Shown: positions 1-64,000 of the stretch, piece by piece
How positions within the stretch are numbered: the stretch's first letter is position 1
Layout of the letters: every line of letters starts with the position of its first letter
Assembly (NCBI RefSeq): GCF_004001245.1
Contig: NZ_AP018724.1
Coordinates: 372,001-436,000 of the forward strand
Reading direction: 5' to 3'
Length of the DNA: 64,000 nucleotides
From: Sulfurivermis fontis
GTDB lineage: Bacteria; Pseudomonadota; Gammaproteobacteria; Thiohalomonadales; Thiohalomonadaceae
Program-made: the position numbers and the translations under genes
The notes under the pieces: model-generated
Database searches by the model: none
The model's input: the letters and a program-made list of their open reading frames with translations, nothing else
Told to the model about the DNA's origin: nothing

Positions 1-1545
1 CTTGCCCTGTGCCTTGGCCTGGTACATGGCCGCATCGGCATGGCGTAGTAGGGTTTCCGTATCCTGCGCATCGTGGGGATAGCAGCTGATACCGATGCTG
101 GCACCGATAGACGCGATGTGCTGTTCCAGGGGGAACGGAAGGGAAAGCGCATCCAGCAGGTTGCGTGCCACAAGCCCGGCATCGTCAGTAGTGTGTACAT
201 CCTCCAGCAGGATGGTGAATTCATCACCGCCGAAACGGGCCACCATGTCGACTTCGCGAACATGACGCTGCAGACGTTCGGCCACGATCCGCAGCAGGAG
301 ATCGCCCCTGGCATGACCCAACGTATCGTTAACGGCCTTGAAACCATCCAAATCGAGAAATAGCAGCGCCAGATTTTTCTTGTAGCGATGGGCCCGGGCA
401 AGGGCATGGCTCAAATGGGCTGCAAACAGCATACGGTTGGATAATCCGGTGAGAGGGTCGTGGTGCGCTTGGTGGGCCAGCTGCTGCTGCTTTTCACGCA
501 TTTCAGCCTCCGCCAGCGCCCGCTCGGTCACATCACGTGAACTCTCGACGATAGCTCGCAGTGTTCCGTCTTCATTCCACAGCGGGGAGGCTTGCAACTC
601 CACGATGCGCGGTTCGCCTGCCGCGTCATAGTGTTGGTGCATGAGAATGACCGGCGCGCGGTTCTTCGCCACTTCAGCGATTGGGCAGGGATGCTCGGGG
701 GTGGCGCAAGGACTGTCGCGCCGGTGGCTGAGCTGATAACAGAAACGGGCAGAGCCATCGTCGCCATTCAGCGCGGCGGCGGCCCGATTCATCAATTGCA
801 CGCGGTAATCCGGGCCAATTACCATGATCGGCTCCAACACACTGTCCATGACGGTTTGCAGAAAAGCGTGCTCCTCCGCCAAGCGTGCCTCGGCGGCCTG
901 GCGCTCTTCGATTTCATGCTGCAGGGCCGTATTGGTCCGGTGCAGTTCCTCGGTGCGTTGTGCCACCATCTGCTCACGCTGGTGCAGCAGACGGCAATTG
1001 GCCAGTAGCTGTCCCAGGGTGTTGGCGAACAGCAGCAACAGGCGTTCGTGCCAGAAATCAAAAAAACCGCTTTCGGGGTGAAACACATTCAGCACACCGA
1101 TCACCTTGCCGTCCCCACGCAGCGGCACACTGATCAGCGAGCCATGGGGTGGCGAGTTTGGCATGGGGGCGGAAAAATGCGGGTCATCGGCGCAGGAGCG
1201 GCAATGTTGCAGTTCGCCACTGGCGGCAGCACGCCCCATGATGCCTTCGCCGATACGGAACCGGTGTTGCTGGCGCTCAGTGGCGGCCCCGTTCTGCCAG
1301 AGATCATCCCAGCTGAATCCTGCCGCATTCACCAGTTCATTTTCCCGTGTGAGCAGGAAGATGGAGCAGCGCTCCAGATCCTGGTTCTGGCGCAGGGCAT
1401 CAAGGGCGCGGGTAAGCAGCGCGTTTTCATCCAACGATGCCGCCGGCAATTCGGTGAGAATGAACAGCGCCGACAGTGAATCCAGCAGGTTGACCAGATG
1501 GCGGTTGAGTTCCCGCGAGGCGTCAGCGAGTGACGAGTTGGTCAT
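1..1545 (-). CDS. GAF-PAS-GGDEF diguanylate cyclase, C-terminus cut by window edge
   Basis: The reading frame opens at ATG 1545 (MTNSSLADASRELN) and stays open to base 1, giving 515 codons without a stop, so the end lies outside the window. Residues about 20-170 look like a GAF domain (contains IGEGIMGRAAASGE). A coiled linker follows, then a PAS domain (about 225-340, DSVLEPIMVIGPDYRVQLMN). A GGDEF domain follows, with DPLTGLSNRM and an intact RFGGDEF at about residues 436-442. It should make c-di-GMP in the cytoplasm in response to a GAF or PAS ligand. It starts 5 bp after the HDOD stop, so it is probably the last gene of the minus-strand signalling operon. Activity is inferred from motifs; the ligand is unknown. 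Confidence 0.9.
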   Translation of the reverse strand, partial: MTNSSLADASRELNRHLVNLLDSLSALFILTELPAASLDENALLTRALDALRQNQDLERCSIFLLTRENELVNAAGFSWDDLWQNGAATERQQHRFRIGEGIMGRAAASGELQHCRSCADDPHFSAPMPNSPPHGSLISVPLRGDGKVIGVLNVFHPESGFFDFWHERLLLLFANTLGQLLANCRLLHQREQMVAQRTEELHRTNTALQHEIEERQAAEARLAEEHAFLQTVMDSVLEPIMVIGPDYRVQLMNRAAAALNGDDGSARFCYQLSHRRDSPCATPEHPCPIAEVAKNRAPVILMHQHYDAAGEPRIVELQASPLWNEDGTLRAIVESSRDVTERALAEAEMREKQQQLAHQAHHDPLTGLSNRMLFAAHLSHALARAHRYKKNLALLFLDLDGFKAVNDTLGHARGDLLLRIVAERLQRHVREVDMVARFGGDEFTILLEDVHTTDDAGLVARNLLDALSLPFPLEQHIASIGASIGISCYPHDAQDTETLLRHADAAMYQAKAQGK

Positions 1546-1550
1546 GGTGA

Positions 1551-2411
1551 TTATGCCCGCGCCAAAATCAGGCACATCTCACGAATGGCTTCCAGTTGTT
1601 GGCAGGTGTTTTGCCATACACCCTCCAAGCGAGCCGGAGTGATACCGAAGAGGGTAAACGTGGCATCCTCGTTGGCGGTATGCGGCCGGCCATCAACCAT
1701 CTGGTTGGCGCAGCGGGCGCAGGCTCCGCTAAGCAGTACCAGGGGCCAATGCTCGCCGCGATAACTGCGGTCGTAATGATATTGCATGACCAGCAGCAAA
1801 TTATCGGGGAAGTGCCAGCGGCTGCCCAGCCAGATGCCGGCTTGGTAGTGGTCGGTGTTCAGCACGGCCTGAATATGATCGGCCAGGCGTGACTCTGGTG
1901 CGGCGCGGTAGCTGTCAAGCGCTTGGTTCATCTCTTCAGGATAGAGGTGAACCAGTACAAGCAGGCCGATACTGTGCAGCAGACCTGCCAGGTAGACGCT
2001 GTCACCGGCGGGGCGCAATTCGGCAGGCATGGCTGTGTAGAGTTGCTGACTGAGCAGGGCTGTGGTCATGGCCGTCATCCAGTAACGCTCCACGTCAAAG
2101 GCAGGACAGCGACTGGTATCGAGGGAGCCGGCGATGGCCATACCCATAGCCATGCTTTTGACGGTGACCAGTCCCAGCACGAATACGGCATCGCGTAATG
2201 AATGGATGCGTCCGCTGTGGCCGAAGAACGCCGAGTTTGCCAGGCCCAACAAGCGGGCTGTGATGGTGGGGCACTTCTCCAACACCGAGACGATACGCTC
2301 CACATCCAGATCGTCGGTATCGAAGGCAGTGAGGATGCGTTGTGCCATATTGGACAGCGTCGGTAGTTCTTTTTGTCGCTGTACCAGCTGGCGGATGTGT
2401 TTGTCTGTCAT
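1551..2411 (-). CDS. HDOD domain signalling protein
   Basis: I chose the start MTDKHIRQLVQRQKELPTL, giving 286 aa. A longer frame exists, but its extra 80 residues overlap the end of the upstream EAL gene and have no domain character. The HDOD fold covers about residues 15-215 (LPTLSNMAQRIL, CPTITARLLGLANSAFFG, DAVFVLGLVTVKSMA, LAGLLHSIGLLVLVHLYPEE). HDOD proteins are non-catalytic HD-like modules, often linked to c-di-GMP or chemotaxis signalling. It sits 37 bp downstream of a GGDEF/EAL gene and 5 bp upstream of a GGDEF gene, which suggests it works in the same circuit. No extra output domain is visible. Confidence 0.88.
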   Translation of the reverse strand: MTDKHIRQLVQRQKELPTLSNMAQRILTAFDTDDLDVERIVSVLEKCPTITARLLGLANSAFFGHSGRIHSLRDAVFVLGLVTVKSMAMGMAIAGSLDTSRCPAFDVERYWMTAMTTALLSQQLYTAMPAELRPAGDSVYLAGLLHSIGLLVLVHLYPEEMNQALDSYRAAPESRLADHIQAVLNTDHYQAGIWLGSRWHFPDNLLLVMQYHYDRSYRGEHWPLVLLSGACARCANQMVDGRPHTANEDATFTLFGITPARLEGVWQNTCQQLEAIREMCLILARA

Positions 2412-2448
2412 GCCATTCGTGTGCGCATCGCGTCTGGAACGGAAAATA

Positions 2449-5400
2449 TCAGTGTAGCTGGCCCCGGTAAAGATTGGCGAAGTCTGCGGCAGCCATGGGG
2501 CGGCCATAGTAATACCCTTGGGCCTGGGGGCAGCCGTTGGCATGCAGGTAACCGGCCTGGCCGGCCTGCTCCACTCCTTCAGCCACGACCTGCAATTTGA
2601 GGCGGCTGGCCATGGCGAGGATCGCGTCGATGATGGAGATATCTTCCGCATTGTCAGGTAGACCGCGCACGAAGGATTGATCGATCTTCAGTACATCTAT
2701 CGGGAAACGCTTGAGATATAGCAGGCTGGAGTAGCCGGTACCGAAGTCATCAATGGCGATACGCACGCCCAGGGAACGGATATCCTGCAGGGTTCCCCGC
2801 ACATCTTCGCTATCCTGGATCAGACTGGTTTCTGTGAATTCCAGTTCCAGCCAGTCCCCTGGCAGGCTGTGTTCACCCAGAATATCGCGTATTTCCTTGG
2901 AGAGTTTACGCTGCAAGATGTGGCGACCGGACAGATTGACTGCCAAATGGATACCCTTCAGCCCCTCCTTACGCCAGCCGAGGTAGTGATTGCAGGCGGT
3001 ACGCAGAACCCAGCGATCGATATCGATGATCGCTCCACTTTCCTCGGCAATGGCCAGGAACTCCGCCGGTGGTAGCAGGCCGCGTTCAGGGTGGTTCCAG
3101 CGGACCAGTACTTCGGCACCACTGATATGGCCGCTGGCGATGTCGATCTGCGGTTGGAACAACAGGGTGAATTCATTTTCACGCAGGGCGCGGCGTAACT
3201 CGGATTCCAGACGCAGGCGCGCGTGAGAGGCGGCATTCATCTCCGCCTGATAGAATAAGTATTGGTTGCGCCCGGTGTTTTTTGCCCGGTACATGGCGGT
3301 ATCGGCGTTCTTGAGCAGCGTTTCGAGATCAGTGCCGTCAGCGGGGTACATGGCAATACCAATACTGGCGCCGCTGAACACTTCCTGACCACAGAAATGG
3401 AACGGTCTGGCCAGTGCCTTGAGCATACGCTCAGCGATGCGTGCCACGTGTCTTTCATCTCCGGGCTTTTCCAGTAGCACGATGAACTCGTCGCCGCCGA
3501 GGCGCGCTACGGTATCCTGCTCGCGCAGACAGTCCCGCAATTTTTTTGCCACCTGCTGGAGTAGCTGGTCTCCCGCTTCGTGCCCCAATGTGTCGTTAAT
3601 GGTTTTGAAACGATCCAGATCGATGAACATCACCCCCAGCGGACTGGGGTCGCGTTTACGCTTGGTGAGTGACTGCTGCAAGCGTTCGGTGAACAGGGCG
3701 CGATTGGGTAGATTGGTCAGCGGGTCGTAATAGGCCATCTGTGCCAGCCGCTGTTCAGTACGCTTCAGAGTGGTGATATCGGAGAATACGCCGACATAAT
3801 GCGTAATCCTGCCCCGGTTATCGCGGACGGTGCTGACTGACAGGTATTCCGCGAATACTTGGCCGCCTTTGCGCCGATTCCATAGCTCGCCCCGCCATTC
3901 TCCCTGGCGGCGAATAGTGCGCCAGAAATTACGGTAAAAGACATGGCCCTGGGCTCCCGAGGCGAGCAGGCGCGCGCTGCGACCCAATACCTCGTGCTGC
4001 TCATAACCGGTGATGCGGCAGAAGGCCCGGTTGACGGCGACGATGTGCATTTCCGCGTCGGTAATGACGATGCCCTCCAAGGTGTTGTCGAATACCTTGG
4101 CCGTAAGGCGGGTATGTTCCTGTGCCTTGATCTCGGCGCTGATGTCGCTGGAGAACACTACGACGCCGGAGATTGCTCCGGACGCATCACAGAACGGAGC
4201 CTTGTCAAGACGCAGCCAGAGCAAGGCTCCGTCTGGTTGCAGCAGCGGCTCCACCAGATTCACCTGTTCCCTGCCGGTGTTGATTACCTCAAGGTTGCTG
4301 GTCTGGCAACGTGCGGCGAAGTCGGCAGGGAATAGTTCGAATATGGTTTTGCCGAGCAGTTGGCTGATGCGCAGACCAAGGAAGTCTGCCGCGCGTTGGT
4401 TGGCACGCAGTACGCGGCCATTGCGATCGAAATACCAGATGAATGCCGGAACCGAATCGAAAATTACCTGATAATCATTGCGCTGGGCACGCAGGGCGGC
4501 GGTGCGTTCCTCCACGCGTTGTTCCAGTTCGGCATGCGCCGAGCGCAGGCTTTGCAGCATGTGGCGGAAAGAGGCGGACAATTGCCCCAACTCATCGGCG
4601 CCGGTCGTTGCGGTGTTCAATTCATGGTGAATATTTTGCGCGACCTGCTCGGCATTGCGGGAAAGTATTGCCAAGGGTTGGGTAATGCGTCGGGCGATGG
4701 TGCGGGCGGCGAAAAATACCACTAGCAGGATCAGGACGGCCAGTATCAGATAGCTGTAGGTCAGCTGGGTAAGCGAGGCAAAGGCGGCATTGCGCGGTTC
4801 GCCTACCCAGAGGTCGAGGTGCAGTCCGTCAAAAGGTGATGCCAGGGCCAGTGTGTTACGGGTGAGCAACAGTGCTGCGGGAGGATCGGAACAACGCGCG
4901 CAGGCCAGGAGATTTTTCCCATCCGAGGTGATGCGTGCCGTACGTTCACCGGCGAGAGCGAATATATCGGAGAATAATTGCTCCAGGCTGAAACGCGCCA
5001 CAATCATTCCTTCGGGCTGGCCGGTTCCTGGATAGAATACCGGCAGGGCCAGCAGCAGGCCCTGTCCGTCGGGAAGCCATGCGGTATGGTGGCGGTTCTC
5101 CCCCATCACTTGGTGGTGCCATGCCGGGTCCGATAGTGTCAGTTCGTGTTCCGGGCGGTTGCAGGCCAGGGCGTGGCCACGGAAGTCATGCAAGCAGAGC
5201 GCGGCAGGCGCCAGGGAGGCCGTATGAAACTCGCGCAGGAAGGGCAGGAGATAGCCGTCGCGTCCGGCAGAGTCTAGCAGGGCGTTGACCGCCAGGGTGT
5301 TGCTGGCCAATGCCCGCATTTCCTCACCGATTTGGTTCAGGCGCAACTCGAGACGCTGTGTCAGCAGGGCAGCGGTAGCGGCGTGCTCCTGCTCGATTTG

Positions 5401-5550
5401 TCGTTGCAGCAGGTGGCGGCTGAAGCTATAGGACATCAGACCGGTCAGTGTCAGGGCTACAGTGGCCACGGTCAGTGCCGCTGCCAGAATGCGGTTGGCG
5501 ATGCTGGCACCCATCCAGCGTTCAAGACGTTCCAGCAATGGGGACTTCAT
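2449..5550 (-). CDS. membrane GGDEF/EAL protein with HAMP and two PAS domains
   Basis: 1033 aa. TM1 is about 20-42, a periplasmic sensor region about 43-262, and TM2 about 264-283, followed by HAMP (284-336). PAS1 is about 358-470 and PAS2 about 480-596 with a PAC-like tail. The GGDEF domain is about 603-770 with intact GGDEF at 685-689 and DLDRFK upstream. The EAL domain is about 785-1030, with EVL in place of EAL in the first motif but retaining FTETSL, DDFGTGYS, LKIDQSF and EGVE. Both cyclase and phosphodiesterase activities are therefore possible. The ATG overlaps the stop of the upstream binding-protein gene by 4 bp, which suggests the binding protein delivers its ligand signal to this sensor. 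HDOD and GGDEF genes follow. Confidence 0.93.
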   Translation of the reverse strand: MKSPLLERLERWMGASIANRILAAALTVATVALTLTGLMSYSFSRHLLQRQIEQEHAATAALLTQRLELRLNQIGEEMRALASNTLAVNALLDSAGRDGYLLPFLREFHTASLAPAALCLHDFRGHALACNRPEHELTLSDPAWHHQVMGENRHHTAWLPDGQGLLLALPVFYPGTGQPEGMIVARFSLEQLFSDIFALAGERTARITSDGKNLLACARCSDPPAALLLTRNTLALASPFDGLHLDLWVGEPRNAAFASLTQLTYSYLILAVLILLVVFFAARTIARRITQPLAILSRNAEQVAQNIHHELNTATTGADELGQLSASFRHMLQSLRSAHAELEQRVEERTAALRAQRNDYQVIFDSVPAFIWYFDRNGRVLRANQRAADFLGLRISQLLGKTIFELFPADFAARCQTSNLEVINTGREQVNLVEPLLQPDGALLWLRLDKAPFCDASGAISGVVVFSSDISAEIKAQEHTRLTAKVFDNTLEGIVITDAEMHIVAVNRAFCRITGYEQHEVLGRSARLLASGAQGHVFYRNFWRTIRRQGEWRGELWNRRKGGQVFAEYLSVSTVRDNRGRITHYVGVFSDITTLKRTEQRLAQMAYYDPLTNLPNRALFTERLQQSLTKRKRDPSPLGVMFIDLDRFKTINDTLGHEAGDQLLQQVAKKLRDCLREQDTVARLGGDEFIVLLEKPGDERHVARIAERMLKALARPFHFCGQEVFSGASIGIAMYPADGTDLETLLKNADTAMYRAKNTGRNQYLFYQAEMNAASHARLRLESELRRALRENEFTLLFQPQIDIASGHISGAEVLVRWNHPERGLLPPAEFLAIAEESGAIIDIDRWVLRTACNHYLGWRKEGLKGIHLAVNLSGRHILQRKLSKEIRDILGEHSLPGDWLELEFTETSLIQDSEDVRGTLQDIRSLGVRIAIDDFGTGYSSLLYLKRFPIDVLKIDQSFVRGLPDNAEDISIIDAILAMASRLKLQVVAEGVEQAGQAGYLHANGCPQAQGYYYGRPMAAADFANLYRGQLH

Positions 5551-6713
5551 TGCGCTTGCTCCACGTGAACCAGTGCGCCATCGTGGCGGTAGCGGGCCAT
5601 GAACACATCTGCCGGAGCCAATGCCTCATGGTTGTCGTGGCTGAATGGCCTAGGCCAATGTTTGATCAGGCCGCTGTAATCACGAACCTGTTCCAGGGCG
5701 TCGCGGATCTTGGCGCGATCGGTACTCCCGGCCAGGTTGATGGCGCGCGCCAGGATGTGGGTCAGATCGTAGGCGTGGGCCAGCCCCACCGGTGAAGCTA
5801 TTTGCCCGGCACTGGTAATGCCGTGGTGTTCTTTCAATGCGGCAAGCAGACGTGTCGCCGGCTGCGGACGTGACGGCGTATGAAAACTGTAGGTCTGCAC
5901 CACGGCAAGATCGACTTGCTGCAACGCCGGGCCGGTCATGGCCGGAAAGTCGCCACCGCTGATACCCCAATGGCTGGCGATGGGCAGGCGCTGGTGCTCC
6001 GGCAGTGTTGCCAGTTCGCGTACCAGTATCGAGCCTTCCATCTCGTTGGCGACAAGCACGATACCTTCGGCGCCAGTATCCAGCAGGGCGCGGTAGTGTT
6101 CCAGCATCGATTGGTCACCCCAGTTGTACCAGCGGATACGGGTGACTTCGGGCGCCTGATCGCGCACTGCCTCCAGAGCCTGCAAGCTGCTGCGTCCCCA
6201 GGCCGTGTTGGGTAGCAACACGCCGATACGGCGTATGCCTTTGCGACGCAGATGGTTGAGCATTACAGGCATCGCCCAGCTATCCCGGAGCGAAAGCCGG
6301 AAAACGTAATTGGGTTGATGACCGTTGTCGACGATGTTATCGGCGGCAGCCCAGGGATCGAGGAGCGGGATGCCGAGACGGTGGATAGTTTCGAGCTGCT
6401 CTAGAACCACCGGACTGAATTTGCCGCAGAATACCGCCACCAAGTCTGGCTGGGCGGCGAAATCCTCGATGTTTTCGATACCGCGCGCCGGTACCGAGCG
6501 GTTGTCCTTGATGATGAGTTGCAAGGGGCGGCCACCCAGCACGCCGCCGCTGGCATTGATCTCGGCAACAGCCAGTTCCAGGCCGAGGGCGATGGCTTCA
6601 TCGGAGGTGCTGGTGCGGTGGCTAATTTCGGCATCAAAGCCGATATATACCGGGGCCCCGCCATAGGCGGGTGGGAGGGACAACAACAGGCACAGCAGAC
6701 TCAGTAGGCGCAC
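5547..6713 (-). CDS. periplasmic ABC-type (LivK-like) ligand-binding protein, orphan
   Basis: 388 aa with an N-terminal signal peptide (MRLLSLLCLLLSLPPAYG, probable cleavage near residue 18). A type I periplasmic binding fold follows: GLELAVAEINASGGVLGGRP, PDLVAVFCGKFSPVV, IRRIGVLLPNTAWGRSSLQ. This is the branched-chain amino acid / amide (LivK) family used by ABC importers. No permease or ATPase gene is next to it; instead its stop overlaps the start of a membrane GGDEF/EAL protein (5547-5550). The context argues for a sensory rather than transport role, with the loaded protein touching the periplasmic domain of the GGDEF/EAL partner. The ligand cannot be read from sequence. Confidence 0.88.
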   Translation of the reverse strand: MRLLSLLCLLLSLPPAYGGAPVYIGFDAEISHRTSTSDEAIALGLELAVAEINASGGVLGGRPLQLIIKDNRSVPARGIENIEDFAAQPDLVAVFCGKFSPVVLEQLETIHRLGIPLLDPWAAADNIVDNGHQPNYVFRLSLRDSWAMPVMLNHLRRKGIRRIGVLLPNTAWGRSSLQALEAVRDQAPEVTRIRWYNWGDQSMLEHYRALLDTGAEGIVLVANEMEGSILVRELATLPEHQRLPIASHWGISGGDFPAMTGPALQQVDLAVVQTYSFHTPSRPQPATRLLAALKEHHGITSAGQIASPVGLAHAYDLTHILARAINLAGSTDRAKIRDALEQVRDYSGLIKHWPRPFSHDNHEALAPADVFMARYRHDGALVHVEQAQ

Positions 6714-6848
6714 GCCAGGATGCTCAGTGTTTCAAATGGTGCATCCCTGTCGTCGGTTTGGATGGGGCCCGTCTCCTCCGGGCGTGGAATTATAATATAG
6801 CGGTGGCGTTACCGTACAACGCCCCAGGCCTGAACGGACCTATGACCA

Positions 6849-7376
6849 ATGAATATCCGACCGTACAGCATGGTTATGCCGGTGATTCACGCCTCGGCCT
6901 ATGTCGATCCGCAGGCGGTGGTGATCGGCGACGTGGTGATCGGTGCGGACAGTTCGCTGTGGCCGATGGCGGTGGCGCGCGGCGACGTCAACTACATCCG
7001 CATCGGGGAACGCAGCAATATCCAGGACGGCACGGTGCTGCACGTGACCCACGGTCACGGCGAAGTGCCGCAGGGGCATCCGCTGATTATCGGCAACGAC
7101 GTCACGGTGGGGCACAACGTCACCCTGCATGGTTGTAATATCGGAGATAATTGCCTGATTGGCCTAGGCTCCATCGTTCTGGACGGGGCCCTGCTGGAGC
7201 CTTATGTCCTGCTCGGCGCCGGCAGCCTGGTGCCGCCGGGCAAAATCCTGCAGGGCGGCTATCTTTGGATGGGGAGTCCGGCCCGGCGGGTGCGCCCGCT
7301 GACGGAGGCCGAACGTGAGCGCTTCGCCTATTCAGCGGCGCATTATGTCCGCCTCAAGGAGACCTACCGGGCCTAG
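6849..7376 (+). CDS. gamma-class carbonic anhydrase family protein (YrdA-like)
   Basis: 175 aa left-handed beta-helix protein with hexapeptide repeats (VIGDVVIGADSSLWPMAV, IIGNDVTVGHNVTLHGC). The three metal-binding histidines of the family are at HVTHGHG, TVGHNV and TLHGC, so a metal site is intact. The ending (GYLWMGSPARRVRPLTEAE, then YSAAHYVRLKETY) matches YrdA/CaiE-type proteins. These bind zinc or iron and may hydrate CO2, but many members have no proven activity. It is divergent from the binding-protein operon to its left. An RRM protein gene follows 24 bp downstream. Confidence 0.92.
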   Translation: MNIRPYSMVMPVIHASAYVDPQAVVIGDVVIGADSSLWPMAVARGDVNYIRIGERSNIQDGTVLHVTHGHGEVPQGHPLIIGNDVTVGHNVTLHGCNIGDNCLIGLGSIVLDGALLEPYVLLGAGSLVPPGKILQGGYLWMGSPARRVRPLTEAERERFAYSAAHYVRLKETYRA

Positions 7377-7400
7377 CCCGAATCATGCAAGGAGGGTTAC

Positions 7401-7835
7401 ATGGAAGTATTCGTGGGTAATCTGCCCAAGACCGTGAAGGTCGCTGACATCGAGCGGCTGCTGGCGCCGTTCGACCGCCGGGTCCAGATCAAGCTGCAGC
7501 AGCACAACCGCAAGAATGGGGAGATCGGTTGTCATGCCGTCTGCACCTTCTCCTCCGACCGGCTGGCCCAGAAGGCCATCAAGAAGCTGAATGGCTCTCA
7601 ACTCTTCGGTCTTGTCCTGAATGTGCGGGAATACCGCTATCGCAGCTACAGCAACGAGCGCCGTGCTCTGGGCTGGCGCAACCGGCCGTGGCAGGGCGTT
7701 GAGCGGCGTGGCGCGGAACGGCGCCAGGGCAGCGTCAAGGCGGCCGAGCCGGACCCGTTTGCCGAGGCGGCGCCGGAGGAAAAGGAGCGCATAGTGATTC
7801 AGGGATACCGCGACCTGGCCACCAAAACCACCTGA
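7401..7835 (+). CDS. small RNA-binding protein with one RRM domain
   Basis: 144 aa. RRM is at residues 1-80: RNP2-like MEVFVGNLP at the N-terminus, an RNP1-like segment around GCHAVCTFSS, and KAIKKLNGSQLFGL. The tail is basic and low-complexity (ERRGAERRQ) and then acidic, and is probably disordered. A strong ribosome site (AAGGAGG) lies 8 bases before the ATG. Bacterial RRM proteins of this type bind single-stranded RNA and are often cold- or stress-linked. A second, shorter RRM-like gene begins 19 bp after its stop, so the two are probably cotranscribed. The RNA targets are unknown. Confidence 0.9.
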   Translation: MEVFVGNLPKTVKVADIERLLAPFDRRVQIKLQQHNRKNGEIGCHAVCTFSSDRLAQKAIKKLNGSQLFGLVLNVREYRYRSYSNERRALGWRNRPWQGVERRGAERRQGSVKAAEPDPFAEAAPEEKERIVIQGYRDLATKTT

Positions 7836-7854
7836 GCACCACGGTAAGACGATC

Positions 7855-8184
7855 ATGGAATTGTTCGTAGGCAATCTGCCCGAGGGCATCAGTCCCGCCG
7901 AACTGGATGTGTTGTTCCTGTGCTGCCGCCCCATGCGCTGGCGGCTGGCGCGCGGGTATGCCGTGGCGACGGTCATCCCGGATCGGTTGGCTCTGCGCGC
8001 CGTGCAACAGTTGCACGGTCGCCCGTTGCGTGGCCGGCCCATCGAGGTGCGTGAATTTCTGCCGCGCGACGTGGCCAACGAGCGCCGCGGCCGTCACCAT
8101 CGCGTACGTAGCTGGAGCGGTCGGGAGCGGCGCTACGGCGAACGGCGTCACAACGCCCCACCGCTTGAATCCGACAGGACCTAG
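7855..8184 (+). CDS. second small RRM-like protein
   Basis: 109 aa, starting [21 protein letters not shown], an RNP2-type start nearly identical to that of the gene before it. The RNP1 region is degenerate: the segment GYAVATVIP lacks the usual aromatic pair. The C-terminus is arginine-rich ([22 protein letters not shown]) and probably contacts nucleic acid. It looks like a diverged tandem duplicate of the upstream RRM gene. The stop codon TAG at 8182-8184 lies in the tetramer CTAG that also supplies the stop of convergent aroE. Confidence 0.8.
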
Positions 8185-9008
8185 CGCAGCGCGGCGATCA
8201 CCTCGGCGCTAGCCGGCCGGACGCCGCGCCAGAGAAAAAAGGCCTCCGCCGCCTGTTCCACCAGCATCCCCAGGCCGTCCACCGCCTGCGCCGCACCGGC
8301 CGCCATGGCCCAGCGCAGGAACGGTGTCGGCTCCTTGCCGTACATCATGTCGTAGCACACCGCGCCGGGGGCGAGGATGCCGTCGGGCAGGGGCGGAACC
8401 TCCCCTTGCAGGCTGGCAGCGGTGCCGTTGATCACCACGTCGAACTGTTGTCCTGCCAGGGCGGCGAAGCTGCTGGCCTGAAGCGGTCCCAGATCGGCGA
8501 AGGCGGCGGCCAGCTCTTCGGCCTTGGCCACGGTACGGTTGGCGATGGTCAGTGTCGCCGGTCTTTCCGCCAGCAGCGGTTCCAGCACGCCGCGCACCGC
8601 GCCACCGGCACCGAGCAGCAGCAGGCGGCGGCCGGCGAGCGGCACGCCGTGGTTGTCCTTGAGGTCCCGAACCAGGCCGACGCCGTCGGTGTTGTCGCCG
8701 AACAGACTACCATCGGCCTCCCAACGCAGGGTGTTCACCGCCCCGGCCCGCTCGGCGCGACCGCTGCGCCGCGTCGCCAGCGCCCAGGCCTCCTGTTTGA
8801 AGGGGACGGTGACGTTCAGCCCCAGGCCGCCGGCGGCGCGGAAGCGCGCCACGGCGGCGGGAAAGTCGCCCAGCTCCACCAGGATCGCTTCATAGCTGAG
8901 ATCCTGGTCGGTTTGCTCGGCGAAGCGGGCGTGGATGTACGGTGATTTGCTGTGGGCGATGGGGTTGCCCATCACCGCGTAACGATCCGTCATTTCCGAG
9001 AACCTCAT
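8181..9008 (-). CDS. aroE: shikimate dehydrogenase (NADP+)
   Basis: 275 aa, a normal length for AroE. The N-terminal substrate domain carries [19 protein letters not shown] and the catalytic lysine motif [11 protein letters not shown]; the catalytic aspartate is in [14 protein letters not shown]. The Rossmann segment is [18 protein letters not shown], with NRT giving the NADP-type basic site. It reduces 3-dehydroshikimate to shikimate in aromatic amino acid synthesis. Start [10 protein letters not shown] was used; [10 protein letters not shown] at 8993 is an alternative. It ends convergently on the RRM gene, sharing CTAG. Confidence 0.96.
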
Positions 9009-9016
9009 GTCAGGCG

Positions 9017-9125
9017 GAGAGGTACGAAGGACAAGGAACGAGAAATGAGTTCGGCGCGCGCGTGTTGTATTGACTCAAATCAGCCGTGCGACACGTCATC
9101 GTGTCTCGTCCCTCGCCTCTGTCTT
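9017..9125. repeat. family C heptad palindrome between pit and aroE
   Basis: The left arm (about 9017-9046) reads as degenerate heptads of the GGTACGA / GGACAAG type. The right arm (about 9096-9125) has GTCTCGTCCCTCGCCTCTGT, its rough inverse complement. The unrelated centre of about 50 bp fills most of the pit-aroE gap. The same arm sequences recur at 11110-11227, 60716-60849 and (one arm) 49364-49425. Confidence 0.6.
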
Positions 9126-9127
9126 CA

Positions 9128-10381
9128 TCAGCCGAAGATTCCCTTCAGCAGGAAGAAGAACACGATGGCCAGGATGGCACCGGCGGGCAGGGTGACGATC
9201 CACGACAGGAAGATGGCGCGCACCACCTCCAGGTTCAGCGCCGCGATGCCGCGCGCCAGGCCGACGCCGAGCACACCGCCCACCAGGGTGTGGGTGGTGG
9301 AGATGGGCAGGCCGGTGCCGGAGGCGAGCACCACGGTGCCGGCGGCGGCCAGGGTGGCGGCAAAGCCGCGGCTGGGCGTCAGTTCGGTGATGCCGCGGCC
9401 GACGGTGGCCATCACCTTGTAGCCGAAGGTGGCCAGGCCGAAGACGATGCCGATGCCGCCCAGCAGCAGCACCCAGGCCGGCATGGCGGCCTTGCTCGCC
9501 ACCTCGCCGCCGCTCTGGATCACGCTGATTATCGCGGCCAGCGGGCCGACGGCATTGGCCACGTCGTTGGAGCCGTGGGCGAAGGCCATGGCGCAGGCGG
9601 TGACGATCATCAGTACGCCGAATACCTTTTCCACGTTGGCGAAGTGGAAGTCGCGGTCCGCCTTGGGGTCGAAGCGCAGGCGCGAGATGGCGTAGATGCC
9701 GATGAGCATGGTGACCGCTCCGGTAATCACGGCATAGAGATAGCTCTGGCCGGTGCTGATGTGCAGGCCGACGTGCTTGAGGCCCTTGGTCAGGGTCACC
9801 AGGGCGACGATGAAGCCGACCAGGAAGATGTAGACGGGAACGTAGCGCTTGGCGTTCTTGAGCGGGTTCTCGGTGTCGAGGATGAACTTCTGCACGCTCT
9901 GGAACAGCCAGTAGGCGATGATACCGGCCAGGGCCGGGGAGATCACCCAGCTCATCACGATGGAACCGATCTTGCCCCATTTCACCGCCTCCATGCCGAG
10001 GCCGACGGCGGCGAAGCCGACGATGGCGCCGACGATGGAGTGGGTGGTGGACACCGGCCAGCCGAAGTGGGAGGCCACCAGCAGCCAGATGGCGGCGGCG
10101 AGCAGCGAAGCCAGCATGCCGTAGACCAGCAGCTCCGGCTGACCCGCCAGCAGATTGGCGTCGATCATGCCGCTGCGGATGGTTTCGGTGACCGCGCCGC
10201 CGGCGAGGTAGGCGCCGGTGAACTCGAAGATGGCGGCGATGACGATGGCCTGGCGCGCGGTGAGGGCGCCGGAACCCACCGAAGTCCCCATGGCGTTGGC
10301 GACGTCGTTGGCACCGACGCCCCAGGCCATGAACAGGCCGAAGGCGACCGCCAGCACGATGTAGATCGTTGCGTATTCCAT
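9128..10381 (-). CDS. pit: inorganic phosphate transporter, PiT family
   Basis: 417 aa polytopic membrane protein with the duplicated PiT signature: WGVGANDVANAMGTSVGSG near the N-terminus and FAHGSNDVANAVGPLAA in the second half. Two matching STTHS / STTHT segments (GWPVSTTHSIVGAIVG and GLPISTTHTLVGG) are also present. PiT carriers import metal-phosphate with a proton or sodium. A DUF47 (PhoU-related) gene ends 13 bp upstream on the same strand, the usual partner that controls or stabilises such transporters. A long opposite-strand frame over this gene is a shadow. Confidence 0.95.
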   Translation of the reverse strand: MEYATIYIVLAVAFGLFMAWGVGANDVANAMGTSVGSGALTARQAIVIAAIFEFTGAYLAGGAVTETIRSGMIDANLLAGQPELLVYGMLASLLAAAIWLLVASHFGWPVSTTHSIVGAIVGFAAVGLGMEAVKWGKIGSIVMSWVISPALAGIIAYWLFQSVQKFILDTENPLKNAKRYVPVYIFLVGFIVALVTLTKGLKHVGLHISTGQSYLYAVITGAVTMLIGIYAISRLRFDPKADRDFHFANVEKVFGVLMIVTACAMAFAHGSNDVANAVGPLAAIISVIQSGGEVASKAAMPAWVLLLGGIGIVFGLATFGYKVMATVGRGITELTPSRGFAATLAAAGTVVLASGTGLPISTTHTLVGGVLGVGLARGIAALNLEVVRAIFLSWIVTLPAGAILAIVFFFLLKGIFG

Positions 10382-10394
10382 CGTGGCGCCCTCC

Positions 10395-11075
10395 CTAGCG
10401 TGCCAGCATCATCAGCAGGCGGCTGCCCACGCGCTGGGCCAGGTCGCCCAGGTCACCAATCCACTCGATGACGTTGTACATGAACATCACGTCGACGGCG
10501 TACAGCTCCTTCTCCTTGGCGAACAGCAGGTCGCGCACCTCCACCTGCAGGGCGTCGGTGTCGGCCTCGATGGCGTCCAGTTCGGTGATCATCTTTTCCA
10601 CCAGCTCCACCTCGTGGCCGCGGAAGCCGGTCTCCACCAACTCGTCCAGCTCGTTGATGGCCAGTTGTGCCTGGGCGGTGGCGTCGATGCAGCGGCGGGC
10701 GAACTCCAGCAGCTTGGCGGCGATCTCCGCCGGGAACACCATGCGGCGGCCGATGATCAGGCCGGCGATATCCTTGGTCTTGTTGGCGATCTTGTCCTGC
10801 ATGCGCAGCGCCTCCAGCACGTCGCGGCGCGATACCGGCATCATCCAGCCGCGCGGCAGGTGCAGGCGCAGTTCCTTCTTCAGGGCATCGGCCTCACCCT
10901 CCAGCACCGCGATGCGCTTTTGCACCTCGCGTGCCCGCGTCCAGTCCTGCGCCAGGGCCGCCTCCAGGAACGGAATGATTTCCTGCACGCAGGATTGCAC
11001 CTTGCCCATGTGCTGCTGCAGGGGGCTGACCGGCGAGGAGCCGAACATGCTGAAGACGAAGCTTTTCGGGGCCAT
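10395..11075 (-). CDS. DUF47 / TIGR00153-type PhoU-related protein
   Basis: 226 aa all-helical protein with PhoU-like features: repeated acidic/basic helices such as LEGEADALKKELRLHL, RRDVLEALRMQDKIANKTKDIAG, and ELDAIEADTDALQVEVRDLLF. The start is MAPKSFVFSMFGSSPVSPLQQHM, typical of the TIGR00153 group. It is directly upstream of pit (13 bp), and the two are expected to form one transcript. The known pairing suggests it tunes phosphate uptake. No catalytic residues are expected. Confidence 0.93.
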   Translation of the reverse strand: MAPKSFVFSMFGSSPVSPLQQHMGKVQSCVQEIIPFLEAALAQDWTRAREVQKRIAVLEGEADALKKELRLHLPRGWMMPVSRRDVLEALRMQDKIANKTKDIAGLIIGRRMVFPAEIAAKLLEFARRCIDATAQAQLAINELDELVETGFRGHEVELVEKMITELDAIEADTDALQVEVRDLLFAKEKELYAVDVMFMYNVIEWIGDLGDLAQRVGSRLLMMLAR

Positions 11076-11109
11076 GATGGTTCTCGTTAGATTGTGGTAG
11101 TCGTTTGAA

Positions 11110-11227
11110 ACCCGGGGCTCAGAGACCAGGTACGCGATGCGAGGTACGAGAAGCGGGGGATGGACTCGCTACGCTCGTGTAATTGATTGGGCATGCGCGT
11201 CGCGCCCCCCATCCTTGTATCTCGTCC
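11110..11227. repeat. family C heptad palindrome between hemB and DUF47
   Basis: The left arm contains GAGACCAGGTACGCGATGCG and GGTACGAGAAGC (heptads of the xCGAGGx type). The right arm is CATCCTTGTATCTCGTCCCT. This is the same arm vocabulary as the element at 9017-9125. The centre is unrelated, about 60 bp. It ends at the hemB stop codon region. Confidence 0.6.
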
Positions 11228-13610
<2,383 letters not shown>

Positions 13611-13616
13611 TCCTGG

Positions 13617-13668
13617 TTTCGAGTTTCGGCATCACCACGCCCGGATTTTCGGAATCCGAAACCCGCAA
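13617..13668. repeat. family F short palindrome with GTTTCGR heptads
   Basis: Between convergent genes. The left arm has GTTTCGA GTTTCGG; the right arm has CCGAAAC CCGCAAC. So two heptads face two inverse heptads, with an inner TTTCGGAATCCGAAA hairpin. It has the same layout as the longer heptad families but a different sequence, and may act as a bidirectional terminator. Confidence 0.45.
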
Positions 13669-13674
13669 CTGCGT

Positions 13675-14952
13675 TTACAGCTCCTTTGCCAGCAGGGCGT
13701 AGCGGTAGTCTTCGGCGGGCAGCGGGATGCGCACGCGGTGGCCGCCGCCCGGCGCCTCGTCCAGCGCCGCACCGTTGCAACCTTCCATCCGTTCCAGCAC
13801 GAACCTGCGGTTGCCCTGCGGGGTGATCAATTCCAGGCGGTCGCCGACGCGGACCTTGTTCTTCACGGCGATCTCGGCCAGCCCCGTGGCGGCGTCGTAG
13901 CCGTCCACCTCACCGACGAACTGTTGCCGCTCGCCGCTGGAGGCGCCCTTGATGTAGTTCTGGTAGTCCTGGGTGTGGTGACGCACGTAGAAGCCGTCGG
14001 TGTAGCCGCGGTTGGCCAGGTTTTCCAGCTCCGCCAGCAGGCGGGTGTCGAAGGGGCGGCCGGCGACGGCATCGTCGATGGCCTGGCGGTAGGCCTGGGT
14101 GGTGCGGGCGATGTAGTAGGGGGACTTGGTACGCCCCTCGATCTTCAGCGAGTCGACGCCGATGCGTACCAGTTCGGCGATGTGCTCCACCGCGCGCAGG
14201 TCTTTGGAGTTCATGATGTAGGTGCCATGCTCGTCTTCTTCGATGGGCATCAACTCGCCGGGGTGCTCGCGCTGTTCCAGCAGATAGACCTGCTGCGCCT
14301 CGGCGCGGCGCACGTCGCCGCTCGCGTCGGTGACCGTCTGGTGCACCTGGTAGTCCCAGCGGCAGGAATTGGTGCAGGTGCCCTGGTTGGGGTCGCGGTG
14401 GTTGAAGTAGCCGGACAGCAGGCAGCGGCCGGAGTAGGCGATGCACAGGGCGCCATGCACGAACACCTCCAGCTCCATGTCCGGGCACTTCTGGCGGATC
14501 TCCGCCACCTCCTCCAGCGACAGCTCGCGCGACAGGATTACGCGGGCGATGCCCTGGCGCTGCCAGAAACGCACGTCGGCGTAGTTGACGGTGTTGGCCT
14601 GCACCGACAGGTGGACGGGCATCTCCGGCCAGCGCTCGCGCACCATCAGGATCAGGCCCGGGTCGGCCATGATCAGGGCATCGGGCTTGAGGGCGATGAC
14701 CGGCGCCATGTCGGCCAGGAAGGTCTTCACCTTGGCGTTGTGCGGCATGACGTTGCTGGCGAGAAAGAACTGTCTGCCCTGGGCATGGGCCTCCTCGATG
14801 CCGATCCCCAGTTTTTCCAGGTCGAAGTCGTTGTTGCGCACGCGCAGGGAGTAGCGCGGCAGGCCGGCATAGACGGCGTCGGCGCCGTAGGCATAGGCGA
14901 CGCGCAGATGGCGCAGGCTGCCGGCGGGGGCGAGGAGTTCGGGTGTCTTCAT
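13675..14952 (-). CDS. trhP: U32-family tRNA 5-hydroxyuridine modification protein
   Basis: 425 aa. N-terminal barrel: MKTPELLAPAGSLRHLRVAYAYGADAVY. The U32 signature with cysteines is ELEVFVHGALCIAYSGRCLLSGY plus NQGTCTNSCRW, giving the four-cysteine Fe-S type set; the C-terminal domain ends KNKVRVGDRLELITPQGNRR. This is the YegQ/TrhP type, annotated as peptidase U32 but known to be needed for 5-hydroxyuridine at tRNA position 34. It is a paralogue of UbiU and UbiV at 28899-31035. It is convergent with the diguanylate cyclase to its left. Confidence 0.9.
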   Translation of the reverse strand: MKTPELLAPAGSLRHLRVAYAYGADAVYAGLPRYSLRVRNNDFDLEKLGIGIEEAHAQGRQFFLASNVMPHNAKVKTFLADMAPVIALKPDALIMADPGLILMVRERWPEMPVHLSVQANTVNYADVRFWQRQGIARVILSRELSLEEVAEIRQKCPDMELEVFVHGALCIAYSGRCLLSGYFNHRDPNQGTCTNSCRWDYQVHQTVTDASGDVRRAEAQQVYLLEQREHPGELMPIEEDEHGTYIMNSKDLRAVEHIAELVRIGVDSLKIEGRTKSPYYIARTTQAYRQAIDDAVAGRPFDTRLLAELENLANRGYTDGFYVRHHTQDYQNYIKGASSGERQQFVGEVDGYDAATGLAEIAVKNKVRVGDRLELITPQGNRRFVLERMEGCNGAALDEAPGGGHRVRIPLPAEDYRYALLAKEL

Positions 14953-15063
14953 GAGGTGGTATACGGGTTGCGGGCGGTTATTCTACCCCTGATTGCCCGT
15001 CCGCGGCCGATGGGCGACAATCTGCGCCACGCCTTAAAGACATATAAAACGAGGGAGTACACC

Positions 15064-15747
15064 ATGATTCTGTCACGCAAGCCGCTGTGGATGCTGCTGC
15101 TGGCGCTGGGGCTGCTGCTGGGCGCCAAGGCCGGTGCGGCCAGCGTGCCGCAGGCGCCGGAGCAGCTGATGACCGAGGTCAGCCAGCGCATGATCGAGAC
15201 CCTCAAGCGCGAGCGCGACGCGGTGCGTGAGCGGCCACAGTACATGTTCGACCTGGTGGATCAGGTGCTCGGCCCCCACGTGGATTTCACCCGCATGTCC
15301 GGCTGGGTGCTGGGCAAGTACTGGCGCCAGGCCACGCCGGAACAGCGCCAGCGCTTCATCGCCGCCTTCCGCGTGATGATGGTGCGTTTCTATACGGCGG
15401 CGTTACTGGAAGACCCCAAGCAGCTGGACGACCTGCTGGCGCGTAATGACGACATCATTACCTTCCTGCCCGGCCGCCCGGCCGAGGGCGACACCACCAC
15501 CGTGCGTTCCGAGGTGCATCTGGAGGGGGGCAAGGTGGTGCAGGTGCTGTTCGCCGTGCACAACCGCGACGGCGACTGGAAGGTCTACGACGTGACCGTG
15601 GAAGGCGTCAGTCTGGTCACCAACTACCGCACCTCCTTTGCCCAGGAGATCACCCAGGTGGGCATCGACGGCCTCATCGCCCGCCTGGAGGAGCGCAACC
15701 AGGCGCTGCTGGAGCAGGTGGTCAACGGCAAGAAGCCGGCGCAATAA
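15064..15747 (+). CDS. MlaC/Ttg2D-like periplasmic phospholipid-binding protein
   Basis: 227 aa. A clear signal peptide (MILSRKPLWMLLLALGLLLG, then AKAGAAS) indicates export. The mature part has the MlaC/toluene-tolerance pattern VLGPHVDFTRMSGWVLGKYW, TPEQRQRFIAAFRVMMVRFY and WKVYDVTVEGVSLVTNYRTSF. MlaC shuttles phospholipids between the membranes, and HpnM of hopanoid clusters is a relative. No other mla genes are nearby, so its pathway is uncertain. It begins 112 bp from divergent trhP and is followed 6 bp later by a BASS-type transporter, so the two may be co-expressed. Confidence 0.88.
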   Translation: MILSRKPLWMLLLALGLLLGAKAGAASVPQAPEQLMTEVSQRMIETLKRERDAVRERPQYMFDLVDQVLGPHVDFTRMSGWVLGKYWRQATPEQRQRFIAAFRVMMVRFYTAALLEDPKQLDDLLARNDDIITFLPGRPAEGDTTTVRSEVHLEGGKVVQVLFAVHNRDGDWKVYDVTVEGVSLVTNYRTSFAQEITQVGIDGLIARLEERNQALLEQVVNGKKPAQ

Positions 15748-15753
15748 GCCCGT

Positions 15754-16692
15754 ATGCTCGCCCTGCTGCGGCTGATTGCCAACGGCCTGGCGCCGCTGAC
15801 GCTGGCAGGGGCCGTTGCCGCCTATCTGGAACCGGGGCTGTTCCTGGTATTCAAGGACGTCTTCCTGTGGCTGTTCGCCGCCACCATGTTTGCCCTCGGT
15901 GTGGTGCTGGACCCGGCCGACATGCAGGCCACCCTGGGGCGGCCGCGCGCCCTGTTTGCCGGTCTCGCCGCCCAGTACACCCTGATGCCCCTGCTGGGCT
16001 TTGCCGCCGCCGCCTTCGGCGGACTGCCGCCGGCGCTGGCGCTGGGCTTCGTCATCGTTGGCTGCGCCCCTGGTGCCATGGCCAGCAACGTCATCGTCTA
16101 CCTGGCCGGCGGCGCGGTGGCCTATTCCATCGCCCTCACCATCCTGTCCACCCTGCTGTCGCCGCTGCTGACCCCGCTGCTGGTGCAGTGGCTGGGCAGC
16201 GCCTTCCTCGACATCCCGTTCTGGCCCATGATGCAGACCATCCTGATGACCGTGGTGGCACCGCTCATCGCCGGCATGGGGCTGCGGCAGGTGCTTGGCA
16301 AGCGGCTCACCCTGGCGCAGGAGATCGCCCCGGCGGTGGCCGCCGTCGCCATCGTCATCATCTGCAGCTATGCCGTGGCCGCCAATCAGGCGCGCCTGGC
16401 GGAGGTGGGGGGGCAGGTGTTCCTGCTGGTGGTGCTGCTCAACGCCCTGGGTTATGTGTTGGGCTGGCAGGCGGCGCGCTGGTTCGGCTTCGATCTCCGC
16501 CACCGCCTGACCCTGGCCATCGAGATCGGCATGCAGAACGCCGGTCTCGGTGTGGCCCTCGCCCTCAAGCATTTCGCGCCGGAGACGGCCCTGCCCGGCG
16601 CCCTGTTCGCAGTGTGGTGCATCATCACCTCCGCCGGGGCGGCCAGCTATTTCCGCCGCACCCGTCACCGCACGGCAGTGCTGACGCCGTGA
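15754..16692 (+). CDS. bile acid:sodium symporter (BASS) family transporter
   Basis: 312 aa with about nine to ten hydrophobic segments. Family landmarks are FAATMFALGVVLDPADM, FVIVGCAPGAMASNVIVYLAGG (crossover region of the first repeat) and IEIGMQNAGLGVALALKHF (second repeat). BASS/SBF proteins carry small organic acids with sodium; bacterial substrates include pantoate, 2-oxo acids and unknown compounds. The substrate is not readable here. It starts 6 bp after the MlaC-like gene and ends 42 bp before hslV. Confidence 0.9.
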   Translation: MLALLRLIANGLAPLTLAGAVAAYLEPGLFLVFKDVFLWLFAATMFALGVVLDPADMQATLGRPRALFAGLAAQYTLMPLLGFAAAAFGGLPPALALGFVIVGCAPGAMASNVIVYLAGGAVAYSIALTILSTLLSPLLTPLLVQWLGSAFLDIPFWPMMQTILMTVVAPLIAGMGLRQVLGKRLTLAQEIAPAVAAVAIVIICSYAVAANQARLAEVGGQVFLLVVLLNALGYVLGWQAARWFGFDLRHRLTLAIEIGMQNAGLGVALALKHFAPETALPGALFAVWCIITSAGAASYFRRTRHRTAVLTP

Positions 16693-16733
16693 TGGTGTAA
16701 CATTACGCCCTCGGCATTTGGGGAGATTCGACT

Positions 16734-17267
<534 letters not shown>

Positions 17268-17268
17268 T

Positions 17269-17356
17269 AACCGCCAAGGACGCGAAGTAACACCATGGGA
17301 GTTCGGCATCCTCGCCAGCCCGGAATGCTTCGCGCAACTTGGCGTACTTCGCGGTT
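17269..17356. repeat. family B palindrome between hslV and hslU
   Basis: The left arm AACCGCCAAGGACGCGAAGT (17269-17288) is an imperfect inverse of the right arm ACTTGGCGTACTTCGCGGTT (17337-17356). Both arms carry the GCxAAG / CTTxGC words of family B. A centre of about 48 bp separates them. It lies inside the hslVU operon and could form a hairpin in the mRNA. Confidence 0.6.
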
Positions 17357-17365
17357 AAACAAATT

Positions 17366-18691
<1,326 letters not shown>

Positions 18692-18694
18692 CGA

Positions 18695-18812
18695 GTGACA
18701 AGTGGCAAGTTTCAAGTAGCAAGAAAAACATGGTCTGGGACTCATTGAATGGCCGTGCTGTTGCCACCATTTTCTTCTTTCTCTTGCAACTTGTTACTTG
18801 TAACTTGCCACT
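18695..18812. repeat. family A CAAG-heptad palindrome after hslU
   Basis: The left arm is four heptads of the form NNNCAAG (18695-18723). The right arm is CTTGNNN repeated four times (18783-18810). The centre, about 58 bp, is unrelated to the other copies. The element fills the hslU-DUF971 gap. The arm words match those flanking the S23 gene at 50351-50765. Confidence 0.7.
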
Positions 18813-18824
18813 AGGACTTTAATC

Positions 18825-19202
18825 ATGAACGAAAAACCGATTCCGACCGAAATCACCCTGCACAAGGCCAAGCACCTGCTGGAAATCGCCTATTCCGATG
18901 GCCAGCGTTTCCTGTTGCCCACCGAATACCTGCGCGTGTTTTCCCCCTCCGCCGAGGTGCGTGGCCACGGCCCCGGCCAGGAGACCCTGCAGGTGGGCAA
19001 GGAAGACGTGAACATCGAGCAGATCGAGCAGGTGGGCAGCTATGCCATCCAGCCCCACTTTGATGATGGTCATAACACCGGCATCTACGCCTGGGATACC
19101 CTGTACGACCTCGGGGTCAATTACGAGAAGAACTGGCAGGACTACCTGGAGCGCCTGGCGGCTGCCGGCCATCAGCGCAAGACGCCGGCCCACGAAGTCT
19201 GA
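18825..19202 (+). CDS. DUF971 (gamma-butyrobetaine hydroxylase-like N-terminal domain) protein
   Basis: 125 aa. The DUF971 fold contains ITLHKAKHLLEIAYSDGQRF, LPTEYLRVFSPSAEVRGHG and the end GIYAWDTLYDLGVNYEKNW. Related domains in the hydroxylase family bind zinc, but this stand-alone form has no known activity. It normally lies between hslU and ubiE in gammaproteobacteria; here a restriction-modification pair separates it from ubiE. Confidence 0.93.
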   Translation: MNEKPIPTEITLHKAKHLLEIAYSDGQRFLLPTEYLRVFSPSAEVRGHGPGQETLQVGKEDVNIEQIEQVGSYAIQPHFDDGHNTGIYAWDTLYDLGVNYEKNWQDYLERLAAAGHQRKTPAHEV

Positions 19203-19245
19203 CGGCAACTATTTACTTGACGGCACTTATCGCCAAGGAGGGCAT

Positions 19246-20226
19246 ATGTTGAACGCAAGCGCGGATAATATGGGCAAATCAGCAGTTATTGCGGAGCGGT
19301 TTTCCAAGAGCAAGAAGGCGGTCGTTTATCCTGGCGACTGCCTGGATTTGCTCGCGCAGATACCGGATGACACTTTGCAACTGGTCGTTACATCTCCCCC
19401 CTACAATATCGGGAAGGAGTACGAGCGGAAGCTGAAGATCGAACATTACGTCGAGCAGCAGGCACAGGTTATCCGCGAGAGTGTGCGTGCTCTGCGGCCA
19501 TCCGGGAGCATCTGTTGGCAGGTGGGAAACTATGTGGATCGAGGCGCAATAATTCCGCTCGATACAATACTCTATCCCGTGTTCCACGATTTGGGCCTGA
19601 AGATGCGTAACCGCATTATTTGGCACTTTGAACATGGTCTGCACTGCTCTAAGCGATTTTCAGGACGCTACGAGACCATCATTTGGTTTACGAAGTCTGA
19701 TAACTACACGTTTAATCTCGATCCTGTACGGGTGCCGCAAAAGTACCCCGGTAAGAAGCACTTCAAAGGGCCGAAAGCAGGGCAATATTCCTGCAATCCG
19801 CTGGGAAAAAATCCTGGTGACCTCTGGGTTATTCCAAATGTTAAAAACAACCACGTTGAGAAAACTGAACATCCCTGTCAGTTTCCTGTGGAATTAGTCG
19901 AGCGGCTGGTTTTGTCGCTCTCGGATGTAGGGGATTGGGTATTTGACCCATTTCTTGGGGCGGGTACAAGCGTTGCTGCCGCGGTTCGCCACGGTCGCAA
20001 GGGAGCCGGTGCCGAGATATCTCCCAAGTACGTGGAGATTGCGCGTGAACGTATTGCCAAGGCCATGGAAGGGAGATTGCAGACAAGACCGATGAATAGG
20101 CCTGTCTACGATCCGAGTTTGGCGGCTGGTGTAAGTAAGTCGCCATGGCAGTCTCTAGAAGAAGAGCAGCAAATTCGGTTGCTTGAAGAGCAGGGCCGGT
20201 ACCGGGTGAAAAAATGCGGATCGTAG
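19246..20226 (+). CDS. type II DNA methyltransferase of a BstYI-like system
   Basis: 326 aa. The start MLNASADNMGK follows a strong AAGGAGG site; a longer upstream frame overlaps DUF971 and was rejected. The catalytic motif TSPPYNIG (about residue 53) precedes the SAM motif FDPFLGAGTSVAAA (about residue 235), so motif order is beta class. The SPPY form suggests N4-cytosine methylation. The following gene is a BstYI/BglII-family nuclease overlapping by 13 bp, so recognition of RGATCY or a related site is inferred. GC content is visibly lower than in the neighbours, consistent with acquisition by transfer. Confidence 0.93.
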   Translation: MLNASADNMGKSAVIAERFSKSKKAVVYPGDCLDLLAQIPDDTLQLVVTSPPYNIGKEYERKLKIEHYVEQQAQVIRESVRALRPSGSICWQVGNYVDRGAIIPLDTILYPVFHDLGLKMRNRIIWHFEHGLHCSKRFSGRYETIIWFTKSDNYTFNLDPVRVPQKYPGKKHFKGPKAGQYSCNPLGKNPGDLWVIPNVKNNHVEKTEHPCQFPVELVERLVLSLSDVGDWVFDPFLGAGTSVAAAVRHGRKGAGAEISPKYVEIARERIAKAMEGRLQTRPMNRPVYDPSLAAGVSKSPWQSLEEEQQIRLLEEQGRYRVKKCGS

Positions 20227-20846
20227 ATACATACTCCCATTTGAATGGCGAGGAATTCCTTATAGCAAGGAAGCCCGTGCTTTATGAAGAAATTAAGCAA
20301 GTAATTGCTGATGTGGATGCGGCCACGTGCCGCACAAAAACCAGCAAGGAAAAGACAATGCCTGGGAAGAAATTGTTTAGTCCTCCCAAACTGAACAAGG
20401 CATTTGAGTCCGGCTTTCACAACGCAGGCTGGTATGAAACGCGTTATCAATACTACGTTACAACCAACCGCGACCATCTGGAGAAGATGGTTGGTCTGCC
20501 GTTGCAGGAGCAGAAGCAGTTCTTGGTAGATCAGAATGCTCCGCTTATTAAATCATACAAGCAGACTGATTTTGTAAAGGATGGTGTGGCTGTTGAAGTT
20601 CAGTTTGGGAAGTACGCTTTCGTGGCCTTTGACCTCTTCGTAAAGCATTTGTTGTTTTATTCAGGCGGACTGATCAATGTGGGGGTTGAGATACTTCCCA
20701 TGAAGTCGATGGCGGAAGACCCAACTGGTGGGCGGCTGATGTCTACTGGTATCGCCTATTTCGAGGGCGAGGTCTATAACGTGCTCCGGCATGGACGGAC
20801 CAGTCCACCTGTGCCGTTACTGATAATCGGCATCGCTCCGGATTAA
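20214..20846 (+). CDS. BglII/BstYI-family type II restriction endonuclease
   Basis: 210 aa. The start MRIVDTYSHLNGEEF and the block AATCRTKTSKEKT, then QTDFVKDGVAVEVQFGKY, agree closely with what I know of R.BstYI. Catalytic candidates D119, E128 and Q130 fit the D...ExQ active site of the BglII group. The end YFEGEVYNVLRHGR, then PLLIIGIAPD, is also family-like. It likely cuts RGATCY or an overlapping site protected by the upstream methyltransferase, whose stop it overlaps. Codon use and base composition differ from the GC-rich surroundings. Confidence 0.92.
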   Translation: MRIVDTYSHLNGEEFLIARKPVLYEEIKQVIADVDAATCRTKTSKEKTMPGKKLFSPPKLNKAFESGFHNAGWYETRYQYYVTTNRDHLEKMVGLPLQEQKQFLVDQNAPLIKSYKQTDFVKDGVAVEVQFGKYAFVAFDLFVKHLLFYSGGLINVGVEILPMKSMAEDPTGGRLMSTGIAYFEGEVYNVLRHGRTSPPVPLLIIGIAPD

Positions 20847-20864
20847 TACATTGAGGCACTGCAG

Positions 20865-21620
20865 ATGAATACGTCTGAAAGTAACAAAACCCACTTCGGG
20901 TACAAACAGGTGGCGGTGGAGGAGAAGGCCCACCTGGTGGCCGACGTGTTCCACTCCGTCGCCTCCAAGTACGACATGATGAACGACGTGATGTCGTTCG
21001 GCATCCATCGGCTGTGGAAGCGCTACACCATCGAGATGAGCGGTGTGCGCGCCGGCCAGCGCGTGCTCGATCTGGCCGGCGGCACCGGCGATCTGGCAAT
21101 GAAGTTCTCGCGCATCGTCGGCCCCACCGGCCAGGTGGTGCTGGCCGACATCAACGCCTCCATGCTGGAGGTGGGGCGCAAGCGCCTGGTGGATGCCGGC
21201 ATCGTCGGCAATGTGGAGTACGCCCAGGTCAACGCCGAGTGCCTGCCGTTTCCCGACAATCACTTCGACCTCATCACCATCGCCTTCGGCCTGCGCAACG
21301 TCACCGACAAGGACAAGGCGTTGGCCTCCATGCAGCGCGTGCTGAAGCCGGGTGGCCGCCTGCTGGTGCTGGAGTTCTCCAAGCCGGCGCTGCCGGGTTT
21401 GTCGCCGTTGTATGACCTGTATTCCTTCACCATGCTGCCGATGATGGGCAAGATCATCGCCGGCGATTCCGCGAGCTATCGTTACCTGGCCGAATCCATC
21501 CGCATGCACCCGGATCAGGAAACCCTCAAGGGCATGATGGAGCATGCCGGCTTCGATCGCGTGGAGTACTTCAATCTCTCCGGCGGCATCGTCGCGCTGC
21601 ACCGCGGTTTCAAGGCCTGA
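20865..21620 (+). CDS. ubiE: UbiE C-methyltransferase (ubiquinone/menaquinone)
   Basis: 251 aa. Hallmarks: [40 protein letters not shown], the SAM site [32 protein letters not shown] and the C-terminal [12 protein letters not shown]. It methylates the benzoquinol ring (and demethylmenaquinol when present). It heads the ubiE-RDD-ubiJ-ubiB run. The restriction-modification pair immediately upstream has been inserted between it and DUF971. Confidence 0.98.
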
Positions 21621-21633
21621 CCGTTCCGCCGCG

Positions 21634-22116
21634 ATGAACGCGCAGGTGCAGTATGCAGGTTTTTGGCGCCGTGTCGGCGCCACCCTCATCGATACGGTGT
21701 TGTTCCTCGCCCTGATCACGCCGCTGCTGTACCTGTTGTACGGCAGCGCCTATTTCACCGCGGCGCGGCCGGCCTTCAGCTATGCCGGATTTGGTGACTT
21801 CCTGTTGAATCAGTTGCTGCCGTTGCTGGCGGCGGTCGTGTTGTGGGTGAAGTTCCGCGCTACGCCGGGCAAGCTGCTGCTGGATTGTGCGGTGGTGGAT
21901 GCGCGTACCCTGCAAGCGATCGGCGTGAAGCAGGCGGTGATCCGTTACTTCGCCTATCTGGCGTCGATCCTGCCGCTGGGACTGGGCTTTCTGTGGATCA
22001 TCTGGGACAAGCGCAAACAGGGATTTCACGACCTCATTGCCGGGACGGTGGTGCTGTATGTGCCGGCGGATGAAGCGGAGAAATCCCTGCAACGATTGAT
22101 GGAGGAGGCGCAATGA
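21634..22116 (+). CDS. RDD family membrane protein
   Basis: 160 aa, starting MNAQVQYAGFWRRVGATLID 13 bp after ubiE; longer upstream starts lie inside ubiE. The RDD signature is present (WRRVGATLIDTVLF, FRATPGKLLLDCAVVD, WDKRKQGFHDLIAGT), with three probable membrane segments. Function is unknown in general; some RDD proteins are transport- or envelope-related. Its stop overlaps the ubiJ start (22113-22116), tying it to ubiquinone genes, though this may be only positional. Confidence 0.9.
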   Translation: MNAQVQYAGFWRRVGATLIDTVLFLALITPLLYLLYGSAYFTAARPAFSYAGFGDFLLNQLLPLLAAVVLWVKFRATPGKLLLDCAVVDARTLQAIGVKQAVIRYFAYLASILPLGLGFLWIIWDKRKQGFHDLIAGTVVLYVPADEAEKSLQRLMEEAQ

Positions 22117-22733
22117 GTGCGGTGACCCTGCTGCCTCAGGCCGGACTGGCGGTACTGGAAGCGGCCATCAATACGGCCCTGGCGCTCGATCCCGAGACCA
22201 AGGCCCGTCTCGGGGCGTTGGAGGGTAAGGTGATTGCCGTGGACCTGCAGGGGCCGGATGTGACCCTGTTTTTACTGCCGGGTGCCGACGGCTTTCGCCT
22301 GATGGGGCATTACGAAGGCGTGCCGGATACGCGCCTGCGCGGCACGCCGCTGGCCCTGCTGCGTCTCAACCGCGGCAAGGCCGGCGAGGGGATGTTTTCC
22401 GGCGCGGTGAAGATTGAAGGCGACGTGGAGCTGGGGCAGCGCGTACAGCGCATCCTTGGCGGCCTCGACATCGACTGGGAAGAACACCTGTCGCGCCTCA
22501 CCGGCGACGTGCTGGCCCATCAGATCGGCAATATGGTGCGCGGTTTCCTGCGCTGGGGCGAACAGGCCGCCGGCAATCTGGAGCGCGACTTCGCCGACTA
22601 TGTGCGGGAAGAGCGGCGCGATGTGCCGCCGCGCTGGGAGGTGGATGAATTCCTTGCCGGTGTCGACGAACTGCGCAGCGCCGTGGACCGGCTGGAGGCG
22701 CGCCTGCGCCGGCTGGAACGGGATAAGAAATAG
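22113..22733 (+). CDS. ubiJ: UbiJ accessory factor (SCP2 domain)
   Basis: 206 aa. N-terminal SCP2-like lipid-binding fold at about residues 15-110: EGKVIAVDLQGPDVTLFLLP, GTPLALLRL, FSGAVKIEGDVELGQRVQRIL. The C-terminal helix is coiled-coil-like (ELRSAVDRLEARLRRLERD). UbiJ with UbiK organises the Ubi metabolon and holds the hydrophobic intermediates for aerobic ubiquinone synthesis. It overlaps the RDD gene by 4 bp, and ubiB follows after a 190-bp gap holding a palindrome. Confidence 0.93.
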   Translation: MSAVTLLPQAGLAVLEAAINTALALDPETKARLGALEGKVIAVDLQGPDVTLFLLPGADGFRLMGHYEGVPDTRLRGTPLALLRLNRGKAGEGMFSGAVKIEGDVELGQRVQRILGGLDIDWEEHLSRLTGDVLAHQIGNMVRGFLRWGEQAAGNLERDFADYVREERRDVPPRWEVDEFLAGVDELRSAVDRLEARLRRLERDKK

Positions 22734-22894
22734 TCCGCGAATGCACGCGAATAAACGCAAATACGTATCTGCGCATCGATGCATTAGCGTTGCGAACCCT
22801 GCCGCTGGCGGTTCGCTCCAGCCATTTCATTTTCCCTTTGCAGGGCCACCCGCAATAAAGTCGCTCCTTGCGTTTATTCGCGTGTATTGGCGGA
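22734..22894. repeat. family B-like palindrome between ubiJ and ubiB
   Basis: The left arm TCCGCGAATGCACGCGAATA continues with AACGCAAATAC. The right arm is CCTTGCGTTTATTCGCGTGT followed by ATTGGCGGA, its imperfect inverse. Arms carry an 8-9 nt period with GCGAAT / GCAAAT words, a variant of family B. The centre (about 100 bp) includes GCCGCTGGCGGTTCGCTCCA. It lies inside the ubi gene run. Confidence 0.55.
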
Positions 22895-22924
22895 CCGATA
22901 CTGAATTTCTGAGGGGGCAATAAC

Positions 22925-24577
22925 GTGTTGCTACGTCCGGGTCAGGCTCTGCGCCTGCTTTATATCAGCTGGGTCTTGGCGCGGCATGGGCTGGATGATC
23001 TGATCCTGGCCACCCATCTGTTCCGTCCGCTGCGCTTCCTGCGCGTGTTCATGTGGTGGAACTGGTTCCGCCGCCACGCCCCGCGCGGCGAGCGCATCCG
23101 CCGCGCGCTGGAAGACCTCGGCCCCATCTTCGTCAAGTTCGGCCAGATCCTCTCCACCCGCCGCGACCTGCTGCCCGACGACATCGCCCTGGAGCTGGCG
23201 CGCCTGCAGGATCGGGTGCCGCCGTTTCCCGGCGCGCAGGCGCGCGCCATCGTGGAGAAGGCCTACCGCCGGTCGGTGGACGAGGTGTTCGCCGAGTTCG
23301 ACGCCCAGCCCATGGCCTCCGCCTCCATCGCCCAGGTGCATGCCGCGCGCCTCAAGGACGGCCGCGAGGTGGTGGTGAAGGTGCTGCGGCCGGACATCGC
23401 CCCGGTGATCCGGCGCGACATCAGCCTGATGTACATCATCGCCGAGAAGATGGAGCAGTTCTGGGCCGACGGCCGCCGCCTGCGCCCGCGCGAGGTGGTG
23501 GCCGAATTCGAGCGCACCATCCTCGACGAACTGGACCTGATGCGCGAGGCGGCCAACGCCTCGCAGATCCGGCGCAACTTCGCCGATTCCTCCCAGCTGT
23601 ATATCCCCGAGGTGTACTGGCCGCTGTGCCGCCGCAACGTGATGGTGATGGAGCGCGTCTACGGTATCCCCATCGCCAACATGGACGCGGTGCGTGCCGC
23701 CGGTGTCGACATGAAGGCGCTGGCCGAGCGCGGCGTGGAGATCTTCTTCACCCAGGTGTTCCGCCACAACTTCTTCCATGCCGACATGCACCCCGGCAAC
23801 ATCTTCGTCGAGCCGAGCGGGCGCTACATCGCGGTGGATTTCGGCATCGTCGGTTCACTCAGCACCGAGGACCAGCGTTATCTGGCGGAGAACCTGCTCG
23901 CCTTCTTCAAGCGCGACTACAACCGCGTCGCCGTGCTGCACGTGGAGTCGGGCTGGGTGCCGCCGGGCACACGGGTGGACGAGTTCGAGGCGGCGATCCG
24001 CACCGTGTGCGAGCCGATCTTCGAGCGCCCCTTCGCCGAGATATCCTTCGGCCACCTGCTGCTGCGCCTGTTTCAGACCGCGCGCCGCTTCAACATGGAA
24101 GTGCAGCCGCAGCTGGTGCTGCTGCAGAAGACCCTGCTCAACATCGAGGGGCTGGGTCGGCAGATCGATCCACAGCTCAACCTGTGGTCCACCGCCAAGC
24201 CCTTCCTGGAGCGCTGGATGAGCGAACAGGTGGGCGTGCGCTCCTTCTTCAATCGCATCAAGAACAATATCCCGAGCTGGGGCGAGAGCCTGCCCGAGGT
24301 GCCGCAGCTGATCCACGACGTGCTGCAGCGCGCCCGCCACGGCACCCTGCAGGTGCAGGGCAGTACCGAGGAGCTGCGCCAGCTGCGCGAGGAGATGCGC
24401 CAGGCCAACCGGCGCAGCTTCGCCGCCATCATCGGTGCCGCCCTGGTGGTCAGCGCCGCCGTGCTGCTCGGCCTGGACGGCTACGCCCCGCGCATGCTGG
24501 GCGAGGCCCCCGTTGCGTCCTGGGCCCTGGGCCTGGCCGGTGCCGTGCTGTGGCTCTTTGCCTGGCCGCGGGATTGA
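22925..24577 (+). CDS. ubiB: UbiB atypical kinase-like protein
   Basis: 550 aa from GTG. The ABC1/ADCK/UbiB family KxGQ motif is in [16 protein letters not shown], with the A-rich loop [27 protein letters not shown] and [11 protein letters not shown]. The C-terminal end has two hydrophobic segments (about 505-522 and 530-548) that would anchor it in the inner membrane. UbiB has ATPase activity and helps extract or deliver quinone precursors. It completes the ubiE/J/B set. Confidence 0.97.
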
Positions 24578-24605
24578 GTATCCAGTACGGTAACCGAAGG
24601 TGGGG

Positions 24606-24641
24606 TTAAGGAAGCTCTGAATAAGTTCAGAGCTTCCTTAA
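24606..24641. repeat. perfect 16-bp-stem palindrome after ubiB (family H)
   Basis: TTAAGGAAGCTCTGAA and its exact inverse flank a TAAG loop. It could terminate ubiB transcription, but no T-run follows. Imperfect relatives occur at 25389-25421 and, reversed, near 25512-25530, so copies flank the toxin-antitoxin pair on both sides. Confidence 0.7.
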
Positions 24642-24683
24642 CTCAAACCTGTAAATACATGGCTTGTTATTTGTCATGAATCT

Positions 24684-24703
24684 AGCTAAGCTTAGCTAAG
24701 CTT
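24684..24703 (+). promoter_or_regulatory. tandem 10-bp operator-like repeats before the Phd antitoxin
   Basis: AGCTAAGCTT is repeated twice head to tail, each with an AAGCTT palindrome, 25 bp before the antitoxin start. Phd/YefM-type antitoxins repress their own operons by binding such short repeats, so this is a probable autoregulatory operator. Binding is inferred. Confidence 0.5.
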
Positions 24704-24727
24704 GGTAATTGCGGGAGAGTCGATTCT

Positions 24728-24961
24728 ATGGAAACCATTAACATGCATGAGGCGAAAACCCGCCTGTCCAACCTCGTCGAGCAGGCGCTGGCAGGGAAGG
24801 ATGTGGTGATTGCAAAGGCCGGTACTCCGCTGGTTCGCCTGGTACCTGTGGGGCGTGCGGCTGCCAATCGTCAGCCCGGACGCTACAAGAACAAGGTGCA
24901 TATGGCCCCCGATTTCGACCATACGCCGCAGGATGTTATCCGGTCCTTTGAGGACGCTTGA
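24728..24961 (+). CDS. Phd/YefM-family antitoxin
   Basis: 77 aa. METINMHEAKTRLSNLVEQA followed by LAGKDVVIAKAGTPLVRLVP is the standard Phd/YefM N-terminal DNA-binding and dimer domain. The C-terminal tail, ending DHTPQDVIRSFEDA, would wrap and block the toxin. A GGGAGAG site lies upstream. A PIN toxin starts 1 bp after its stop. Palindromes of family H flank the pair. Confidence 0.93.
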   Translation: METINMHEAKTRLSNLVEQALAGKDVVIAKAGTPLVRLVPVGRAAANRQPGRYKNKVHMAPDFDHTPQDVIRSFEDA

Positions 24962-24962
24962 G

Positions 24963-25349
24963 ATGAAGCGCCTGCTGCTCGATACGCATGCGTTTCTGTG
25001 GTGGTTGGCGGATGACGCGGCACTGGGTGTAAAGGCGCGGGCCATGATTGCCGACGGCCGCAACGAAATCTATGTGAGTGCCGCCTCGGTATGGGAGATC
25101 GGCATCAAGCAGGCGTTGGGGAAGCTGGAGGCCCCCGACGATTTGGAGAAGGTGGTTGAAGAAGAAAATTTCGTTCACCTGCCCATCGCGCTCTTTCACG
25201 CCGAAACCGCCGGAAAACTGCAGCCGCTCCATCACGATCCCTTCGACCGGATGCTGGTTGCCCAGGCGCAGGCGGAAGGTTTGATCATCGTGACGGCCGA
25301 TGAGCACATTCCAAGATATGGTGTACGGACGATGCAAGCGAAAGAGTGA
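24963..25349 (+). CDS. vapC: VapC-type PIN domain toxin
   Basis: 128 aa. PIN acidic residues are visible: LLLDTHAFLWWL (first Asp), SAASVWEIGIKQALGKL (Glu), HHDPFDRMLVAQAQ (Asp pair) and IIVTADEHIPRYG (last Asp). It is expected to be a Mg-dependent RNase that cuts tRNA or rRNA when freed from the antitoxin encoded just upstream. The gene pair is typical of mobile or accessory stretches. The name VapC is by family; the partner is Phd-like rather than VapB-like. Confidence 0.92.
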   Translation: MKRLLLDTHAFLWWLADDAALGVKARAMIADGRNEIYVSAASVWEIGIKQALGKLEAPDDLEKVVEEENFVHLPIALFHAETAGKLQPLHHDPFDRMLVAQAQAEGLIIVTADEHIPRYGVRTMQAKE

Positions 25350-25388
25350 CTTGGCGTTCGGCGGGAGTTCGGAATGAGAGTAGAAGCC

Positions 25389-25530
25389 TGAGGAAGCGTT
25401 GAATAAGTTCAGAGCTTCAGCGGCACAGGGATGTGGCGTGGTTTTGTCCACGGATGGACTTATGTCGCGGAGCCCAGGGACGGGCGGGAGCGACCTGAGA
25501 AGTCCAGGATGGACTTATTCAGACCTTCCC
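25389..25530. repeat. family H palindrome copies after vapC
   Basis: GAGGAAGCGTTGAATAAG then TTCAGAGCTTCAG (25389-25421) is an imperfect copy of the hairpin at 24606-24641. About 90 bp later GGACTTATTCAGACCTTCCC is a reversed partial copy. A short repeated phrase with GGATGGACTTAT occurs twice between them. I see no gene in 25350-25575. Confidence 0.5.
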
Positions 25531-25575
25531 TGAATGAGCACTGTTGCCAGCGGAGCTTGGCTGTAGCCGCCAGTA

Positions 25576-25609
25576 GAAAAAGGGGAAGAGCATCGCTCTT
25601 CCCCTTTTT
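25576..25609. terminator. bidirectional rho-independent terminator
   Basis: AAAAGGGGAAGAGC, loop ATC, GCTCTTCCCCTTTTT: a long stem with A-run before and T-run after, so it works on both strands. It lies 25 bp beyond the stop of the 24-aa minus-strand gene, and also ends transcription coming from vapC. Confidence 0.85.
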
Positions 25610-25634
25610 GTTTGCCGGCACCGGGCCGGGTAAC

Positions 25635-25709
25635 TCAGAAAATCTTGGCGAGGAACACCAGGTAAAACAGGGCGCCGAAGACGGCAGTAGCAACGAGAGT
25701 CTCAACCAT
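25635..25709 (-). CDS. 24-aa putative single-pass membrane peptide
   Basis: The minus-strand frame reads MVETLVATAVFGALFYLVFL then AKIF and stops (TGA). It has a textbook ribosome site (AAGGAGACAGACC before ATG) and its own strong terminator 25 bp past the stop. The peptide is one hydrophobic helix with a lysine near the C-terminus, similar in size and shape to KdpF-like or other short membrane regulators. I recognise no family. It is too short for usual gene finders. The gap on its upstream side (25710-25882) has a hairpin, about 25779-25813, and no other gene. Confidence 0.6.
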   Translation of the reverse strand: MVETLVATAVFGALFYLVFLAKIF

Positions 25710-25882
25710 GGTCTGTCTCCTTAAACGCTTGAAGAGAAGATTCGCTATTCCGGAACGATAGCGACACAGACCATAGGGTTATTGCGGACCTCCTGTCATT
25801 GATAATCCGCAATTATTGCAGGGGAAATGAAAAGGGGGTGGCTGTCCGGGCAGCCACCCCCCTTTTAGCTTGCCGCGCCGGC

Positions 25883-27052
25883 TCAGGCGGTGGCGGCACC
25901 GAGGCGGGGGTCCTGGCCGGTGAGCAGCATCACCAGCAGGTCATGCACCGAGCGGATCTGGTCGCCGAAGGGCAGGGACTCGGAGCCACGGAAGAACAGG
26001 CCCTTCTCCACGTTGCCGTGGACGGCCGCCTCCAGTTGGGTGTCGATGCAGAACTGGCCGGCGGCGGGATTGCCGTCCTTGAGTCCGCACTGGGTCAGGC
26101 ACTCGAACCACACGGCGCAGGTGCCCTTTTCCGGGGTGGCGCGGGAACGCACCTTTTCCTCGCGCTCCAGGTATTTCTTCAGCCAGGGCGTCAGCACGGC
26201 GCGGGCCGGCAGGCCGGCGGTGCTCATGAAGGTGACGATGTCCTCCGGCTTGGCCTCCAGCAGCACCTTCTTGAAGTTGGGGTGGGCGTCGCCTTCCTCG
26301 GTGACCGCGAAGGGGGTGCCGATCTGTACGCCGCTGGCACCCAGGTCGAACATTTCCTTGATCTTCTTGAAGGAATTGATGCCGCCGGCGGGCAGCAGCG
26401 GGATGTTGGGTATCTCCAGCTCCTTGAAGACGTTGTAGATCTCGGCCAGGACGCGCTTGAAGTCGAACTTCGGGTTGTTGATGTCCTCCGGCTTGGGGGC
26501 GCCCAGGTGGCCGCCGGCATAGCGCGGGTGCTCGATGACGATGGCGTCGGGCAGCACGCCCTTGCGCATCCAGCGCTTGAGCACGGCACGCACGCCGCGC
26601 TCCTCGGACAGGATGGGGATCAGGGCCACGCGATCCTTGTATCCGCCCACCAGGTCGGGCAGGTCGAAGGGCAGGCCGGCGCCCATGATGATGGCGTCGG
26701 CGCCGCTCTCGCAGGACTGGCGCACCATCTCCGGATGGCGGTCCACGGCCTTCATCACGTTGACGGCGATGGTGCCCTGCGGGGCGATGGCGCGGGCGGC
26801 CTTGATCTCGCGGTCCAGGGCTTCCAGGTTGGCGTTGTCGATGAGCTGGCGGTCCTTGGTGCGGTGGGTGCGCTCCATCAGGTCCGGGTGGTGCACCCGC
26901 AGATCGATGCTGGCGATGGTGCCGATAGCCCCCTCTTTGGCCACGGCACCGGCCAGACGGTGGGCGGACACGCCTACACCCATTCCTCCCTGAATGATGG
27001 GCAGAAGCTCCTTGCCGCGGAGTTTCAACAGAGGGAATGGGGTTTTGATCAT
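25883..27052 (-). CDS. NAD(P)H-dependent flavin oxidoreductase / nitronate monooxygenase family
   Basis: 389 aa starting MIKTPFPLLKLRGKELLPII. The TIM-barrel FMN protein of the 2-nitropropane dioxygenase family shows QGGMGVGVSAHRLAGAVAKEG, SGADAIIMGAGLPFDLPDL, PLLPAGGINSFKKIKEMFDLG and GASGVQIGTPFAVTEE. It has a longer C-terminal part with cysteines (CAVWFECLTQCGLKDG). Substrate is unknown: members oxidise nitronates or reduce enoyl compounds. It is divergent from the FNR-boxed radical SAM unit. Confidence 0.9.
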   Translation of the reverse strand: MIKTPFPLLKLRGKELLPIIQGGMGVGVSAHRLAGAVAKEGAIGTIASIDLRVHHPDLMERTHRTKDRQLIDNANLEALDREIKAARAIAPQGTIAVNVMKAVDRHPEMVRQSCESGADAIIMGAGLPFDLPDLVGGYKDRVALIPILSEERGVRAVLKRWMRKGVLPDAIVIEHPRYAGGHLGAPKPEDINNPKFDFKRVLAEIYNVFKELEIPNIPLLPAGGINSFKKIKEMFDLGASGVQIGTPFAVTEEGDAHPNFKKVLLEAKPEDIVTFMSTAGLPARAVLTPWLKKYLEREEKVRSRATPEKGTCAVWFECLTQCGLKDGNPAAGQFCIDTQLEAAVHGNVEKGLFFRGSESLPFGDQIRSVHDLLVMLLTGQDPRLGAATA

Positions 27053-27109
27053 GGAACACCTGTTAGAATGAAAAGTCGGTAACGCTACATGATACATCAC
27101 GACGCGATA

Positions 27110-27152
27110 TTGATCTGCGTCAATCGAATTGCATCACAGGCTCGCTTACACT
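27110..27152 (+). promoter_or_regulatory. FNR-type box and promoter of the radical SAM / ubiUV unit
   Basis: TTGATCTGCGTCAA (27110-27123) matches the FNR/Anr consensus TTGATNNNNATCAA except for one base. A -10 candidate TACACT lies at 27147-27152. Its centre would be about 42 bp upstream of the predicted start of transcription, the position of class II FNR-activated promoters. The identical 14-mer occurs at 31776-31789 before ubiT. Confidence 0.65.
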
Positions 27153-27182
27153 CCCAGCCCACCAAGAGGAATAGGTCGCGGC

Positions 27183-27815
27183 ATGACTCAGTCAGCACGC
27201 CGGCAACGCCAGGCCGAGGAAACCCTCGCCTACGAATTGCACGGTAATCTCTACCTCAACATCACCTACCACTGCACGCTGCGCTGCGCCTTCTGCCCCA
27301 AGTTCCAGGGCAGCTGGGAGGTGCAGAACTACGACCTGCTGCTGACCCGTGAGCCGAGCGCGGACGAGGTGCTGGCGGCGGTCGGCAACCCTGCGCGCTA
27401 CAAGGAAATCGTATTCTGCGGTCTGGGCGAGCCCACCCTGCGCCTGGATACCCTGCTGGCTGTGGCGGAGGCACTGAAGGGGATGGGGGCGAAGCACATC
27501 CGTATCAATACCGACGGCCTCGCCAATCTGGTGCACGGCCGCGACGTCACGCCGGAACTGGCGCGCTGGGTGGACAGTGTGTCCATCTCCCTCACCGCCC
27601 AGGACGAGGAAACCTACGATCGCCACACCCGCTCCAAGCGTCCCGGCGCCTACGCGGCGATGCTGGATTTTGCCCGCGCCGCCAAGGCGGCCGGCATGGT
27701 GGTGACGCTGACTGCCATCAACGGCCTGGATGGCGTGGATATCCGGGCCTGTGAAGAGATTGCCCGTGGGCTGGGCGTGAAATTCCGCCAACGCGAGCTG
27801 GACGTGGTCGGCTGA
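27183..27815 (+). CDS. radical SAM protein (TatD-associated type)
   Basis: 210 aa. MTQSARRQRQAEETLAYELH starts after an AGAGGAATAGG site. The cluster-binding motif is CTLRCAFCPK (CxxxCxxC), followed by FCGLGEPTLRLDTLL, INTDGLANLVHGR and VSISLTAQDEETYDRH. It resembles the small radical SAM proteins found with TatD nucleases in other genomes; no tatD is present here. The reaction is unknown. Its stop overlaps the next radical SAM gene by one base. Confidence 0.85.
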   Translation: MTQSARRQRQAEETLAYELHGNLYLNITYHCTLRCAFCPKFQGSWEVQNYDLLLTREPSADEVLAAVGNPARYKEIVFCGLGEPTLRLDTLLAVAEALKGMGAKHIRINTDGLANLVHGRDVTPELARWVDSVSISLTAQDEETYDRHTRSKRPGAYAAMLDFARAAKAAGMVVTLTAINGLDGVDIRACEEIARGLGVKFRQRELDVVG

Positions 27816-28756
27816 TGGCGCTGTCCGACTACGTCAACACCTTCGGCCAGCACCTGCGCGCCAAATACGGCGCGCGGGTGCACAAGGTCGCCATCAATGC
27901 CGGTTTCACCTGCCCCAACCGCGACGGCAGCAAGGGCATCGGCGGCTGCACCTTCTGCAACAACAGTTCGTTCTCGCCCAATGCCCGCGAGCCCGATCCG
28001 ATCCGCGAACAGATCGCCGCCGGCCGCGCCGTGATCCGCAAACGCACCGGGGCGCAGAAATACCTGGCCTATTTCCAGACCTACACCAACACCTACGACG
28101 ACATCGACCTGCTGCGCCGCCGCTACGACACCGCGCTGGCCGAGCCGGATGTCATCGGCCTGTCCATCGGCACGCGCCCCGACTGCGTGCCGCCGACGGT
28201 GCTGGACCTGCTGGCGGAGTACCGCGTCCAGGGCCACGAGATCTGGCTGGAGCTGGGCCTGCAATCGGCCTTCGACGAAACCCTCAAGCGCGTCAACCGC
28301 GGTCACGGTTTTGCCGAATACTGCAGTGCCGTGCACGCAGCACGCGAGCGCGGCCTGCCGGTGTGCACTCACCTCATTCTCGGCCTGCCCGGCGAGGAGC
28401 CGTTCCATGCCCGCACCAGCCTGCAGCGCGTGCTGGAGGAGGGGGTCGACGGCCTCAAGCTGCACCCGCTGCACGTGGTCAAGGGCACGCGCCTGGCCAA
28501 CGAGTGGCGCCGCGACGAATACCAGCCGTGGAGCCTGGCGCAATACATCTACGCCGTGGCCGATCTGGTCGAGCTGACGCCGCCGGAGGTGGTCTATCAC
28601 CGCCTCACCGGCACCGCCTCGCTGGACATCCTGCTGGCGCCGCAGTGGTGCAACTGGAAATGGCGCGTGCTGAACGGCATCGAACGGGAACTGGCCCGCC
28701 GCGGCACACGACAGGGTCAGCCGCGGGCGGCGGCGGGGGATTTGGTAAAGGCGTAA
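27815..28756 (+). CDS. YhcC-type radical SAM protein (TIGR01212)
   Basis: 313 aa. The N-terminal block VHKVAINAGFTCPNRDGSKG then IGGCTFCNNSSF carries the CxxxxxxxxxxxCxxC-type cluster ligands of this family. Further marks are YFQTYTNTYDDIDLL, GLSIGTRPDCV, ELGLQSAFDETLKRVNRGH and THLILGLPGEE. It is ELP3-like in its radical SAM part; the biochemical role is unsettled. It lies between the FNR-type promoter and ubiU, so it may be expressed without oxygen. Confidence 0.9.
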   Translation: MALSDYVNTFGQHLRAKYGARVHKVAINAGFTCPNRDGSKGIGGCTFCNNSSFSPNAREPDPIREQIAAGRAVIRKRTGAQKYLAYFQTYTNTYDDIDLLRRRYDTALAEPDVIGLSIGTRPDCVPPTVLDLLAEYRVQGHEIWLELGLQSAFDETLKRVNRGHGFAEYCSAVHAARERGLPVCTHLILGLPGEEPFHARTSLQRVLEEGVDGLKLHPLHVVKGTRLANEWRRDEYQPWSLAQYIYAVADLVELTPPEVVYHRLTGTASLDILLAPQWCNWKWRVLNGIERELARRGTRQGQPRAAAGDLVKA

Positions 28757-28761
28757 ACACA

Positions 28762-28880
28762 AAAGCGTTAAACGCAAAGACGCAAAGGCCGCCAAGATCG
28801 CAAAGTTTTCGTTGCAGGCGTGCGGTGTGTGGATGGCAAGGCATCAAGGCACAAAACCTTTGCGTCTTTGCGTTTAAGGG
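28762..28880. repeat. family B palindrome before ubiU
   Basis: The left arm has AACGCAAAGACGCAAAGG then CCGCCAAGATCGCAAAG (28771-28805), the right arm CCTTTGCGTCTTTGCGTTTA (about 28856-28876). Arms repeat GCAAAG every 8-9 nt. The centre is about 50 bp. The element lies between the YhcC gene and ubiU, and similar copies follow ubiU and ubiV. Confidence 0.7.
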
Positions 28881-28898
28881 GGTTTCAGGAGGTCAGGT

Positions 28899-29903
28899 AT
28901 GAAAAAAGTCGAACTGGTGTGTCCCGCGGGCTCGCTGCCGGCCTTGCGTGCGGCGGTGGATAACGGCGCCGATGCGGTGTACATGGGCTTCCGCGACGGC
29001 ACCAATGCGCGCAATTTTCCCGGCCTCAATTTCGACGAGCGCGCCGCGCGCGAGGGCATCCGCTATGCACGCGAGCGCGGCCGCAAGGTGTTGCTCGCCC
29101 TCAACACCTATCCGCAGCCGCAGGGCTGGAACATCTGGACCGGCGCGGTGGACAAGGCGGCCGAGCTGGGCGTGGATGCGCTGATCCTCGCCGACGTCGG
29201 CCTGATGCGTTACGCGCGCAAGACCCATCCCAATCTGCGCCTGCACCTGTCGGTGCAAGGCTCGGCCACCAGTTACGAGGCGATCAACTTCTACCGCGAA
29301 CAGTTCAACATCCAGCGCGTGGTGCTGCCGCGCGTGCTGTCGCTGTCGCAGGTGCAGCGGGTGATGGACAACACCGATGCCGAGATCGAGGTGTTCGCCT
29401 TCGGCTCGCTGTGCGTGATGGTGGAGGGGCGCTGCTATCTGAGTTCCTATGCCACCGGCGAATCGCCCAATACCTGTGGCGCCTGCTCGCCGGCCAAGGC
29501 GGTGGAGTGGCGCGAGACGGCCAAGGGACGCGAGGTGCGTCTCGGCGGTGTGCTCATCGATCTGTACAAGCCAGGCGAGGCCGCCGGTTATCCGGTGCTG
29601 TGCAAGGGGCGTTACGAGGTGAACGGCGAGGTGAATTACGCCATCGAGGAACCGACTTCGCTGTCGGTGCTCGACATTCTGCCCGAGCTGGTGCGCATGG
29701 GCATCTCCGCCATCAAAGTGGAGGGGCGCCAGCGCAGCCCGGCCTATGTGGCGCAGGTGACCAGGGTGTTGCGCGAGGCGCTGGACGCCGCCGAGCGTAA
29801 TCCCGATACCTTCAGCCCGCGCAGCGACTGGGTCGCGGCACTGGACAAGGTGGCCGAGGGCAGCACCCATACCCTGGGTGCGCTGGATCGGGCCTGGCAG
29901 TGA
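28899..29903 (+). CDS. ubiU: UbiU, O2-independent ubiquinone hydroxylation (U32 family)
   Basis: 334 aa. MKKVELVCPAGSLPALRAAV then DNGADAVYMGF is the family start. The four cysteines for the 4Fe-4S cluster are in FGSLCVMVEGRCYLSSYA, GESPNTCGACSP and YPVLCKGRYEVNG. UbiU and UbiV form a heterodimer that hydroxylates the ring without O2, using prephenate as oxygen donor in known systems. ubiV follows 190 bp downstream across a family B repeat. Confidence 0.93.
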   Translation: MKKVELVCPAGSLPALRAAVDNGADAVYMGFRDGTNARNFPGLNFDERAAREGIRYARERGRKVLLALNTYPQPQGWNIWTGAVDKAAELGVDALILADVGLMRYARKTHPNLRLHLSVQGSATSYEAINFYREQFNIQRVVLPRVLSLSQVQRVMDNTDAEIEVFAFGSLCVMVEGRCYLSSYATGESPNTCGACSPAKAVEWRETAKGREVRLGGVLIDLYKPGEAAGYPVLCKGRYEVNGEVNYAIEEPTSLSVLDILPELVRMGISAIKVEGRQRSPAYVAQVTRVLREALDAAERNPDTFSPRSDWVAALDKVAEGSTHTLGALDRAWQ

Positions 29904-29915
29904 GGCACGGCATTT

Positions 29916-30078
29916 CAAAGAATTAAACGCGAAGGCGCAAAGTACGCAAAGAGCGCAAAGGGTATGAATGCAATCGTATCGGGGAGGCGGTTGGTTTGGC
30001 GAGGGCTCGTGGGTTGCCGCCATTGCCTGTCTCTCGCATCGAGTTCTTTGCGCCCTTCGCGTTGAAGGCTTTTGACTT
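29916..30078. repeat. family B palindrome between ubiU and ubiV
   Basis: The left arm AAACGCGAAGGCGCAAAG then TACGCAAAGAGCGCAAAGG; the right arm TTCTTTGCGCCCTTCGCG then TTGAAGGCTTTTGACTTTC. The tail TTGAAGGCTTTTGACTT is shared with the element at 31031-31215, so these two copies are close relatives. The centre is about 80 bp. Confidence 0.7.
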
Positions 30079-30093
30079 TCAGGAGTACAAACC

Positions 30094-31035
30094 ATGAAGC
30101 TGGCACTGGGTCCGTTGTTGTATTTCTGGTCGCGCGATGACGTGCTGGCGTTCTATCGCCAGGCGCGCGACTGGCCGGTGGATGTGGTGTATCTCGGTGA
30201 GGTGGTGTGTTCCAAGCGGCGCGGTGTGCGGCTGGAGGACTGGCTTGCCATCGCCGAGGAACTCACGGCGGCCGGCAAGCAGGTGGTGCTGTCCACGCTG
30301 GCGCTCATCGAGGCAGAGTCGGAGCTGCTCACCCTGCGCCGCATTATCGACAACGGCCGCTTTGCGGTGGAGGCGAACGACATGGGCGCGGTGCGCCTCG
30401 CTGCCAACAAGGTGCCCTTCGTCGCCGGTCCGCATCTCAATGCCTACAACTGCGCAACCCTGGGCCTGTTCCGTGACCTCGGCGCGCAGCGCTGGGTGAT
30501 GCCGGTGGAACTGTCGCGCGACACCCTGGCCGCCATCCAGGCCTGCCGTCCGGCGGGATTGGAAACCGAGGTGTTCGCTTTCGGCCGCCTGCCGCTGGCC
30601 TTCTCGGCGCGCTGTTTCACTGCCCGCCACTACAACCTGCCCAAGGACGACTGCCAGCTGCGCTGTGGCGATTTCAGCGACGGTCTGGTGCTCAACTCCC
30701 AGGAGGGCGAGCAGTTCCTGTCCATGAACGGTATCCAGACCCAATCGGCGGCCACCTGCAATCTCATCGGTGTGGTGTCGGAACTGAAGGAACTCAACGT
30801 CGAGGTGCTGCGCCTGTCGCCGCAGTCGCGCCACATGGACAAGATTGTCGGCGCCTTCCGCGCCGTCATCGACGGCACGCAAACGCCGCAACAGGGTATC
30901 GATGCCCTGCGGGGGCTCACCCGCGGTGAACCCTGCAACGGCTACTGGTACGGCGGCGCCGGACTGGCCTGGCTCGATCAGGGCGAGGTACGCGAGGCGC
31001 GGGCGCAGTCGGGGGATAAGAAACAAAGGTGTTAA
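30094..31035 (+). CDS. ubiV: UbiV, partner of UbiU (U32 family)
   Basis: 313 aa. MKLALGPLLYFWSRDDVLAF and DVVYLGEVVCSKRRGVRLED are typical. Cluster cysteines are visible at VVCSKRR, AFSARCFTARHY, DDCQLRCGDFSDG and SAATCNLIG. It works with UbiU in anaerobic ubiquinone synthesis. The last codons run into the start of a family B repeat (AAGAAACAAAGGTGTTAAAC). ubiT lies convergently just downstream. Confidence 0.93.
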   Translation: MKLALGPLLYFWSRDDVLAFYRQARDWPVDVVYLGEVVCSKRRGVRLEDWLAIAEELTAAGKQVVLSTLALIEAESELLTLRRIIDNGRFAVEANDMGAVRLAANKVPFVAGPHLNAYNCATLGLFRDLGAQRWVMPVELSRDTLAAIQACRPAGLETEVFAFGRLPLAFSARCFTARHYNLPKDDCQLRCGDFSDGLVLNSQEGEQFLSMNGIQTQSAATCNLIGVVSELKELNVEVLRLSPQSRHMDKIVGAFRAVIDGTQTPQQGIDALRGLTRGEPCNGYWYGGAGLAWLDQGEVREARAQSGDKKQRC

Positions 31036-31215
31036 ACGCAAAGACGCGAAGGGCGCAAAGAACGCGAAGGTTATCTGCAGCTTGTTGTGGGAGCCCGGCT
31101 ATGCCGGGTGATGACAGCCTGTCCGAGCGCCGCTGTCGCCCGATAAATCGGGCTCCCACAACAAAACTTTGCGCTCTTTGCGCCCTTCGCGTCTTTGCGT
31201 TGAAGGCTTTTGACT
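31031..31215. repeat. family B palindrome with a nested REP pair, between ubiV and ubiT
   Basis: Outer arms: GTTAAACGCAAAGACGCGAA on the left; GCGCCCTTCGCGTCTTTGCG on the right, then TTGAAGGCTTTTGACTT. Inside (31086-31162) is a second, unrelated inverted pair: TGTGGGAGCCCGGCTATGCC and, facing it, CGATAAATCGGGCTCCCACA. The inner pair looks like two inverted REPs of the TGTRGGAGC type (a BIME). One palindromic element has been inserted into another. Confidence 0.7.
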
Positions 31216-31728
31216 TCAGTGAGCTATAACCGCCTGCACACGCCGGTCCAGTTGCAGGCGTTCCACGGCGCGCAGGATGAAGGGGGCGAGGCGCGGGCCG
31301 GCGACGGCCTGCACATGGGCGCGCCAGTCGAAGTCCATGCCGTCGAGCAGATTCTTCACATAGAGGCCGGTCTCGGTTTCCCCTTCGATGTTGAGGCGGC
31401 GGGCGAAGAACAGGGTGTCCGGGTCTTCGCTGCGCGTGGCCAGCAGCCAGAATTCCTCCAGCCGCCCCTTGATGCGCACGTCCCACGCCTTGCCGGGGGC
31501 GCGGGCGAGGCGGCCGTCCCGGATGGTGAAGACCAGCTCGGTGTGGGTGTCGCCGATGGCGATGGCCAGGCGCTTGCCGTCCAGCTCGTGCAGCTGATCG
31601 GCGATGTACTGTCCCTTGAGCAGGTGGTTGAACAGGCGTGACAGCAATTCGCTGTGCACGGCGTCGGGCAGGCTCTTGAGCAGCAGGGACAGGGGCAGCA
31701 GTTGCAGGCGCATGGGCGGGGACTCCAC
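31216..31728 (-). CDS. ubiT: UbiT, SCP2-domain accessory factor for anaerobic ubiquinone synthesis
   Basis: 170 aa (or 165 from the second Met, MRLQLLPLSLL). SCP2 fold: FNHLLKGQYIADQLHELDGK, LAIAIGDTHTELVFTIRDG, WDVRIKGRLEEFWLLATR, FFARRLNIEGETETGLYVKN. UbiT binds isoprenoid intermediates and replaces UbiJ when O2 is absent. It is convergent with ubiUV and has an FNR-type box about 55 bp before its start. Having ubiT next to ubiUV is the canonical arrangement. Confidence 0.9.
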   Translation of the reverse strand: MESPPMRLQLLPLSLLLKSLPDAVHSELLSRLFNHLLKGQYIADQLHELDGKRLAIAIGDTHTELVFTIRDGRLARAPGKAWDVRIKGRLEEFWLLATRSEDPDTLFFARRLNIEGETETGLYVKNLLDGMDFDWRAHVQAVAGPRLAPFILRAVERLQLDRRVQAVIAH

Positions 31729-31775
31729 TGGGACACGACGGTGCGAAAGTATCGCAATTCCCGCGCAGTTTCCAG

Positions 31776-31789
31776 TTGATCTGCGTCAA
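31776..31789. promoter_or_regulatory. FNR-type box between ubiT and copA
   Basis: TTGATCTGCGTCAA, identical to the box at 27110-27123. On the minus strand a -10 candidate GATACT (31748-31753) sits 32 bp from the box centre, the class II FNR geometry for ubiT. On the plus strand a weaker TATCCT (31806-31811) could serve copA. Assignment to ubiT is preferred. Confidence 0.65.
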
Positions 31790-31848
31790 TCAACAGGTGG
31801 GATGTTATCCTTTGGAGACGGATTCCAGCCCTGTGAGCGAGGTGGCAT

Positions 31849-34086
31849 GTGAGCGAACCTGCGGTACATCGGCTCTCCATCGGCGGCATGAGCTGCGCCG
31901 GCTGCGTGGCGACGGTGGAGAACGCCCTGCGGGCGGTGCCCGGCGTCCTCGATGCCACGGTGAGCTTCGCCGAGCACGTGGCCGTGGTGCGTGGGACGGC
32001 GGACGGTGCCACCCTGGTCAAGGCGGTGGTCGATGCCGGCTACGAGGCGGCGGAACTGAAGGAGCTGGATGACGAGCAGGCCGAGCGCGAGGCGCGGGAG
32101 CAGGCGGAATATCGCCGTCTGCTGCGCCAGGCGGCGGCCGCGGCGGCGCTGGGTGTGCCGCTGATGGTGTTCGGCATGAGCGACTGGTTCCCGCCCCTGC
32201 ACAGCGACAGCGGTCGCCTGCTCTGGCTGGTCCTCGGCCTCGCCACGCTGGGGGTGATGATCTACTCGGGCCGTCATTTCTTCACCGGCGCCTGGAAGCA
32301 GTTCATCCATCACAACGCCAACATGGACACCCTCATCGCCATGGGCACCGGTTCGGCCTGGGTCTATTCCATGGCCATCGTGCTGTGGCCGCACAGTGTG
32401 CCTTCACTGGCACAGCATGCCTACTTCGAGGCGGCGGCGATCATCATCGCCCTGATCAATTTCGGTGCCGCCCTGGAGCTGCGCGCCCGCGGCAAGACCT
32501 CGGAGGCGATCCGCCGCCTCATCGGCCTGCAGCCGAAGACGGCGCGGGTGGTGCGCGACGGCAGGGAGGTGGATGTGCCCATCATCGAGGTGGGGCTGAA
32601 CGAGACGCTGCGCGTGCGTCCCGGTGAGCGCGTTGCCGTGGACGGCGTGATCATCGACGGCGAGTCCTATGTGGACGAATCGATGATCACCGGTGAACCG
32701 CTGCCGGTGCAGAAGCGCGTCGGCGATGAAGTGGTGGGCGGCACCATCAACACCTCCGGCTCCTTCCTGTATCAGGCGAAACGCATCGGCAAGGATACGG
32801 TGCTGGCACGCATCATCGAGCTGGTGCGCAATGCGCAGGCCAGTAAGCCGGCCATCGGTCGCCTGGTGGACCAGGTGGCGGCGGTATTCGTGCCCAGCGT
32901 GCTGATCGTTGCCGTGCTCACCTTCCTGGCCTGGTACAACCTCGGTCCCGACCCGCAGCTGTCCTTTGCCATCGTTGCCACCATGACGGTGCTGATCATC
33001 GCCTGTCCCTGCGCCCTCGGTCTCGCCACGCCGATTTCTATCATGGTCGGCGTCGGCAAGGCGGCGGAGTTCGGTGTATTGATCCGCCACGGTGAGGCAT
33101 TGCAGCAGGCGGGGCGCCTTACCACCGTGGTGCTGGACAAGACCGGCACGGTGACGGAAGGCAGGCCGCAGGTGACGGCCATCGTGCCGCGCGGCTGGAT
33201 CGATGCCGATCGGTTGCTGGAGATCGCCGCGACGGTGGAGGCCGCGTCGGAGCATCCGCTGGCGGCGGCCATCGTGGCGGCGGCCGATGCCAGGGGCATG
33301 CGCCGCCTGGAGATGTCCGGTTTTGAGGCCGTGGCGGGGCGCGGCGTGCGTGCCATGATGAACCAGCAGCGCGTGTTGCTCGGAAACCGGCGCTGGATGG
33401 AGGAAAACGGCGTAGATTTGGGCGAGTTGCCGCAGCAGGCCGAGCGTCTGGCCGATGAAGGGCAGATCCCGCTCTATCTGGCCCTGAACGATATGGGGGC
33501 CGGGATCATCGCGGTGAGCGATCCGGTGAAGGCCGATTCCGCCGCGGCCGTCGCCCGCCTGCACCGGCTCGGTCTCAAGGTGGTGATGCTCACCGGCGAC
33601 GCGCGCACCACGGCCGAGGCGGTGGCGCGGCAGGTGGGTATCGATGCGGTGATCGCCGAGGTGCTGCCGGAGGAGAAGGAACAGCAGGTGGCGGCGTTGC
33701 AGCAGTTGGGTGAGGTGGTGGGCATGGTGGGCGACGGTATCAACGACGCCCCGGCCCTGGCCCGCGCCGATGTCGGCTTCGCCATCGGCGGCGGCACCGA
33801 CGTGGCCATCGAGAGCGCCGACGTGACGTTGATGCGCGGCTCGCTGCATGGTGTGGCCGATGCCATTCATGTTTCGCGCGCCACGGTGCGCAACATCAAG
33901 CAGAATCTGTTCGGCGCCTTCGTCTACAACACCCTGGGTATCCCGGTGGCGGCCGGTGTGCTGTATCCGTTCCTGGGCCTGCTGCTCAACCCGATGATCG
34001 CCGGCGCCGCCATGGCCGCCTCGTCGCTGACTGTGGTGAGCAACGCCAATCGGCTGCGTTTCTTGCGGCCCGACAGGGAGGCATGA
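31849..34086 (+). CDS. copA: copper-translocating P1B-type ATPase
   Basis: 745 aa from GTG. There is one N-terminal heavy-metal-associated domain with GGMSCAGC (Cys16, Cys19). The membrane CPC motif is at residues 386-388 ([11 protein letters not shown]), the phosphorylation site DKTGT at Asp430, and [20 protein letters not shown] in the hinge. It exports Cu(I) from the cytoplasm, or loads copper for oxidases in FixI/CtpA-like members. A 4-bp overlapping small membrane ORF follows. No CueR-like regulator is adjacent. Confidence 0.95.
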
Positions 34087-34157
34087 TGATGTTCGTCAAC
34101 CTGGCCGGTATTGCGCTGATCGCCTTTATTGTCTGGTGGTTCTGGCTGAGCAAATGA
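34083..34157 (+). CDS. short membrane peptide overlapping the copA stop
   Basis: The frame opens at ATG 34083 (overlapping the copA TGA) and reads [20 protein letters not shown] then WLSK, 22-24 aa depending on which of three consecutive Met codons is used. GGGAGG lies just upstream, inside copA. The peptide is a single hydrophobic helix ending in WWFWLSK. It may be a small subunit of the copper pump, comparable in size to KdpF or CcoS-type peptides, but I recognise no family. Transaldolase starts 12 bp after it. Confidence 0.6.
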
Positions 34158-34169
34158 AAGGAAGGATTC

Positions 34170-35264
34170 ATGGGCATTCTGCACGACTTACAGCAACAGG
34201 GACAATCGGTGTGGCAGGACTATATCGAGCGCGGCCAGACCCGCGGCGGCGGTCTGCAGCGGCTGATCGAGGCCGGGGTACGCGGCGTCACCTCCAACCC
34301 GAGCATCTTCGAGAAGGCCATCGGCGGCAGCGCCGCCTATGACGAGCAGATCCGCGCCATCCTCGAGGCCTCGCCCGCTATCGATGCGCAGGCGATGTTC
34401 GAGCTGCTGGCGGTGGAGGACATCCGCGAAGCGGCCGATGTGCTGCGCCCGGTGTTCGATGCATCCGACGGTCTTGACGGTTACGTCAGCCTGGAGGTGT
34501 CACCCCACCTGGCACACGACACACAGGGCACCATCGCCGCGGCGCAGCGCCTGTGGCAGGCGGTGGACCGGCCCAACCTGATGATCAAGGTGCCGGCGAC
34601 GGCGGAGGGTATCCCGGCCATCGAGGCCTTGCTTGCGGTCGGCATCAACGTCAACGCCACCCTGATGTTTTCGCAGAATCACTACGAGGCGGTGGCCGCC
34701 GCCTATCTGCGCGGCGTGGCGCGCTGTGATCAGCCGCGGCAGATCGCCTCGGTGGCCTCGCTGTTCATCAGCCGGGTCGATAGCGCGGTGGACAAGCAAC
34801 TGGAGGCCATCGGCACGGATGCCGCGCTGGCCCTGCGCGGCCGCTGCGCCATCGCCAATGCCAAGGTGATCTACCAACGTTTCCGACAACTGTTCGACGG
34901 CGCCGAATTTGCAGCCCTGCGCGGGCGCGGCGCACGCGTGCAGCGTCCCTTGTGGGGCAGCACGGGCACCAAGAATCCGGCCTATTCCGATGTGCTGTAT
35001 GTGGATGAGCTCATCGGCCCCGACACCGTCAACACCCTGCCGCCGGCCACCCTCAAGGCCTTCCTCGAGCACGGCCACGTCGCCGCCACGCTCACCGCAC
35101 AGTTGCCCGAGGCGCGGCAGGTTCTGGCGCAGGTGGCGGCGCTGGGCATCGACCTCGAGGCGGTGTGCGCGCAGTTGCAGCGCGAGGGTGTCAAACAGTT
35201 TGCCGACGCCTATGATCAATTGCTGGCGACGCTGCGGCAGAAGCGCGCCGTACTCGGGAATTGA
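34170..35264 (+). CDS. tal: transaldolase
   Basis: 364 aa, the longer TalB-distant type found in cyanobacteria and actinobacteria. GVTSNPSIFEKAIGGSAAYD, the Schiff-base lysine in RPNLMIKVPATAEGIPAIE, GINVNATLMFSQNHYEAV and RPLWGSTGTKNPAYSDVLYV are all present. It transfers a dihydroxyacetone unit between sugar phosphates in the pentose phosphate pathway, complementing rpe nearby. A GGAAGG site precedes the ATG. Confidence 0.95.
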   Translation: MGILHDLQQQGQSVWQDYIERGQTRGGGLQRLIEAGVRGVTSNPSIFEKAIGGSAAYDEQIRAILEASPAIDAQAMFELLAVEDIREAADVLRPVFDASDGLDGYVSLEVSPHLAHDTQGTIAAAQRLWQAVDRPNLMIKVPATAEGIPAIEALLAVGINVNATLMFSQNHYEAVAAAYLRGVARCDQPRQIASVASLFISRVDSAVDKQLEAIGTDAALALRGRCAIANAKVIYQRFRQLFDGAEFAALRGRGARVQRPLWGSTGTKNPAYSDVLYVDELIGPDTVNTLPPATLKAFLEHGHVAATLTAQLPEARQVLAQVAALGIDLEAVCAQLQREGVKQFADAYDQLLATLRQKRAVLGN

Positions 35265-35283
35265 CGACGCGGGGGAGATGATT

Positions 35284-35948
35284 ATGCGATGGCCTCTACT
35301 GGCGGCGGCGGGCTTCCTGGTGAGCGCCACTGTGGTGGCGGCGGATAAAACTGCGCCCTTGCGCGGACAGTGGCACTGTCAGGGGGGGAGGGCGGCGTCC
35401 TGCTGGAGTTCCAGACCGCCAACCGTCTGGTGTTCGATGGCGAGGCCCTGCGCTACAGCGTGAGGGGGGATGTACTGCTGGTGGAAGAGGAGTTCGGCGT
35501 GGTGTCCTATCCCTATGCCATCGCGGGCGACAGGCTGACGGTGCAGTTTCCCGCTGGTGATGTGCTGCACTGCACGCGGGCGGCGGCGCGCAAGACCCCG
35601 GCGACCCCGGCGGCGGGCGGCAATAATGCACAACTCAAGGGGCGTCTGTGCAACTGGGGTGGTTCATCCGGCGGCAGCAGCGGCTATTACCGCCTCAGTG
35701 CCATGGTGTTCGACGGCAGCGGCGGCGTGGTGTACAGCAGTGAGGCCAGCTTCAGCAGCGGTGCCGGCGGCTATTACGGCAAGGGCGGTGGCACGCCGGG
35801 AAGTTATCAGGTGAGCGGCGACACGGTGCAGATCCGCCTGCAGGACGGCAGCCAGACCACGGCACGGATCAACATGCGCCAGAACGACGGCCGCATCACC
35901 GAGCTGATGATCAACGGCCAGCTGTGGGCCGGGGCGCTGTGCGAATGA
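35284..35948 (+). pseudogene. exported protein gene with a frameshift at a G7 run
   Basis: Frame one gives a signal peptide (MRWPLLAAAGFLVSATVVAA) then DKTAPLRGQWHCQ. The continuation EGGVLLEFQTANRLVFDGEA through NGQLWAGALCE, about 190 aa, is in another frame. The switch falls at seven consecutive G at 35382-35388; eight or five would restore one frame. The mature part is glycine/serine-rich (WGGSSGGSSGYYR, SGAGGYYGKGGG) with a lipocalin- or copper-repeat-like beta look that I cannot assign. It could be a sequencing slip, a true pseudogene, or a phase-variable exported protein. The next small gene overlaps its stop. Confidence 0.65.
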
Positions 35949-36133
35949 ATGATGCCGTGTTGCATGTTGCCGAGCGTGTGCGCGAAGCCTGCATCCGGGC
36001 CGCGCTCGACGGCTATCAGCAGGCGGCCATGAGCGGATTGTGCCACGAGGGGGCCTGCGAGGCGGCGGTGGACGCCGTGCGCATGCTGGACCTTGCCGCG
36101 CTGCTGCAACAACAGGACGACAGCGCGAGATGA
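35945..36133 (+). CDS. 62-aa hypothetical protein
   Basis: Starts MNDAVLHVAERVREACIRAA, overlapping the stop of the frameshifted gene by 4 bp (ATGA). It is predicted helical throughout, with DGYQQAAMSGLCHEGACEAAV containing two cysteines. I recognise no family. Cotranscription with the upstream gene seems likely. An inverted repeat follows its stop. Confidence 0.65.
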   Translation: MNDAVLHVAERVREACIRAALDGYQQAAMSGLCHEGACEAAVDAVRMLDLAALLQQQDDSAR

Positions 36134-36135
36134 AG

Positions 36136-36159
36136 ACGGGGCGCGCGGGCGCGCCCCGT
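36136..36159. terminator. GC-rich inverted repeat between convergent genes
   Basis: ACGGGGCGCGC faces GCGCGCCCCGT with only two bases between. No T-run follows, so termination is plausible but not certain. It separates the 62-aa gene from the convergent CopD-like gene. Confidence 0.5.
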
Positions 36160-36169
36160 GACAATGCCG

Positions 36170-36637
36170 TCAGGCCGCCGGAATCAGATAGTGCCCGGCC
36201 ACGGCGATGGTGATGGTGACGAGGCCGAGCAGCAGGTTGGTGCCGACGATGCGGCGGATGGTGGCCAGACGGGCGCCGCCAGTCGGCCAGTCCTGTGCCG
36301 CCACGGTGGCGCGCAGGGCGCGATAGGGGCCGAAGTAGAGCCACAGGTACAGCGCGATCATCAGCAGGCCGAGTCCCTGCATGGCATGCACGTACAGCGG
36401 CGCATTGGCCATGCCTTGAAACATGCTGAACAGCATCCAGTAGCCGGTCACCGGCAACAGGATCACCGCCCCCCATACCCAGATGAAGAAGCCCTGGAAG
36501 CAGGCGGCCCACAACGGCAGGCGCTGCGGAGGTTCCAGTTGTCCGGCCGCCACTGGGCGCAGCACCATGTAGGCAAAAAACATCCCGCCGACCCAGATGA
36601 CGGCGGACAGTACGTGCAGCAACATCGCGAGTCCCAT
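36170..36637 (-). CDS. CopD-like / DUF2269-type membrane protein
   Basis: 155 aa, four membrane segments: about 4-28, 48-72, 83-103 and 128-150. The first carries MLLHVLSAVIWVGGMFFAYM, with a histidine and the IWVGG motif seen in CopD and cytochrome-b561-like integral proteins; AMQGLGLLMIALYLWLYFGP is in the third. A role in copper or haem handling is suggested by family resemblance and by copA 2 kb away. Not proven. Confidence 0.8.
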   Translation of the reverse strand: MGLAMLLHVLSAVIWVGGMFFAYMVLRPVAAGQLEPPQRLPLWAACFQGFFIWVWGAVILLPVTGYWMLFSMFQGMANAPLYVHAMQGLGLLMIALYLWLYFGPYRALRATVAAQDWPTGGARLATIRRIVGTNLLLGLVTITIAVAGHYLIPAA

Positions 36638-36651
36638 CTTGTCTCCTCTTG

Positions 36652-37482
36652 TTATTCGCTGATCTCCATGCCCTCGGCATGGGTGCGCAGCCAGCCCTGC
36701 ACGCGACGCAGCAGGATCTCGGTCTGGGCACTGAAGAAATGATCGGCCGCCAGCACCACGAACTGGCGGTAGCGCGGCAGTTCACCGCCGTCCTTGCGTA
36801 CCAGGCGGCGCCCCTCGGTCAGGCGCTGTGCACCGGCGGTGCGTACCTCCAGGGCATCGGCGCTGCCATAGATGTCGTAGATGGGGACCGCCGCGCGATC
36901 CAGCAAGGCCGCATCGTCCATTTCGCCCAGCGCGACGAGGATCAGGCCGTTGACTGTCCCCTTGTTGTCGGCGGCATGGCGCAGGGCCGCGGCAGCGCCG
37001 CTACCGTGGCCGAGCAGGACGATGTTGCGGATGTTCTTGCCGGCGAGAAAGGCGAGGGCGGCACGCAGCCGCGCCGTTGTCTGCTGCGCGGCCTCCGTGG
37101 CCTCAGGCGCGGATAGCTGCAGTGCCAGTGTGTGCCAGCCGTGCTCGGGCAGTTCGCGGCGCAGCGGACCGATGACGCCGGGCCAGTCGGCATGGGCCCC
37201 CGTATCGTGCAGCAGGAGTACCGCCCCCTGCGGCCGGCCAAGGGTCTCGTTGCGCCACAGGGCCAGCACGGGTTTGCCGTCCACGCTCAGCTCCTGGATT
37301 TCGCCGGCAACGGCACTGGCGCGCAGTCTTGCCACCACCTCCTGTTCCGCATCGGGCGCCGGTGCCGGACTCACGGTTGCGGCGGTCTCCGCTGCCGCAT
37401 CGGGCGCCGGCGCAGCGGCCGGGGCCGCCTGCGCGACACCGGCCCAGAGGGTCAGCAGCAATACATAACGTAGGGTTTTCAT
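36652..37482 (-). CDS. DUF3530 family exported alpha/beta-hydrolase-like protein
   Basis: 276 aa starting MKTLRYVLLLTLWAGVAQAA, a signal peptide; an Ala/Pro-rich linker follows. The body shows PQGAVLLLHDTGAHADWPGV, GWHTLALQLSAPE and NIVLLGHGSGAAAALRHAAD, where GHGSG replaces the usual nucleophile elbow GxSxG. The catalytic Ser may therefore be absent or shifted, typical of DUF3530. Function unknown. It lies 14 bp upstream of the CopD-like gene on the same strand, so one transcript is likely. Confidence 0.82.
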   Translation of the reverse strand: MKTLRYVLLLTLWAGVAQAAPAAAPAPDAAAETAATVSPAPAPDAEQEVVARLRASAVAGEIQELSVDGKPVLALWRNETLGRPQGAVLLLHDTGAHADWPGVIGPLRRELPEHGWHTLALQLSAPEATEAAQQTTARLRAALAFLAGKNIRNIVLLGHGSGAAAALRHAADNKGTVNGLILVALGEMDDAALLDRAAVPIYDIYGSADALEVRTAGAQRLTEGRRLVRKDGGELPRYRQFVVLAADHFFSAQTEILLRRVQGWLRTHAEGMEISE

Positions 37483-37622
37483 GGTCTTGCAGCATATCCG
37501 GCGCATCGGGGGCCGTAAAGGCGGAACTGTCGCATTGCCTGCCGGGAGCCGGTACAATCGGCGGTCCTTAACTATTCAACGCCCCGCAGAGGGCCTCACA
37601 CATCAAGCTCAGAGGGATCACC

Positions 37623-38315
37623 ATGGCGGATTATCAGATTGCCCCTTCCATCCTGTCGGCGGACTTCGCCCGTCTCGGTGAGGAGGTTGTTGACGTGCTG
37701 GCCTCCGGCGCGGACATCGTTCACTTCGATGTAATGGACAACCACTACGTGCCCAACCTGACCATCGGCCCGCTGGTGTGCGAGGCCCTGCGCAAGCACG
37801 GCATCACCGCCCCCATCGATGTACACCTGATGGTCAAGCCGGTGGACCGCATCATCCCCGATTTCGCCAAGGCCGGTGCCACCTACATCACCTTCCACCC
37901 GGAAGCCTCCGAGCACATCGACCGCACCATCGGCCTGATCAAGGACAGCGGCTGCAAGGCCGGCCTGGTGTTCAATCCGGCCACCCCGCTGGACGTGTTG
38001 GAATACACCCTGCCCAAGCTGGACATGGTGCTGCTGATGAGCGTGAACCCCGGTTTCGGCGGCCAGAAGTTCATCCCCTACGTCCTCGACAAGGCGCGCA
38101 AGGTGCGCGCGATGATCGATGCGGGCAAGTACAACTGCCGTCTGGAGATCGATGGCGGCGTCGGTCCGGCCAACATCAAGGAAGTGGCCGAGGCGGGTGT
38201 GGATACCTTCGTCGCCGGTTCCGCCGTGTTCGGCAAGCGCAACGACAAGGACAAGAACCACTACAACACCATCATCGGTGAAATGCGCGCCGAGCTGGCC
38301 AAGGTCGGCAAGTAA
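37623..38315 (+). CDS. rpe: ribulose-phosphate 3-epimerase
   Basis: 230 aa TIM barrel. [34 protein letters not shown] (catalytic Asp and metal His), [26 protein letters not shown] and [13 protein letters not shown] are all present. It interconverts ribulose-5-phosphate and xylulose-5-phosphate in the pentose phosphate and Calvin cycles. An AGAGGGATC site precedes the ATG. gph follows after a palindrome. Confidence 0.97.
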
Positions 38316-38317
38316 GC

Positions 38318-38398
38318 CTAACCACGGAGGGCAGGGGACCACGGCGATTTTTTCGTGGTGAACGGTCCTGTGTCCTCCGTGCTCTCCGTGGTTCATTC
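38318..38398. repeat. family D palindrome between rpe and gph
   Basis: The left arm AACCACGGAGGGCAGGGGAC then CACGG; the right arm TCCTGTGTCCTCCGTGCTC then TCCGTGGTT. The words CACGGAG / CTCCGTG repeat within each arm. The centre is short and includes GATTTTTTCGTGG. It occupies the whole rpe-gph gap and reaches to 3 bp before the gph ATG, leaving no normal ribosome site. Confidence 0.65.
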
Positions 38399-38400
38399 CA

Positions 38401-39078
38401 ATGCTTAGCAAACCCGAAATGATCCTCATCGACCTGGACGGCACCCTGGTGGACAGCGTGCCTGACCTGGCCTATTGCGTCGACGAGATGATGCGGCGGC
38501 TTGGCCGCGCGCCCCATGGCGAGGCCGTGGTGCGCGGCTGGGTCGGCAACGGCGTCGAGCGCCTGGTCAAGCGTGCCCTCACCGGTGAACTGGAGGCGGA
38601 GCCGACCGAGGCTGACTTCGCCCGTGCCATGCCGATCTTCACCGAACTGTATGCCGTGAACACCAGCCAGCGCAGCCGGCTGTTCCCCGGTGTGCGTGAG
38701 GGGCTGGAGGCGCTGCAGGCGGCCGGTGTGAAGCTCGGTTGTGTCACCAACAAGGCAGCACGCTTTACCGAGCCTTTGCTGCGGGATAAGGGGATACGCG
38801 ATTTCTTCGGTATCGTGGTGAGTGGTGATACCACGCCACAAAAGAAGCCCCATCCGGCGCCCTTGCTCCATGCCGCCGATTTCTTTAAAGTCGAACCGGC
38901 ACACGCACTGATGGTAGGGGATTCCATGCACGACGTGCATGCGGCGCGGGCGGCGGGCTTCGCGGTGGTGGCGGTCAGCTACGGTTACAACCACGGCATC
39001 GACATCCGCGAGGCCAATCCCGACGCCGTCATCGACTCCCTGGCCGAACTGCCGGGCCTATTGAATCTGCAAGCATGA
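38401..39078 (+). CDS. gph: phosphoglycolate phosphatase
   Basis: 225 aa HAD enzyme: nucleophile motif MILIDLDGTLVDSVPDLAYC, motif II GCVTNKAARF, motif III KKPHPAPLL, motif IV MVGDSMHDVHAARAAGF. It removes phosphate from 2-phosphoglycolate, made by Rubisco oxygenation or DNA repair. With glcF at 47490 it suggests a glycolate salvage route. It starts without a visible ribosome site because a repeat abuts the ATG. Confidence 0.95.
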   Translation: MLSKPEMILIDLDGTLVDSVPDLAYCVDEMMRRLGRAPHGEAVVRGWVGNGVERLVKRALTGELEAEPTEADFARAMPIFTELYAVNTSQRSRLFPGVREGLEALQAAGVKLGCVTNKAARFTEPLLRDKGIRDFFGIVVSGDTTPQKKPHPAPLLHAADFFKVEPAHALMVGDSMHDVHAARAAGFAVVAVSYGYNHGIDIREANPDAVIDSLAELPGLLNLQA

Positions 39079-39080
39079 AC

Positions 39081-39140
39081 ATGGTGCATACCGACAAGAC
39101 AAAGCCGGGAATCACCGGGACGCGATGGCGCCGCTGGTAA
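39081..39140 (+). CDS. trpL: candidate trp leader peptide
   Basis: A short frame starts at ATG 39081 (or 39075, overlapping the gph stop) and reads MVHTDKTKPGITGTRWRRW then TAA. Two tryptophan codons lie just before the stop, the classic attenuator arrangement, and trpE begins 54 bp later. GGAATCA at about 39107-39113 can pair with TGATTCC at about 39160-39166, and CCTGTCAGG near the trpE ribosome site is a small hairpin. No T-run terminator is seen, so control would be translational or by another structure. Confidence 0.45.
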   Translation: MVHTDKTKPGITGTRWRRW

Positions 39141-39194
39141 GCGCACGCGTGTACCCGTTGATTCCGTAATCACTTTGCCTGTCAGGTAGCTGCC

Positions 39195-40679
39195 ATGACC
39201 CCACAACGTTTCGCCGAACTCGCCTCCCAGGGCTATAACCGCATTCCCGTGGCGCGCGAGGTCCTTGCCGACCTCGACACGCCGCTGTCCACCTACCTCA
39301 AGCTGGCCAACGCGCCGTATTCCTACCTGTTCGAGTCGGTGCAGGGCGGCGAGAAGTGGGGCCGCTACTCCATCATCGGCCTGCCCTGCCGCACCGTGGT
39401 GCGCGTGCACGGCTACGACATCGAGGTCGAGCACGACGGCGTGGTGGTGGAGAGCGAAACGGTCGCCGATCCGCTGGCCTGGATCGAACGGTTCCAGCAG
39501 CGCTACCGCGTCGCCTGCGAGCCGGGTGAGCCGCGCTTCAACGGCGGCCTGGTCGGCTATTTCGGCTACGACACCGTGCGCTACATCGAGCCGCGCCTGG
39601 GCCCCTGTCCCAACACCGACGAGATGGGCGTGCCCGACGTGATGCTGATGGTGTCGGACGAGGTGGTGGTGTTCGACAACCTGAGCGGCAAGCTGCATGT
39701 CATCGTCCACGCCGATCCGGCACAGCGGGATGCGCTGGCGGCGGCGCAGCAGCGTCTCGATCAGCTCATCGCCCGGCTGCGTGGCCCGCTGCCGGCGCGG
39801 CCGGCCACGGCGCCGCACCAAGTGACCGAACAGGACTTCGTCTCCGGCTTCACCCAGCACGGTTTTGAGGAGGCGGTGCGCAAATCCAAGGAGTACATCG
39901 TCGACGGCGACATCATGCAGGTGGTGCTGTCGCAACGCCTGTCGATCCCGTTCTACGCGCCGGCGCTGGACCTGTACCGTTCGCTGCGCAGCCTCAACCC
40001 TTCGCCCTACATGTTCTACCTCGATCTGCATGGCTTCCAGGTGGTGGGCTCTTCGCCGGAGATCCTCACCCGTTGCGAAGACGGCAAGGTGACGGTGCGT
40101 CCCATTGCCGGCACGCGGCCGCGCGGCAAGAGCGAGGAACAGGACAAGGCCCTGGAGGCGGATCTGCTGGCCGACCCGAAGGAAATCGCCGAGCACCTGA
40201 TGCTCATCGATCTCGGCCGCAACGATGTCGGCCGCATCGCCGAGACCGGCAGCGTCGAACTCACCGAGAAGATGGTGATCGAGCGCTATTCCCATGTCAT
40301 GCACATCGTCTCCAACGTGGAGGGGCGGCTGAAGGCGGGCATGAGCGCCATGGATGCCCTGCGCGCCACCTTCCCGGCCGGCACCGTTTCCGGTGCGCCG
40401 AAGATCCGCGCCATGGAGATCATCGACGAGCTGGAGCCGGTGAAGCGCGGCGTCTACGCGGGGGCCGTGGGTTATCTGGCCTGGAACGGCAACATGGATA
40501 CGGCCATCGCCATCCGCACCGCGGTGGTCAAGGAGGGCACGCTCTACATGCAGGCCGGTGCCGGCATCGTCTACGACTCGGTGCCGCGCAACGAATGGGA
40601 CGAGACCATGAACAAGAGCCGCGCCATCTTCCGTGCCGCCACGCTGGCCGAGGCCGGCCTCGACAACGCGCGCCGGTGA
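39195..40679 (+). CDS. trpE: anthranilate synthase component I
   Basis: 494 aa. The N-terminal regulatory region holds [12 protein letters not shown]-like text ([20 protein letters not shown]). The catalytic core has [65 protein letters not shown] and [20 protein letters not shown]. With TrpG it makes anthranilate from chorismate and glutamine. It is the first enzyme gene of the trp run, preceded by a candidate leader peptide, and trpG starts 10 bp after it. Confidence 0.98.
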
Positions 40680-40689
40680 GGGACACATC

Positions 40690-41286
40690 ATGTTGCTGAT
40701 GATCGATAACTACGACTCCTTCACCTACAACCTGGTGCAGTACTTCGCCGAGCTGGGCGCCGATGTGCAGGTGCATCGCAACGACCAGATCTCCATCGAG
40801 GAGATCGAGCGGCTGCAGCCGGAGCGCCTGGTGATTTCACCGGGGCCGTGCTCGCCGAGCGAGGCGGGCATTTCCGTCGCCGCCATCCAGCATTTCGCCG
40901 GCAAGCTGCCGATCCTCGGCGTGTGCCTGGGCCATCAGTCCATCGGCCAGGCCTTCGGCGGCAACATCGTGCACGCCGGTGTGATCATGCACGGCAAGAC
41001 CTCACAGATTTATCATGCCAATGTCGGTGTGTTTTCCGGGCTGGAGAATCCGTTTCAGGCCACACGCTATCACTCGCTGGTGATCGAACAGTCGACCTTG
41101 CCGGCCTGTCTGGAGGTGACGGCGTGGACGCAGAATGCCGACGGCACGCGCGAGGCCATCATGGGTGTGCGTCACCGCGAGTTCGTCATCGAGGGCGTGC
41201 AGTTCCACCCCGAATCGATCCTCACCCAGCACGGCCACGACATGTTGCGCAACTTCCTCGCCATGCAGGGCGGGCGGCGCAGTTGA
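40690..41286 (+). CDS. trpG: anthranilate synthase component II (glutamine amidotransferase)
   Basis: 198 aa class I glutamine amidotransferase. [19 protein letters not shown], the oxyanion block [15 protein letters not shown], the nucleophile in [16 protein letters not shown] and the His-Glu pair in [14 protein letters not shown] are all intact. It supplies ammonia to TrpE, and may also serve PabB. An MFS gene separates it from trpD. Confidence 0.97.
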
Positions 41287-41303
41287 GGATGGCGTTGTCC
41301 TGC

Positions 41304-41331
41304 CTGTAGGAGCCCACGCCGTGGGCGAGCA
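41304..41331 (+). repeat. REP-like hairpin after trpG
   Basis: CTGTAGGAGCCCACGCCGTG continues with GGCGAGC: a TGTAGGAGC head and a GCCCACGCCGTGGGC stem, the form of REP sequences common in gammaproteobacteria. Relatives are at 31086-31162 and 58799-58863, and the 50908-50936 hairpin is more distant. The rest of 41332-41395 shows no gene. Confidence 0.55.
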
Positions 41332-41395
41332 GGCTGCCAGGCAGACGCGCTGTTCGCCGGGAGTGCCCGGCACCCACCCAAAAGGTTCTGAAATC

Positions 41396-42610
41396 GTGTC
41401 GAACACCAGCGCCGTTCCGGCGCATCATCCGCTGTTCATCGCCTTCGTGGTCGCCGCGCTGTCGATGCTGGCGCCGTTCACCATCGACACCTATCTGCCG
41501 TCCTTCCCCGCCATTGCGGCAGACCTGGCGGCAAGCCATGCGCAGATGCAGCAGACCATGGGCCTGTATCTGGCGGCCTTTGCCCTGACCACGCTGATCT
41601 ATGGCCCGCTGTCCGACAGCTTCGGTCGCCGTCCGGTGATCATCGGCGCCTTGCTGTTGTATGTGCTGGGCAGTATCGGTGCGGCGCTGACCGATACCAT
41701 CGCCGGTCTCCTGTTCTGGCGTGTGGTGCAGGGGCTGTCCGCCGGCGCCGGTGTGGTGGTGGGCCGCGCCATGGTGCGCGATGCCTTCAGTGGCCATCAT
41801 GCGCAGCGGGTGCTGTCCCATGCGATGCTGATTTTTGCCATAGCCCCGGCCATCGCGCCGATGATCGGTGGCGTGTTGCAGGACTGGTCCGGCTGGCGCG
41901 CGGTGTTCTGGTTTCTCGCCCTGCTCGGTGTCGCCGTGCTGGCCGTCATCGTCTGGCGCGCGCCGGAGACGCTGCCGGCCGACGGCCGGCACTCGATCCA
42001 CCCGCTGAAGGTGGCGGGGGCCTACGGCATGGCACTGCGTCATGGCCGCTTCATGGGGCTGGTGCTGGCCTTCGCCCTCAACTTCGGCGGCTTCTTCATC
42101 TATATCGCCGCCGCACCGACGCTGCTGTATGACCATTTGCATCTGGGCGTCAACGACTTCTGGATGCAGTTCGTACCGATGGTGGGCGGCCTGATGACGG
42201 GTTCGTATGCCATGAGCCGGCTCGCCGGGCGCATGACGCCGCCGCGCGGCATCCGCATCGGCTATGCGCTGATGCTGGCGGCGAGTCTGCTCAATGTGGC
42301 GCAGGCCCTGCTGTTGCCGCCGACGCCGGTGAGTGTGCTGGCACCGCTGGTGCTGTACGCCTTTGCCGTGTCGTTCAGCATGCCCAACCTCACGGTACTG
42401 GCGCTGGATTGCTTTCCGCGCAACCGCGGCATGGCCGCGGCAGTGCAATCCTTCATGCAGGTGGGGTTCAACGCATTGGTGGCGGGGTTGCTGGTGCCCT
42501 TCATCGCCCATCATGTCTGGAGCCTGGCCCTGGGCATGCTGGCGCTGGCCGGCGCCGGCCTGCTGGTGTGGGGCTGGCAGGAGCGCTACGGCGCCGCAGC
42601 GGCGCCTTGA
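41396..42610 (+). CDS. Bcr/CflA-type MFS drug-resistance transporter
   Basis: 404 aa from GTG (VSNTSAVPAHHPLFI), 12 membrane segments. The DHA1 marks are TIDTYLPSFPAIAADL, YGPLSDSFGRRPVIIGAL (motif A), WRVVQGLSAGAGVVVGRAMV and RDAF. Bcr/CflA proteins export drugs or small peptides; the substrate is unknown. It lies on the same strand inside the trp gene run, between trpG and trpD, with 110 bp before and 70 bp after. Confidence 0.92.
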   Translation: MSNTSAVPAHHPLFIAFVVAALSMLAPFTIDTYLPSFPAIAADLAASHAQMQQTMGLYLAAFALTTLIYGPLSDSFGRRPVIIGALLLYVLGSIGAALTDTIAGLLFWRVVQGLSAGAGVVVGRAMVRDAFSGHHAQRVLSHAMLIFAIAPAIAPMIGGVLQDWSGWRAVFWFLALLGVAVLAVIVWRAPETLPADGRHSIHPLKVAGAYGMALRHGRFMGLVLAFALNFGGFFIYIAAAPTLLYDHLHLGVNDFWMQFVPMVGGLMTGSYAMSRLAGRMTPPRGIRIGYALMLAASLLNVAQALLLPPTPVSVLAPLVLYAFAVSFSMPNLTVLALDCFPRNRGMAAAVQSFMQVGFNALVAGLLVPFIAHHVWSLALGMLALAGAGLLVWGWQERYGAAAAP

Positions 42611-42679
42611 CCGCTGCGGCGGGGAAACGGGACAATCGCCCGACATTTTTGCCGAACATAACGCCAAAGGTTTTCCACC

Positions 42680-43705
42680 ATGGATATGCAGACAGCCATC
42701 CGCGCCGTCACCGAGCGCCGCGACCTCAGCTCCGAGCAAATGACGGCGGCGATGCGCCTGATCATGACCGGCGAGGCGACTCCGGCGCAGATCGGCGGCT
42801 TCCTCGTCGGCCTGCGCATGAAGGGCGAGACGGTGGACGAGATCGCCGCGGCCGCCGGCGTGATGCGCGAACTGGCGACGCGGGTAGAGCTGGAGCTGCC
42901 GCATCTGGTGGATACCTGCGGCACCGGCGGCGATGGCGCCCACACCTTCAACATCTCGACCACGGCGGCCTTTGTGGTGGCCGCGGCGGGCGCCAACGTG
43001 GCCAAGCACGGCAACCGCTCGGTATCGAGCAAATCCGGCAGCGCCGACGTGCTGGAGGCGGCCGGCGTCAACCTGGAGCTGACGCCGCAGCAGGTCGGTG
43101 AATGCGTCCGCCAGGCCGGTGTCGGTTTCATGTTCGCCCCCAAGCATCACAGCGCCATGAAGCACGCCATCGGCCCGCGCCGCGAAATGGGCGTGCGCAC
43201 CATCTTCAATGTGCTGGGGCCGCTGACCAATCCGGCCGGCGCGCCGCATCAGGTGCTCGGCGTCTACAGCGGCGAGTGGCTGGAGCCGCTGGCCCAGGTG
43301 CTGGGCCGGCTGGGCTCGAAGCATGTGCTCATCGTGCATGCCGAGGACGGCATGGATGAAATCAGCATCAGTGCGCCGACCCAGGTGGCGGAATGGCAGC
43401 ACGGCACGCTCAAGCGCTATGCCATCACGCCGGAGCAGTTCGGCATGGTGCGCGCCGATGTGAAGCGCCTGGCCGTGGAGTTGCCGGAACAGAGTCTCGG
43501 CATCATGCGTGATGTGCTCGCTGACAAGGCGGGGCCGGCGCGCGATATCGTGGTGCTCAATGCGGGCGCCGCCATCTATGCGGCCGACCTGGCGGCCACG
43601 CTGGAAGAGGGCGTGCAGAAGGCGCGTGAAGTGATCGCCAGCGGCGCCGCACGCGAGCGGCTCGACCGCCTGGTGCAGGTCAGCAACAGCTTCAAGGCGG
43701 CATGA
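42680..43705 (+). CDS. trpD: anthranilate phosphoribosyltransferase
   Basis: 341 aa. The ribosyltransferase motifs [57 protein letters not shown] and [17 protein letters not shown] are present. It joins anthranilate to PRPP in step two of tryptophan synthesis. It is followed by trpC with a 1-bp gap, so the two are cotranscribed. Confidence 0.97.
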
Positions 43706-43706
43706 C

Positions 43707-44507
43707 GTGAGCGATACCCCGGATATCCTGAAGAAAATCCTGCAGCGCAAGGCCGAAGAGATCGCGGCGCGGCGCAGTCGGGTGAGTATCGCGGAGTTGC
43801 GCGACCGCGTGCCGGCGGCGCCGGCGCTGCGCCCCTTCGTCGGCGCGCTGCGCGCCAAGCTGGCCGCCGGGCTGCCGGCGGTGATCGCCGAGGTGAAGAA
43901 GGCCTCGCCCAGCAAAGGCCTGTTGCGTCCCGATTTCCACCCGGCGGAGATCGCGGCCTCCTACGAACGCGGCGGTGCAGCCTGCCTGTCGGTACTGACC
44001 GATATCGATTTCTTTCAGGGCAGCGACGAATACCTGCAACAGGCCCGCGCGGCCTGTGGGCTGCCGGTGATCCGCAAGGACTTCATCATCGACACTTACC
44101 AGGTGGTGGAGGCGCGTGCCATCGGTGCCGACTGCATCCTGCTCATCGCCGCTGCATTGAGCGACGGACAGATGGCCGAGCTGACCGCCGCCGCGACGGA
44201 GCTGGGGCTGGATGTGCTGGTGGAGGTGCACGACGGGCAGGAACTGGAGCGCATGCTGCGCCTGCCGCTGCCCCTGGTCGGCATCAACAACCGCAATCTG
44301 CGCACCTTCGAGGTTTCCCTGCAAACCACCCTCGACCTGTTGGCGCAGATCCCGGAGGATCGCATCGTGGTCACCGAGAGCGGCATCCTGAGCCGCGACG
44401 ACGTGACGCTGATGCGCCGTCACGGTGTGCACAGTTTTCTGGTGGGGGAGGCGTTTATGCGCGCGGCGGAGCCGGGCGAGAAGCTGGCGGAGTTGTTTAA
44501 TACTTAG
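43707..44507 (+). CDS. trpC: indole-3-glycerol phosphate synthase
   Basis: 266 aa from GTG ([20 protein letters not shown]). It is a TIM barrel with [19 protein letters not shown] (catalytic lysine), [57 protein letters not shown] and [12 protein letters not shown]. It is monofunctional: no TrpF part is fused. The stop is followed immediately by a family A repeat. Confidence 0.97.
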
Positions 44508-44588
44508 CTACAAGTTTCAAGTTGCAAGTGACACGCTAAAGGCAACACCCTCTTCCTTGCCACTTGCCACTTGCCACTTGCCACTTAC
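44508..44588. repeat. family A CAAG-heptad palindrome between trpC and crp
   Basis: The left arm is CTACAAG TTTCAAG TTGCAAG TGACA (44508-44532); the right arm is CTTGCCA repeated four times (44555-44586). The core holds TAAAGGCAACACCCTCTT, almost identical to the core of the element at 46676-46758. The crp stop codon (44585-44587) lies inside the right arm. Confidence 0.75.
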
Positions 44589-45220
44589 CGCGCACCGAAC
44601 ACGACGATGGTCTTGCCCTTCACCGAGATCAGGCCCTGTTCTTCCAGGGTCTTGAGCACACGCCCGGCCATTTCGCGCGAGCAGCCGACGATGCGGCCGA
44701 TCTCCTGGCGGGTGATGCGGATCTGCATGCCGTCGGGATGGGTCATGGCATCCGGCTCCCTGGTGAGGTCGAGCAGGGTGCGGGCGATGCGGCCGGTGAC
44801 GTCGAGGAAGGCCAGGTCGCCCACCTTGCGGCTGGTGGTGCGCAGGCGTGCCGCCATCTGGCTGGACAGGGCGAAGAGGATCTCCGGGTCGTCGTGCGCC
44901 ACCTGGCGGAAGCGGGTGTAGCTGATCTCCGCCAGTTCGCACTCGGTGCGCGAGCGCACCCAGGCGCTGCGGCCGGCGCTTTCGTCGAACAGGCCCATCT
45001 CGCCGAAGAAGTCGCCGGGGTTGAGGTAGGCGAGCACGATCTCGCGGCCGTTGTCGTCCTCGATCAACACCGTCATGCCGCCCTTGATGACGTAATACAG
45101 CACGTCGGGCTTGTCGCCGGCACGGATGATGGTGCTCTTGGAGGCGTATTTGCGGCGGTGGCAATGGACCAGGAAGCGATCGATCGCCGGGTTGCCGGTG
45201 CTCAGCGCCTTGGTCGTCAT
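44585..45220 (-). CDS. crp: CRP (cAMP receptor protein) family regulator
   Basis: 211 aa. The cAMP pocket is [20 protein letters not shown] then [18 protein letters not shown], very close to E. coli CRP. The DNA-binding helix is [20 protein letters not shown] then [10 protein letters not shown], where R, E and R contact TGTGA. It lacks the N-terminal cysteines of FNR, so it is not the factor expected at the FNR-type boxes. Its gene end has been invaded by a family A repeat. Confidence 0.95.
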
Positions 45221-45331
45221 GGTGACCCCTTGTCCCTAGGAAATTAGTGGGTGTTACGTATACCAGCCTGCCTGGAGCCAGGCAAGCGGGTAGAATCGCA
45301 CCAGAATAACCCAGCTTGGAGGAAAGTTAAA

Positions 45332-45748
45332 ATGAAGGCGCGTATCAAATGGGTGGAGCAGGCCACCTTCCTGGGCGAGACGGAGAGCGGCCACGCGGTG
45401 GTGATGGACGGCCCGCCCGACCACGGCGGCCGCAATCTGGGGCCGCGGCCGATGGAGATGCTGCTGCTCGGCATGGGCGGTTGCACCTCCTTCGATGTGG
45501 TCAGCATCCTGAAGAAGGCGCGCCAGCCCATCCGTGACTGCGTGGCCGAGATCACCGCCGAGCGTGCCGACACCGACCCCAAGGTTTTCACCCGGATCCA
45601 CGTCCACTTCATCGTCACCGGCCAGGACCTGAAGGAGGCCCAGGTCAAGCGAGCGGTCGAGCTGTCGGCAGAGAAGTACTGCTCCGCCTCCATCATGCTG
45701 GGCAAGGTGGCCGAGATCACCCACGACTACGAGATCGTGGCAGGCTGA
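45332..45748 (+). CDS. OsmC family protein (YhfA-like)
   Basis: 138 aa starting MKARIKWVEQATFLGETESG after TTGGAGGAAAG. OsmC/Ohr fold marks are GRNLGPRPMEMLLLGMGGCT then SFDVVSILKKARQPI, and the second conserved cysteine in SAEKYCSASIMLGKVAEI. OsmC proteins reduce organic peroxides through this cysteine pair; YhfA-type members have unproven activity. It is divergent from crp, an arrangement also seen in E. coli (yhfA-crp). Confidence 0.92.
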   Translation: MKARIKWVEQATFLGETESGHAVVMDGPPDHGGRNLGPRPMEMLLLGMGGCTSFDVVSILKKARQPIRDCVAEITAERADTDPKVFTRIHVHFIVTGQDLKEAQVKRAVELSAEKYCSASIMLGKVAEITHDYEIVAG

Positions 45749-45853
45749 GGGAAATTTTATCCCCCTTTTGCGGCTTAATCAGGGATAATGCGCGTCCCCG
45801 CCCGGCCAGGATGCCGGCGGGGACTTCCTGACTGTACTGCGGAGGTGCATGAA

Positions 45854-46675
45854 TTGCCTGACTCTCTCGGAACCAAGCTCAAGCTGCACGGCTTCAACAA
45901 CCTGACCAAGACGCTGAGCTTCAACATCTACGACATCTGCTACACGCAGACCGATGCCCAGCAGCGCGAGTACATCGAGTACATCGATGAGGAATACAAC
46001 GCCGAGCGCCTGACCAACATCCTCACCGATGTGGCCGATATCATCGGCGCCAACATCCTCAACATCGCGCGCCAGGATTACGATCCGCAGGGCGCCAGCG
46101 TCACCATGCTGATCTCCGAGGAGCCGGTGCTGTCGCAAGACCGCTCCAACACCGAATCGCCCGGTCCGCTGCTGCCGGACGCCGTGGTGGCGCATCTGGA
46201 CAAGAGCCACATCACCGTACACACCTATCCGGAGAGCCATCCGGACAACGGCATCAGCACCTTCCGCGCCGACATCGATGTCTCCACCTGCGGCCGCATC
46301 TCGCCGCTGAAGGCGCTGAACTATCTGATCCACAGCTTCGAGTCCGACATCGTCACCATGGACTACCGCGTGCGCGGCTTCACCCGCGACGTCAAGGGGC
46401 GCAAGTATTTCATCGACCACAAGATCAACTCGATCCAGAATTACATCGCCCGCGATACGCTGGATCGCTACCAGATGATCGACGTCAACGTCTATCAGGA
46501 GAACATCTTCCACACCAAGATGATGCTCAAGGAGTTCGACCTGGATAACTACCTGTTCGGTGTCCAGGCGCGCGACCTCGACCCGGCGGATTCGCGCACC
46601 ATCCGCCGGCGTCTGCAACGGGAAATGCTGGAGATCTTCTATGGACGGAATCTGACGAAGATTCCCAAAAAATAG
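45854..46675 (+). CDS. speD: S-adenosylmethionine decarboxylase proenzyme
   Basis: 273 aa from TTG 45854, eight bases after GGAGG; an upstream in-frame Met was rejected as it lacks this site and homology. [20 protein letters not shown] is the family start. Self-cleavage between K117 and S118 ([17 protein letters not shown]) makes the pyruvoyl cofactor. The cysteine in [15 protein letters not shown] is the proton donor. It supplies decarboxylated SAM for spermidine. A family A repeat follows at once. Confidence 0.96.
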
Positions 46676-46758
46676 TTCCAAGTACCAAGTTGCAAGTGAC
46701 AAGCCAAAGACAACACCCTCTTTTCTTGTAACTTGTAACTTGTAACTTGTAACTTGTT
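46676..46758. repeat. family A CAAG-heptad palindrome between speD and coq7
   Basis: The left arm is TTCCAAG TACCAAG TTGCAAG TGACAAG; the right arm is CTTGTAA repeated four times then CTTG. The core CAAAGACAACACCCTCTTTT matches that of 44508-44588. It fills the whole gap between convergent genes and reaches the coq7 stop codon. Confidence 0.75.
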
Positions 46759-47397
46759 TTATATCCAATAGGTCGTCCGCGTCATTACCTTCGACACCAG
46801 ACCCATCAGCCTCTTCACCGGCTCCGGCAGCGGGGCGCCGCCGGCATGCAGGGCGAGGGTGGCGTGGTGCGCCTCGTCCTCCTTCATCTGCTCGAGGATG
46901 GCGCGGCTTTTCTGATCGTGCTCCGGCAATTGCGCCAGATGCTCGTCCAGGTGCCGCACCACCTGATGTTCGGTCTCCACCACGAAGCCCAGGCTCCACT
47001 TGTCGCCGGCGGCACCGGCCAGGGCGCCGATGGCCAACGAACCCGCATACCACAGCGGGTTGAGGTAACTGACGTGGGTGCCCATTTCCTTCGCGCGGCG
47101 CTCGCACCATTCCAGGTGATCGTTTTCCTCCAGTGCGGCGCGCTCCATCTTGTCGCGCACCTCCGGCAGGCGCGCGGTGAGTGCCTGGCCCTGATACAGC
47201 CCCTGCGCCGACACCTCGCCGGCGTGGTTGATGCGCATCAGCCGTCCGGCCAGCACGCGCTCGGCCTCGCTCAGCTCCGCCTCGGGCAGGTGCTCCGCCG
47301 GATTGGGGCGTTCGGTCAGCACCGGCCGTCCGAACACGGTACGCAGGGCGGTATCGAAGTTGAGAAACAGCTTGTCGATGGGGGAGTAGTTGCGCAT
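46759..47397 (-). CDS. coq7: Coq7-type demethoxyubiquinone monooxygenase
   Basis: 212 aa starting [20 protein letters not shown]; a longer in-frame start lies in the neighbouring repeat and was rejected. It is a di-iron four-helix protein with metal ligands in [42 protein letters not shown] and [13 protein letters not shown]. It uses O2 to hydroxylate the ring at C6 in the last hydroxylation of ubiquinone synthesis, replacing UbiF. It is the aerobic counterpart of UbiUV in this window. Confidence 0.95.
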
Positions 47398-47402
47398 GAA
47401 GG

Positions 47403-47516
47403 CTAAGTTACAAGTTTCAAGTGACAAGTTGCAAGATAGGGACAATCTTGCTTGTCACTTGTCACTTGTCACTTGTCACTTGTCACTTGTCACTTGTCAC
47501 TTGTCACTTGTTTGAC
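47403..47516. repeat. family A palindrome with a long tandem heptad run
   Basis: The left arm is four NNNCAAG heptads (47407-47434). The right arm is CTTG then TTGTCAC units repeated about nine times (47448-47513), the longest run in the window. The 3' end of glcF lies in this run: its last residues (QVTSDK and stop) are encoded by repeat units. Length variation by slippage is expected. Confidence 0.8.
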
Positions 47517-48746
47517 CAGCAGCGACACCGGATGCACTACCTCCACCGCCAGCCCCGCCGCGCGCAGTCCGGCCGCGAGATGCATGGCGCAGCCGATGTT
47601 GGCGCTGGCCAGCCACTGCGGTTGCAGTTCCGCCACGGCGGCGACCTTGTCGGCCCGCAGGGTATCGGCCTCGGCCGGATGGTCGACCAGATAGCTGCCG
47701 GCGGCGCCGCAGCAGCGCTCGTTGTGCGGCAACTCGACGACCTCCAGCTGCGGGATGTGGCGCAGCAGGGTGTACAGCGCCTGCTGCCCGCGCAGCACAT
47801 TGCGCAGGGTACAGGACTCATGCACCGCTACCTTCTGCGGCAACGGCCGCAGCACCAGAGTTTCGGGCCAGTCCAGTCCGGCGAGAAACGCGTTGATGTC
47901 GATTACGCGACGGGCAAAGCCGGCGGCGCGCTCGTCCTCCAGCAGGTCGTCGTATTCATGCAGCAGGGCGCCGCAGCCGCTGGCCACGCTGAGGATGGCC
48001 TCGGCCTCGGCGGGGAAGGCCGCCAGATTCTGCTGTGCCAGGTGCCGTGCCGTCGCGCCGTCGCCCTGCTGCACATGCAACGCACCGCAGCAGCCTTGCT
48101 GTGACGGGATATGCACCGCATACCCCAGCGCACTCAACAGCCTGCGGGCATCGTGCAGCAAGCGGCGCTGCAGCAGGTCGCCGGTGCAGCCGGTGAACAG
48201 CGCCACCTGCCCGCGCTGTACGCCCTGTGCCGGCGTAAATTCCGGCAGGGACGGCGCGGCGCCGCCCTCCGGCAGGCCCTGCAGCAACCGTCCGACGGCA
48301 CTGTCGCCGAGCAGATGCAGCCGCTGCGTGATCTTTTGCAGGCCGCTGGCCTGGAACAGGTGCAATGCGCCGCCCAGCAGCTTGCGCCGCGCCGGTGTCG
48401 CCAGCGTGTCGGCAAGGCGGGAATGTTCCTGCCGATATAAATGTTCGCGTGTGTTGCGCAGCAGGCGGCCGTAGGGCACCAGGGAGGGGCACATCGCCTC
48501 GCAGGCGCGGCAGCCCAGGCAACGATCGAGGTGGCCAAGCAGCCCGGCATCCGCCTCCAGCTGGCCGCGCGCGACCGCCAGCATCAGGGAGATGCGCCCG
48601 CGCGGCGATTCCGCCTCGTTATGGCTCAGACCATAGGTGGGACAGTGGGGCAGACACATGCCGCACAGCACGCAGCGATCAGCGTCGGCCAGGATCTGGG
48701 ATAGCAAGTTCAATGTGGGGGTCACGGCAGGAAAACAGCGCCCCAT
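47490..48746 (-). CDS. glcF: glycolate oxidase iron-sulfur subunit
   Basis: 418 aa. Two 4Fe-4S motifs are near the N-terminus (CVLCGMCLPHCPTYGL and CLGCRACEAMCPSLVPYG). Two CCG domains follow (TGC...QQGCCGALH and ESCTLRN...NERCCGAAGSY), the HdrD/GlcF layout. With GlcD and GlcE (not in the window) it oxidises glycolate to glyoxylate and passes electrons to quinone; gph at 38401 would supply glycolate. The start may be M at 48746 or GTG at 48725. The C-terminal tail is repeat-encoded. Confidence 0.92.
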   Translation of the reverse strand: MGRCFPAVTPTLNLLSQILADADRCVLCGMCLPHCPTYGLSHNEAESPRGRISLMLAVARGQLEADAGLLGHLDRCLGCRACEAMCPSLVPYGRLLRNTREHLYRQEHSRLADTLATPARRKLLGGALHLFQASGLQKITQRLHLLGDSAVGRLLQGLPEGGAAPSLPEFTPAQGVQRGQVALFTGCTGDLLQRRLLHDARRLLSALGYAVHIPSQQGCCGALHVQQGDGATARHLAQQNLAAFPAEAEAILSVASGCGALLHEYDDLLEDERAAGFARRVIDINAFLAGLDWPETLVLRPLPQKVAVHESCTLRNVLRGQQALYTLLRHIPQLEVVELPHNERCCGAAGSYLVDHPAEADTLRADKVAAVAELQPQWLASANIGCAMHLAAGLRAAGLAVEVVHPVSLLVKQVTSDK

Positions 48747-48786
48747 GGTAGACTACGGGCCGGTTCAATAACAGTGGCGGGCGGAC

Positions 48787-49092
48787 ATGTCCTACTACAA
48801 ACACCACGTTTTCTTCTGCACCAACCAGCGCGAAGGCAAGGCCTGTTGCCAGGACCACAACGCCCAGGCGCTGCGCGACTACGCCAAGGACAAGGTGAAG
48901 CAACTGGGCCTCGCCGGTCCCGGCGGTGTGCGCATCAACAGCGCCGGCTGTCTCGACCGCTGCAGCGAGGGGCCGGTGATCGTCATCTATCCGCAGGAAA
49001 CCTGGTACACCTACGTCGACCGCGAAGACATCGATGAGATCATCGAACAGCACCTGCAGCACGACCGCGTGGTCGAACGGCTGAAAATCTGA
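48787..49092 (+). CDS. thioredoxin-like [2Fe-2S] ferredoxin
   Basis: 101 aa. MSYYKHHVFFCTNQREGKAC then CQDHN gives Cys11, Cys20 and Cys21; VRINSAGCLDRCSEGPVIVI gives Cys55 and Cys59. The spacing fits a C-x8-C ... C-x3-C thioredoxin-like 2Fe-2S site (Cys11, Cys20, Cys55, Cys59). The end GPVIVIYPQETWYTYVDRED is typical. The electron partner is unknown. It is divergent from glcF by about 40 bp. Confidence 0.92.
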   Translation: MSYYKHHVFFCTNQREGKACCQDHNAQALRDYAKDKVKQLGLAGPGGVRINSAGCLDRCSEGPVIVIYPQETWYTYVDREDIDEIIEQHLQHDRVVERLKI

Positions 49093-49140
49093 CACCGCCC
49101 CCTCCCGGCCTCCCACGGTGTGGGGGAGGAGAAAAAACCC
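49093..49140. repeat. family E CCCTCCC hairpin fragment
   Basis: CCCCCTCCCGGCCTCCCACG then GTGTGGGGGAGGAG: one hairpin of the family E unit found in full at 59431-59756. It lies just after the ferredoxin stop. Confidence 0.6.
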
Positions 49141-49178
49141 TCCGGGTTATCCCCCGAATTCCCCTACAAACCCCGGTG

Positions 49179-49206
49179 TTGACGTGCCCGGAAATATCAG
49201 TATATT
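49179..49206 (+). promoter_or_regulatory. sigma70-like promoter before a candidate sRNA
   Basis: TTGACG (49179-49184) and TATATT (49201-49206) with 16 bp between them. No gene start follows within 280 bp, but a strong terminator does at 49284-49311, so the product would be a short transcript. Confidence 0.5.
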
Positions 49207-49212
49207 AGCCAC

Positions 49213-49311
49213 TACTGATTTGCTGCTGCCCCCCAATGCGCAGCAAGTCTGTGACTCCTCCACCCTCCTTTGGTGGTTTTATTGGCCCGGCCACCCCGCC
49301 GGGCCTTTTTT
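49213..49311 (+). ncRNA. candidate small RNA, about 100 nt, upstream of rplM
   Basis: Predicted from a promoter-terminator pair with no open frame. It contains a hairpin TTGCTGC ... GCAGCAA whose loop holds CCCCCC, then ACTCCTCCACCCTCC, a pyrimidine-rich stretch complementary to Shine-Dalgarno sequences, then CCACC/GGTGG pairing, then the terminator stem. This C-rich, anti-SD layout resembles trans-acting sRNAs. A leader of rplM is the alternative, but the terminator would have to be read through. Confidence 0.4.
49284..49311 (+). terminator. rho-independent terminator upstream of rplM
   Basis: GGCCCGGC and GCCGGGCC flank a six-base loop, followed by TTTTTT. It is a strong intrinsic terminator for the transcript starting near 49213, or for read-through from the ferredoxin gene. 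Confidence 0.85.
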
Positions 49312-49363
49312 ATTTCAGAACTTGGAAAAACGGCACGGGGGCGCTAGGATCGCCGCCCGCAAG

Positions 49364-49425
49364 CGGTCCGGATCCTTTCGTACCTCGTACCTTGCCCCTC
49401 GTACCTGTCTGCTTGGGGGTTGTAT
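49364..49425. repeat. half of a family C element upstream of rplM
   Basis: CGTACCTCGTACCTTGCCCC then TCGTACCTGTCT: heptads of the CCTCGTA type as in the right arms at 9096 and 60820. No clear left arm is present. The rest of 49312-49492 shows only the rplM leader. Confidence 0.5.
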
Positions 49426-49492
49426 CCCGCCCGCGTTTTCTATAAGATTCCGCCTCTTTTCGTGACACCCGCTCTTTCTGGAGTGATTTGGG

Positions 49493-49930
49493 ATGATTGG
49501 TACAAAGACTTTTAGCGCGAAGCCCGCCGAAGTGAAGCGCGACTGGTACGTCGTCGACGCTGCCGGCAAGACCCTCGGCCGCCTCGCTTCTGAGATTGCT
49601 TCGCGCCTGCGCGGCAAGCACAAGGCCGTATACACCCCGCATGTGGATACCGGCGATTACATCATTGTGGTCAATGCCGAGAAGGTGCACGTCACCGGCC
49701 GCAAGGCGACCGACAAGATGTACTACCACCACACCGGCTTCCCCGGCGGCATCAAGGAAATCAGCTTCGACAAGCTGATCGACAAGGCCCCCGAGCGCGT
49801 GCTGGAAATCGCCGTCAAGGGCATGCTGCCGAAGAACTCCCTCGGCCGCGCCATGTTCAGCAAGCTGAAGGTATACGCCGGCCCTGAGCACGCCCACGCC
49901 GCCCAGCAGCCGAAGCCGCTGGACATCTGA
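49493..49930 (+). CDS. rplM: 50S ribosomal protein L13
   Basis: 145 aa. [60 protein letters not shown] and [20 protein letters not shown] are diagnostic. It is an early-assembly 23S rRNA-binding protein. rpsI follows 19 bp downstream, the universal pairing. Confidence 0.99.
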
Positions 49931-49949
49931 GTTTTTCAGGACAAGCACC

Positions 49950-50345
49950 ATGGCACAGACCCAAGCTATCAACACCACCGGCCGCCGCAAGACCTCTTCC
50001 GCGCGTGCCTTCCTGGCCCCCGGCAAGGGCGCCATCACCGTCAACGGCCGTGACCTCGACGCCTATTTTGGCCGCGTCACCGCCCGTATGGTCGTGCGCC
50101 AGCCGCTGGAAGCCGTTGAGCTGACCGACAAGTTCGACATCAAGGTTACCGTCGTTGGCGGCGGCACCACCGGCCAGGCCGGCGCCATCCGCCACGCCAT
50201 CGCCCGTGCCCTGGTGGGTTACGACGAAGGCCTGCGTGGCGCCCTGCGCCGCGGCAACTTCCTGACCCGCGATGCCCGCGAAGTCGAGCGCAAGAAGGTC
50301 GGCCTGCACAAGGCGCGCAAGCGTCCGCAGTACTCGAAGCGTTAA
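49950..50345 (+). CDS. rpsI: 30S ribosomal protein S9
   Basis: 131 aa. [40 protein letters not shown] and the basic tail ending [11 protein letters not shown], which reaches the P-site tRNA, are all present. The stop is followed within 6 bp by the left arm of a family A element carrying the S23 gene; the usual next gene (petABC or sspA) is absent. Confidence 0.99.
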
Positions 50346-50350
50346 CAGCA

Positions 50351-50765
50351 GTTACAAGTTTCAAGTCGCAAGTTTCAAGAAAGCATGGATGCTTTCGAGA
50401 AGTTGGAAGTCTGGAAGCGGAGCGCGCGGCTATCTGTGGAGTTGTACAAGCAACTTTCAGGATGCCGCGATGCCGGGTTCAAGGATCAAATCACCCGCGC
50501 TGCTTTGTCGGTACCTTCCAATATCGCAGAGGGCTACGAGCGGGATTCTGGGCGTGAATTTGCCCGCTTCCTGCGCATTGCCAAGGGATCGTGTGGTGAA
50601 CTGCGGACGCAGTTGTACATCGGTGCTGAGGCAGGGTTCATGGATAAGCCCGTGGCGCTCGACATGGTTGCCGAGGCAACCGAGATCGCAAGAATGCTCC
50701 AGGGTCTGATCGCGCGCTGCGCAGCGAACTGACTCTTGCAACTTGTCACTTGCAACTTGTCACTC
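50351..50765 (+). mobile_element. family A element carrying an S23 four-helix-bundle gene
   Basis: The left arm TTACAAG TTTCAAG TCGCAAG TTTCAAG (50351-50379) directly abuts the S23 start; the right arm CTTGCAA CTTGTCA twice (50735-50763) begins 3 bp after its stop. The arms are the same heptads seen in four gene-less elements (18695, 44508, 46676, 47403). This is the only copy with a gene and may be the parent element. No target duplication is obvious. The transposition mechanism is unknown. Confidence 0.6.
50385..50732 (+). CDS. S23 / TIGR02436 four-helix-bundle protein
   Basis: 115 aa. MDAFEKLEVWKRSARLSVEL, then ITRAALSVPSNIAEGYERDS, GREFARFLRIAKGSCGELRT and MLQGLIARC match the 23S rRNA intervening-sequence protein family, a relative of Avd proteins of diversity-generating retroelements. 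It forms pentamers that bind nucleic acid. Here it is not inside 23S rRNA but sits between CAAG-heptad arms, between rpsI and tRNA-Gln. It may bind the heptad hairpins. Confidence 0.92.
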   Translation: MDAFEKLEVWKRSARLSVELYKQLSGCRDAGFKDQITRAALSVPSNIAEGYERDSGREFARFLRIAKGSCGELRTQLYIGAEAGFMDKPVALDMVAEATEIARMLQGLIARCAAN

Positions 50766-50773
50766 GGTTTTCT

Positions 50774-50849
50774 TGGGGCGTAGCTCAACTGGCAGAGCGA
50801 CGGACTCTGACTCCGTAGGTTCTAGGTTCGACCCCTAGCGCCCCAGCCA
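50774..50849 (+). tRNA. tRNA-Gln (anticodon CUG)
   Basis: 76 nt cloverleaf with encoded CCA. The acceptor TGGGGCG pairs with CGCCCCA. The anticodon stem ACGGA/TCCGT encloses loop CTCTGAC with anticodon CTG. The T arm CTAGG TTCGACC CCTAG is perfect. It reads CAG codons. A terminator follows 3 nt after CCA. Confidence 0.97.
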
Positions 50850-50851
50850 AA

Positions 50852-50894
50852 TCAAAAAGGCCCTTCCGCAAGGAAGGGCCTTTTTGTTTGTGCG
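50852..50894 (+). terminator. rho-independent terminator of tRNA-Gln
   Basis: AAAAAGGCCCTTCC, loop GCAA, GGAAGGGCCTTTTT. The stem is near perfect and flanked by A and T runs, so it also works on the minus strand for the HigA end. Confidence 0.9.
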
Positions 50895-50907
50895 GCCAAT
50901 AGACCGA

Positions 50908-50936
50908 ATGTAGGGCGGGCTTCAGCCCGCCAACTC
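50908..50936 (+). repeat. REP-like hairpin
   Basis: TGTAGGGCGGGCTTCAGCCC then GCCA: a TGTAGG head followed by a GGCGGGCTTCAGCCCGCC hairpin. It abuts the end of the convergent higA gene. Confidence 0.6.
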
Positions 50937-50937
50937 C

Positions 50938-51288
50938 TCAAGCTGCGCGGGGAGAAACTTCCTTTTCGATAGCGGCAAGCTCCACCCGCCGGGCGTTTTC
51001 CAATTCGTAATCCTTTTGCAATCCCATCCAGAATTCGGCGGTAGTGCCGAAATAGCGCGCCAGGCGCAGTGCCGTGTCCGCGGTCACTGAGCGCGATCCG
51101 TTAACGATGCCGCTGATCCGGTTGGCGGGTACATGCAGCGCACCAGCCAGGGCATTGGCGGAAAGCCCCAGCGGCGTCATGAATTCATGCAGCAGAATCT
51201 CCCCTGGGTGAACTGCGGGCAGTTTGTCCCCCGCTTCAACCAGATCGGAAAAGTCCATCTTGTTGAGGTCTTCACGCCGTATGGTCAT
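50938..51288 (-). CDS. higA: HigA-type antitoxin (XRE helix-turn-helix)
   Basis: 116 aa. The core is VHPGEILLHEFMTPLGLSAN then ALAGALHVPANRISGIVNGS and VTADTALRLARYFGTTAEFW, the HigA/VapI HTH. The tail is charged. It binds its operator and the toxin encoded just upstream (10 bp). Toxin-first order is characteristic of higBA. Confidence 0.95.
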   Translation of the reverse strand: MTIRREDLNKMDFSDLVEAGDKLPAVHPGEILLHEFMTPLGLSANALAGALHVPANRISGIVNGSRSVTADTALRLARYFGTTAEFWMGLQKDYELENARRVELAAIEKEVSPRAA

Positions 51289-51298
51289 ATCTTGTACC

Positions 51299-51580
51299 TC
51301 AATGGTAATCCACTATCTCCACATCCCAGGCGTTGCCGTTTTCAAAGCGAAAACATATACGCCACTGCTCGTTGATGCGTATGCTCCAGCGGCCGTTCCG
51401 ATCTCCCTTCAATGCCTCGAAACGGTTACCCGGCGGGATACGTAACTCATCAACACGACATACCTGTTCCAATTGCGCCAGCTTGCGGCGGGCCGGTTGC
51501 CTGATATCAGGGGGATAGCGCTTCACGCGCTCACCCATAAACAAGGCTGCCGTTTCCTTGTCGCGGAAGGACGTGATCAT
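51299..51580 (-). CDS. higB: HigB-type RelE-superfamily toxin
   Basis: 93 aa. MITSFRDKETAALFMGERVK, PARRKLAQLEQVCRVDELRI, PPGNRFEALKGDRNGRWSIR and INEQWRICFRFENGNAWDVE fit HigB. Basic residues around RWSIRINEQWRI would cut mRNA on the ribosome. It is the first gene of the operon. Confidence 0.95.
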   Translation of the reverse strand: MITSFRDKETAALFMGERVKRYPPDIRQPARRKLAQLEQVCRVDELRIPPGNRFEALKGDRNGRWSIRINEQWRICFRFENGNAWDVEIVDYH

Positions 51581-51586
51581 GCAGCA

Positions 51587-51615
51587 AGGATAATATGCTA
51601 TACGTACAGCGTCAA
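51587..51615 (-). promoter_or_regulatory. possible higBA promoter/operator
   Basis: On the minus strand TTGACG (51610-51615) and TATCCT (51587-51592) are 17 bp apart. Between them lies GTACGTATAGCATAT, with operator-like symmetry. The predicted start of transcription falls almost on the higB ATG, so the message could be leaderless. Confidence 0.35.
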
Positions 51616-51719
51616 ACTATCTGAGCGCTAGGCAGGGTTTATCCTCGTTGTCGCCATACGCATGCTTTTCATGTGGAAATATCTGCGCTAGTATCTCCCG
51701 TCTGCCTCTGTCCCACCGT

Positions 51720-51800
51720 GTCCTCCCCCGCGATATTGGGAGGCCCCGAATCTCCTCCCCCACGAGTAGTGGGGGAGGCCGGGAGGGGGCCAGGAGGGCA
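51720..51800. repeat. family E element upstream of the porin
   Basis: CCTCCCCCGCGATATTGGGA then GGCCCC, and TCCTCCCCCACGAGTAGTGG then GGGAGGCCGGGAGGGGG: two hairpins of the CCTCCCCC/GGGGGAGG kind. The rest of 51616-51961 holds the porin promoter and no other gene that I can see. Confidence 0.6.
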
Positions 51801-51859
51801 GGGCTTGTGTTGCAAAAAACCAACATAAAAACAATTTGTGGTTTTTTTGAAAAAAGGTG

Positions 51860-51889
51860 TTGCATTCAGGGTTGGGAGTGGTCTAGAGT
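51860..51889 (+). promoter_or_regulatory. probable porin promoter
   Basis: TTGCAT (51860-51865) and TAGAGT (51884-51889), 18 bp apart, preceded by T7 and A6 runs that could act as an UP element. A leader of about 75 nt follows, to the porin ribosome site. Confidence 0.4.
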
Positions 51890-51970
51890 CAACCCCGTTT
51901 AAGATTGAGCTCAACCTTAAGCAAATCCTTTTCAAGGAAACTTCGTTCAACCATCTAGGAGATGAACAAT

Positions 51971-53023
51971 ATGAAGAAGAGTGCAATTGCTGTTGCCGTT
52001 GCTGCCGTGCTGGCTGCTCCCGTAGCCCTGGCTGAGGTTTCTATTTCTGGTGGCCTGCAGGCTGAGCTGCGTTCCGTTGACGGTGACGGCGGCATGCGCG
52101 ATGGTCTGTATGCCACCGATGGTGGTGAGACCGGTTCCGAGAACGGTGGCTCCTACGGCTTCATCAAGTTCTCCGCTTCCGAGGACCTGGGTGACGGCCT
52201 GAAGGCCATCGCCATGTGGAACGGCGTTGCCAACGTTGGTGACACCAGCGCCGCTGGCGGTATCACTGGTCGTGACGCCTATGTTGGTCTGTCCGGTGGT
52301 TTCGGTACCGTTCTGGCTGGTACCCTGAGCACCCCGTACAAGTCCTCCACCGTAGGCTGGGATCCGCTGGTCATGACCTCCCTGCAGGCTCGTGGTAACG
52401 GTGGTATGTCCGACCTGCACAACGGCTATGCCTCCAACGCCATCGCCTATGCCGGTACCTTCGGTGCTGCCAAGGTTGTTGCTGCCATCGTCCTGGACGA
52501 GGGTAATGACCCCACCAATGCCACGGATACCAATGGCGAACACGCCATGTCCTTCTCCGTGAATGCCCCGGTTGGCCCTGTTGAGCTGGCTGTTGCCCAC
52601 GTGGCTGCTGACAAGTTCAGCGACATCAACAACCTGGGTCTGGGTGCTACCGCTACCCTGGTTGGCGCTACCACCTTCAACGATCTGTCCGCTACCAAGG
52701 TGGGCGTGAAGTGGGTATCTGGTGACCTGACTGTTTCTGGCCAGTACGAAATGCTGACCGTCAACACCATTGACCCGACCGTGGTGAATGTCAACGCTGC
52801 CTACAAGATGGGCAACAACACCCTCGTTGTCTCTGTCGGCCAGACCGACTGGGATCAGGCTAACGTTGATGAGACCACCTACATGGCCGTTGCTGCTAAG
52901 CACGCCTTCAGCAAGAACACCACTGGTTGGGTTGGTTACCGCTCCACCGACCTGGGTAACCTGATGGGTGGTGCTGATCAGGATGAGACCAGCCTCTCCG
53001 CCGGTCTGCGCGTAGCGTTCTAA
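51971..53023 (+). CDS. outer-membrane porin (Gram-negative general porin type)
   Basis: 350 aa from the second ATG (MKKSAIAVAVAAVLAAPVAL), which is 9 bases from AGGAG; the first ATG at 51962 touches that site and is unlikely. The signal peptide ends at ALA. Beta-strand periodicity runs throughout (VSISGGLQAELRSV, YGFIKFSASEDLGDGLKAIA, FGTVLAGTLSTPYKSS), and the last residue is Phe after LSAGLRVAF, the BamA recognition signature. Codon choice is very biased (GGT, GCT), suggesting high expression. It has its own terminator. Confidence 0.93.
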   Translation: MKKSAIAVAVAAVLAAPVALAEVSISGGLQAELRSVDGDGGMRDGLYATDGGETGSENGGSYGFIKFSASEDLGDGLKAIAMWNGVANVGDTSAAGGITGRDAYVGLSGGFGTVLAGTLSTPYKSSTVGWDPLVMTSLQARGNGGMSDLHNGYASNAIAYAGTFGAAKVVAAIVLDEGNDPTNATDTNGEHAMSFSVNAPVGPVELAVAHVAADKFSDINNLGLGATATLVGATTFNDLSATKVGVKWVSGDLTVSGQYEMLTVNTIDPTVVNVNAAYKMGNNTLVVSVGQTDWDQANVDETTYMAVAAKHAFSKNTTGWVGYRSTDLGNLMGGADQDETSLSAGLRVAF

Positions 53024-53049
53024 TCCATCCTTACGGATGTGTTAGTGGG

Positions 53050-53078
53050 AAACGGGGCCTTCGGGCCCCGTTTTCTTT
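53050..53078 (+). terminator. rho-independent terminator of the porin gene
   Basis: AAACGGGGCC TTC GGGCCCCGTTTTC: a strong stem with T4C and a further T run, 27 bp after the porin stop. Confidence 0.88.
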
Positions 53079-53121
53079 TGTGCGCCCTGTCTTTGGTTCT
53101 CCCTCATGTTTGTCTGCGGTA

Positions 53122-53311
53122 TCAGCTTGTGGTCCTTCCTGTGCAGCGCTATATTTGTATAGCAATAGTGTGAGAGGTATAGGCCATGCTTGCCATTCGT
53201 TTACCTGAAGAAATCGAATCCCGCCTTGAGGCGCTGGCCAAGAAGACCGGCCGCACCAAGACCTATTACGCCCGCCAGGCGATCCTCGAATACATGGATG
53301 ATTTGGAGGAT
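53122..53311 (+). repeat. 190-bp direct repeat, left copy (relB 5' part and operator)
   Basis: It starts TCAGCTTGTGGTC, includes the palindrome GCTATATTTGTATAGC (53148-53163), and ends at GAGGAT of the relB copy. It matches 54854-55043 with only a few differences. The two copies flank the DUF4160/DUF2442 and RAYT genes. Confidence 0.9.
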
Positions 53312-53317
53312 TACTAG
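53186..53317 (+). pseudogene. truncated relB-like antitoxin duplicate
   Basis: MLAIRLPEEIESRLEALAKK through YYARQAILEYMDDLEDY then TAG: 43 aa, identical in protein to the first 42 residues of the complete antitoxin at 54918. The reading frame leaves homology right after GAGGAT and stops within two codons at the beginning of the TTTGGGG repeat array. The C-terminal toxin-binding half is lost, so it may at most repress. Confidence 0.85.
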
Positions 53318-53516
53318 GAGTTTGGGGTCAGAGTAACAACCCCAATTCGTTCCTAGCCGATTTGTCTTTCCCGGTGGGATGGGAGTTTGGGGAGTTTGGG
53401 GTCAGGGGAGTTTGGGGTCAGAGTAACAACCCCAATGGAGTTTGGGGTCAGAGGAGTTTGGGGTCAGAGTAACAACCCCAATTCGTTCCTAGCCGATTTG
53501 TCTTTCCCGGTGGGAT
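53318..53516 (+). repeat. array of RAYT-associated TTTGGGGTCAG repeats
   Basis: A 63-bp unit (53318-53380) starting GAGTTTGGGGTCAGAGTAAC recurs exactly at 53454-53516. Between the two lie three more copies of TTTGGGGTCAG and a shorter TTTGGGGAG, all in the same orientation. The same word forms the terminal inverted repeats of the RAYT element at 54031-54841. No gene is visible inside. Confidence 0.85.
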
Positions 53517-53533
53517 TGCCTACTATTCTATCC

Positions 53534-53779
53534 ATGCCGACAATCCGCGGAATAACAGGACCTTACCGACTATTCTTTGTCAGTTTCGATTGTCATGAGC
53601 CCAAACACGTTCACGTACAGCGAGAGCGGAAGGTTTGCAAGTACTGGGTAAATCCCGTTGCATTGGCGAGCAACCACGGGTTTTCACCCACCGAGTTGAA
53701 CATTATTCGCCAACTCGTGTTGGCGAATCGCGACAGAATCCTGGAGGCATGGGATGAGCATTGCGGCCCCTTTGGTTGA
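53534..53779 (+). CDS. DUF4160 domain protein
   Basis: 81 aa starting MPTIRGITGPYRLFFVSFDC; a longer upstream frame runs through the repeat array and was rejected. HEPKHVHVQRERKVCKYWVN is the DUF4160 signature. The family is paired with DUF2442 genes in many genomes and is thought to be toxin-antitoxin-like; no activity is established. It overlaps the DUF2442 gene by 26 bp. Confidence 0.88.
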   Translation: MPTIRGITGPYRLFFVSFDCHEPKHVHVQRERKVCKYWVNPVALASNHGFSPTELNIIRQLVLANRDRILEAWDEHCGPFG

Positions 53780-54047
53780 AGCACGTATTACCGACTTGCG
53801 CGTTACAGAGGCGGAGATCACCGCCTGTCTTGTGGACGGACGCACGGTGAGTGTGCCGCTCGCCTGGTCGTGGCGTTTGTCCGAGGCGAGCCCGGAACAG
53901 CGTAACCACTGGGAAATTCTTGGCGATGGGGCGTATATCCATTGGCCTGATGTCGATGAAGACATCAGTATCGAGGGTATGCTTTACGGCGCACCGGCCC
54001 CCCGTCCCCTGGCGGGGAGTTTGGGCGGGAGTTTGGGGTCAGAGTAA
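53754..54047 (+). CDS. DUF2442 domain protein
   Basis: 97 aa. ARITDLRVTEAEITACLVDG, RTVSVPLAWSWRLSEASPEQ and WPDVDEDISIEGMLYGAPAP fit DUF2442. The last residues (GSLGGSLGSE and stop) are encoded by TTTGGGG-type repeats at the left end of the RAYT element, so the native C-terminus has been altered. It is the likely partner of DUF4160. Confidence 0.88.
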   Translation: MSIAAPLVEARITDLRVTEAEITACLVDGRTVSVPLAWSWRLSEASPEQRNHWEILGDGAYIHWPDVDEDISIEGMLYGAPAPRPLAGSLGGSLGSE

Positions 54048-54841
54048 CAACCCTAACCTACTGGTCGTTGTCCGGCGTAATCCGCTAATCTATCTATCGA
54101 TCTGCTATCAACGCGTTGACTCAAGGAGGAGTCGATGGCCCGCCTGCCCCGCATTTGTCCCATTGGGATTCCCCAGCACGTCATTCAGCGTGGTAATAAT
54201 CGTCAACCTTGTTTTGCCGATGAGCGGGACTTCGCCGCCTATGCCGATTGGCTGGGAGAGGCCGCGCGCAAATGTGGCGTAGCCGTCCACGCCTGGGTGT
54301 TCATGACCAATCACGTGCATCTGTTGGTGACGCCAACGGTGGCGGGCAGCGTTTCTCGCATGATGCAGGCGCTCGGGCGCCGTTACGTGCGCTATTTCAA
54401 TCACACCTATCGCAGGACGGGAACGCTATGGGAAGGGCGTTTCAGGTCGTGTCTTGTCGAGGCGGATACGTATCTGCTGACTTGCCAACGCTACATCGAG
54501 ATGAATCCCGTGCGCGCCGGCATGGTGGTGCGGCCGTCTGACTACCACTGGTCCAGCTTTCATGCCAACGCACTCGGCATCACGAGCGGTCTATGGACGC
54601 CACATCCGACCTATCTTTGCCTCGGTAACAATGCCCGAGAGCGGGCCCAAGCTTATCTTGGGTTATTTGCCGCCCCGCTTGACGAGCAATCCGTCGTGAA
54701 AATCCGGGCAGCCACAAATATGGGGCTGGCGCTGGGTAACGACCGGTTCAAGGAGGAAATCGAACGACTGACCGGTCGGAGGCTGAATAAGCTGAAACGA
54801 GGACCGAAGCCAACGGGTGAGTTGTTACTCTGACCCCAAAC
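54031..54841 (+). mobile_element. RAYT element with perfect 21-bp inverted ends
   Basis: The left end GTTTGGGGTCAGAGTAACAA (then C) at 54031-54051 is the exact inverse of the right end at 54821-54841. One gene lies within (54135-54833), and its stop codon TGA is part of the right repeat. Inverted REP-type ends around a RAYT gene fit the REPtron idea. Confidence 0.85.
54135..54833 (+). CDS. REP-associated tyrosine transposase (RAYT, Y1/IS200-like)
   Basis: 232 aa. The metal-binding HUH motif is in VFMTNHVHLLVTP; the catalytic tyrosine is likely in CQRYIEMNPVRAGMV. ICPIGIPQHVIQRGNNRQPC and HTYRRTGTLWEGRFRSCLVE are hallmark segments. RAYTs cut and rejoin single strands at REP sequences. It is flanked by inverted TTTGGGGTCAG repeats and by an array of the same word at 53318-53516. 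GGAGGAG precedes the ATG. Confidence 0.95.
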   Translation: MARLPRICPIGIPQHVIQRGNNRQPCFADERDFAAYADWLGEAARKCGVAVHAWVFMTNHVHLLVTPTVAGSVSRMMQALGRRYVRYFNHTYRRTGTLWEGRFRSCLVEADTYLLTCQRYIEMNPVRAGMVVRPSDYHWSSFHANALGITSGLWTPHPTYLCLGNNARERAQAYLGLFAAPLDEQSVVKIRAATNMGLALGNDRFKEEIERLTGRRLNKLKRGPKPTGELLL

Positions 54842-54853
54842 TAAAAACTACCG

Positions 54854-55043
54854 TCAGCTTGTGGTCTTTTCTGTGTGGCGCTATATTTGTATAGCAACAT
54901 GATGAGAGGTATAGGCCATGCTTGCCATCCGTTTACCCGAAGAAATCGAATCCCGCCTTGAGGCGCTGGCCAAGAAGACCGGCCGCACCAAGACCTATTA
55001 CGCCCGCCAGGCGATCCTCGAATATATGGATGATTTGGAGGAT
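54854..55043 (+). repeat. 190-bp direct repeat, right copy
   Basis: It starts TCAGCTTGTGGTC and ends inside relB at GAGGAT. It contains the operator-like palindrome GCTATATTTGTATAGC at 54880-54895. It mirrors 53122-53311 and lies 12 bp after the RAYT element's right end. Confidence 0.9.
54880..54895 (+). promoter_or_regulatory. relBE operator-like palindrome
   Basis: GCTATATTTGTATAGC, perfect 6-bp arms, about 22 bp before the relB ATG and overlapping a TATATTT promoter-like stretch. It is probably the site bound by the RelB-type antitoxin. A duplicate lies at 53148-53163. Confidence 0.5.
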
Positions 55044-55142
55044 ATCTATCTCGCTGAACAGGTCGCCCGGCAAATCGAAGCGGGCGACATGAAGACTTAT
55101 TCGCTTGAGGATGTGGAGCGTGAGCTTGGTTTGGCAGATTGA
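54918..55142 (+). CDS. relB: RelB-type (ribbon-helix-helix) antitoxin
   Basis: 74 aa. MLAIRLPEEIESRLEALAKK then TGRTKTYYARQAILEYMDDL is a ribbon-helix-helix DNA-binding start. The acidic tail IYLAEQVARQIEAGDMKTYS then LEDVERELGLAD would cover the toxin. The toxin frame begins just inside its 3' end. Its 5' part is duplicated upstream. Confidence 0.92.
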   Translation: MLAIRLPEEIESRLEALAKKTGRTKTYYARQAILEYMDDLEDIYLAEQVARQIEAGDMKTYSLEDVERELGLAD

Positions 55143-55392
55143 GATATCTGCGCTGGCCAGGAGGCAACTGTCCAACCTCGACAAGGTGGTTGCCAGGCGT
55201 ATCGTGACCTTTCTGCAGGAACGTGTGGCATCAAACGCGGATCCTCGTGCGACGGGCAAGCCGCTCAAGGGGGAATTAAAGGACTATTGGCGTTACCGCG
55301 TGGGTGACTGGCGCATACTGTGCGAAATCAAGGATAACTGTGTCACGCTGCTGGTGTTGCACGTTGGACATCGGCGTGAAGTTTACAAATAA
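55126..55392 (+). CDS. relE: RelE-type mRNA interferase toxin
   Basis: 88 aa from TTG 55126, giving MVWQIEISALARRQLSNLDK; GGAG lies 7 bases before. ATG 55111 and GTG 55120 are alternatives. LKGELKDYWRYRVGDWRILC then EIKDNCVTLLVLHVGHRREVY is the RelE core with the basic catalytic residues. It is expected to cut mRNA in the ribosomal A site. It overlaps relB. Confidence 0.93.
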   Translation: MVWQIEISALARRQLSNLDKVVARRIVTFLQERVASNADPRATGKPLKGELKDYWRYRVGDWRILCEIKDNCVTLLVLHVGHRREVYK

Positions 55393-55439
55393 GCAGGGTA
55401 GTTGATAGAACGACGGATGTGTGGCGCTAATGCAGGAGT

Positions 55440-55922
55440 ATGACGGTGAGCGACAACAATCAGCAGCGGTACGACCCGGAGCACCACACCGATTTTTCCG
55501 TCGAGCACCGCGATTCGCTGATTGACGGGTTGCACAAGGTCATCCGTCAGGCGGTGCGCACGTTGGCGGTGTTGATGGTGCTGGTGATTCTGTGGGGTAT
55601 CGGCGATGTGGTCTGGGTGCTGTATCAGCGCCTGATGGAGCCGCCGTTCATGCTGCTGGCCATCAACGATATTCTCGCCACCTTCGGCGCCTTTCTCGCC
55701 GTGCTCATTGCCATCGAGATCTTCGTCAACATCACCATGTACCTGCGTGATGACATCATTCACGTCAAGCTGGTCATCGCCACCGCTCTGATGGCCATTG
55801 CGCGCAAGGTCATCGTGTTCGATTTCAGCGTGGTCGGCCACGAGTACGTATGGGCCACGGCGGCCGTGGTGCTGGCGCTGGGTGTGACCTACTGGCTGGT
55901 GTCAGGTCGCGCCCGTTCCTGA
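55440..55922 (+). CDS. PsiE-like phosphate-starvation-inducible membrane protein
   Basis: 160 aa with four membrane segments (about 39-62, 70-95, 105-125, 133-152). LMEPPFMLLAINDILATFGA then FLAVLIAIEIFVNITMYLRD and HVKLVIATALMAIARKVIVF DF are PsiE-family marks. Function unknown; E. coli psiE responds to phosphate limitation and cAMP-CRP. A methyltransferase starts 2 bp after its stop. Confidence 0.9.
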   Translation: MTVSDNNQQRYDPEHHTDFSVEHRDSLIDGLHKVIRQAVRTLAVLMVLVILWGIGDVVWVLYQRLMEPPFMLLAINDILATFGAFLAVLIAIEIFVNITMYLRDDIIHVKLVIATALMAIARKVIVFDFSVVGHEYVWATAAVVLALGVTYWLVSGRARS

Positions 55923-55924
55923 GC

Positions 55925-56683
55925 ATGGGTTTCAAGGATCACTTCTCCGGCCACGCCGCCGATTACACCCGTTACCGTCCCGGCTATCCTTATGCGCTGT
56001 TTGCCTGGCTGGCACAACAGGCGCCGGGGCATGAACGGGTGTGGGACTGCGCGACCGGCAATGGGCAGGCGGCGCTCGGGCTTGCCGCCCACTTCGACGC
56101 CGTTATTGCTACCGATGCCAGTGCCAACCAGATAGCTGCTGCCACTGCTCATCCGCGTGTGCGTTACGCGGTGGCCCCGGCCGAGGCTTCCGGCATCGCC
56201 GCGCACAGCGTCGATCTGATTACGGTAGGGCAGGCGCTGCACTGGTTCGATTTCCCTGCGTTCTACGCCGAGGCCGCGCGGGTGCTGAAACCGGGCGGCG
56301 TGCTGGCGGCGTGGAGTTATGGGCTGATGCAGATAAGTCCGGCCGTCGATGCGGCGGTGTGGCGGTTGTATGAGCCGATTACCGGCGCGTACTGGCCGCC
56401 GGAGCGGCGTTATGTGGAAGAGCAGTACCATACCCTGCCGTTTCCTCTCGATGAGATTGCCGCACCTTCGTTTGCCATGGAGGCGCAGTGGACCCTGGAG
56501 CAACTGCTGGGCTATCTCGGTACCTGGTCTGCCGTGCAACGCTACCGCAAGGAGCGGGGCAACGATCCGCTGCAGCTGATCGCTGATGAACTGGCGGCGG
56601 CGTGGGGCGGGGCGGACACTGTGCGGCGGGTGGTGTGGCCGTTGTCGATGCGGGTGGGGCGGTTCAATAGTTCGGGGGTGTAG
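55925..56683 (+). CDS. class I SAM-dependent methyltransferase
   Basis: 252 aa starting MGFKDHFSGHAADYTRYRPG. The SAM-binding motif is VWDCATGNGQAALGLAAHFD, with the acidic post-I segment AVIATDASANQIAAA and motif IV VDLITVGQALHWFDFPAFY, typical of the DUF/Tam-like small-molecule methyltransferases (trans-aconitate type). The substrate is not identifiable. It follows the PsiE-like gene by 2 bp, and family E repeats begin just after its stop. Confidence 0.9.
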   Translation: MGFKDHFSGHAADYTRYRPGYPYALFAWLAQQAPGHERVWDCATGNGQAALGLAAHFDAVIATDASANQIAAATAHPRVRYAVAPAEASGIAAHSVDLITVGQALHWFDFPAFYAEAARVLKPGGVLAAWSYGLMQISPAVDAAVWRLYEPITGAYWPPERRYVEEQYHTLPFPLDEIAAPSFAMEAQWTLEQLLGYLGTWSAVQRYRKERGNDPLQLIADELAAAWGGADTVRRVVWPLSMRVGRFNSSGV

Positions 56684-56689
56684 TTGACG

Positions 56690-56770
56690 CCCCTCCCGTC
56701 CTCCCCCACGGTCGTGGGGGAGGGGTTAAGCTCCCTCCCTGCTGGGCGGGGAGGGTTGGGGAGGGGGGCT
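56690..56770. repeat. family E unit, left of the DUF559 gene
   Basis: CCCCTCCCGTCCTCCCCCAC then GGTCGTGGGGGAGGGG (hairpin 1), AGCTCCCTCCCTGCTGGGCG then GGGAGGGTTGGGGAGGGGGG (hairpin 2). Both hairpins of the family unit are present. It ends 2 bp before the DUF559 stop codon. Confidence 0.8.
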
Positions 56771-56772
56771 TG

Positions 56773-57129
56773 TTACGGCACTGTCCTGTTGCCGGCGGCC
56801 AAGTGTCGCAGGATGTCCTCCAGTACAGCCTCCGTTTCCCGTAACACCTGATTGTTCCAGTAGCGCAATACCCGATAACCGCACCGCCGTAGAAAGTCAT
56901 CGCGTGCCGCGTCGTATGCGGAGCGTTCGGCGTGTTGCCCGCCATCGATCTCAATTACCAGTTTGTGTTCAAGGCAGGCGAAGTCAGTGATGTATCGGCC
57001 GATGGGGTGTTGACGCCGGAAGCGTGCGCCGTCGAGTTGGCGTTGGCGTAGATGACGCCAGAGCTTTTGCTCGGCATCGGTGGGATGGTTGCGCAGATTC
57101 CGTGCGCGTTGGGTCGTCCTTGAAGGCAT
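56773..57129 (-). CDS. DUF559 (Vsr-like) endonuclease-domain protein
   Basis: 118 aa starting MPSRTTQRARNLRNHPTDAE. The fold shares the very-short-patch-repair endonuclease core: LWRHLRQRQLDGARFRRQHP, YITDFACLEHKLVIEIDGGQ and RCGYRVLRYWNNQVLRETEA. The Asp and Glu in ITDFAC and VIEIDG are catalytic candidates. Role unknown; such genes are scattered and accessory. It is enclosed tightly on both sides by family E CCCTCCC repeats, whose hairpins could be its substrate. Confidence 0.92.
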   Translation of the reverse strand: MPSRTTQRARNLRNHPTDAEQKLWRHLRQRQLDGARFRRQHPIGRYITDFACLEHKLVIEIDGGQHAERSAYDAARDDFLRRCGYRVLRYWNNQVLRETEAVLEDILRHLAAGNRTVP

Positions 57130-57135
57130 GGGCGA

Positions 57136-57320
57136 ATTATAGCGCCTCCTCCCGGCCTCCCCCACGGTCGTTGGGGAGGAGATTCGGGAGCCTCCTCCAC
57201 TTGGTGTGGAGGAGGAGAAAACTCCCTCCCCATGGGATGGGGAGGGTTGGGGTGGGGGGCTTCGACGGGCGCCCCCTCCCGACCTCCCCCATGTTCATGG
57301 GGGAGGAGAAGTACTTGGCG
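57136..57320. repeat. family E units, right of the DUF559 gene
   Basis: Three hairpins in series: GCCTCCCCCACGGTCGTTGG type, CCTCCTCCACTTGGTGTGGA type, and CCCTCCCCATGGGATGGGGA then GGG, followed by CCTCCCCCATGTTCATGGGG. About two family units with internal variation lie between the nuclease gene and the degQ stop codon. Confidence 0.8.
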
Positions 57321-57326
57321 GGGTAA

Positions 57327-58685
57327 TTACTGCAGCAGAATAAACAACGCCCCTTCACGCCGCTGCACGTTGAGCAGCAGCGGTTCCTTGGGACGCACCA
57401 CTGCACTCAGTGCCGCCAGATTGGCGGTGTTCTGCCGGTTGGCCTGGACGATGACATCGCCGCTGCGCAGGCCCGCACGCCAGGAGGGGCTGCCCGGTTC
57501 CACTTCCAGCACTACCACACCATCAATCTTGCCATACAGCGGCATGCCTTCGATGATGTCGCCGATGACGGCGCCGGCGAGGCGCGGATGCAGCTTGTCG
57601 CCGCCGATGGCGGTGGCGCGCGGTTGTTCCACCACGGCACGGATGTTGTGGGCCTTGCCGTTGCGCATCACCTTCATCTCGACCTTCTGACCCACGCGCA
57701 GCAGGCCGATGACGTTGCGCACGTCGGCGGCATCGCGTACCGCACGGCCATTGAGCTGGGTGATGATGTCACCGCTCTTGAGTCCGGCCTTGTCGGCCGG
57801 CGAGCCCGGCGTGACCTGGGTGACCACGGCGCCGCGTTGGGCGGCGAGGCCGAAGGCCTGGGCCAGTTCCGGCGTCAGATCCTGCGCCTGCGCGCCGAGC
57901 ACGCCGCGCCGTACCTCGCCGTGTTCGATGAGCTGCGCCATGATTTCCTTCGCCATGTTGATGGGGATGGCGAAGCCGATGCCGACGTTGCCGCCGCTCT
58001 GTGACAGGATGGCGGTGTTGATGCCCACCAGTTCACCGCGCAGATTGACCAGCGCGCCGCCGGAGTTGCCGGGATTGATCGAGGCGTCGGTCTGGATGAA
58101 GTCTTCGTAGCCCTCGATGCCGAGGCCGGAGCGGCCGACGGCGCTGACGATGCCGGAGGTGACGGTCTGGCCGAGGCCGAAGGGATTGCCGATGGCGACG
58201 ACGAAGTCGCCCACGCGCAATTGGTCCGAATCTGCCGTTGTCACGGCGTGCAGGTTTTCCGGCGCTACCTTGATTACCGCGACATCGGTTTCCTCATCGC
58301 TGCCCACCAGCTCCGCCTGCAGGGTGCGGCCATCGGCCAGGTTCACGGAGATTTCATGGGCGCCGTCGATGACATGATGGTTGGTGATGATGTAACCCTT
58401 GGCGGCGTCCATCACCACACCGGAACCGAGGCTCTGTGTAACGCGCTCGCGCGGTTGCTCCGGTACGTTGAAGAAGCGGCGGAAATAGGGATCGGATAGC
58501 AGCGGATTCTGCTGCACCGGCACGCGTGTGCGCGTGAAGATGTTCACCACCGCCGGTACCGTCTGTTCCAGCATCGGTGCCAGGGTCGGCAGCGGCGCGC
58601 CCTGGCTGTCGCTGGCGGGCAGCGCGGCGTGGACGGGAAGGCTGGCGGCAACGAGCAGCAGCAGGGCGGGGAGATGTTTGTGCAT
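57327..58685 (-). CDS. DegQ/MucD-type periplasmic serine protease
   Basis: 452 aa starting MHKHLPALLLLVAASLPVHA (signal peptide). The catalytic triad is His104 (TNHHVID), Asp134 (ETDVAVIKV) and Ser208 (NPGNSGGALVNL). Two PDZ domains follow, at about 255-345 and 360-450 (GSPADKAGLKSGDIITQLNG; GSPSWRAGLRSGDVIVQANR). It degrades or holds misfolded envelope proteins. It ends the quality-control cluster with two Hsp20 genes and a DnaJ-like gene. Confidence 0.95.
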   Translation of the reverse strand: MHKHLPALLLLVAASLPVHAALPASDSQGAPLPTLAPMLEQTVPAVVNIFTRTRVPVQQNPLLSDPYFRRFFNVPEQPRERVTQSLGSGVVMDAAKGYIITNHHVIDGAHEISVNLADGRTLQAELVGSDEETDVAVIKVAPENLHAVTTADSDQLRVGDFVVAIGNPFGLGQTVTSGIVSAVGRSGLGIEGYEDFIQTDASINPGNSGGALVNLRGELVGINTAILSQSGGNVGIGFAIPINMAKEIMAQLIEHGEVRRGVLGAQAQDLTPELAQAFGLAAQRGAVVTQVTPGSPADKAGLKSGDIITQLNGRAVRDAADVRNVIGLLRVGQKVEMKVMRNGKAHNIRAVVEQPRATAIGGDKLHPRLAGAVIGDIIEGMPLYGKIDGVVVLEVEPGSPSWRAGLRSGDVIVQANRQNTANLAALSAVVRPKEPLLLNVQRREGALFILLQ

Positions 58686-58798
58686 GTAGGGCCTCGGGGT
58701 CAGTGAATGAAGCGGCACGCGGGCCGTTATCGGAGTTTGTTTCTTGTAGCAGAAGCAGTCTTAAGATTTGGTGAAATGCCGTGAACGCAGCAGGTACG

Positions 58799-58863
58799 GG
58801 TCCTCTCGGCGCAGCGGTGCATAACCCCGGCAACCATTCGCCGAGAGGACTCGGCTCCTACTG
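58799..58863 (-). repeat. REP-like palindrome between degQ and hsp20
   Basis: GGGTCCTCTCGGCG faces CGCCGAGAGGACTC, followed by GGCTCCTAC. Read on the minus strand it begins GTAGGAGCCGAGTCCTCTCG, the TGTAGGAGC-headed REP form also seen at 41304 and in 31086-31162. Confidence 0.6.
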
Positions 58864-58870
58864 TGAATAC

Positions 58871-59374
58871 TCAGCCTTGCACCTGAATGCGCCGCGCACC
58901 GCCGCCACGTACCTTGGGCAGCGTGATGCGCAGCACGCCGTTGCGATAGCTGGCCTTGGCGCGGCTGTCGTCCACCTCGGCAGGCAGTGCCACGGCGCGT
59001 TCGAAGCGGCCGTAGGCGCACTCCATGACGTGATAGCGGCCGCGCTTTTCCTCGCGCTGCACGCGCTTCTCGCCGCGCACGCTGAGATAGCGACCGTCGA
59101 CGACGCTGATGTCGAACTGCTCCTTTTCCATGCCAGGCGCCTCCAGCCGCACGACGACCTCGTCCTCGTTCTCCTGCACCTCGGCGGCCAACAGGCCCCA
59201 GCGTGCGCTGTTGGCGGCGATCTGATCTTCCGTGGTCTCCAATGCGCCACCGTGGCGTGTCGGCGTAAAACGTGTCATCGCCTGCGCCGCGCGTTCGCGC
59301 AGCTGTTGCCAACCCTCGGCCACCGAGTCCCAGGCGCGGGACAGGCCGTGACGGATTTGTTCCAGTGTGCTCAT
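58871..59374 (-). CDS. Hsp20-family small heat-shock protein (diverged)
   Basis: 167 aa. The alpha-crystallin domain, about 65-160, has EVQENEDEVVVRLEAPGMEK, YLSVRGEKRVQREEKRGRYH and VLRITLPKVRG. The N-terminal arm MSTLEQIRHGLSRAWDSVAE is amphipathic. A holdase that keeps unfolding proteins soluble. It is diverged from the second Hsp20 at 60850 and lacks a clear C-terminal IxI motif (ends RRIQVQG, partly similar). Confidence 0.92.
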   Translation of the reverse strand: MSTLEQIRHGLSRAWDSVAEGWQQLRERAAQAMTRFTPTRHGGALETTEDQIAANSARWGLLAAEVQENEDEVVVRLEAPGMEKEQFDISVVDGRYLSVRGEKRVQREEKRGRYHVMECAYGRFERAVALPAEVDDSRAKASYRNGVLRITLPKVRGGGARRIQVQG

Positions 59375-59430
59375 CGTCGTCTCCTTGTGATCGGTGTGAT
59401 GAAAGACAGGATGTGTTGCGGCAAGTTCCG

Positions 59431-59756
59431 CGCCCCCTCCCGACCTCCCCCACGGTGTGGGGGAGGAGGGAATACTCCCTCCCCATGGGATGGGGAGGGT
59501 TGGGGAGGGGGGCGTCTAAAGGCACGCCCCCTCCCGACCTCCCCCACGGTGTGGGGGAGGAGGGAATACTCCCTCCCCATGGGATGGGGAGGGTTGGGGA
59601 GGGGGCGTCTAAAGGCACGCCCCCTCCCGGCCTCCCCCACGGTGTGGGGGAGGAGGGAATACTCCCTCCCCATGGGATGGGGAGGGTTGGGGAGGGGGCG
59701 TCTAAAGGCACGCCCCCCTCCCGGCCTCCCCCATATTCATGGGGGAGGAGATAACA
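59431..59756. repeat. tandem array of 3.5 family E units
   Basis: Units begin at 59431, 59525, 59618 and 59711 (period 93-94 bp). Each full unit has CCTCCCCCACGGTGTGGGGG (hairpin 1), GGAATA, then CCCTCCCCATGGGATGGGGA (hairpin 2), GGGTTGGGGAGGGGG, and a GCGTCTAAAGGCAC spacer. The last is cut after hairpin 1, where the loop differs (ATATTCAT). The 389-bp gap between hsp20 and cbpA holds nothing else. Confidence 0.92.
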
Positions 59757-59763
59757 CAGAGGG

Positions 59764-60714
59764 TCAGCCTTCCAGATGTCGGCGCGGATTGAACGGCATG
59801 GTGCGCGCCATGTCCTCGTAAAATTTCTTTGCCTTGGCGTTGTCCGCCGGCGGCGTGACGATCTGCAGCACGGCGTATTGGTCGCCGGGCGGCTGGCCGG
59901 GCAGGCCGCGGCCCTTGAGGCGCAGCTTCTGGCCGCTGCGGGCGCCGGCGGGGATCTTCATCTCCACCGCGCCGCCCAGGGTGGGCACGGCGACGCGGGC
60001 GCCGAGGGCGGCTTCCCAGGGCGTGATGGGCAGGTCGAGGTAGATATCGCGCCCGTCCACCGTGTAGAGGGTATGCGGCTCGAACTCCACTTCCAGATAC
60101 AGGTCGCCCGCCGGGCCGCCGCCCTGGCCGGGCGCACCCTTGCCGGCGAGACGGATCTGTTGGCCGGCATTGATGCCGGCGGGGATGCGCACCTTGAGTG
60201 TGTGCGGGCGCAGGGTGACGTGGCCGTGGGCATCCACCTGCGGGGTTTCCAGGCGGATGGCGCGTTCGCCGCCGTGGAAGGCATCTTCCAGGCGGATGCG
60301 GATCTTGGCGCGACGGTCTTCGCCGCGCATGCGGAAGCCGCCTCTGCCGCGGTGTTGTTGGAAGGTGTCGCCGAAGGGGCTGCCGTGGCCGAACAGGCTC
60401 TCGAAGAAATCGGAAAACTCGCTGCCGCTGAAGCCACCGCCACGGAATTCAAAGCCGGTGTCCCAGCCGGGCGGTGGGGTGAAGTCCTGACCGGCCTTCC
60501 AGTTGGCTCCGAGGCGATCGTAGGCGGCGCGTTTTTCCGGATCCTGCAGCACCTCGTGCGCCTCGTTGACTTCTTTGAAGCGCTCCTCGGCGTCCGGTTC
60601 CTTGCTGACGTCGGGGTGGTACTTGCGCGCCAGTTTGCGGTAGGCGCGCTTGATTTCGTCCTGGGTGGCGGAGCGCTCCACCCCGAGGATTTTGTAGTAG
60701 TCCTTGTATCTCAT
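59764..60714 (-). CDS. CbpA-like DnaJ-class co-chaperone
   Basis: 316 aa. J domain at 1-70 with the HPD motif in [19 protein letters not shown]. The Gly/Phe linker runs from about 75 to 130 ([20 protein letters not shown]). Two beta-barrel C-terminal domains (about 135-300) have no zinc finger, so it is the CbpA rather than DnaJ type. It stimulates DnaK and binds substrates, sometimes DNA. Two Hsp20 genes flank it on the same strand. Confidence 0.95.
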
Positions 60715-60715
60715 A

Positions 60716-60849
60716 GGAACACAGGCACGAGGTACGAGGGACCAGGTGCGAGGGGGCGAGCACGCTGGCGCGTGGTGTCATTGATATAACCATGCGCGCA
60801 GCGCATTCGTTCCCTCGCCCCTCGTATCTTGTCCCTCGTCCCTGTCTTC
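60716..60849. repeat. family C heptad palindrome between hsp20 and cbpA
   Basis: Left arm ACAGGCACGAGGTACGAGGG then ACCAGGTGCGAGGG; right arm CCCTCGCCCCTCGTATCTTG then TCCCTCGTCCCTGTC. Heptads of xCGAGGx face CCTCGxx, each arm about 35 bp, centre about 60 bp. It is the clearest member of family C. Confidence 0.75.
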
Positions 60850-61281
60850 TTAGCCTTCGACCGTGATCTTGCGCGGCTGCACCCTCTCGTGTTTCGGCAC
60901 GCGCACCTCCAGTACGCCATTGTTGCTCTTGGCGGTGATCTTGTCGGTGTCGGCGGTGTCGGGCAGGCTGAAGCGGCGGAAGAAGCTGCCGTAGACGCGT
61001 TCCACCCGCTTGTAGCCTTCCTTTTCCTCCTTCTTCTCCGACTCGCGCTCGCCCTTGATGGTCAGCATGCCGTTCTCGGCATGGACCTCGATGGCCTTGG
61101 GGTCGACGCCGGGAACGTCGGCGCGGATCAGGAAGCAGTCGGGTTCCTCCTTGATGTCCACCGCCGGCACCCAGTCGGATGCGGTGCTGATGCCGCTCTC
61201 CTCGCGGCCCTCGTAGGCACGGTCCATCTCACGGCGCAGTTGGTCCAGCAGGCTCCAGGGATCGTAACGAACCAGGCTCAT
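60850..61281 (-). CDS. Hsp20-family small heat-shock protein
   Basis: 143 aa starting MSLVRYDPWSLLDQLRREMD, after AGGAGG. The alpha-crystallin domain has WVPAVDIKEEPDCFLIRADV, PGVDPKAIEVHAENGMLTIK and NGVLEVRVPKHERVQPRKIT. The canonical Hsp20 of this window; a holdase that passes clients to DnaK and CbpA. It heads the minus-strand cluster hsp20-cbpA-hsp20-degQ. Confidence 0.96.
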   Translation of the reverse strand: MSLVRYDPWSLLDQLRREMDRAYEGREESGISTASDWVPAVDIKEEPDCFLIRADVPGVDPKAIEVHAENGMLTIKGERESEKKEEKEGYKRVERVYGSFFRRFSLPDTADTDKITAKSNNGVLEVRVPKHERVQPRKITVEG

Positions 61282-61452
61282 GATTAACCTCCTTATCTTC
61301 GGTTGATGGGATAGCTGATACCACATATGGGAATCGGGTGGTGGTAGATCAAGGCCGCACCGCAGCCAGGGAAATCATAGACGTTGTTGTGGTCGGCATC
61401 TGGTTGGTGAGGACTTGCTTGCGGCCATGCGGGCTGAAAAACCGCTATATTA

Positions 61453-61474
61453 GGAACACAATATATTGTGTTCC
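61453..61474. promoter_or_regulatory. NrdR box 1 (perfect 22-bp palindrome)
   Basis: GGAACACAATA and its exact inverse TATTGTGTTCC. The core ACACAATATATTGTGT matches the NrdR consensus. It lies about 130 bp upstream of the predicted transcription start of the reductase gene. NrdR represses ribonucleotide reductase genes when dATP is high. Confidence 0.8.
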
Positions 61475-61559
61475 AGCGCACAATTCTGGTGCTTGGCGTA
61501 TCTTCATGAATCCACAAAGAAAATTTTTAATCCATTGTTTTGTAATAAATTTCTTTTTA

Positions 61560-61588
61560 TTGACAGTCCGGGCCGGCACCCCTAACCT
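61560..61588 (+). promoter_or_regulatory. sigma70 promoter of the ribonucleotide reductase gene
   Basis: TTGACA (61560-61565), 17 bp, TAACCT (61583-61588). The upstream 60 bp are AT-rich (AATTTTTAATCCATTG, then TTTTGTAATAAATTTC), an UP-like region rare in this GC-rich window. Transcription should start near 61595, just before NrdR box 2. Confidence 0.65.
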
Positions 61589-61598
61589 ATTGCGCCCA

Positions 61599-61615
61599 TA
61601 ACAACATATTGTGTT
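61599..61615. promoter_or_regulatory. NrdR box 2 (imperfect)
   Basis: AACAACATATTGTGTT: the right half is identical to box 1 (TATTGTGTT); the left half is degenerate. It overlaps the predicted start of transcription, where a bound repressor would block it. Right halves of the two boxes are 143 bp apart. Confidence 0.65.
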
Positions 61616-61693
61616 GAGCAGCATCAGGACCACGACGTGTCGCAGGAAGGCGGCGGCACCTGAGCAGACAACAATAAAGGGAGAATTGAATAA

Positions 61694-64000
61694 GTGACCA
61701 AGAGCACGGCACATCTCAAGGCAGTTTCCACCACAGTCACCGAAATCCCGTTCCAACCCGCGTCCCTGGACATCTGGGACAAGAAATACCGCCTCAAGAC
61801 CAAGTCCGGCGAGATCATCGACCAGAGCATCGACGACACCTACCAGCGTGTCGCCCGCGCCCTGGCCGACGTCGAGGAAACCCCGGAGAAGCGCGAGGAG
61901 TGGTATGGCCGCTTTTTGTGGGCGCTGCGCCAGGGCGCCATCCCCGCCGGCCGCATCACCTCCAACGCCGGCGCATTGGCCTACAAGCCCGCCACCTCCA
62001 CCATCAATTGCACGGTGTCCGGCACGGTACGCGACTCCATGGACGACATCCTCGGCAAGGTGCACGAGGCGGGGCTGACCCTGAAGGCCGGCTGTGGCAT
62101 CGGTTACGAGTTTTCCACCCTGCGCCCCAAGGGCGCCTTCGTCGCCGGCGCCGGCGCCTACACCTCCGGCCCGCTGTCCTTCATGGATATCTTCGACAAG
62201 ATGTGTTTCACCGTCTCCTCCGCCGGCGGCCGCCGCGGCGCGCAGATGGCGACCTTCGACGTCGGCCACCCGGACGTGATGGACTTCATCCGCGCCAAGC
62301 GCGAGGACGGCCGCCTGCGTCAGTTCAACCTGTCGCTGCTGGTGACCCGCGACTTCATGGAGGCGGTCAAGACCGATGCCGACTGGCAACTCGCCTTTCC
62401 GCTGTCCGAGAAGGAGGTGGAGATCGACAAGATCGACCTGTCCGACCGTGCCAACGTGATCTGGCGTGAATGGCCCACCACTGAAGGCTACATCGCCAAT
62501 GATGAAGGGCTGGTCGCCTGTCGCATCTACAAGACCATCCGCGCCCGTCGTCTGTGGGACATGATCATGGCCTCCACCTACGACTTCGCCGAGCCGGGCT
62601 TCATCCTCATCGATCAGTACAACGAGATGAACAACAACTGGTTCTGCGAGAACATCCGCGCCACCAACCCCTGCGTTACCGCCGATACCTGGGTGCAGAC
62701 CGCCGCCGGCCCGCGTCAGGTAAGTGACCTCATCGGTCAGCCGTTTCTGGCCCGCGTCGATGGCGTCGATCACGCCACAGGTGCCGAGGGTTTCTTCCGT
62801 ACCGCCACCAAGCCGGTGGTGGAGCTGCAAACCGCCGAGGGCTACAGCCTCAAGCTCACCGCCGATCACCGCGTGCGCCGCGTGACCCGGTTCACCCGCT
62901 ACAGCACGGAAAGCGAATGGTGCGCTGCGGGCGAATTGCGGGCCGGTGATCGCGTGCTGCTCAACGACCACCGTGCCAACAGCGTGTGGAGCGGAGCCTA
63001 CGGCCGTAACGAAGGCTATCTGATGGGCCTGCTGCTCGGTGATGGCACCCTCAAGCAGGACGCCGCCGTGCTGTCCGTATGGCAGACCGCTGCTGTGGCC
63101 AACGGGGCTGCCGCGCAGCTCGGCAACGGCGTGCAGGCGATGATGGCCGAGGCCCTGGCCGCCGCACGCAGCCTGCCGCACCGTGCCGACTTCGCCGGCT
63201 GGAGCGAAGTGGCCGGCCGCGGTGAATACCGCCTGTCCACCGCCGCCATCCGCGACCTGGCCTTCGAGCTCGGCATGACGCCGGGCAACAAGGCCATCAC
63301 CGCACGCATGGAGCAGACCTCCAGCGAGTTCTACAGCGGCTTCCTGCGCGGTCTGTTCGATACCGACGGCTCGGTACAGGGCAGTCAGGCCAAGGGTGTA
63401 TCCGTGCGCCTGGCCCAGTCCGATCTCGCCACCCTGCAAGCGGCACAGCGCATGCTGTTGCGTCTCGGCATTGCCTCCACCCTGTATCGCGATCGCCGTG
63501 TTGCCGGCAGCACGCTGCTGCCGAATGGCAAGGGCGGCGTGAGCGAGTACGTCACCCAGGCGCAGCATGAACTGGTCATCAGCGGCGAGAACCTGGCGCG
63601 CTTCCGCGAGCTGATCGGCTTTGCCGACAGCGACAAGGCCGCGCGTCTCGATGCGCTGCTGGCTGGTTACAAGCGCACCCTCAACCGCGAGCGTTTCACT
63701 GCCCGTGTCGAGGCCGTCGTGCCCGCCGGTGTGGAAGACGTGTACGACGTGCAGGTGCCCGGCATCAACACCTTCGATGCCAATGGCCTGCACGCTCACA
63801 ACTGCGGCGAGCAAGGCCTGCCGCCCTATGGCTCCTGCCTGCTCGGCTCCATCAACCTGACCAAGTTCGTGCTGGACCCGTTCACCGAGCAGGCGCGCTT
63901 CGACTGGGACAGCTTCCGCGAGGCGGTCGCCGTCTTCACCCGCATGCTCGACAACGTGGTGGAGATCAACGGCCTGCCGCTGGAGCAGCAGCGCATCGAG
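61694..64000 (+). CDS. nrdJ: class II (adenosylcobalamin-dependent) ribonucleotide reductase with intein, 3' end outside window
   Basis: 769 codons to the window edge from GTG 61694 (VTKSTAHLKAV), after AAGGGAG. N-extein marks: STINCTVSGTVRDSMDDILG, LTLKAGCGIGYEFSTLRPKG, SSAGGRRGAQMATFDVGHPD. The active site NPCGEQ is split by a 377-aa intein (62672-63802); after splicing it reads NP-C-GEQGLPPYGSCLLGSIN. It reduces ribonucleotides with B12 and works with or without O2. Class II is assigned by overall similarity to NrdJ of Pseudomonas; the C-terminal cysteines are outside the window. Confidence 0.9.
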   Translation, partial: MTKSTAHLKAVSTTVTEIPFQPASLDIWDKKYRLKTKSGEIIDQSIDDTYQRVARALADVEETPEKREEWYGRFLWALRQGAIPAGRITSNAGALAYKPATSTINCTVSGTVRDSMDDILGKVHEAGLTLKAGCGIGYEFSTLRPKGAFVAGAGAYTSGPLSFMDIFDKMCFTVSSAGGRRGAQMATFDVGHPDVMDFIRAKREDGRLRQFNLSLLVTRDFMEAVKTDADWQLAFPLSEKEVEIDKIDLSDRANVIWREWPTTEGYIANDEGLVACRIYKTIRARRLWDMIMASTYDFAEPGFILIDQYNEMNNNWFCENIRATNPCVTADTWVQTAAGPRQVSDLIGQPFLARVDGVDHATGAEGFFRTATKPVVELQTAEGYSLKLTADHRVRRVTRFTRYSTESEWCAAGELRAGDRVLLNDHRANSVWSGAYGRNEGYLMGLLLGDGTLKQDAAVLSVWQTAAVANGAAAQLGNGVQAMMAEALAAARSLPHRADFAGWSEVAGRGEYRLSTAAIRDLAFELGMTPGNKAITARMEQTSSEFYSGFLRGLFDTDGSVQGSQAKGVSVRLAQSDLATLQAAQRMLLRLGIASTLYRDRRVAGSTLLPNGKGGVSEYVTQAQHELVISGENLARFRELIGFADSDKAARLDALLAGYKRTLNRERFTARVEAVVPAGVEDVYDVQVPGINTFDANGLHAHNCGEQGLPPYGSCLLGSINLTKFVLDPFTEQARFDWDSFREAVAVFTRMLDNVVEINGLPLEQQRIE
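62672..63802 (+). other. intein with LAGLIDADG homing endonuclease in nrdJ
   Basis: 377 aa from Cys1 (CVTADTWVQTAAGPRQ) to the C-terminal GLHAHN, followed by Cys+1. Block B is LKLTADHRVRRVTR (TxxH); blocks F and G are VYDVQVPGINTFDANG then LHAHN. Two LAGLIDADG motifs, GYLMGLLLGDGTL (about 63017) and FLRGLFDTDGSVQ (about 63337), keep their acidic residues, so the endonuclease may be active. The insertion is exactly before the catalytic thiyl cysteine, so the reductase is inactive until spliced. Confidence 0.93.

Follow-up and report, generated by a model that had tools for sequence, protein, structure and literature searches.

The window analysed here, a stretch of 64,000 nucleotides (G000:C1:372001-436000), belongs to the one-contig, 3.25-Mb genome of Sulfurivermis fontis. 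It holds a gene for a 115-aa four-helix-bundle protein of the S23 (23S_rRNA_IVP) family, at 50385-50732 on the forward strand. The gene lies between what we take, from reading the ORF, to be rpsI (uS9; 49950-50345) and a tRNA gene (50774-50846), and hence outside the 23S rRNA gene; at gathering scores Rfam found nothing besides this tRNA in 43500-51500. In profile searches the protein matched PF05635 (E 7.9e-32; 110.1 bits, with a cut-off of 33.8) and TIGR02436 (E 1.1e-31). PF05635 was its only Pfam match, and it was itself the single PF05635 match in the genome. The predicted monomer has four helices (pLDDT 96.4), so that both marks of the family, a profile score above the curated cut-off and the four-helix fold, are present. 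The nearest folds to the model were 2gsc (E 1.2e-5) and 2rld, followed by the Avd structure 4dwl, which like two chains of diversity-generating retroelement ribonucleoproteins (8ube and 8ub7) was among the weaker matches (E 0.04-0.15). Both 2gsc and 2rld contain five chains, which is a count in the solved structures rather than proof of a pentamer in solution. The small window protein is probably ring-forming.

The S23 gene is enclosed by two arms. The 5' arm (50350-50379, forward strand) carries five AG dinucleotides, 7 nt apart, at 50350, 50357, 50364, 50371 and 50378, and the 3' arm (50735-50764, forward strand) carries, in inverted heptads, five CT dinucleotides at the same spacing (50735, 50742, 50749, 50756 and 50763). 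We refer to these invariant dinucleotides as anchors. The first-pass annotation had described NNNCAAG heptads before the start codon and CTTGNNN heptads after the stop. Indeed, four CAAG units with exact 7-nt spacing occupy 50355-50379, ending 5 nt before the ATG, and four CTTG units occupy 50735-50759, starting 2 nt past the stop rather than the 3 nt given there. The predicted RNA fold pairs the left arm with the right over 24 of its 32 bases.

Four gene-less elements with CAAG arms, also listed by the first-pass annotation, were found at the places it gave; no strand is assigned to them. They are 18694-18812 (AG arm 18694-18723, CT arm 18783-18812), 44506-44588 (four AG and five CT anchors), 46674-46758 (five AG and five CT anchors) and 47406-47516 (five AG anchors and a long right arm with nine CTTG). 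The element at 44506 shares its first AG with the TAG stop codon that ends ORF 43707-44507, and the one at 46674 does likewise with the TAG stop that ends ORF 45788-46675. Two further repeats of the window are a 93-bp unit repeated 3.2 times (59431-59733) and a 46-bp unit present twice (53391-53482), with GGAGTTTGGGGTCA.

The CAAG arm layout is far beyond chance in the whole genome: CAAGNNNCAAGNNNCAAG gave 376 matches (overlapping, several per array), and the reversed-pattern control gave 0. We collected 37 stretches from the matches listed (the first ~100, + strand) together with the window. Of the 44 left arms in them, 37 had a right-hand partner within 450 bp and 7 had none. The loops between the arms are 5-70 bp, except for one of 212 bp and that filled by the S23 gene (355). 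Four full CAAG units were the mode (24/37 left and 20/37 right arms), and runs of exactly five AG, with sharp ends, were seen in 20/37 left and 22/37 right arms. Around the four-unit arms, an AG was found one step outward in 22/24 left and 19/20 right arms, two steps outward in 1/24 and 0/20, and one step inward in 3/24 and 0/20, which means that the typical arm starts and finishes on AG and holds five of them. The variable triplets between anchors were mostly TGA, TTA, TTG, TGG and TTT, in no order shared between arms. The gene-less elements fold well as RNA compared with letter-shuffled sequence (mean z of -6.2 for 34 elements). Despite this folding, the in-register identity of the variable triplets between the two arms was the same as after shuffling (0.557 vs 0.555); we thus rejected the arms as a strictly paired stem, and exact pairing is not what chiefly constrains them.

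Association of S23 genes with period-7 arrays

We analysed other S23 genes, initially judging arms by reading, in a family sample of 20 genomes, 10 of them with a PF05635 match. Most S23 genes had heptad arms, the heptad varying from gene to gene (GGGGCTA, GGTTCAA, GGGAAAT, GTGCTAA, GAAAACT and GGGAGCA were seen). CAAG, taken at first as the mark of S23 arms, is therefore a local word; what is common is the 7-nt spacing of a repeated anchor. On reading, no clear arrays were present at L003 (full length), L018 (truncated) and three weak matches (L010, L020 and L022), and at L014 and L016 the downstream arm was in direct orientation. Most of 17 stretches in a plasmid set (cyanobacterial and other), also read by eye, had repeat arms, with none at L104; 14 of the 17 were counted for AG runs.

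For the larger samples we scored the best four-unit window within 120 bp of the gene, with the 99th percentile of shuffled flanks, reset for each sample, as threshold. This measure was fixed after a first look at 80 loci, and the second and third samples were obtained afterwards. The first sample comprised the best 80 of at least 585 relatives on genome contigs from many phyla, 78 of them usable. A period-7 array lay on either side of the S23 gene at 63/78 loci (upstream 52, downstream 48, both 37), against 67/398 (both 11) for other ORFs at least 700 bp away in the same loci. At the S23 genes, period 8 was found at 12/78 loci and periods 5, 6 and 9-11 at no more than 6/78 each. The control genes, which come from the same loci as the S23 elements, are not repeat-free (67/398 at period 7, 46/398 at period 9, 25/398 at period 6).

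The second sample came from 276 genomes of the class, 54 of which had a match (66 matches). The 49 best besides those of G000 and G257 were taken, which excludes G257 and the 15 weakest, and 3 were too short, leaving 46 loci. Period-7 arrays were present at 43/46 (upstream 40, downstream 35, both 32) and other periods at 0-3/46, compared with 8/144 (both 0) for shifted flanks of the same loci. The third sample, from viral contigs, contained 36 loci, of which 30 were usable after removal of exact duplicates (near copies such as L273 and L275 were kept), and 24/30 had period-7 arrays. The loci failing the measure numbered 15/78, 3/46 (L149, L161 and L168) and 6/30. As a negative control we used genes of another family, GxxExxY, whose flanks scored 0/23 at period 7. 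The association of S23 genes with heptads is thus real and general. Its absence in other genomes had been set beforehand as the finding that would refute the first-pass interpretation, and the link is strong in all three samples. Ordinary flanking repeats or a repeat hot spot are ruled out by the controls with other genes, shifted flanks, swapped arms and other periods. The S23 gene was co-directional with both neighbours at 52/85 loci, compared with 49% of 343 control triples, a difference too small to be used as a sign of read-through preference.

The arms mirror each other. The upstream arm matched the reverse complement of the downstream arm (local score of at least 14) at 35/78 S23 loci, in contrast to 2/398 control genes and 8/771 swapped pairs; the direct orientation reached this score at 5/78 S23 loci. 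The anchor invariant over four units was AG in 32/54 upstream arrays and CT in 28/50 downstream arrays.

For each of 306 S23 arms from 78, 46 and 29 loci, we determined how often in succession a single dinucleotide recurred at period 7, and kept the longest such run. The run was two in 37 arms, three in 51, four in 44, five in 106, six in 21, seven in 13 and longer in 34, and the peak at five appeared in every sample (48, 33 and 25 arms). Counting AG only, in arms with mostly differing spacers, gave three in 30, four in 22, five in 46 and six in 9 arms; a single peak was absent from the class sample (three in 15, four in 12, five in 15). The arms thus prefer five anchors. This number equals the chain number of the solved S23 structures and strengthens the earlier idea of a five-fold protein on repeated 7-nt sites, while five anchors at 7 nt also add up to ~30 nt, and a constraint on the hairpin could fix that length as well.

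Some S23 arms have other spacings: 8 nt at L054, L096 and L292, 9 nt at L064 and 6 nt at L075. These loci offer natural spacing variants for probing what the S23 protein may read. Among 11 arms of non-7 period judged clear by eye, five held exactly five anchors (L075, L091 right, L096 right, L292 left and L305 right), four held more (L054, L064 right, L096 left and L292 right) and two held four (L076 left and L305 left). Arrays of 14, 45 or ~95 units were also seen (L189 right arm, with 45, L202 left arm, and L050 at 5133-5801), indicating that arrays are able to expand after insertion.

Cognate copies, occupied junctions and a possible second helper

Gene-less relatives share the heptads of the resident S23 gene in G000 and in a second genome, G126. 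Class-wide counts (276 genomes) covered three successive AGTTCTG units and the four-unit CAAGT array. The former occurred in 2/276 genomes, G126 (49 matches) and G137 (3), and both hold an S23 gene with AGTTCTG arms (L123 and L128). Since the three matches in G137 are its S23 arm, spread is shown by G126 only, where the places among the matches listed are at least 20 kb from the S23 gene. Four-unit CAAGT arrays were found in 8/54 genomes with S23 and 6/222 without (p 0.0015); among the matches listed, five of these six had a single array and G280 had several. The reversed CAAGT pattern was found elsewhere in 6/276 genomes (G072, G092, G147, G192 and G236 with S23; G039 without). The reversed heptad is, however, a heptad itself, which makes it an unclean control in genomes other than G000, where it gave 0.

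The 80 loci of the first look contained 63 distant period-7 arrays, as against 13 at period 6, 13 at period 8 and 19 at period 9. A match to the arms of their own S23 gene (score of at least 14) was found for 22/63, compared with 169/4977 comparisons with other loci, and the own locus ranked first for 15/63. The remaining 41/63 had no match to their own arms; part of the arrays, not all, are thus cognate. Heptad types also group together on the S23 tree (52 changes against a mean of 64.4 after shuffling, 0/1000 shuffles as low; 2/1000 with all rows and 0/1000 with the genome_contigs rows), though the tree has few columns for its rows and near relatives add to the grouping. In the class rows, the base before AG gave a weak signal (31/1000) and the base after AG none (800/1000).

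Insertion polymorphism of S23 elements was directly visible in Nostoc sp. ATCC 53789, where three paralogous plasmid operons align. In pNsp_a an S23 element of 418 bp occupies one gene junction, in pNsp_c a different S23 element occupies the next junction, and in pNsp_b neither is filled, its S23 genes being ~2 kb away. A MITE (non-autonomous DNA transposon) would have a target-site duplication and a parent with a transposase gene; there was no clear target-site duplication at the two Nostoc insertions, and the parent element encodes S23 alone. On cyanobacterial plasmids, S23 genes were also found between cas6 and cas4 (L105 and L109) and between cmr2 and cmr3 (L116, with repeats nearer 8 nt). 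The S23 family (PF05635) is named in the legend of a CRISPR association screen (PMC10910872), and S23 genes inside CRISPR-Cas operons may explain its presence there.

We searched for empty sites, as the first-pass annotation had proposed, at three of the gene-less sites of the window and at the S23 site in four congeners (G014-G017). No clean empty site was found for the three gene-less elements, the clean ones being those of S23 elements on the Nostoc plasmids. What occupied the three sites was either an element of this type whose units differed, a different heptad type, or a member of a different palindrome family; a heptad element was missing at one of these sites in G017 and in G014. The site of 44506-44588 holds other elements in G014 and G016, that of 46674-46758 holds, in G014, G016 and G017, CAAG elements that differ in their units or in how many there are, and that of 47406-47516 holds another palindrome in G017. 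In relatives (L236-L240, G014-G017), palindromes of CGTAGGAGCC and TAGGAGCGAAT types were seen at the sites of 44506-44588 and 47406-47516. The occurrence of other palindrome families at the same intergenic sites implies that the junctions are shared landing places. At the S23 site itself, G015 has no S23 gene between rpsI and the tRNA gene, and G014 and G016 have S23 arms with other heptads, though both genomes hold CAAG elements.

The GxxExxY genes (PF13366, PDDEXK_3), present in 19/140 class genomes and without a match in G000, have a similar anatomy. For the best 23 of 31 matches, inverted arms of 8/9-nt units (score of at least 14) were found at 15/23, vs 0/42 shifted controls and 29/506 swapped pairs. 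The periods were 8 in 8/23, 9 in 4/23 and 6 in 7/23. In the window, palindromic elements of period 9 with CGCAAAG units (28766-28885, 29916-30070 and 31026-31210) have their best or nearly best matches in the GxxExxY arms of L260 and L263. Four GxxExxY elements from different genomes (L243, L249, L260 and L263) lie directly before what is apparently the same gene start, as if this junction were a favoured GxxExxY site; from its sequence, the gene is presumably trpG/pabA-like.

Proposed spread of the S23 element and its rivals

We propose that the S23 gene and its two arms form one mobile cassette, that S23 reads the arms, and that the gene-less copies are non-autonomous derivatives. We give this reading a probability of roughly 0.6. 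The gene and both arms would move as a single unit, and the gene-less palindromes would be copies that retain only what S23 reads, landing between genes, operon interiors included. A ring of five S23 subunits would read one arm, one subunit per anchor (AG here). A rough estimate for a ring of five four-helix bundles gives an outer girth of ~190 A, or ~37 A per subunit, which fits seven extended nucleotides. On duplex DNA, seven base pairs cover two thirds of a turn, which is ill-suited to a flat ring. Most likely, then, the arm would be single-stranded when read, either RNA or DNA, and wound around the ring; that the variable positions are unmatched in register fits independent reading of the two arms. 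We give reading of an arm by the ring about even odds, and place a requirement for S23 in the spread of the copies at a similar level. How copies would be joined into intergenic gaps is a weaker point. The cassette leaves no space for a gene other than S23, and the genome has no reverse transcriptase match; joining would therefore probably fall to host enzymes acting on a single-stranded, ring-bound hairpin copy, an idea that we put forward quite tentatively.

The arms may instead be an RNA device. The S23 message would then be protected, terminated or set apart by a hairpin in the transcript, or the hairpin would be a substrate of RNase III, and the gene-less copies would act as REP-like stabilisers. 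The strong predicted folding and the pairing of the window arms described above speak for this, as does the 28-bp terminal stem of the Coxiella intervening sequence, which is cut by RNase III (PMC4990558). In register, however, the variable positions agree no better than shuffled ones, a stem needs neither tandem periodicity nor a preference for five anchors, and the tie to S23 genes is left unexplained, so that we consider an RNA device unlikely. To a like degree we doubt that arm length sets the count, some machine needing arms of ~30 nt and the number of units following from their length. On reading, the GxxExxY arms with 8/9-nt units hold ~3-5 units and are likewise near 30 nt; the 11 clear S23 arms of other periods, in contrast, do not keep to a constant 30 nt, although this argument is weak. 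The published view of heptamers, in which polymerase slippage in intergenic DNA makes the arrays (discussed in PMC4692102) and S23 genes merely happen to be located there, agrees with the existence of arrays as long as the right arm of L189. Simple slippage would, however, lead to no tie with a particular gene, whereas a strong tie was found. Arrays are mostly missing beside other genes and in shifted flanks, the arms mirror each other and abut the gene, and heptad type follows the S23 tree. We regard slippage as the source to be highly improbable.

Movement by a transposase or a reverse transcriptase was considered as well. A Y1 (REP-associated) transposase could move the hairpins, with S23 as passenger or regulator. 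G000 has two Y1_Tnp matches, and Y1_Tnp is found in 45/54 genomes with S23 vs 145/222 without (p 0.013), a weak association that may reflect genome size or lifestyle. However, 9/54 S23 genomes lack Y1_Tnp and 6 lack both Y1_Tnp and RVT_1 (drafts may hide some), and the window cassette has no room for a further gene; we rate this explanation slightly below the RNA device. A reverse transcriptase, with S23 in the role that Avd has in diversity-generating retroelements, appears less likely again. The Avd-like fold matches speak for it; against it, the complete genome G000 has no RVT_1 match and RVT_1 is not associated with S23 (25/54 genomes with S23 vs 81/222 without, p 0.21). We therefore rejected a resident reverse transcriptase as the mover, while a helper of this kind may have existed in the past.

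The recurring layout around S23 genes and the dozens of gene-less copies in this genome point to S23 elements as an unrecognised kind of mobile DNA. The first-pass interpretation is partly supported. It had called the locus REPtron-like with an unrelated helper; the anatomy, one helper gene and many gene-less palindromes with its heptads, bears this out, while binding of the arms by S23, and a part of S23 in moving them or in processing their RNA, are putative. A wider reading, which we hold with somewhat less than even confidence, is that of a class with a five-fold code. Here the five anchors of each end would match the subunits of the ring, and the elements would be the source of many heptamer repeats (in Xanthomonas, the STRRs of Nostoc, and Beggiatoaceae) and of rRNA intervening sequences, with GxxExxY as a second helper of the same layout. 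We know of no function for S23 proteins, long a gap, and of no accepted cause for bacterial heptamers. Were they parts of a single system, a repeat class found across many phyla would have a source and a large protein family would gain a substrate. A ring counting its own repeats would, if true, mark the ends of an enzyme-less mobile element in a novel manner. If two unrelated helpers, S23 and GxxExxY, share one layout, the arrangement would be a general principle and no mere curiosity, and the likeness of S23 to Avd would bear on the origin of diversity-generating retroelements.

Relation to known systems

Among the closest known systems are the intervening sequences (IVS) of 23S rRNA genes. 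Both they and the window element have an S23 gene between terminal inverted repeats. The window element differs in lying between rpsI and a tRNA gene instead of inside a 23S rRNA gene, in its five regular anchors per arm and in its many gene-less copies. The Coxiella burnetii IVS, called a selfish element, has tandem heptamers upstream of the S23p start, their number varying between strains, and the 28-bp stem (PMC4990558); there the heptamers figure as a local detail of one species. In the literature that we consulted, in part, these heptamers in one rRNA intervening sequence were the exception, and a general link of S23 to heptads was not found.

Among repeats of 5-11 nt, heptamers are described as the commonest class in most of the bacterial genomes surveyed (PMC4679880). 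Those of Xanthomonas and Nostoc (PMC4692102) and the TAACTGA repeats of Beggiatoaceae (PMC4679880) resemble the S23 arms as dispersed intergenic 7-nt tandem repeats. The former show a preference for four units, with paired inverted arrays in Xanthomonas, and G-quadruplexes or slippage are discussed (PMC4692102); the preference fits the CAAG arms, where five anchors make four full units, without G-runs. For the Beggiatoaceae repeats, a repeat-binding protein was suggested as a possible mobile element (PMC4679880). A word search of both texts for 'S23' and 'four helix' gave nothing. A Nostoc S23 arm (L106), with GGGAGTA/GGGGAGT, resembles the STRRs and has the same 7-nt units. STRRs are heptanucleotide repeats of cyanobacteria that have been used in fingerprinting.

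Diversity-generating retroelements share the fold, that of Avd (4dwl, 8ube and 8ub7), which has an RNA partner in the ribonucleoprotein entries. The likeness of Avd to PF05635 has been noted (PMC10053308). The S23 element, however, has neither a reverse transcriptase nor a template repeat, and three weak PF05635 matches that we labelled Avd-like were, on reading, without heptad arms.

The window element also resembles a REPtron in that its helper gene is flanked by a dispersed palindrome. In REP/RAYT systems, one helper gene is flanked by a palindrome scattered in the genome. The helper here is not a Y1 (HUH) transposase but an unrelated four-helix bundle, in which we know of no catalytic site, and the palindrome is built of tandem heptads. 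For the working principle that we propose, the likeness is to TRAP, a ring of 11 subunits reading (G/U)AG repeats: a ring with one short AG-containing site per subunit. The S23 protein is unrelated to TRAP and differs in its presumed five subunits, its 7-nt spacing and its mobile-element context, and the likeness is thus one of analogy only.
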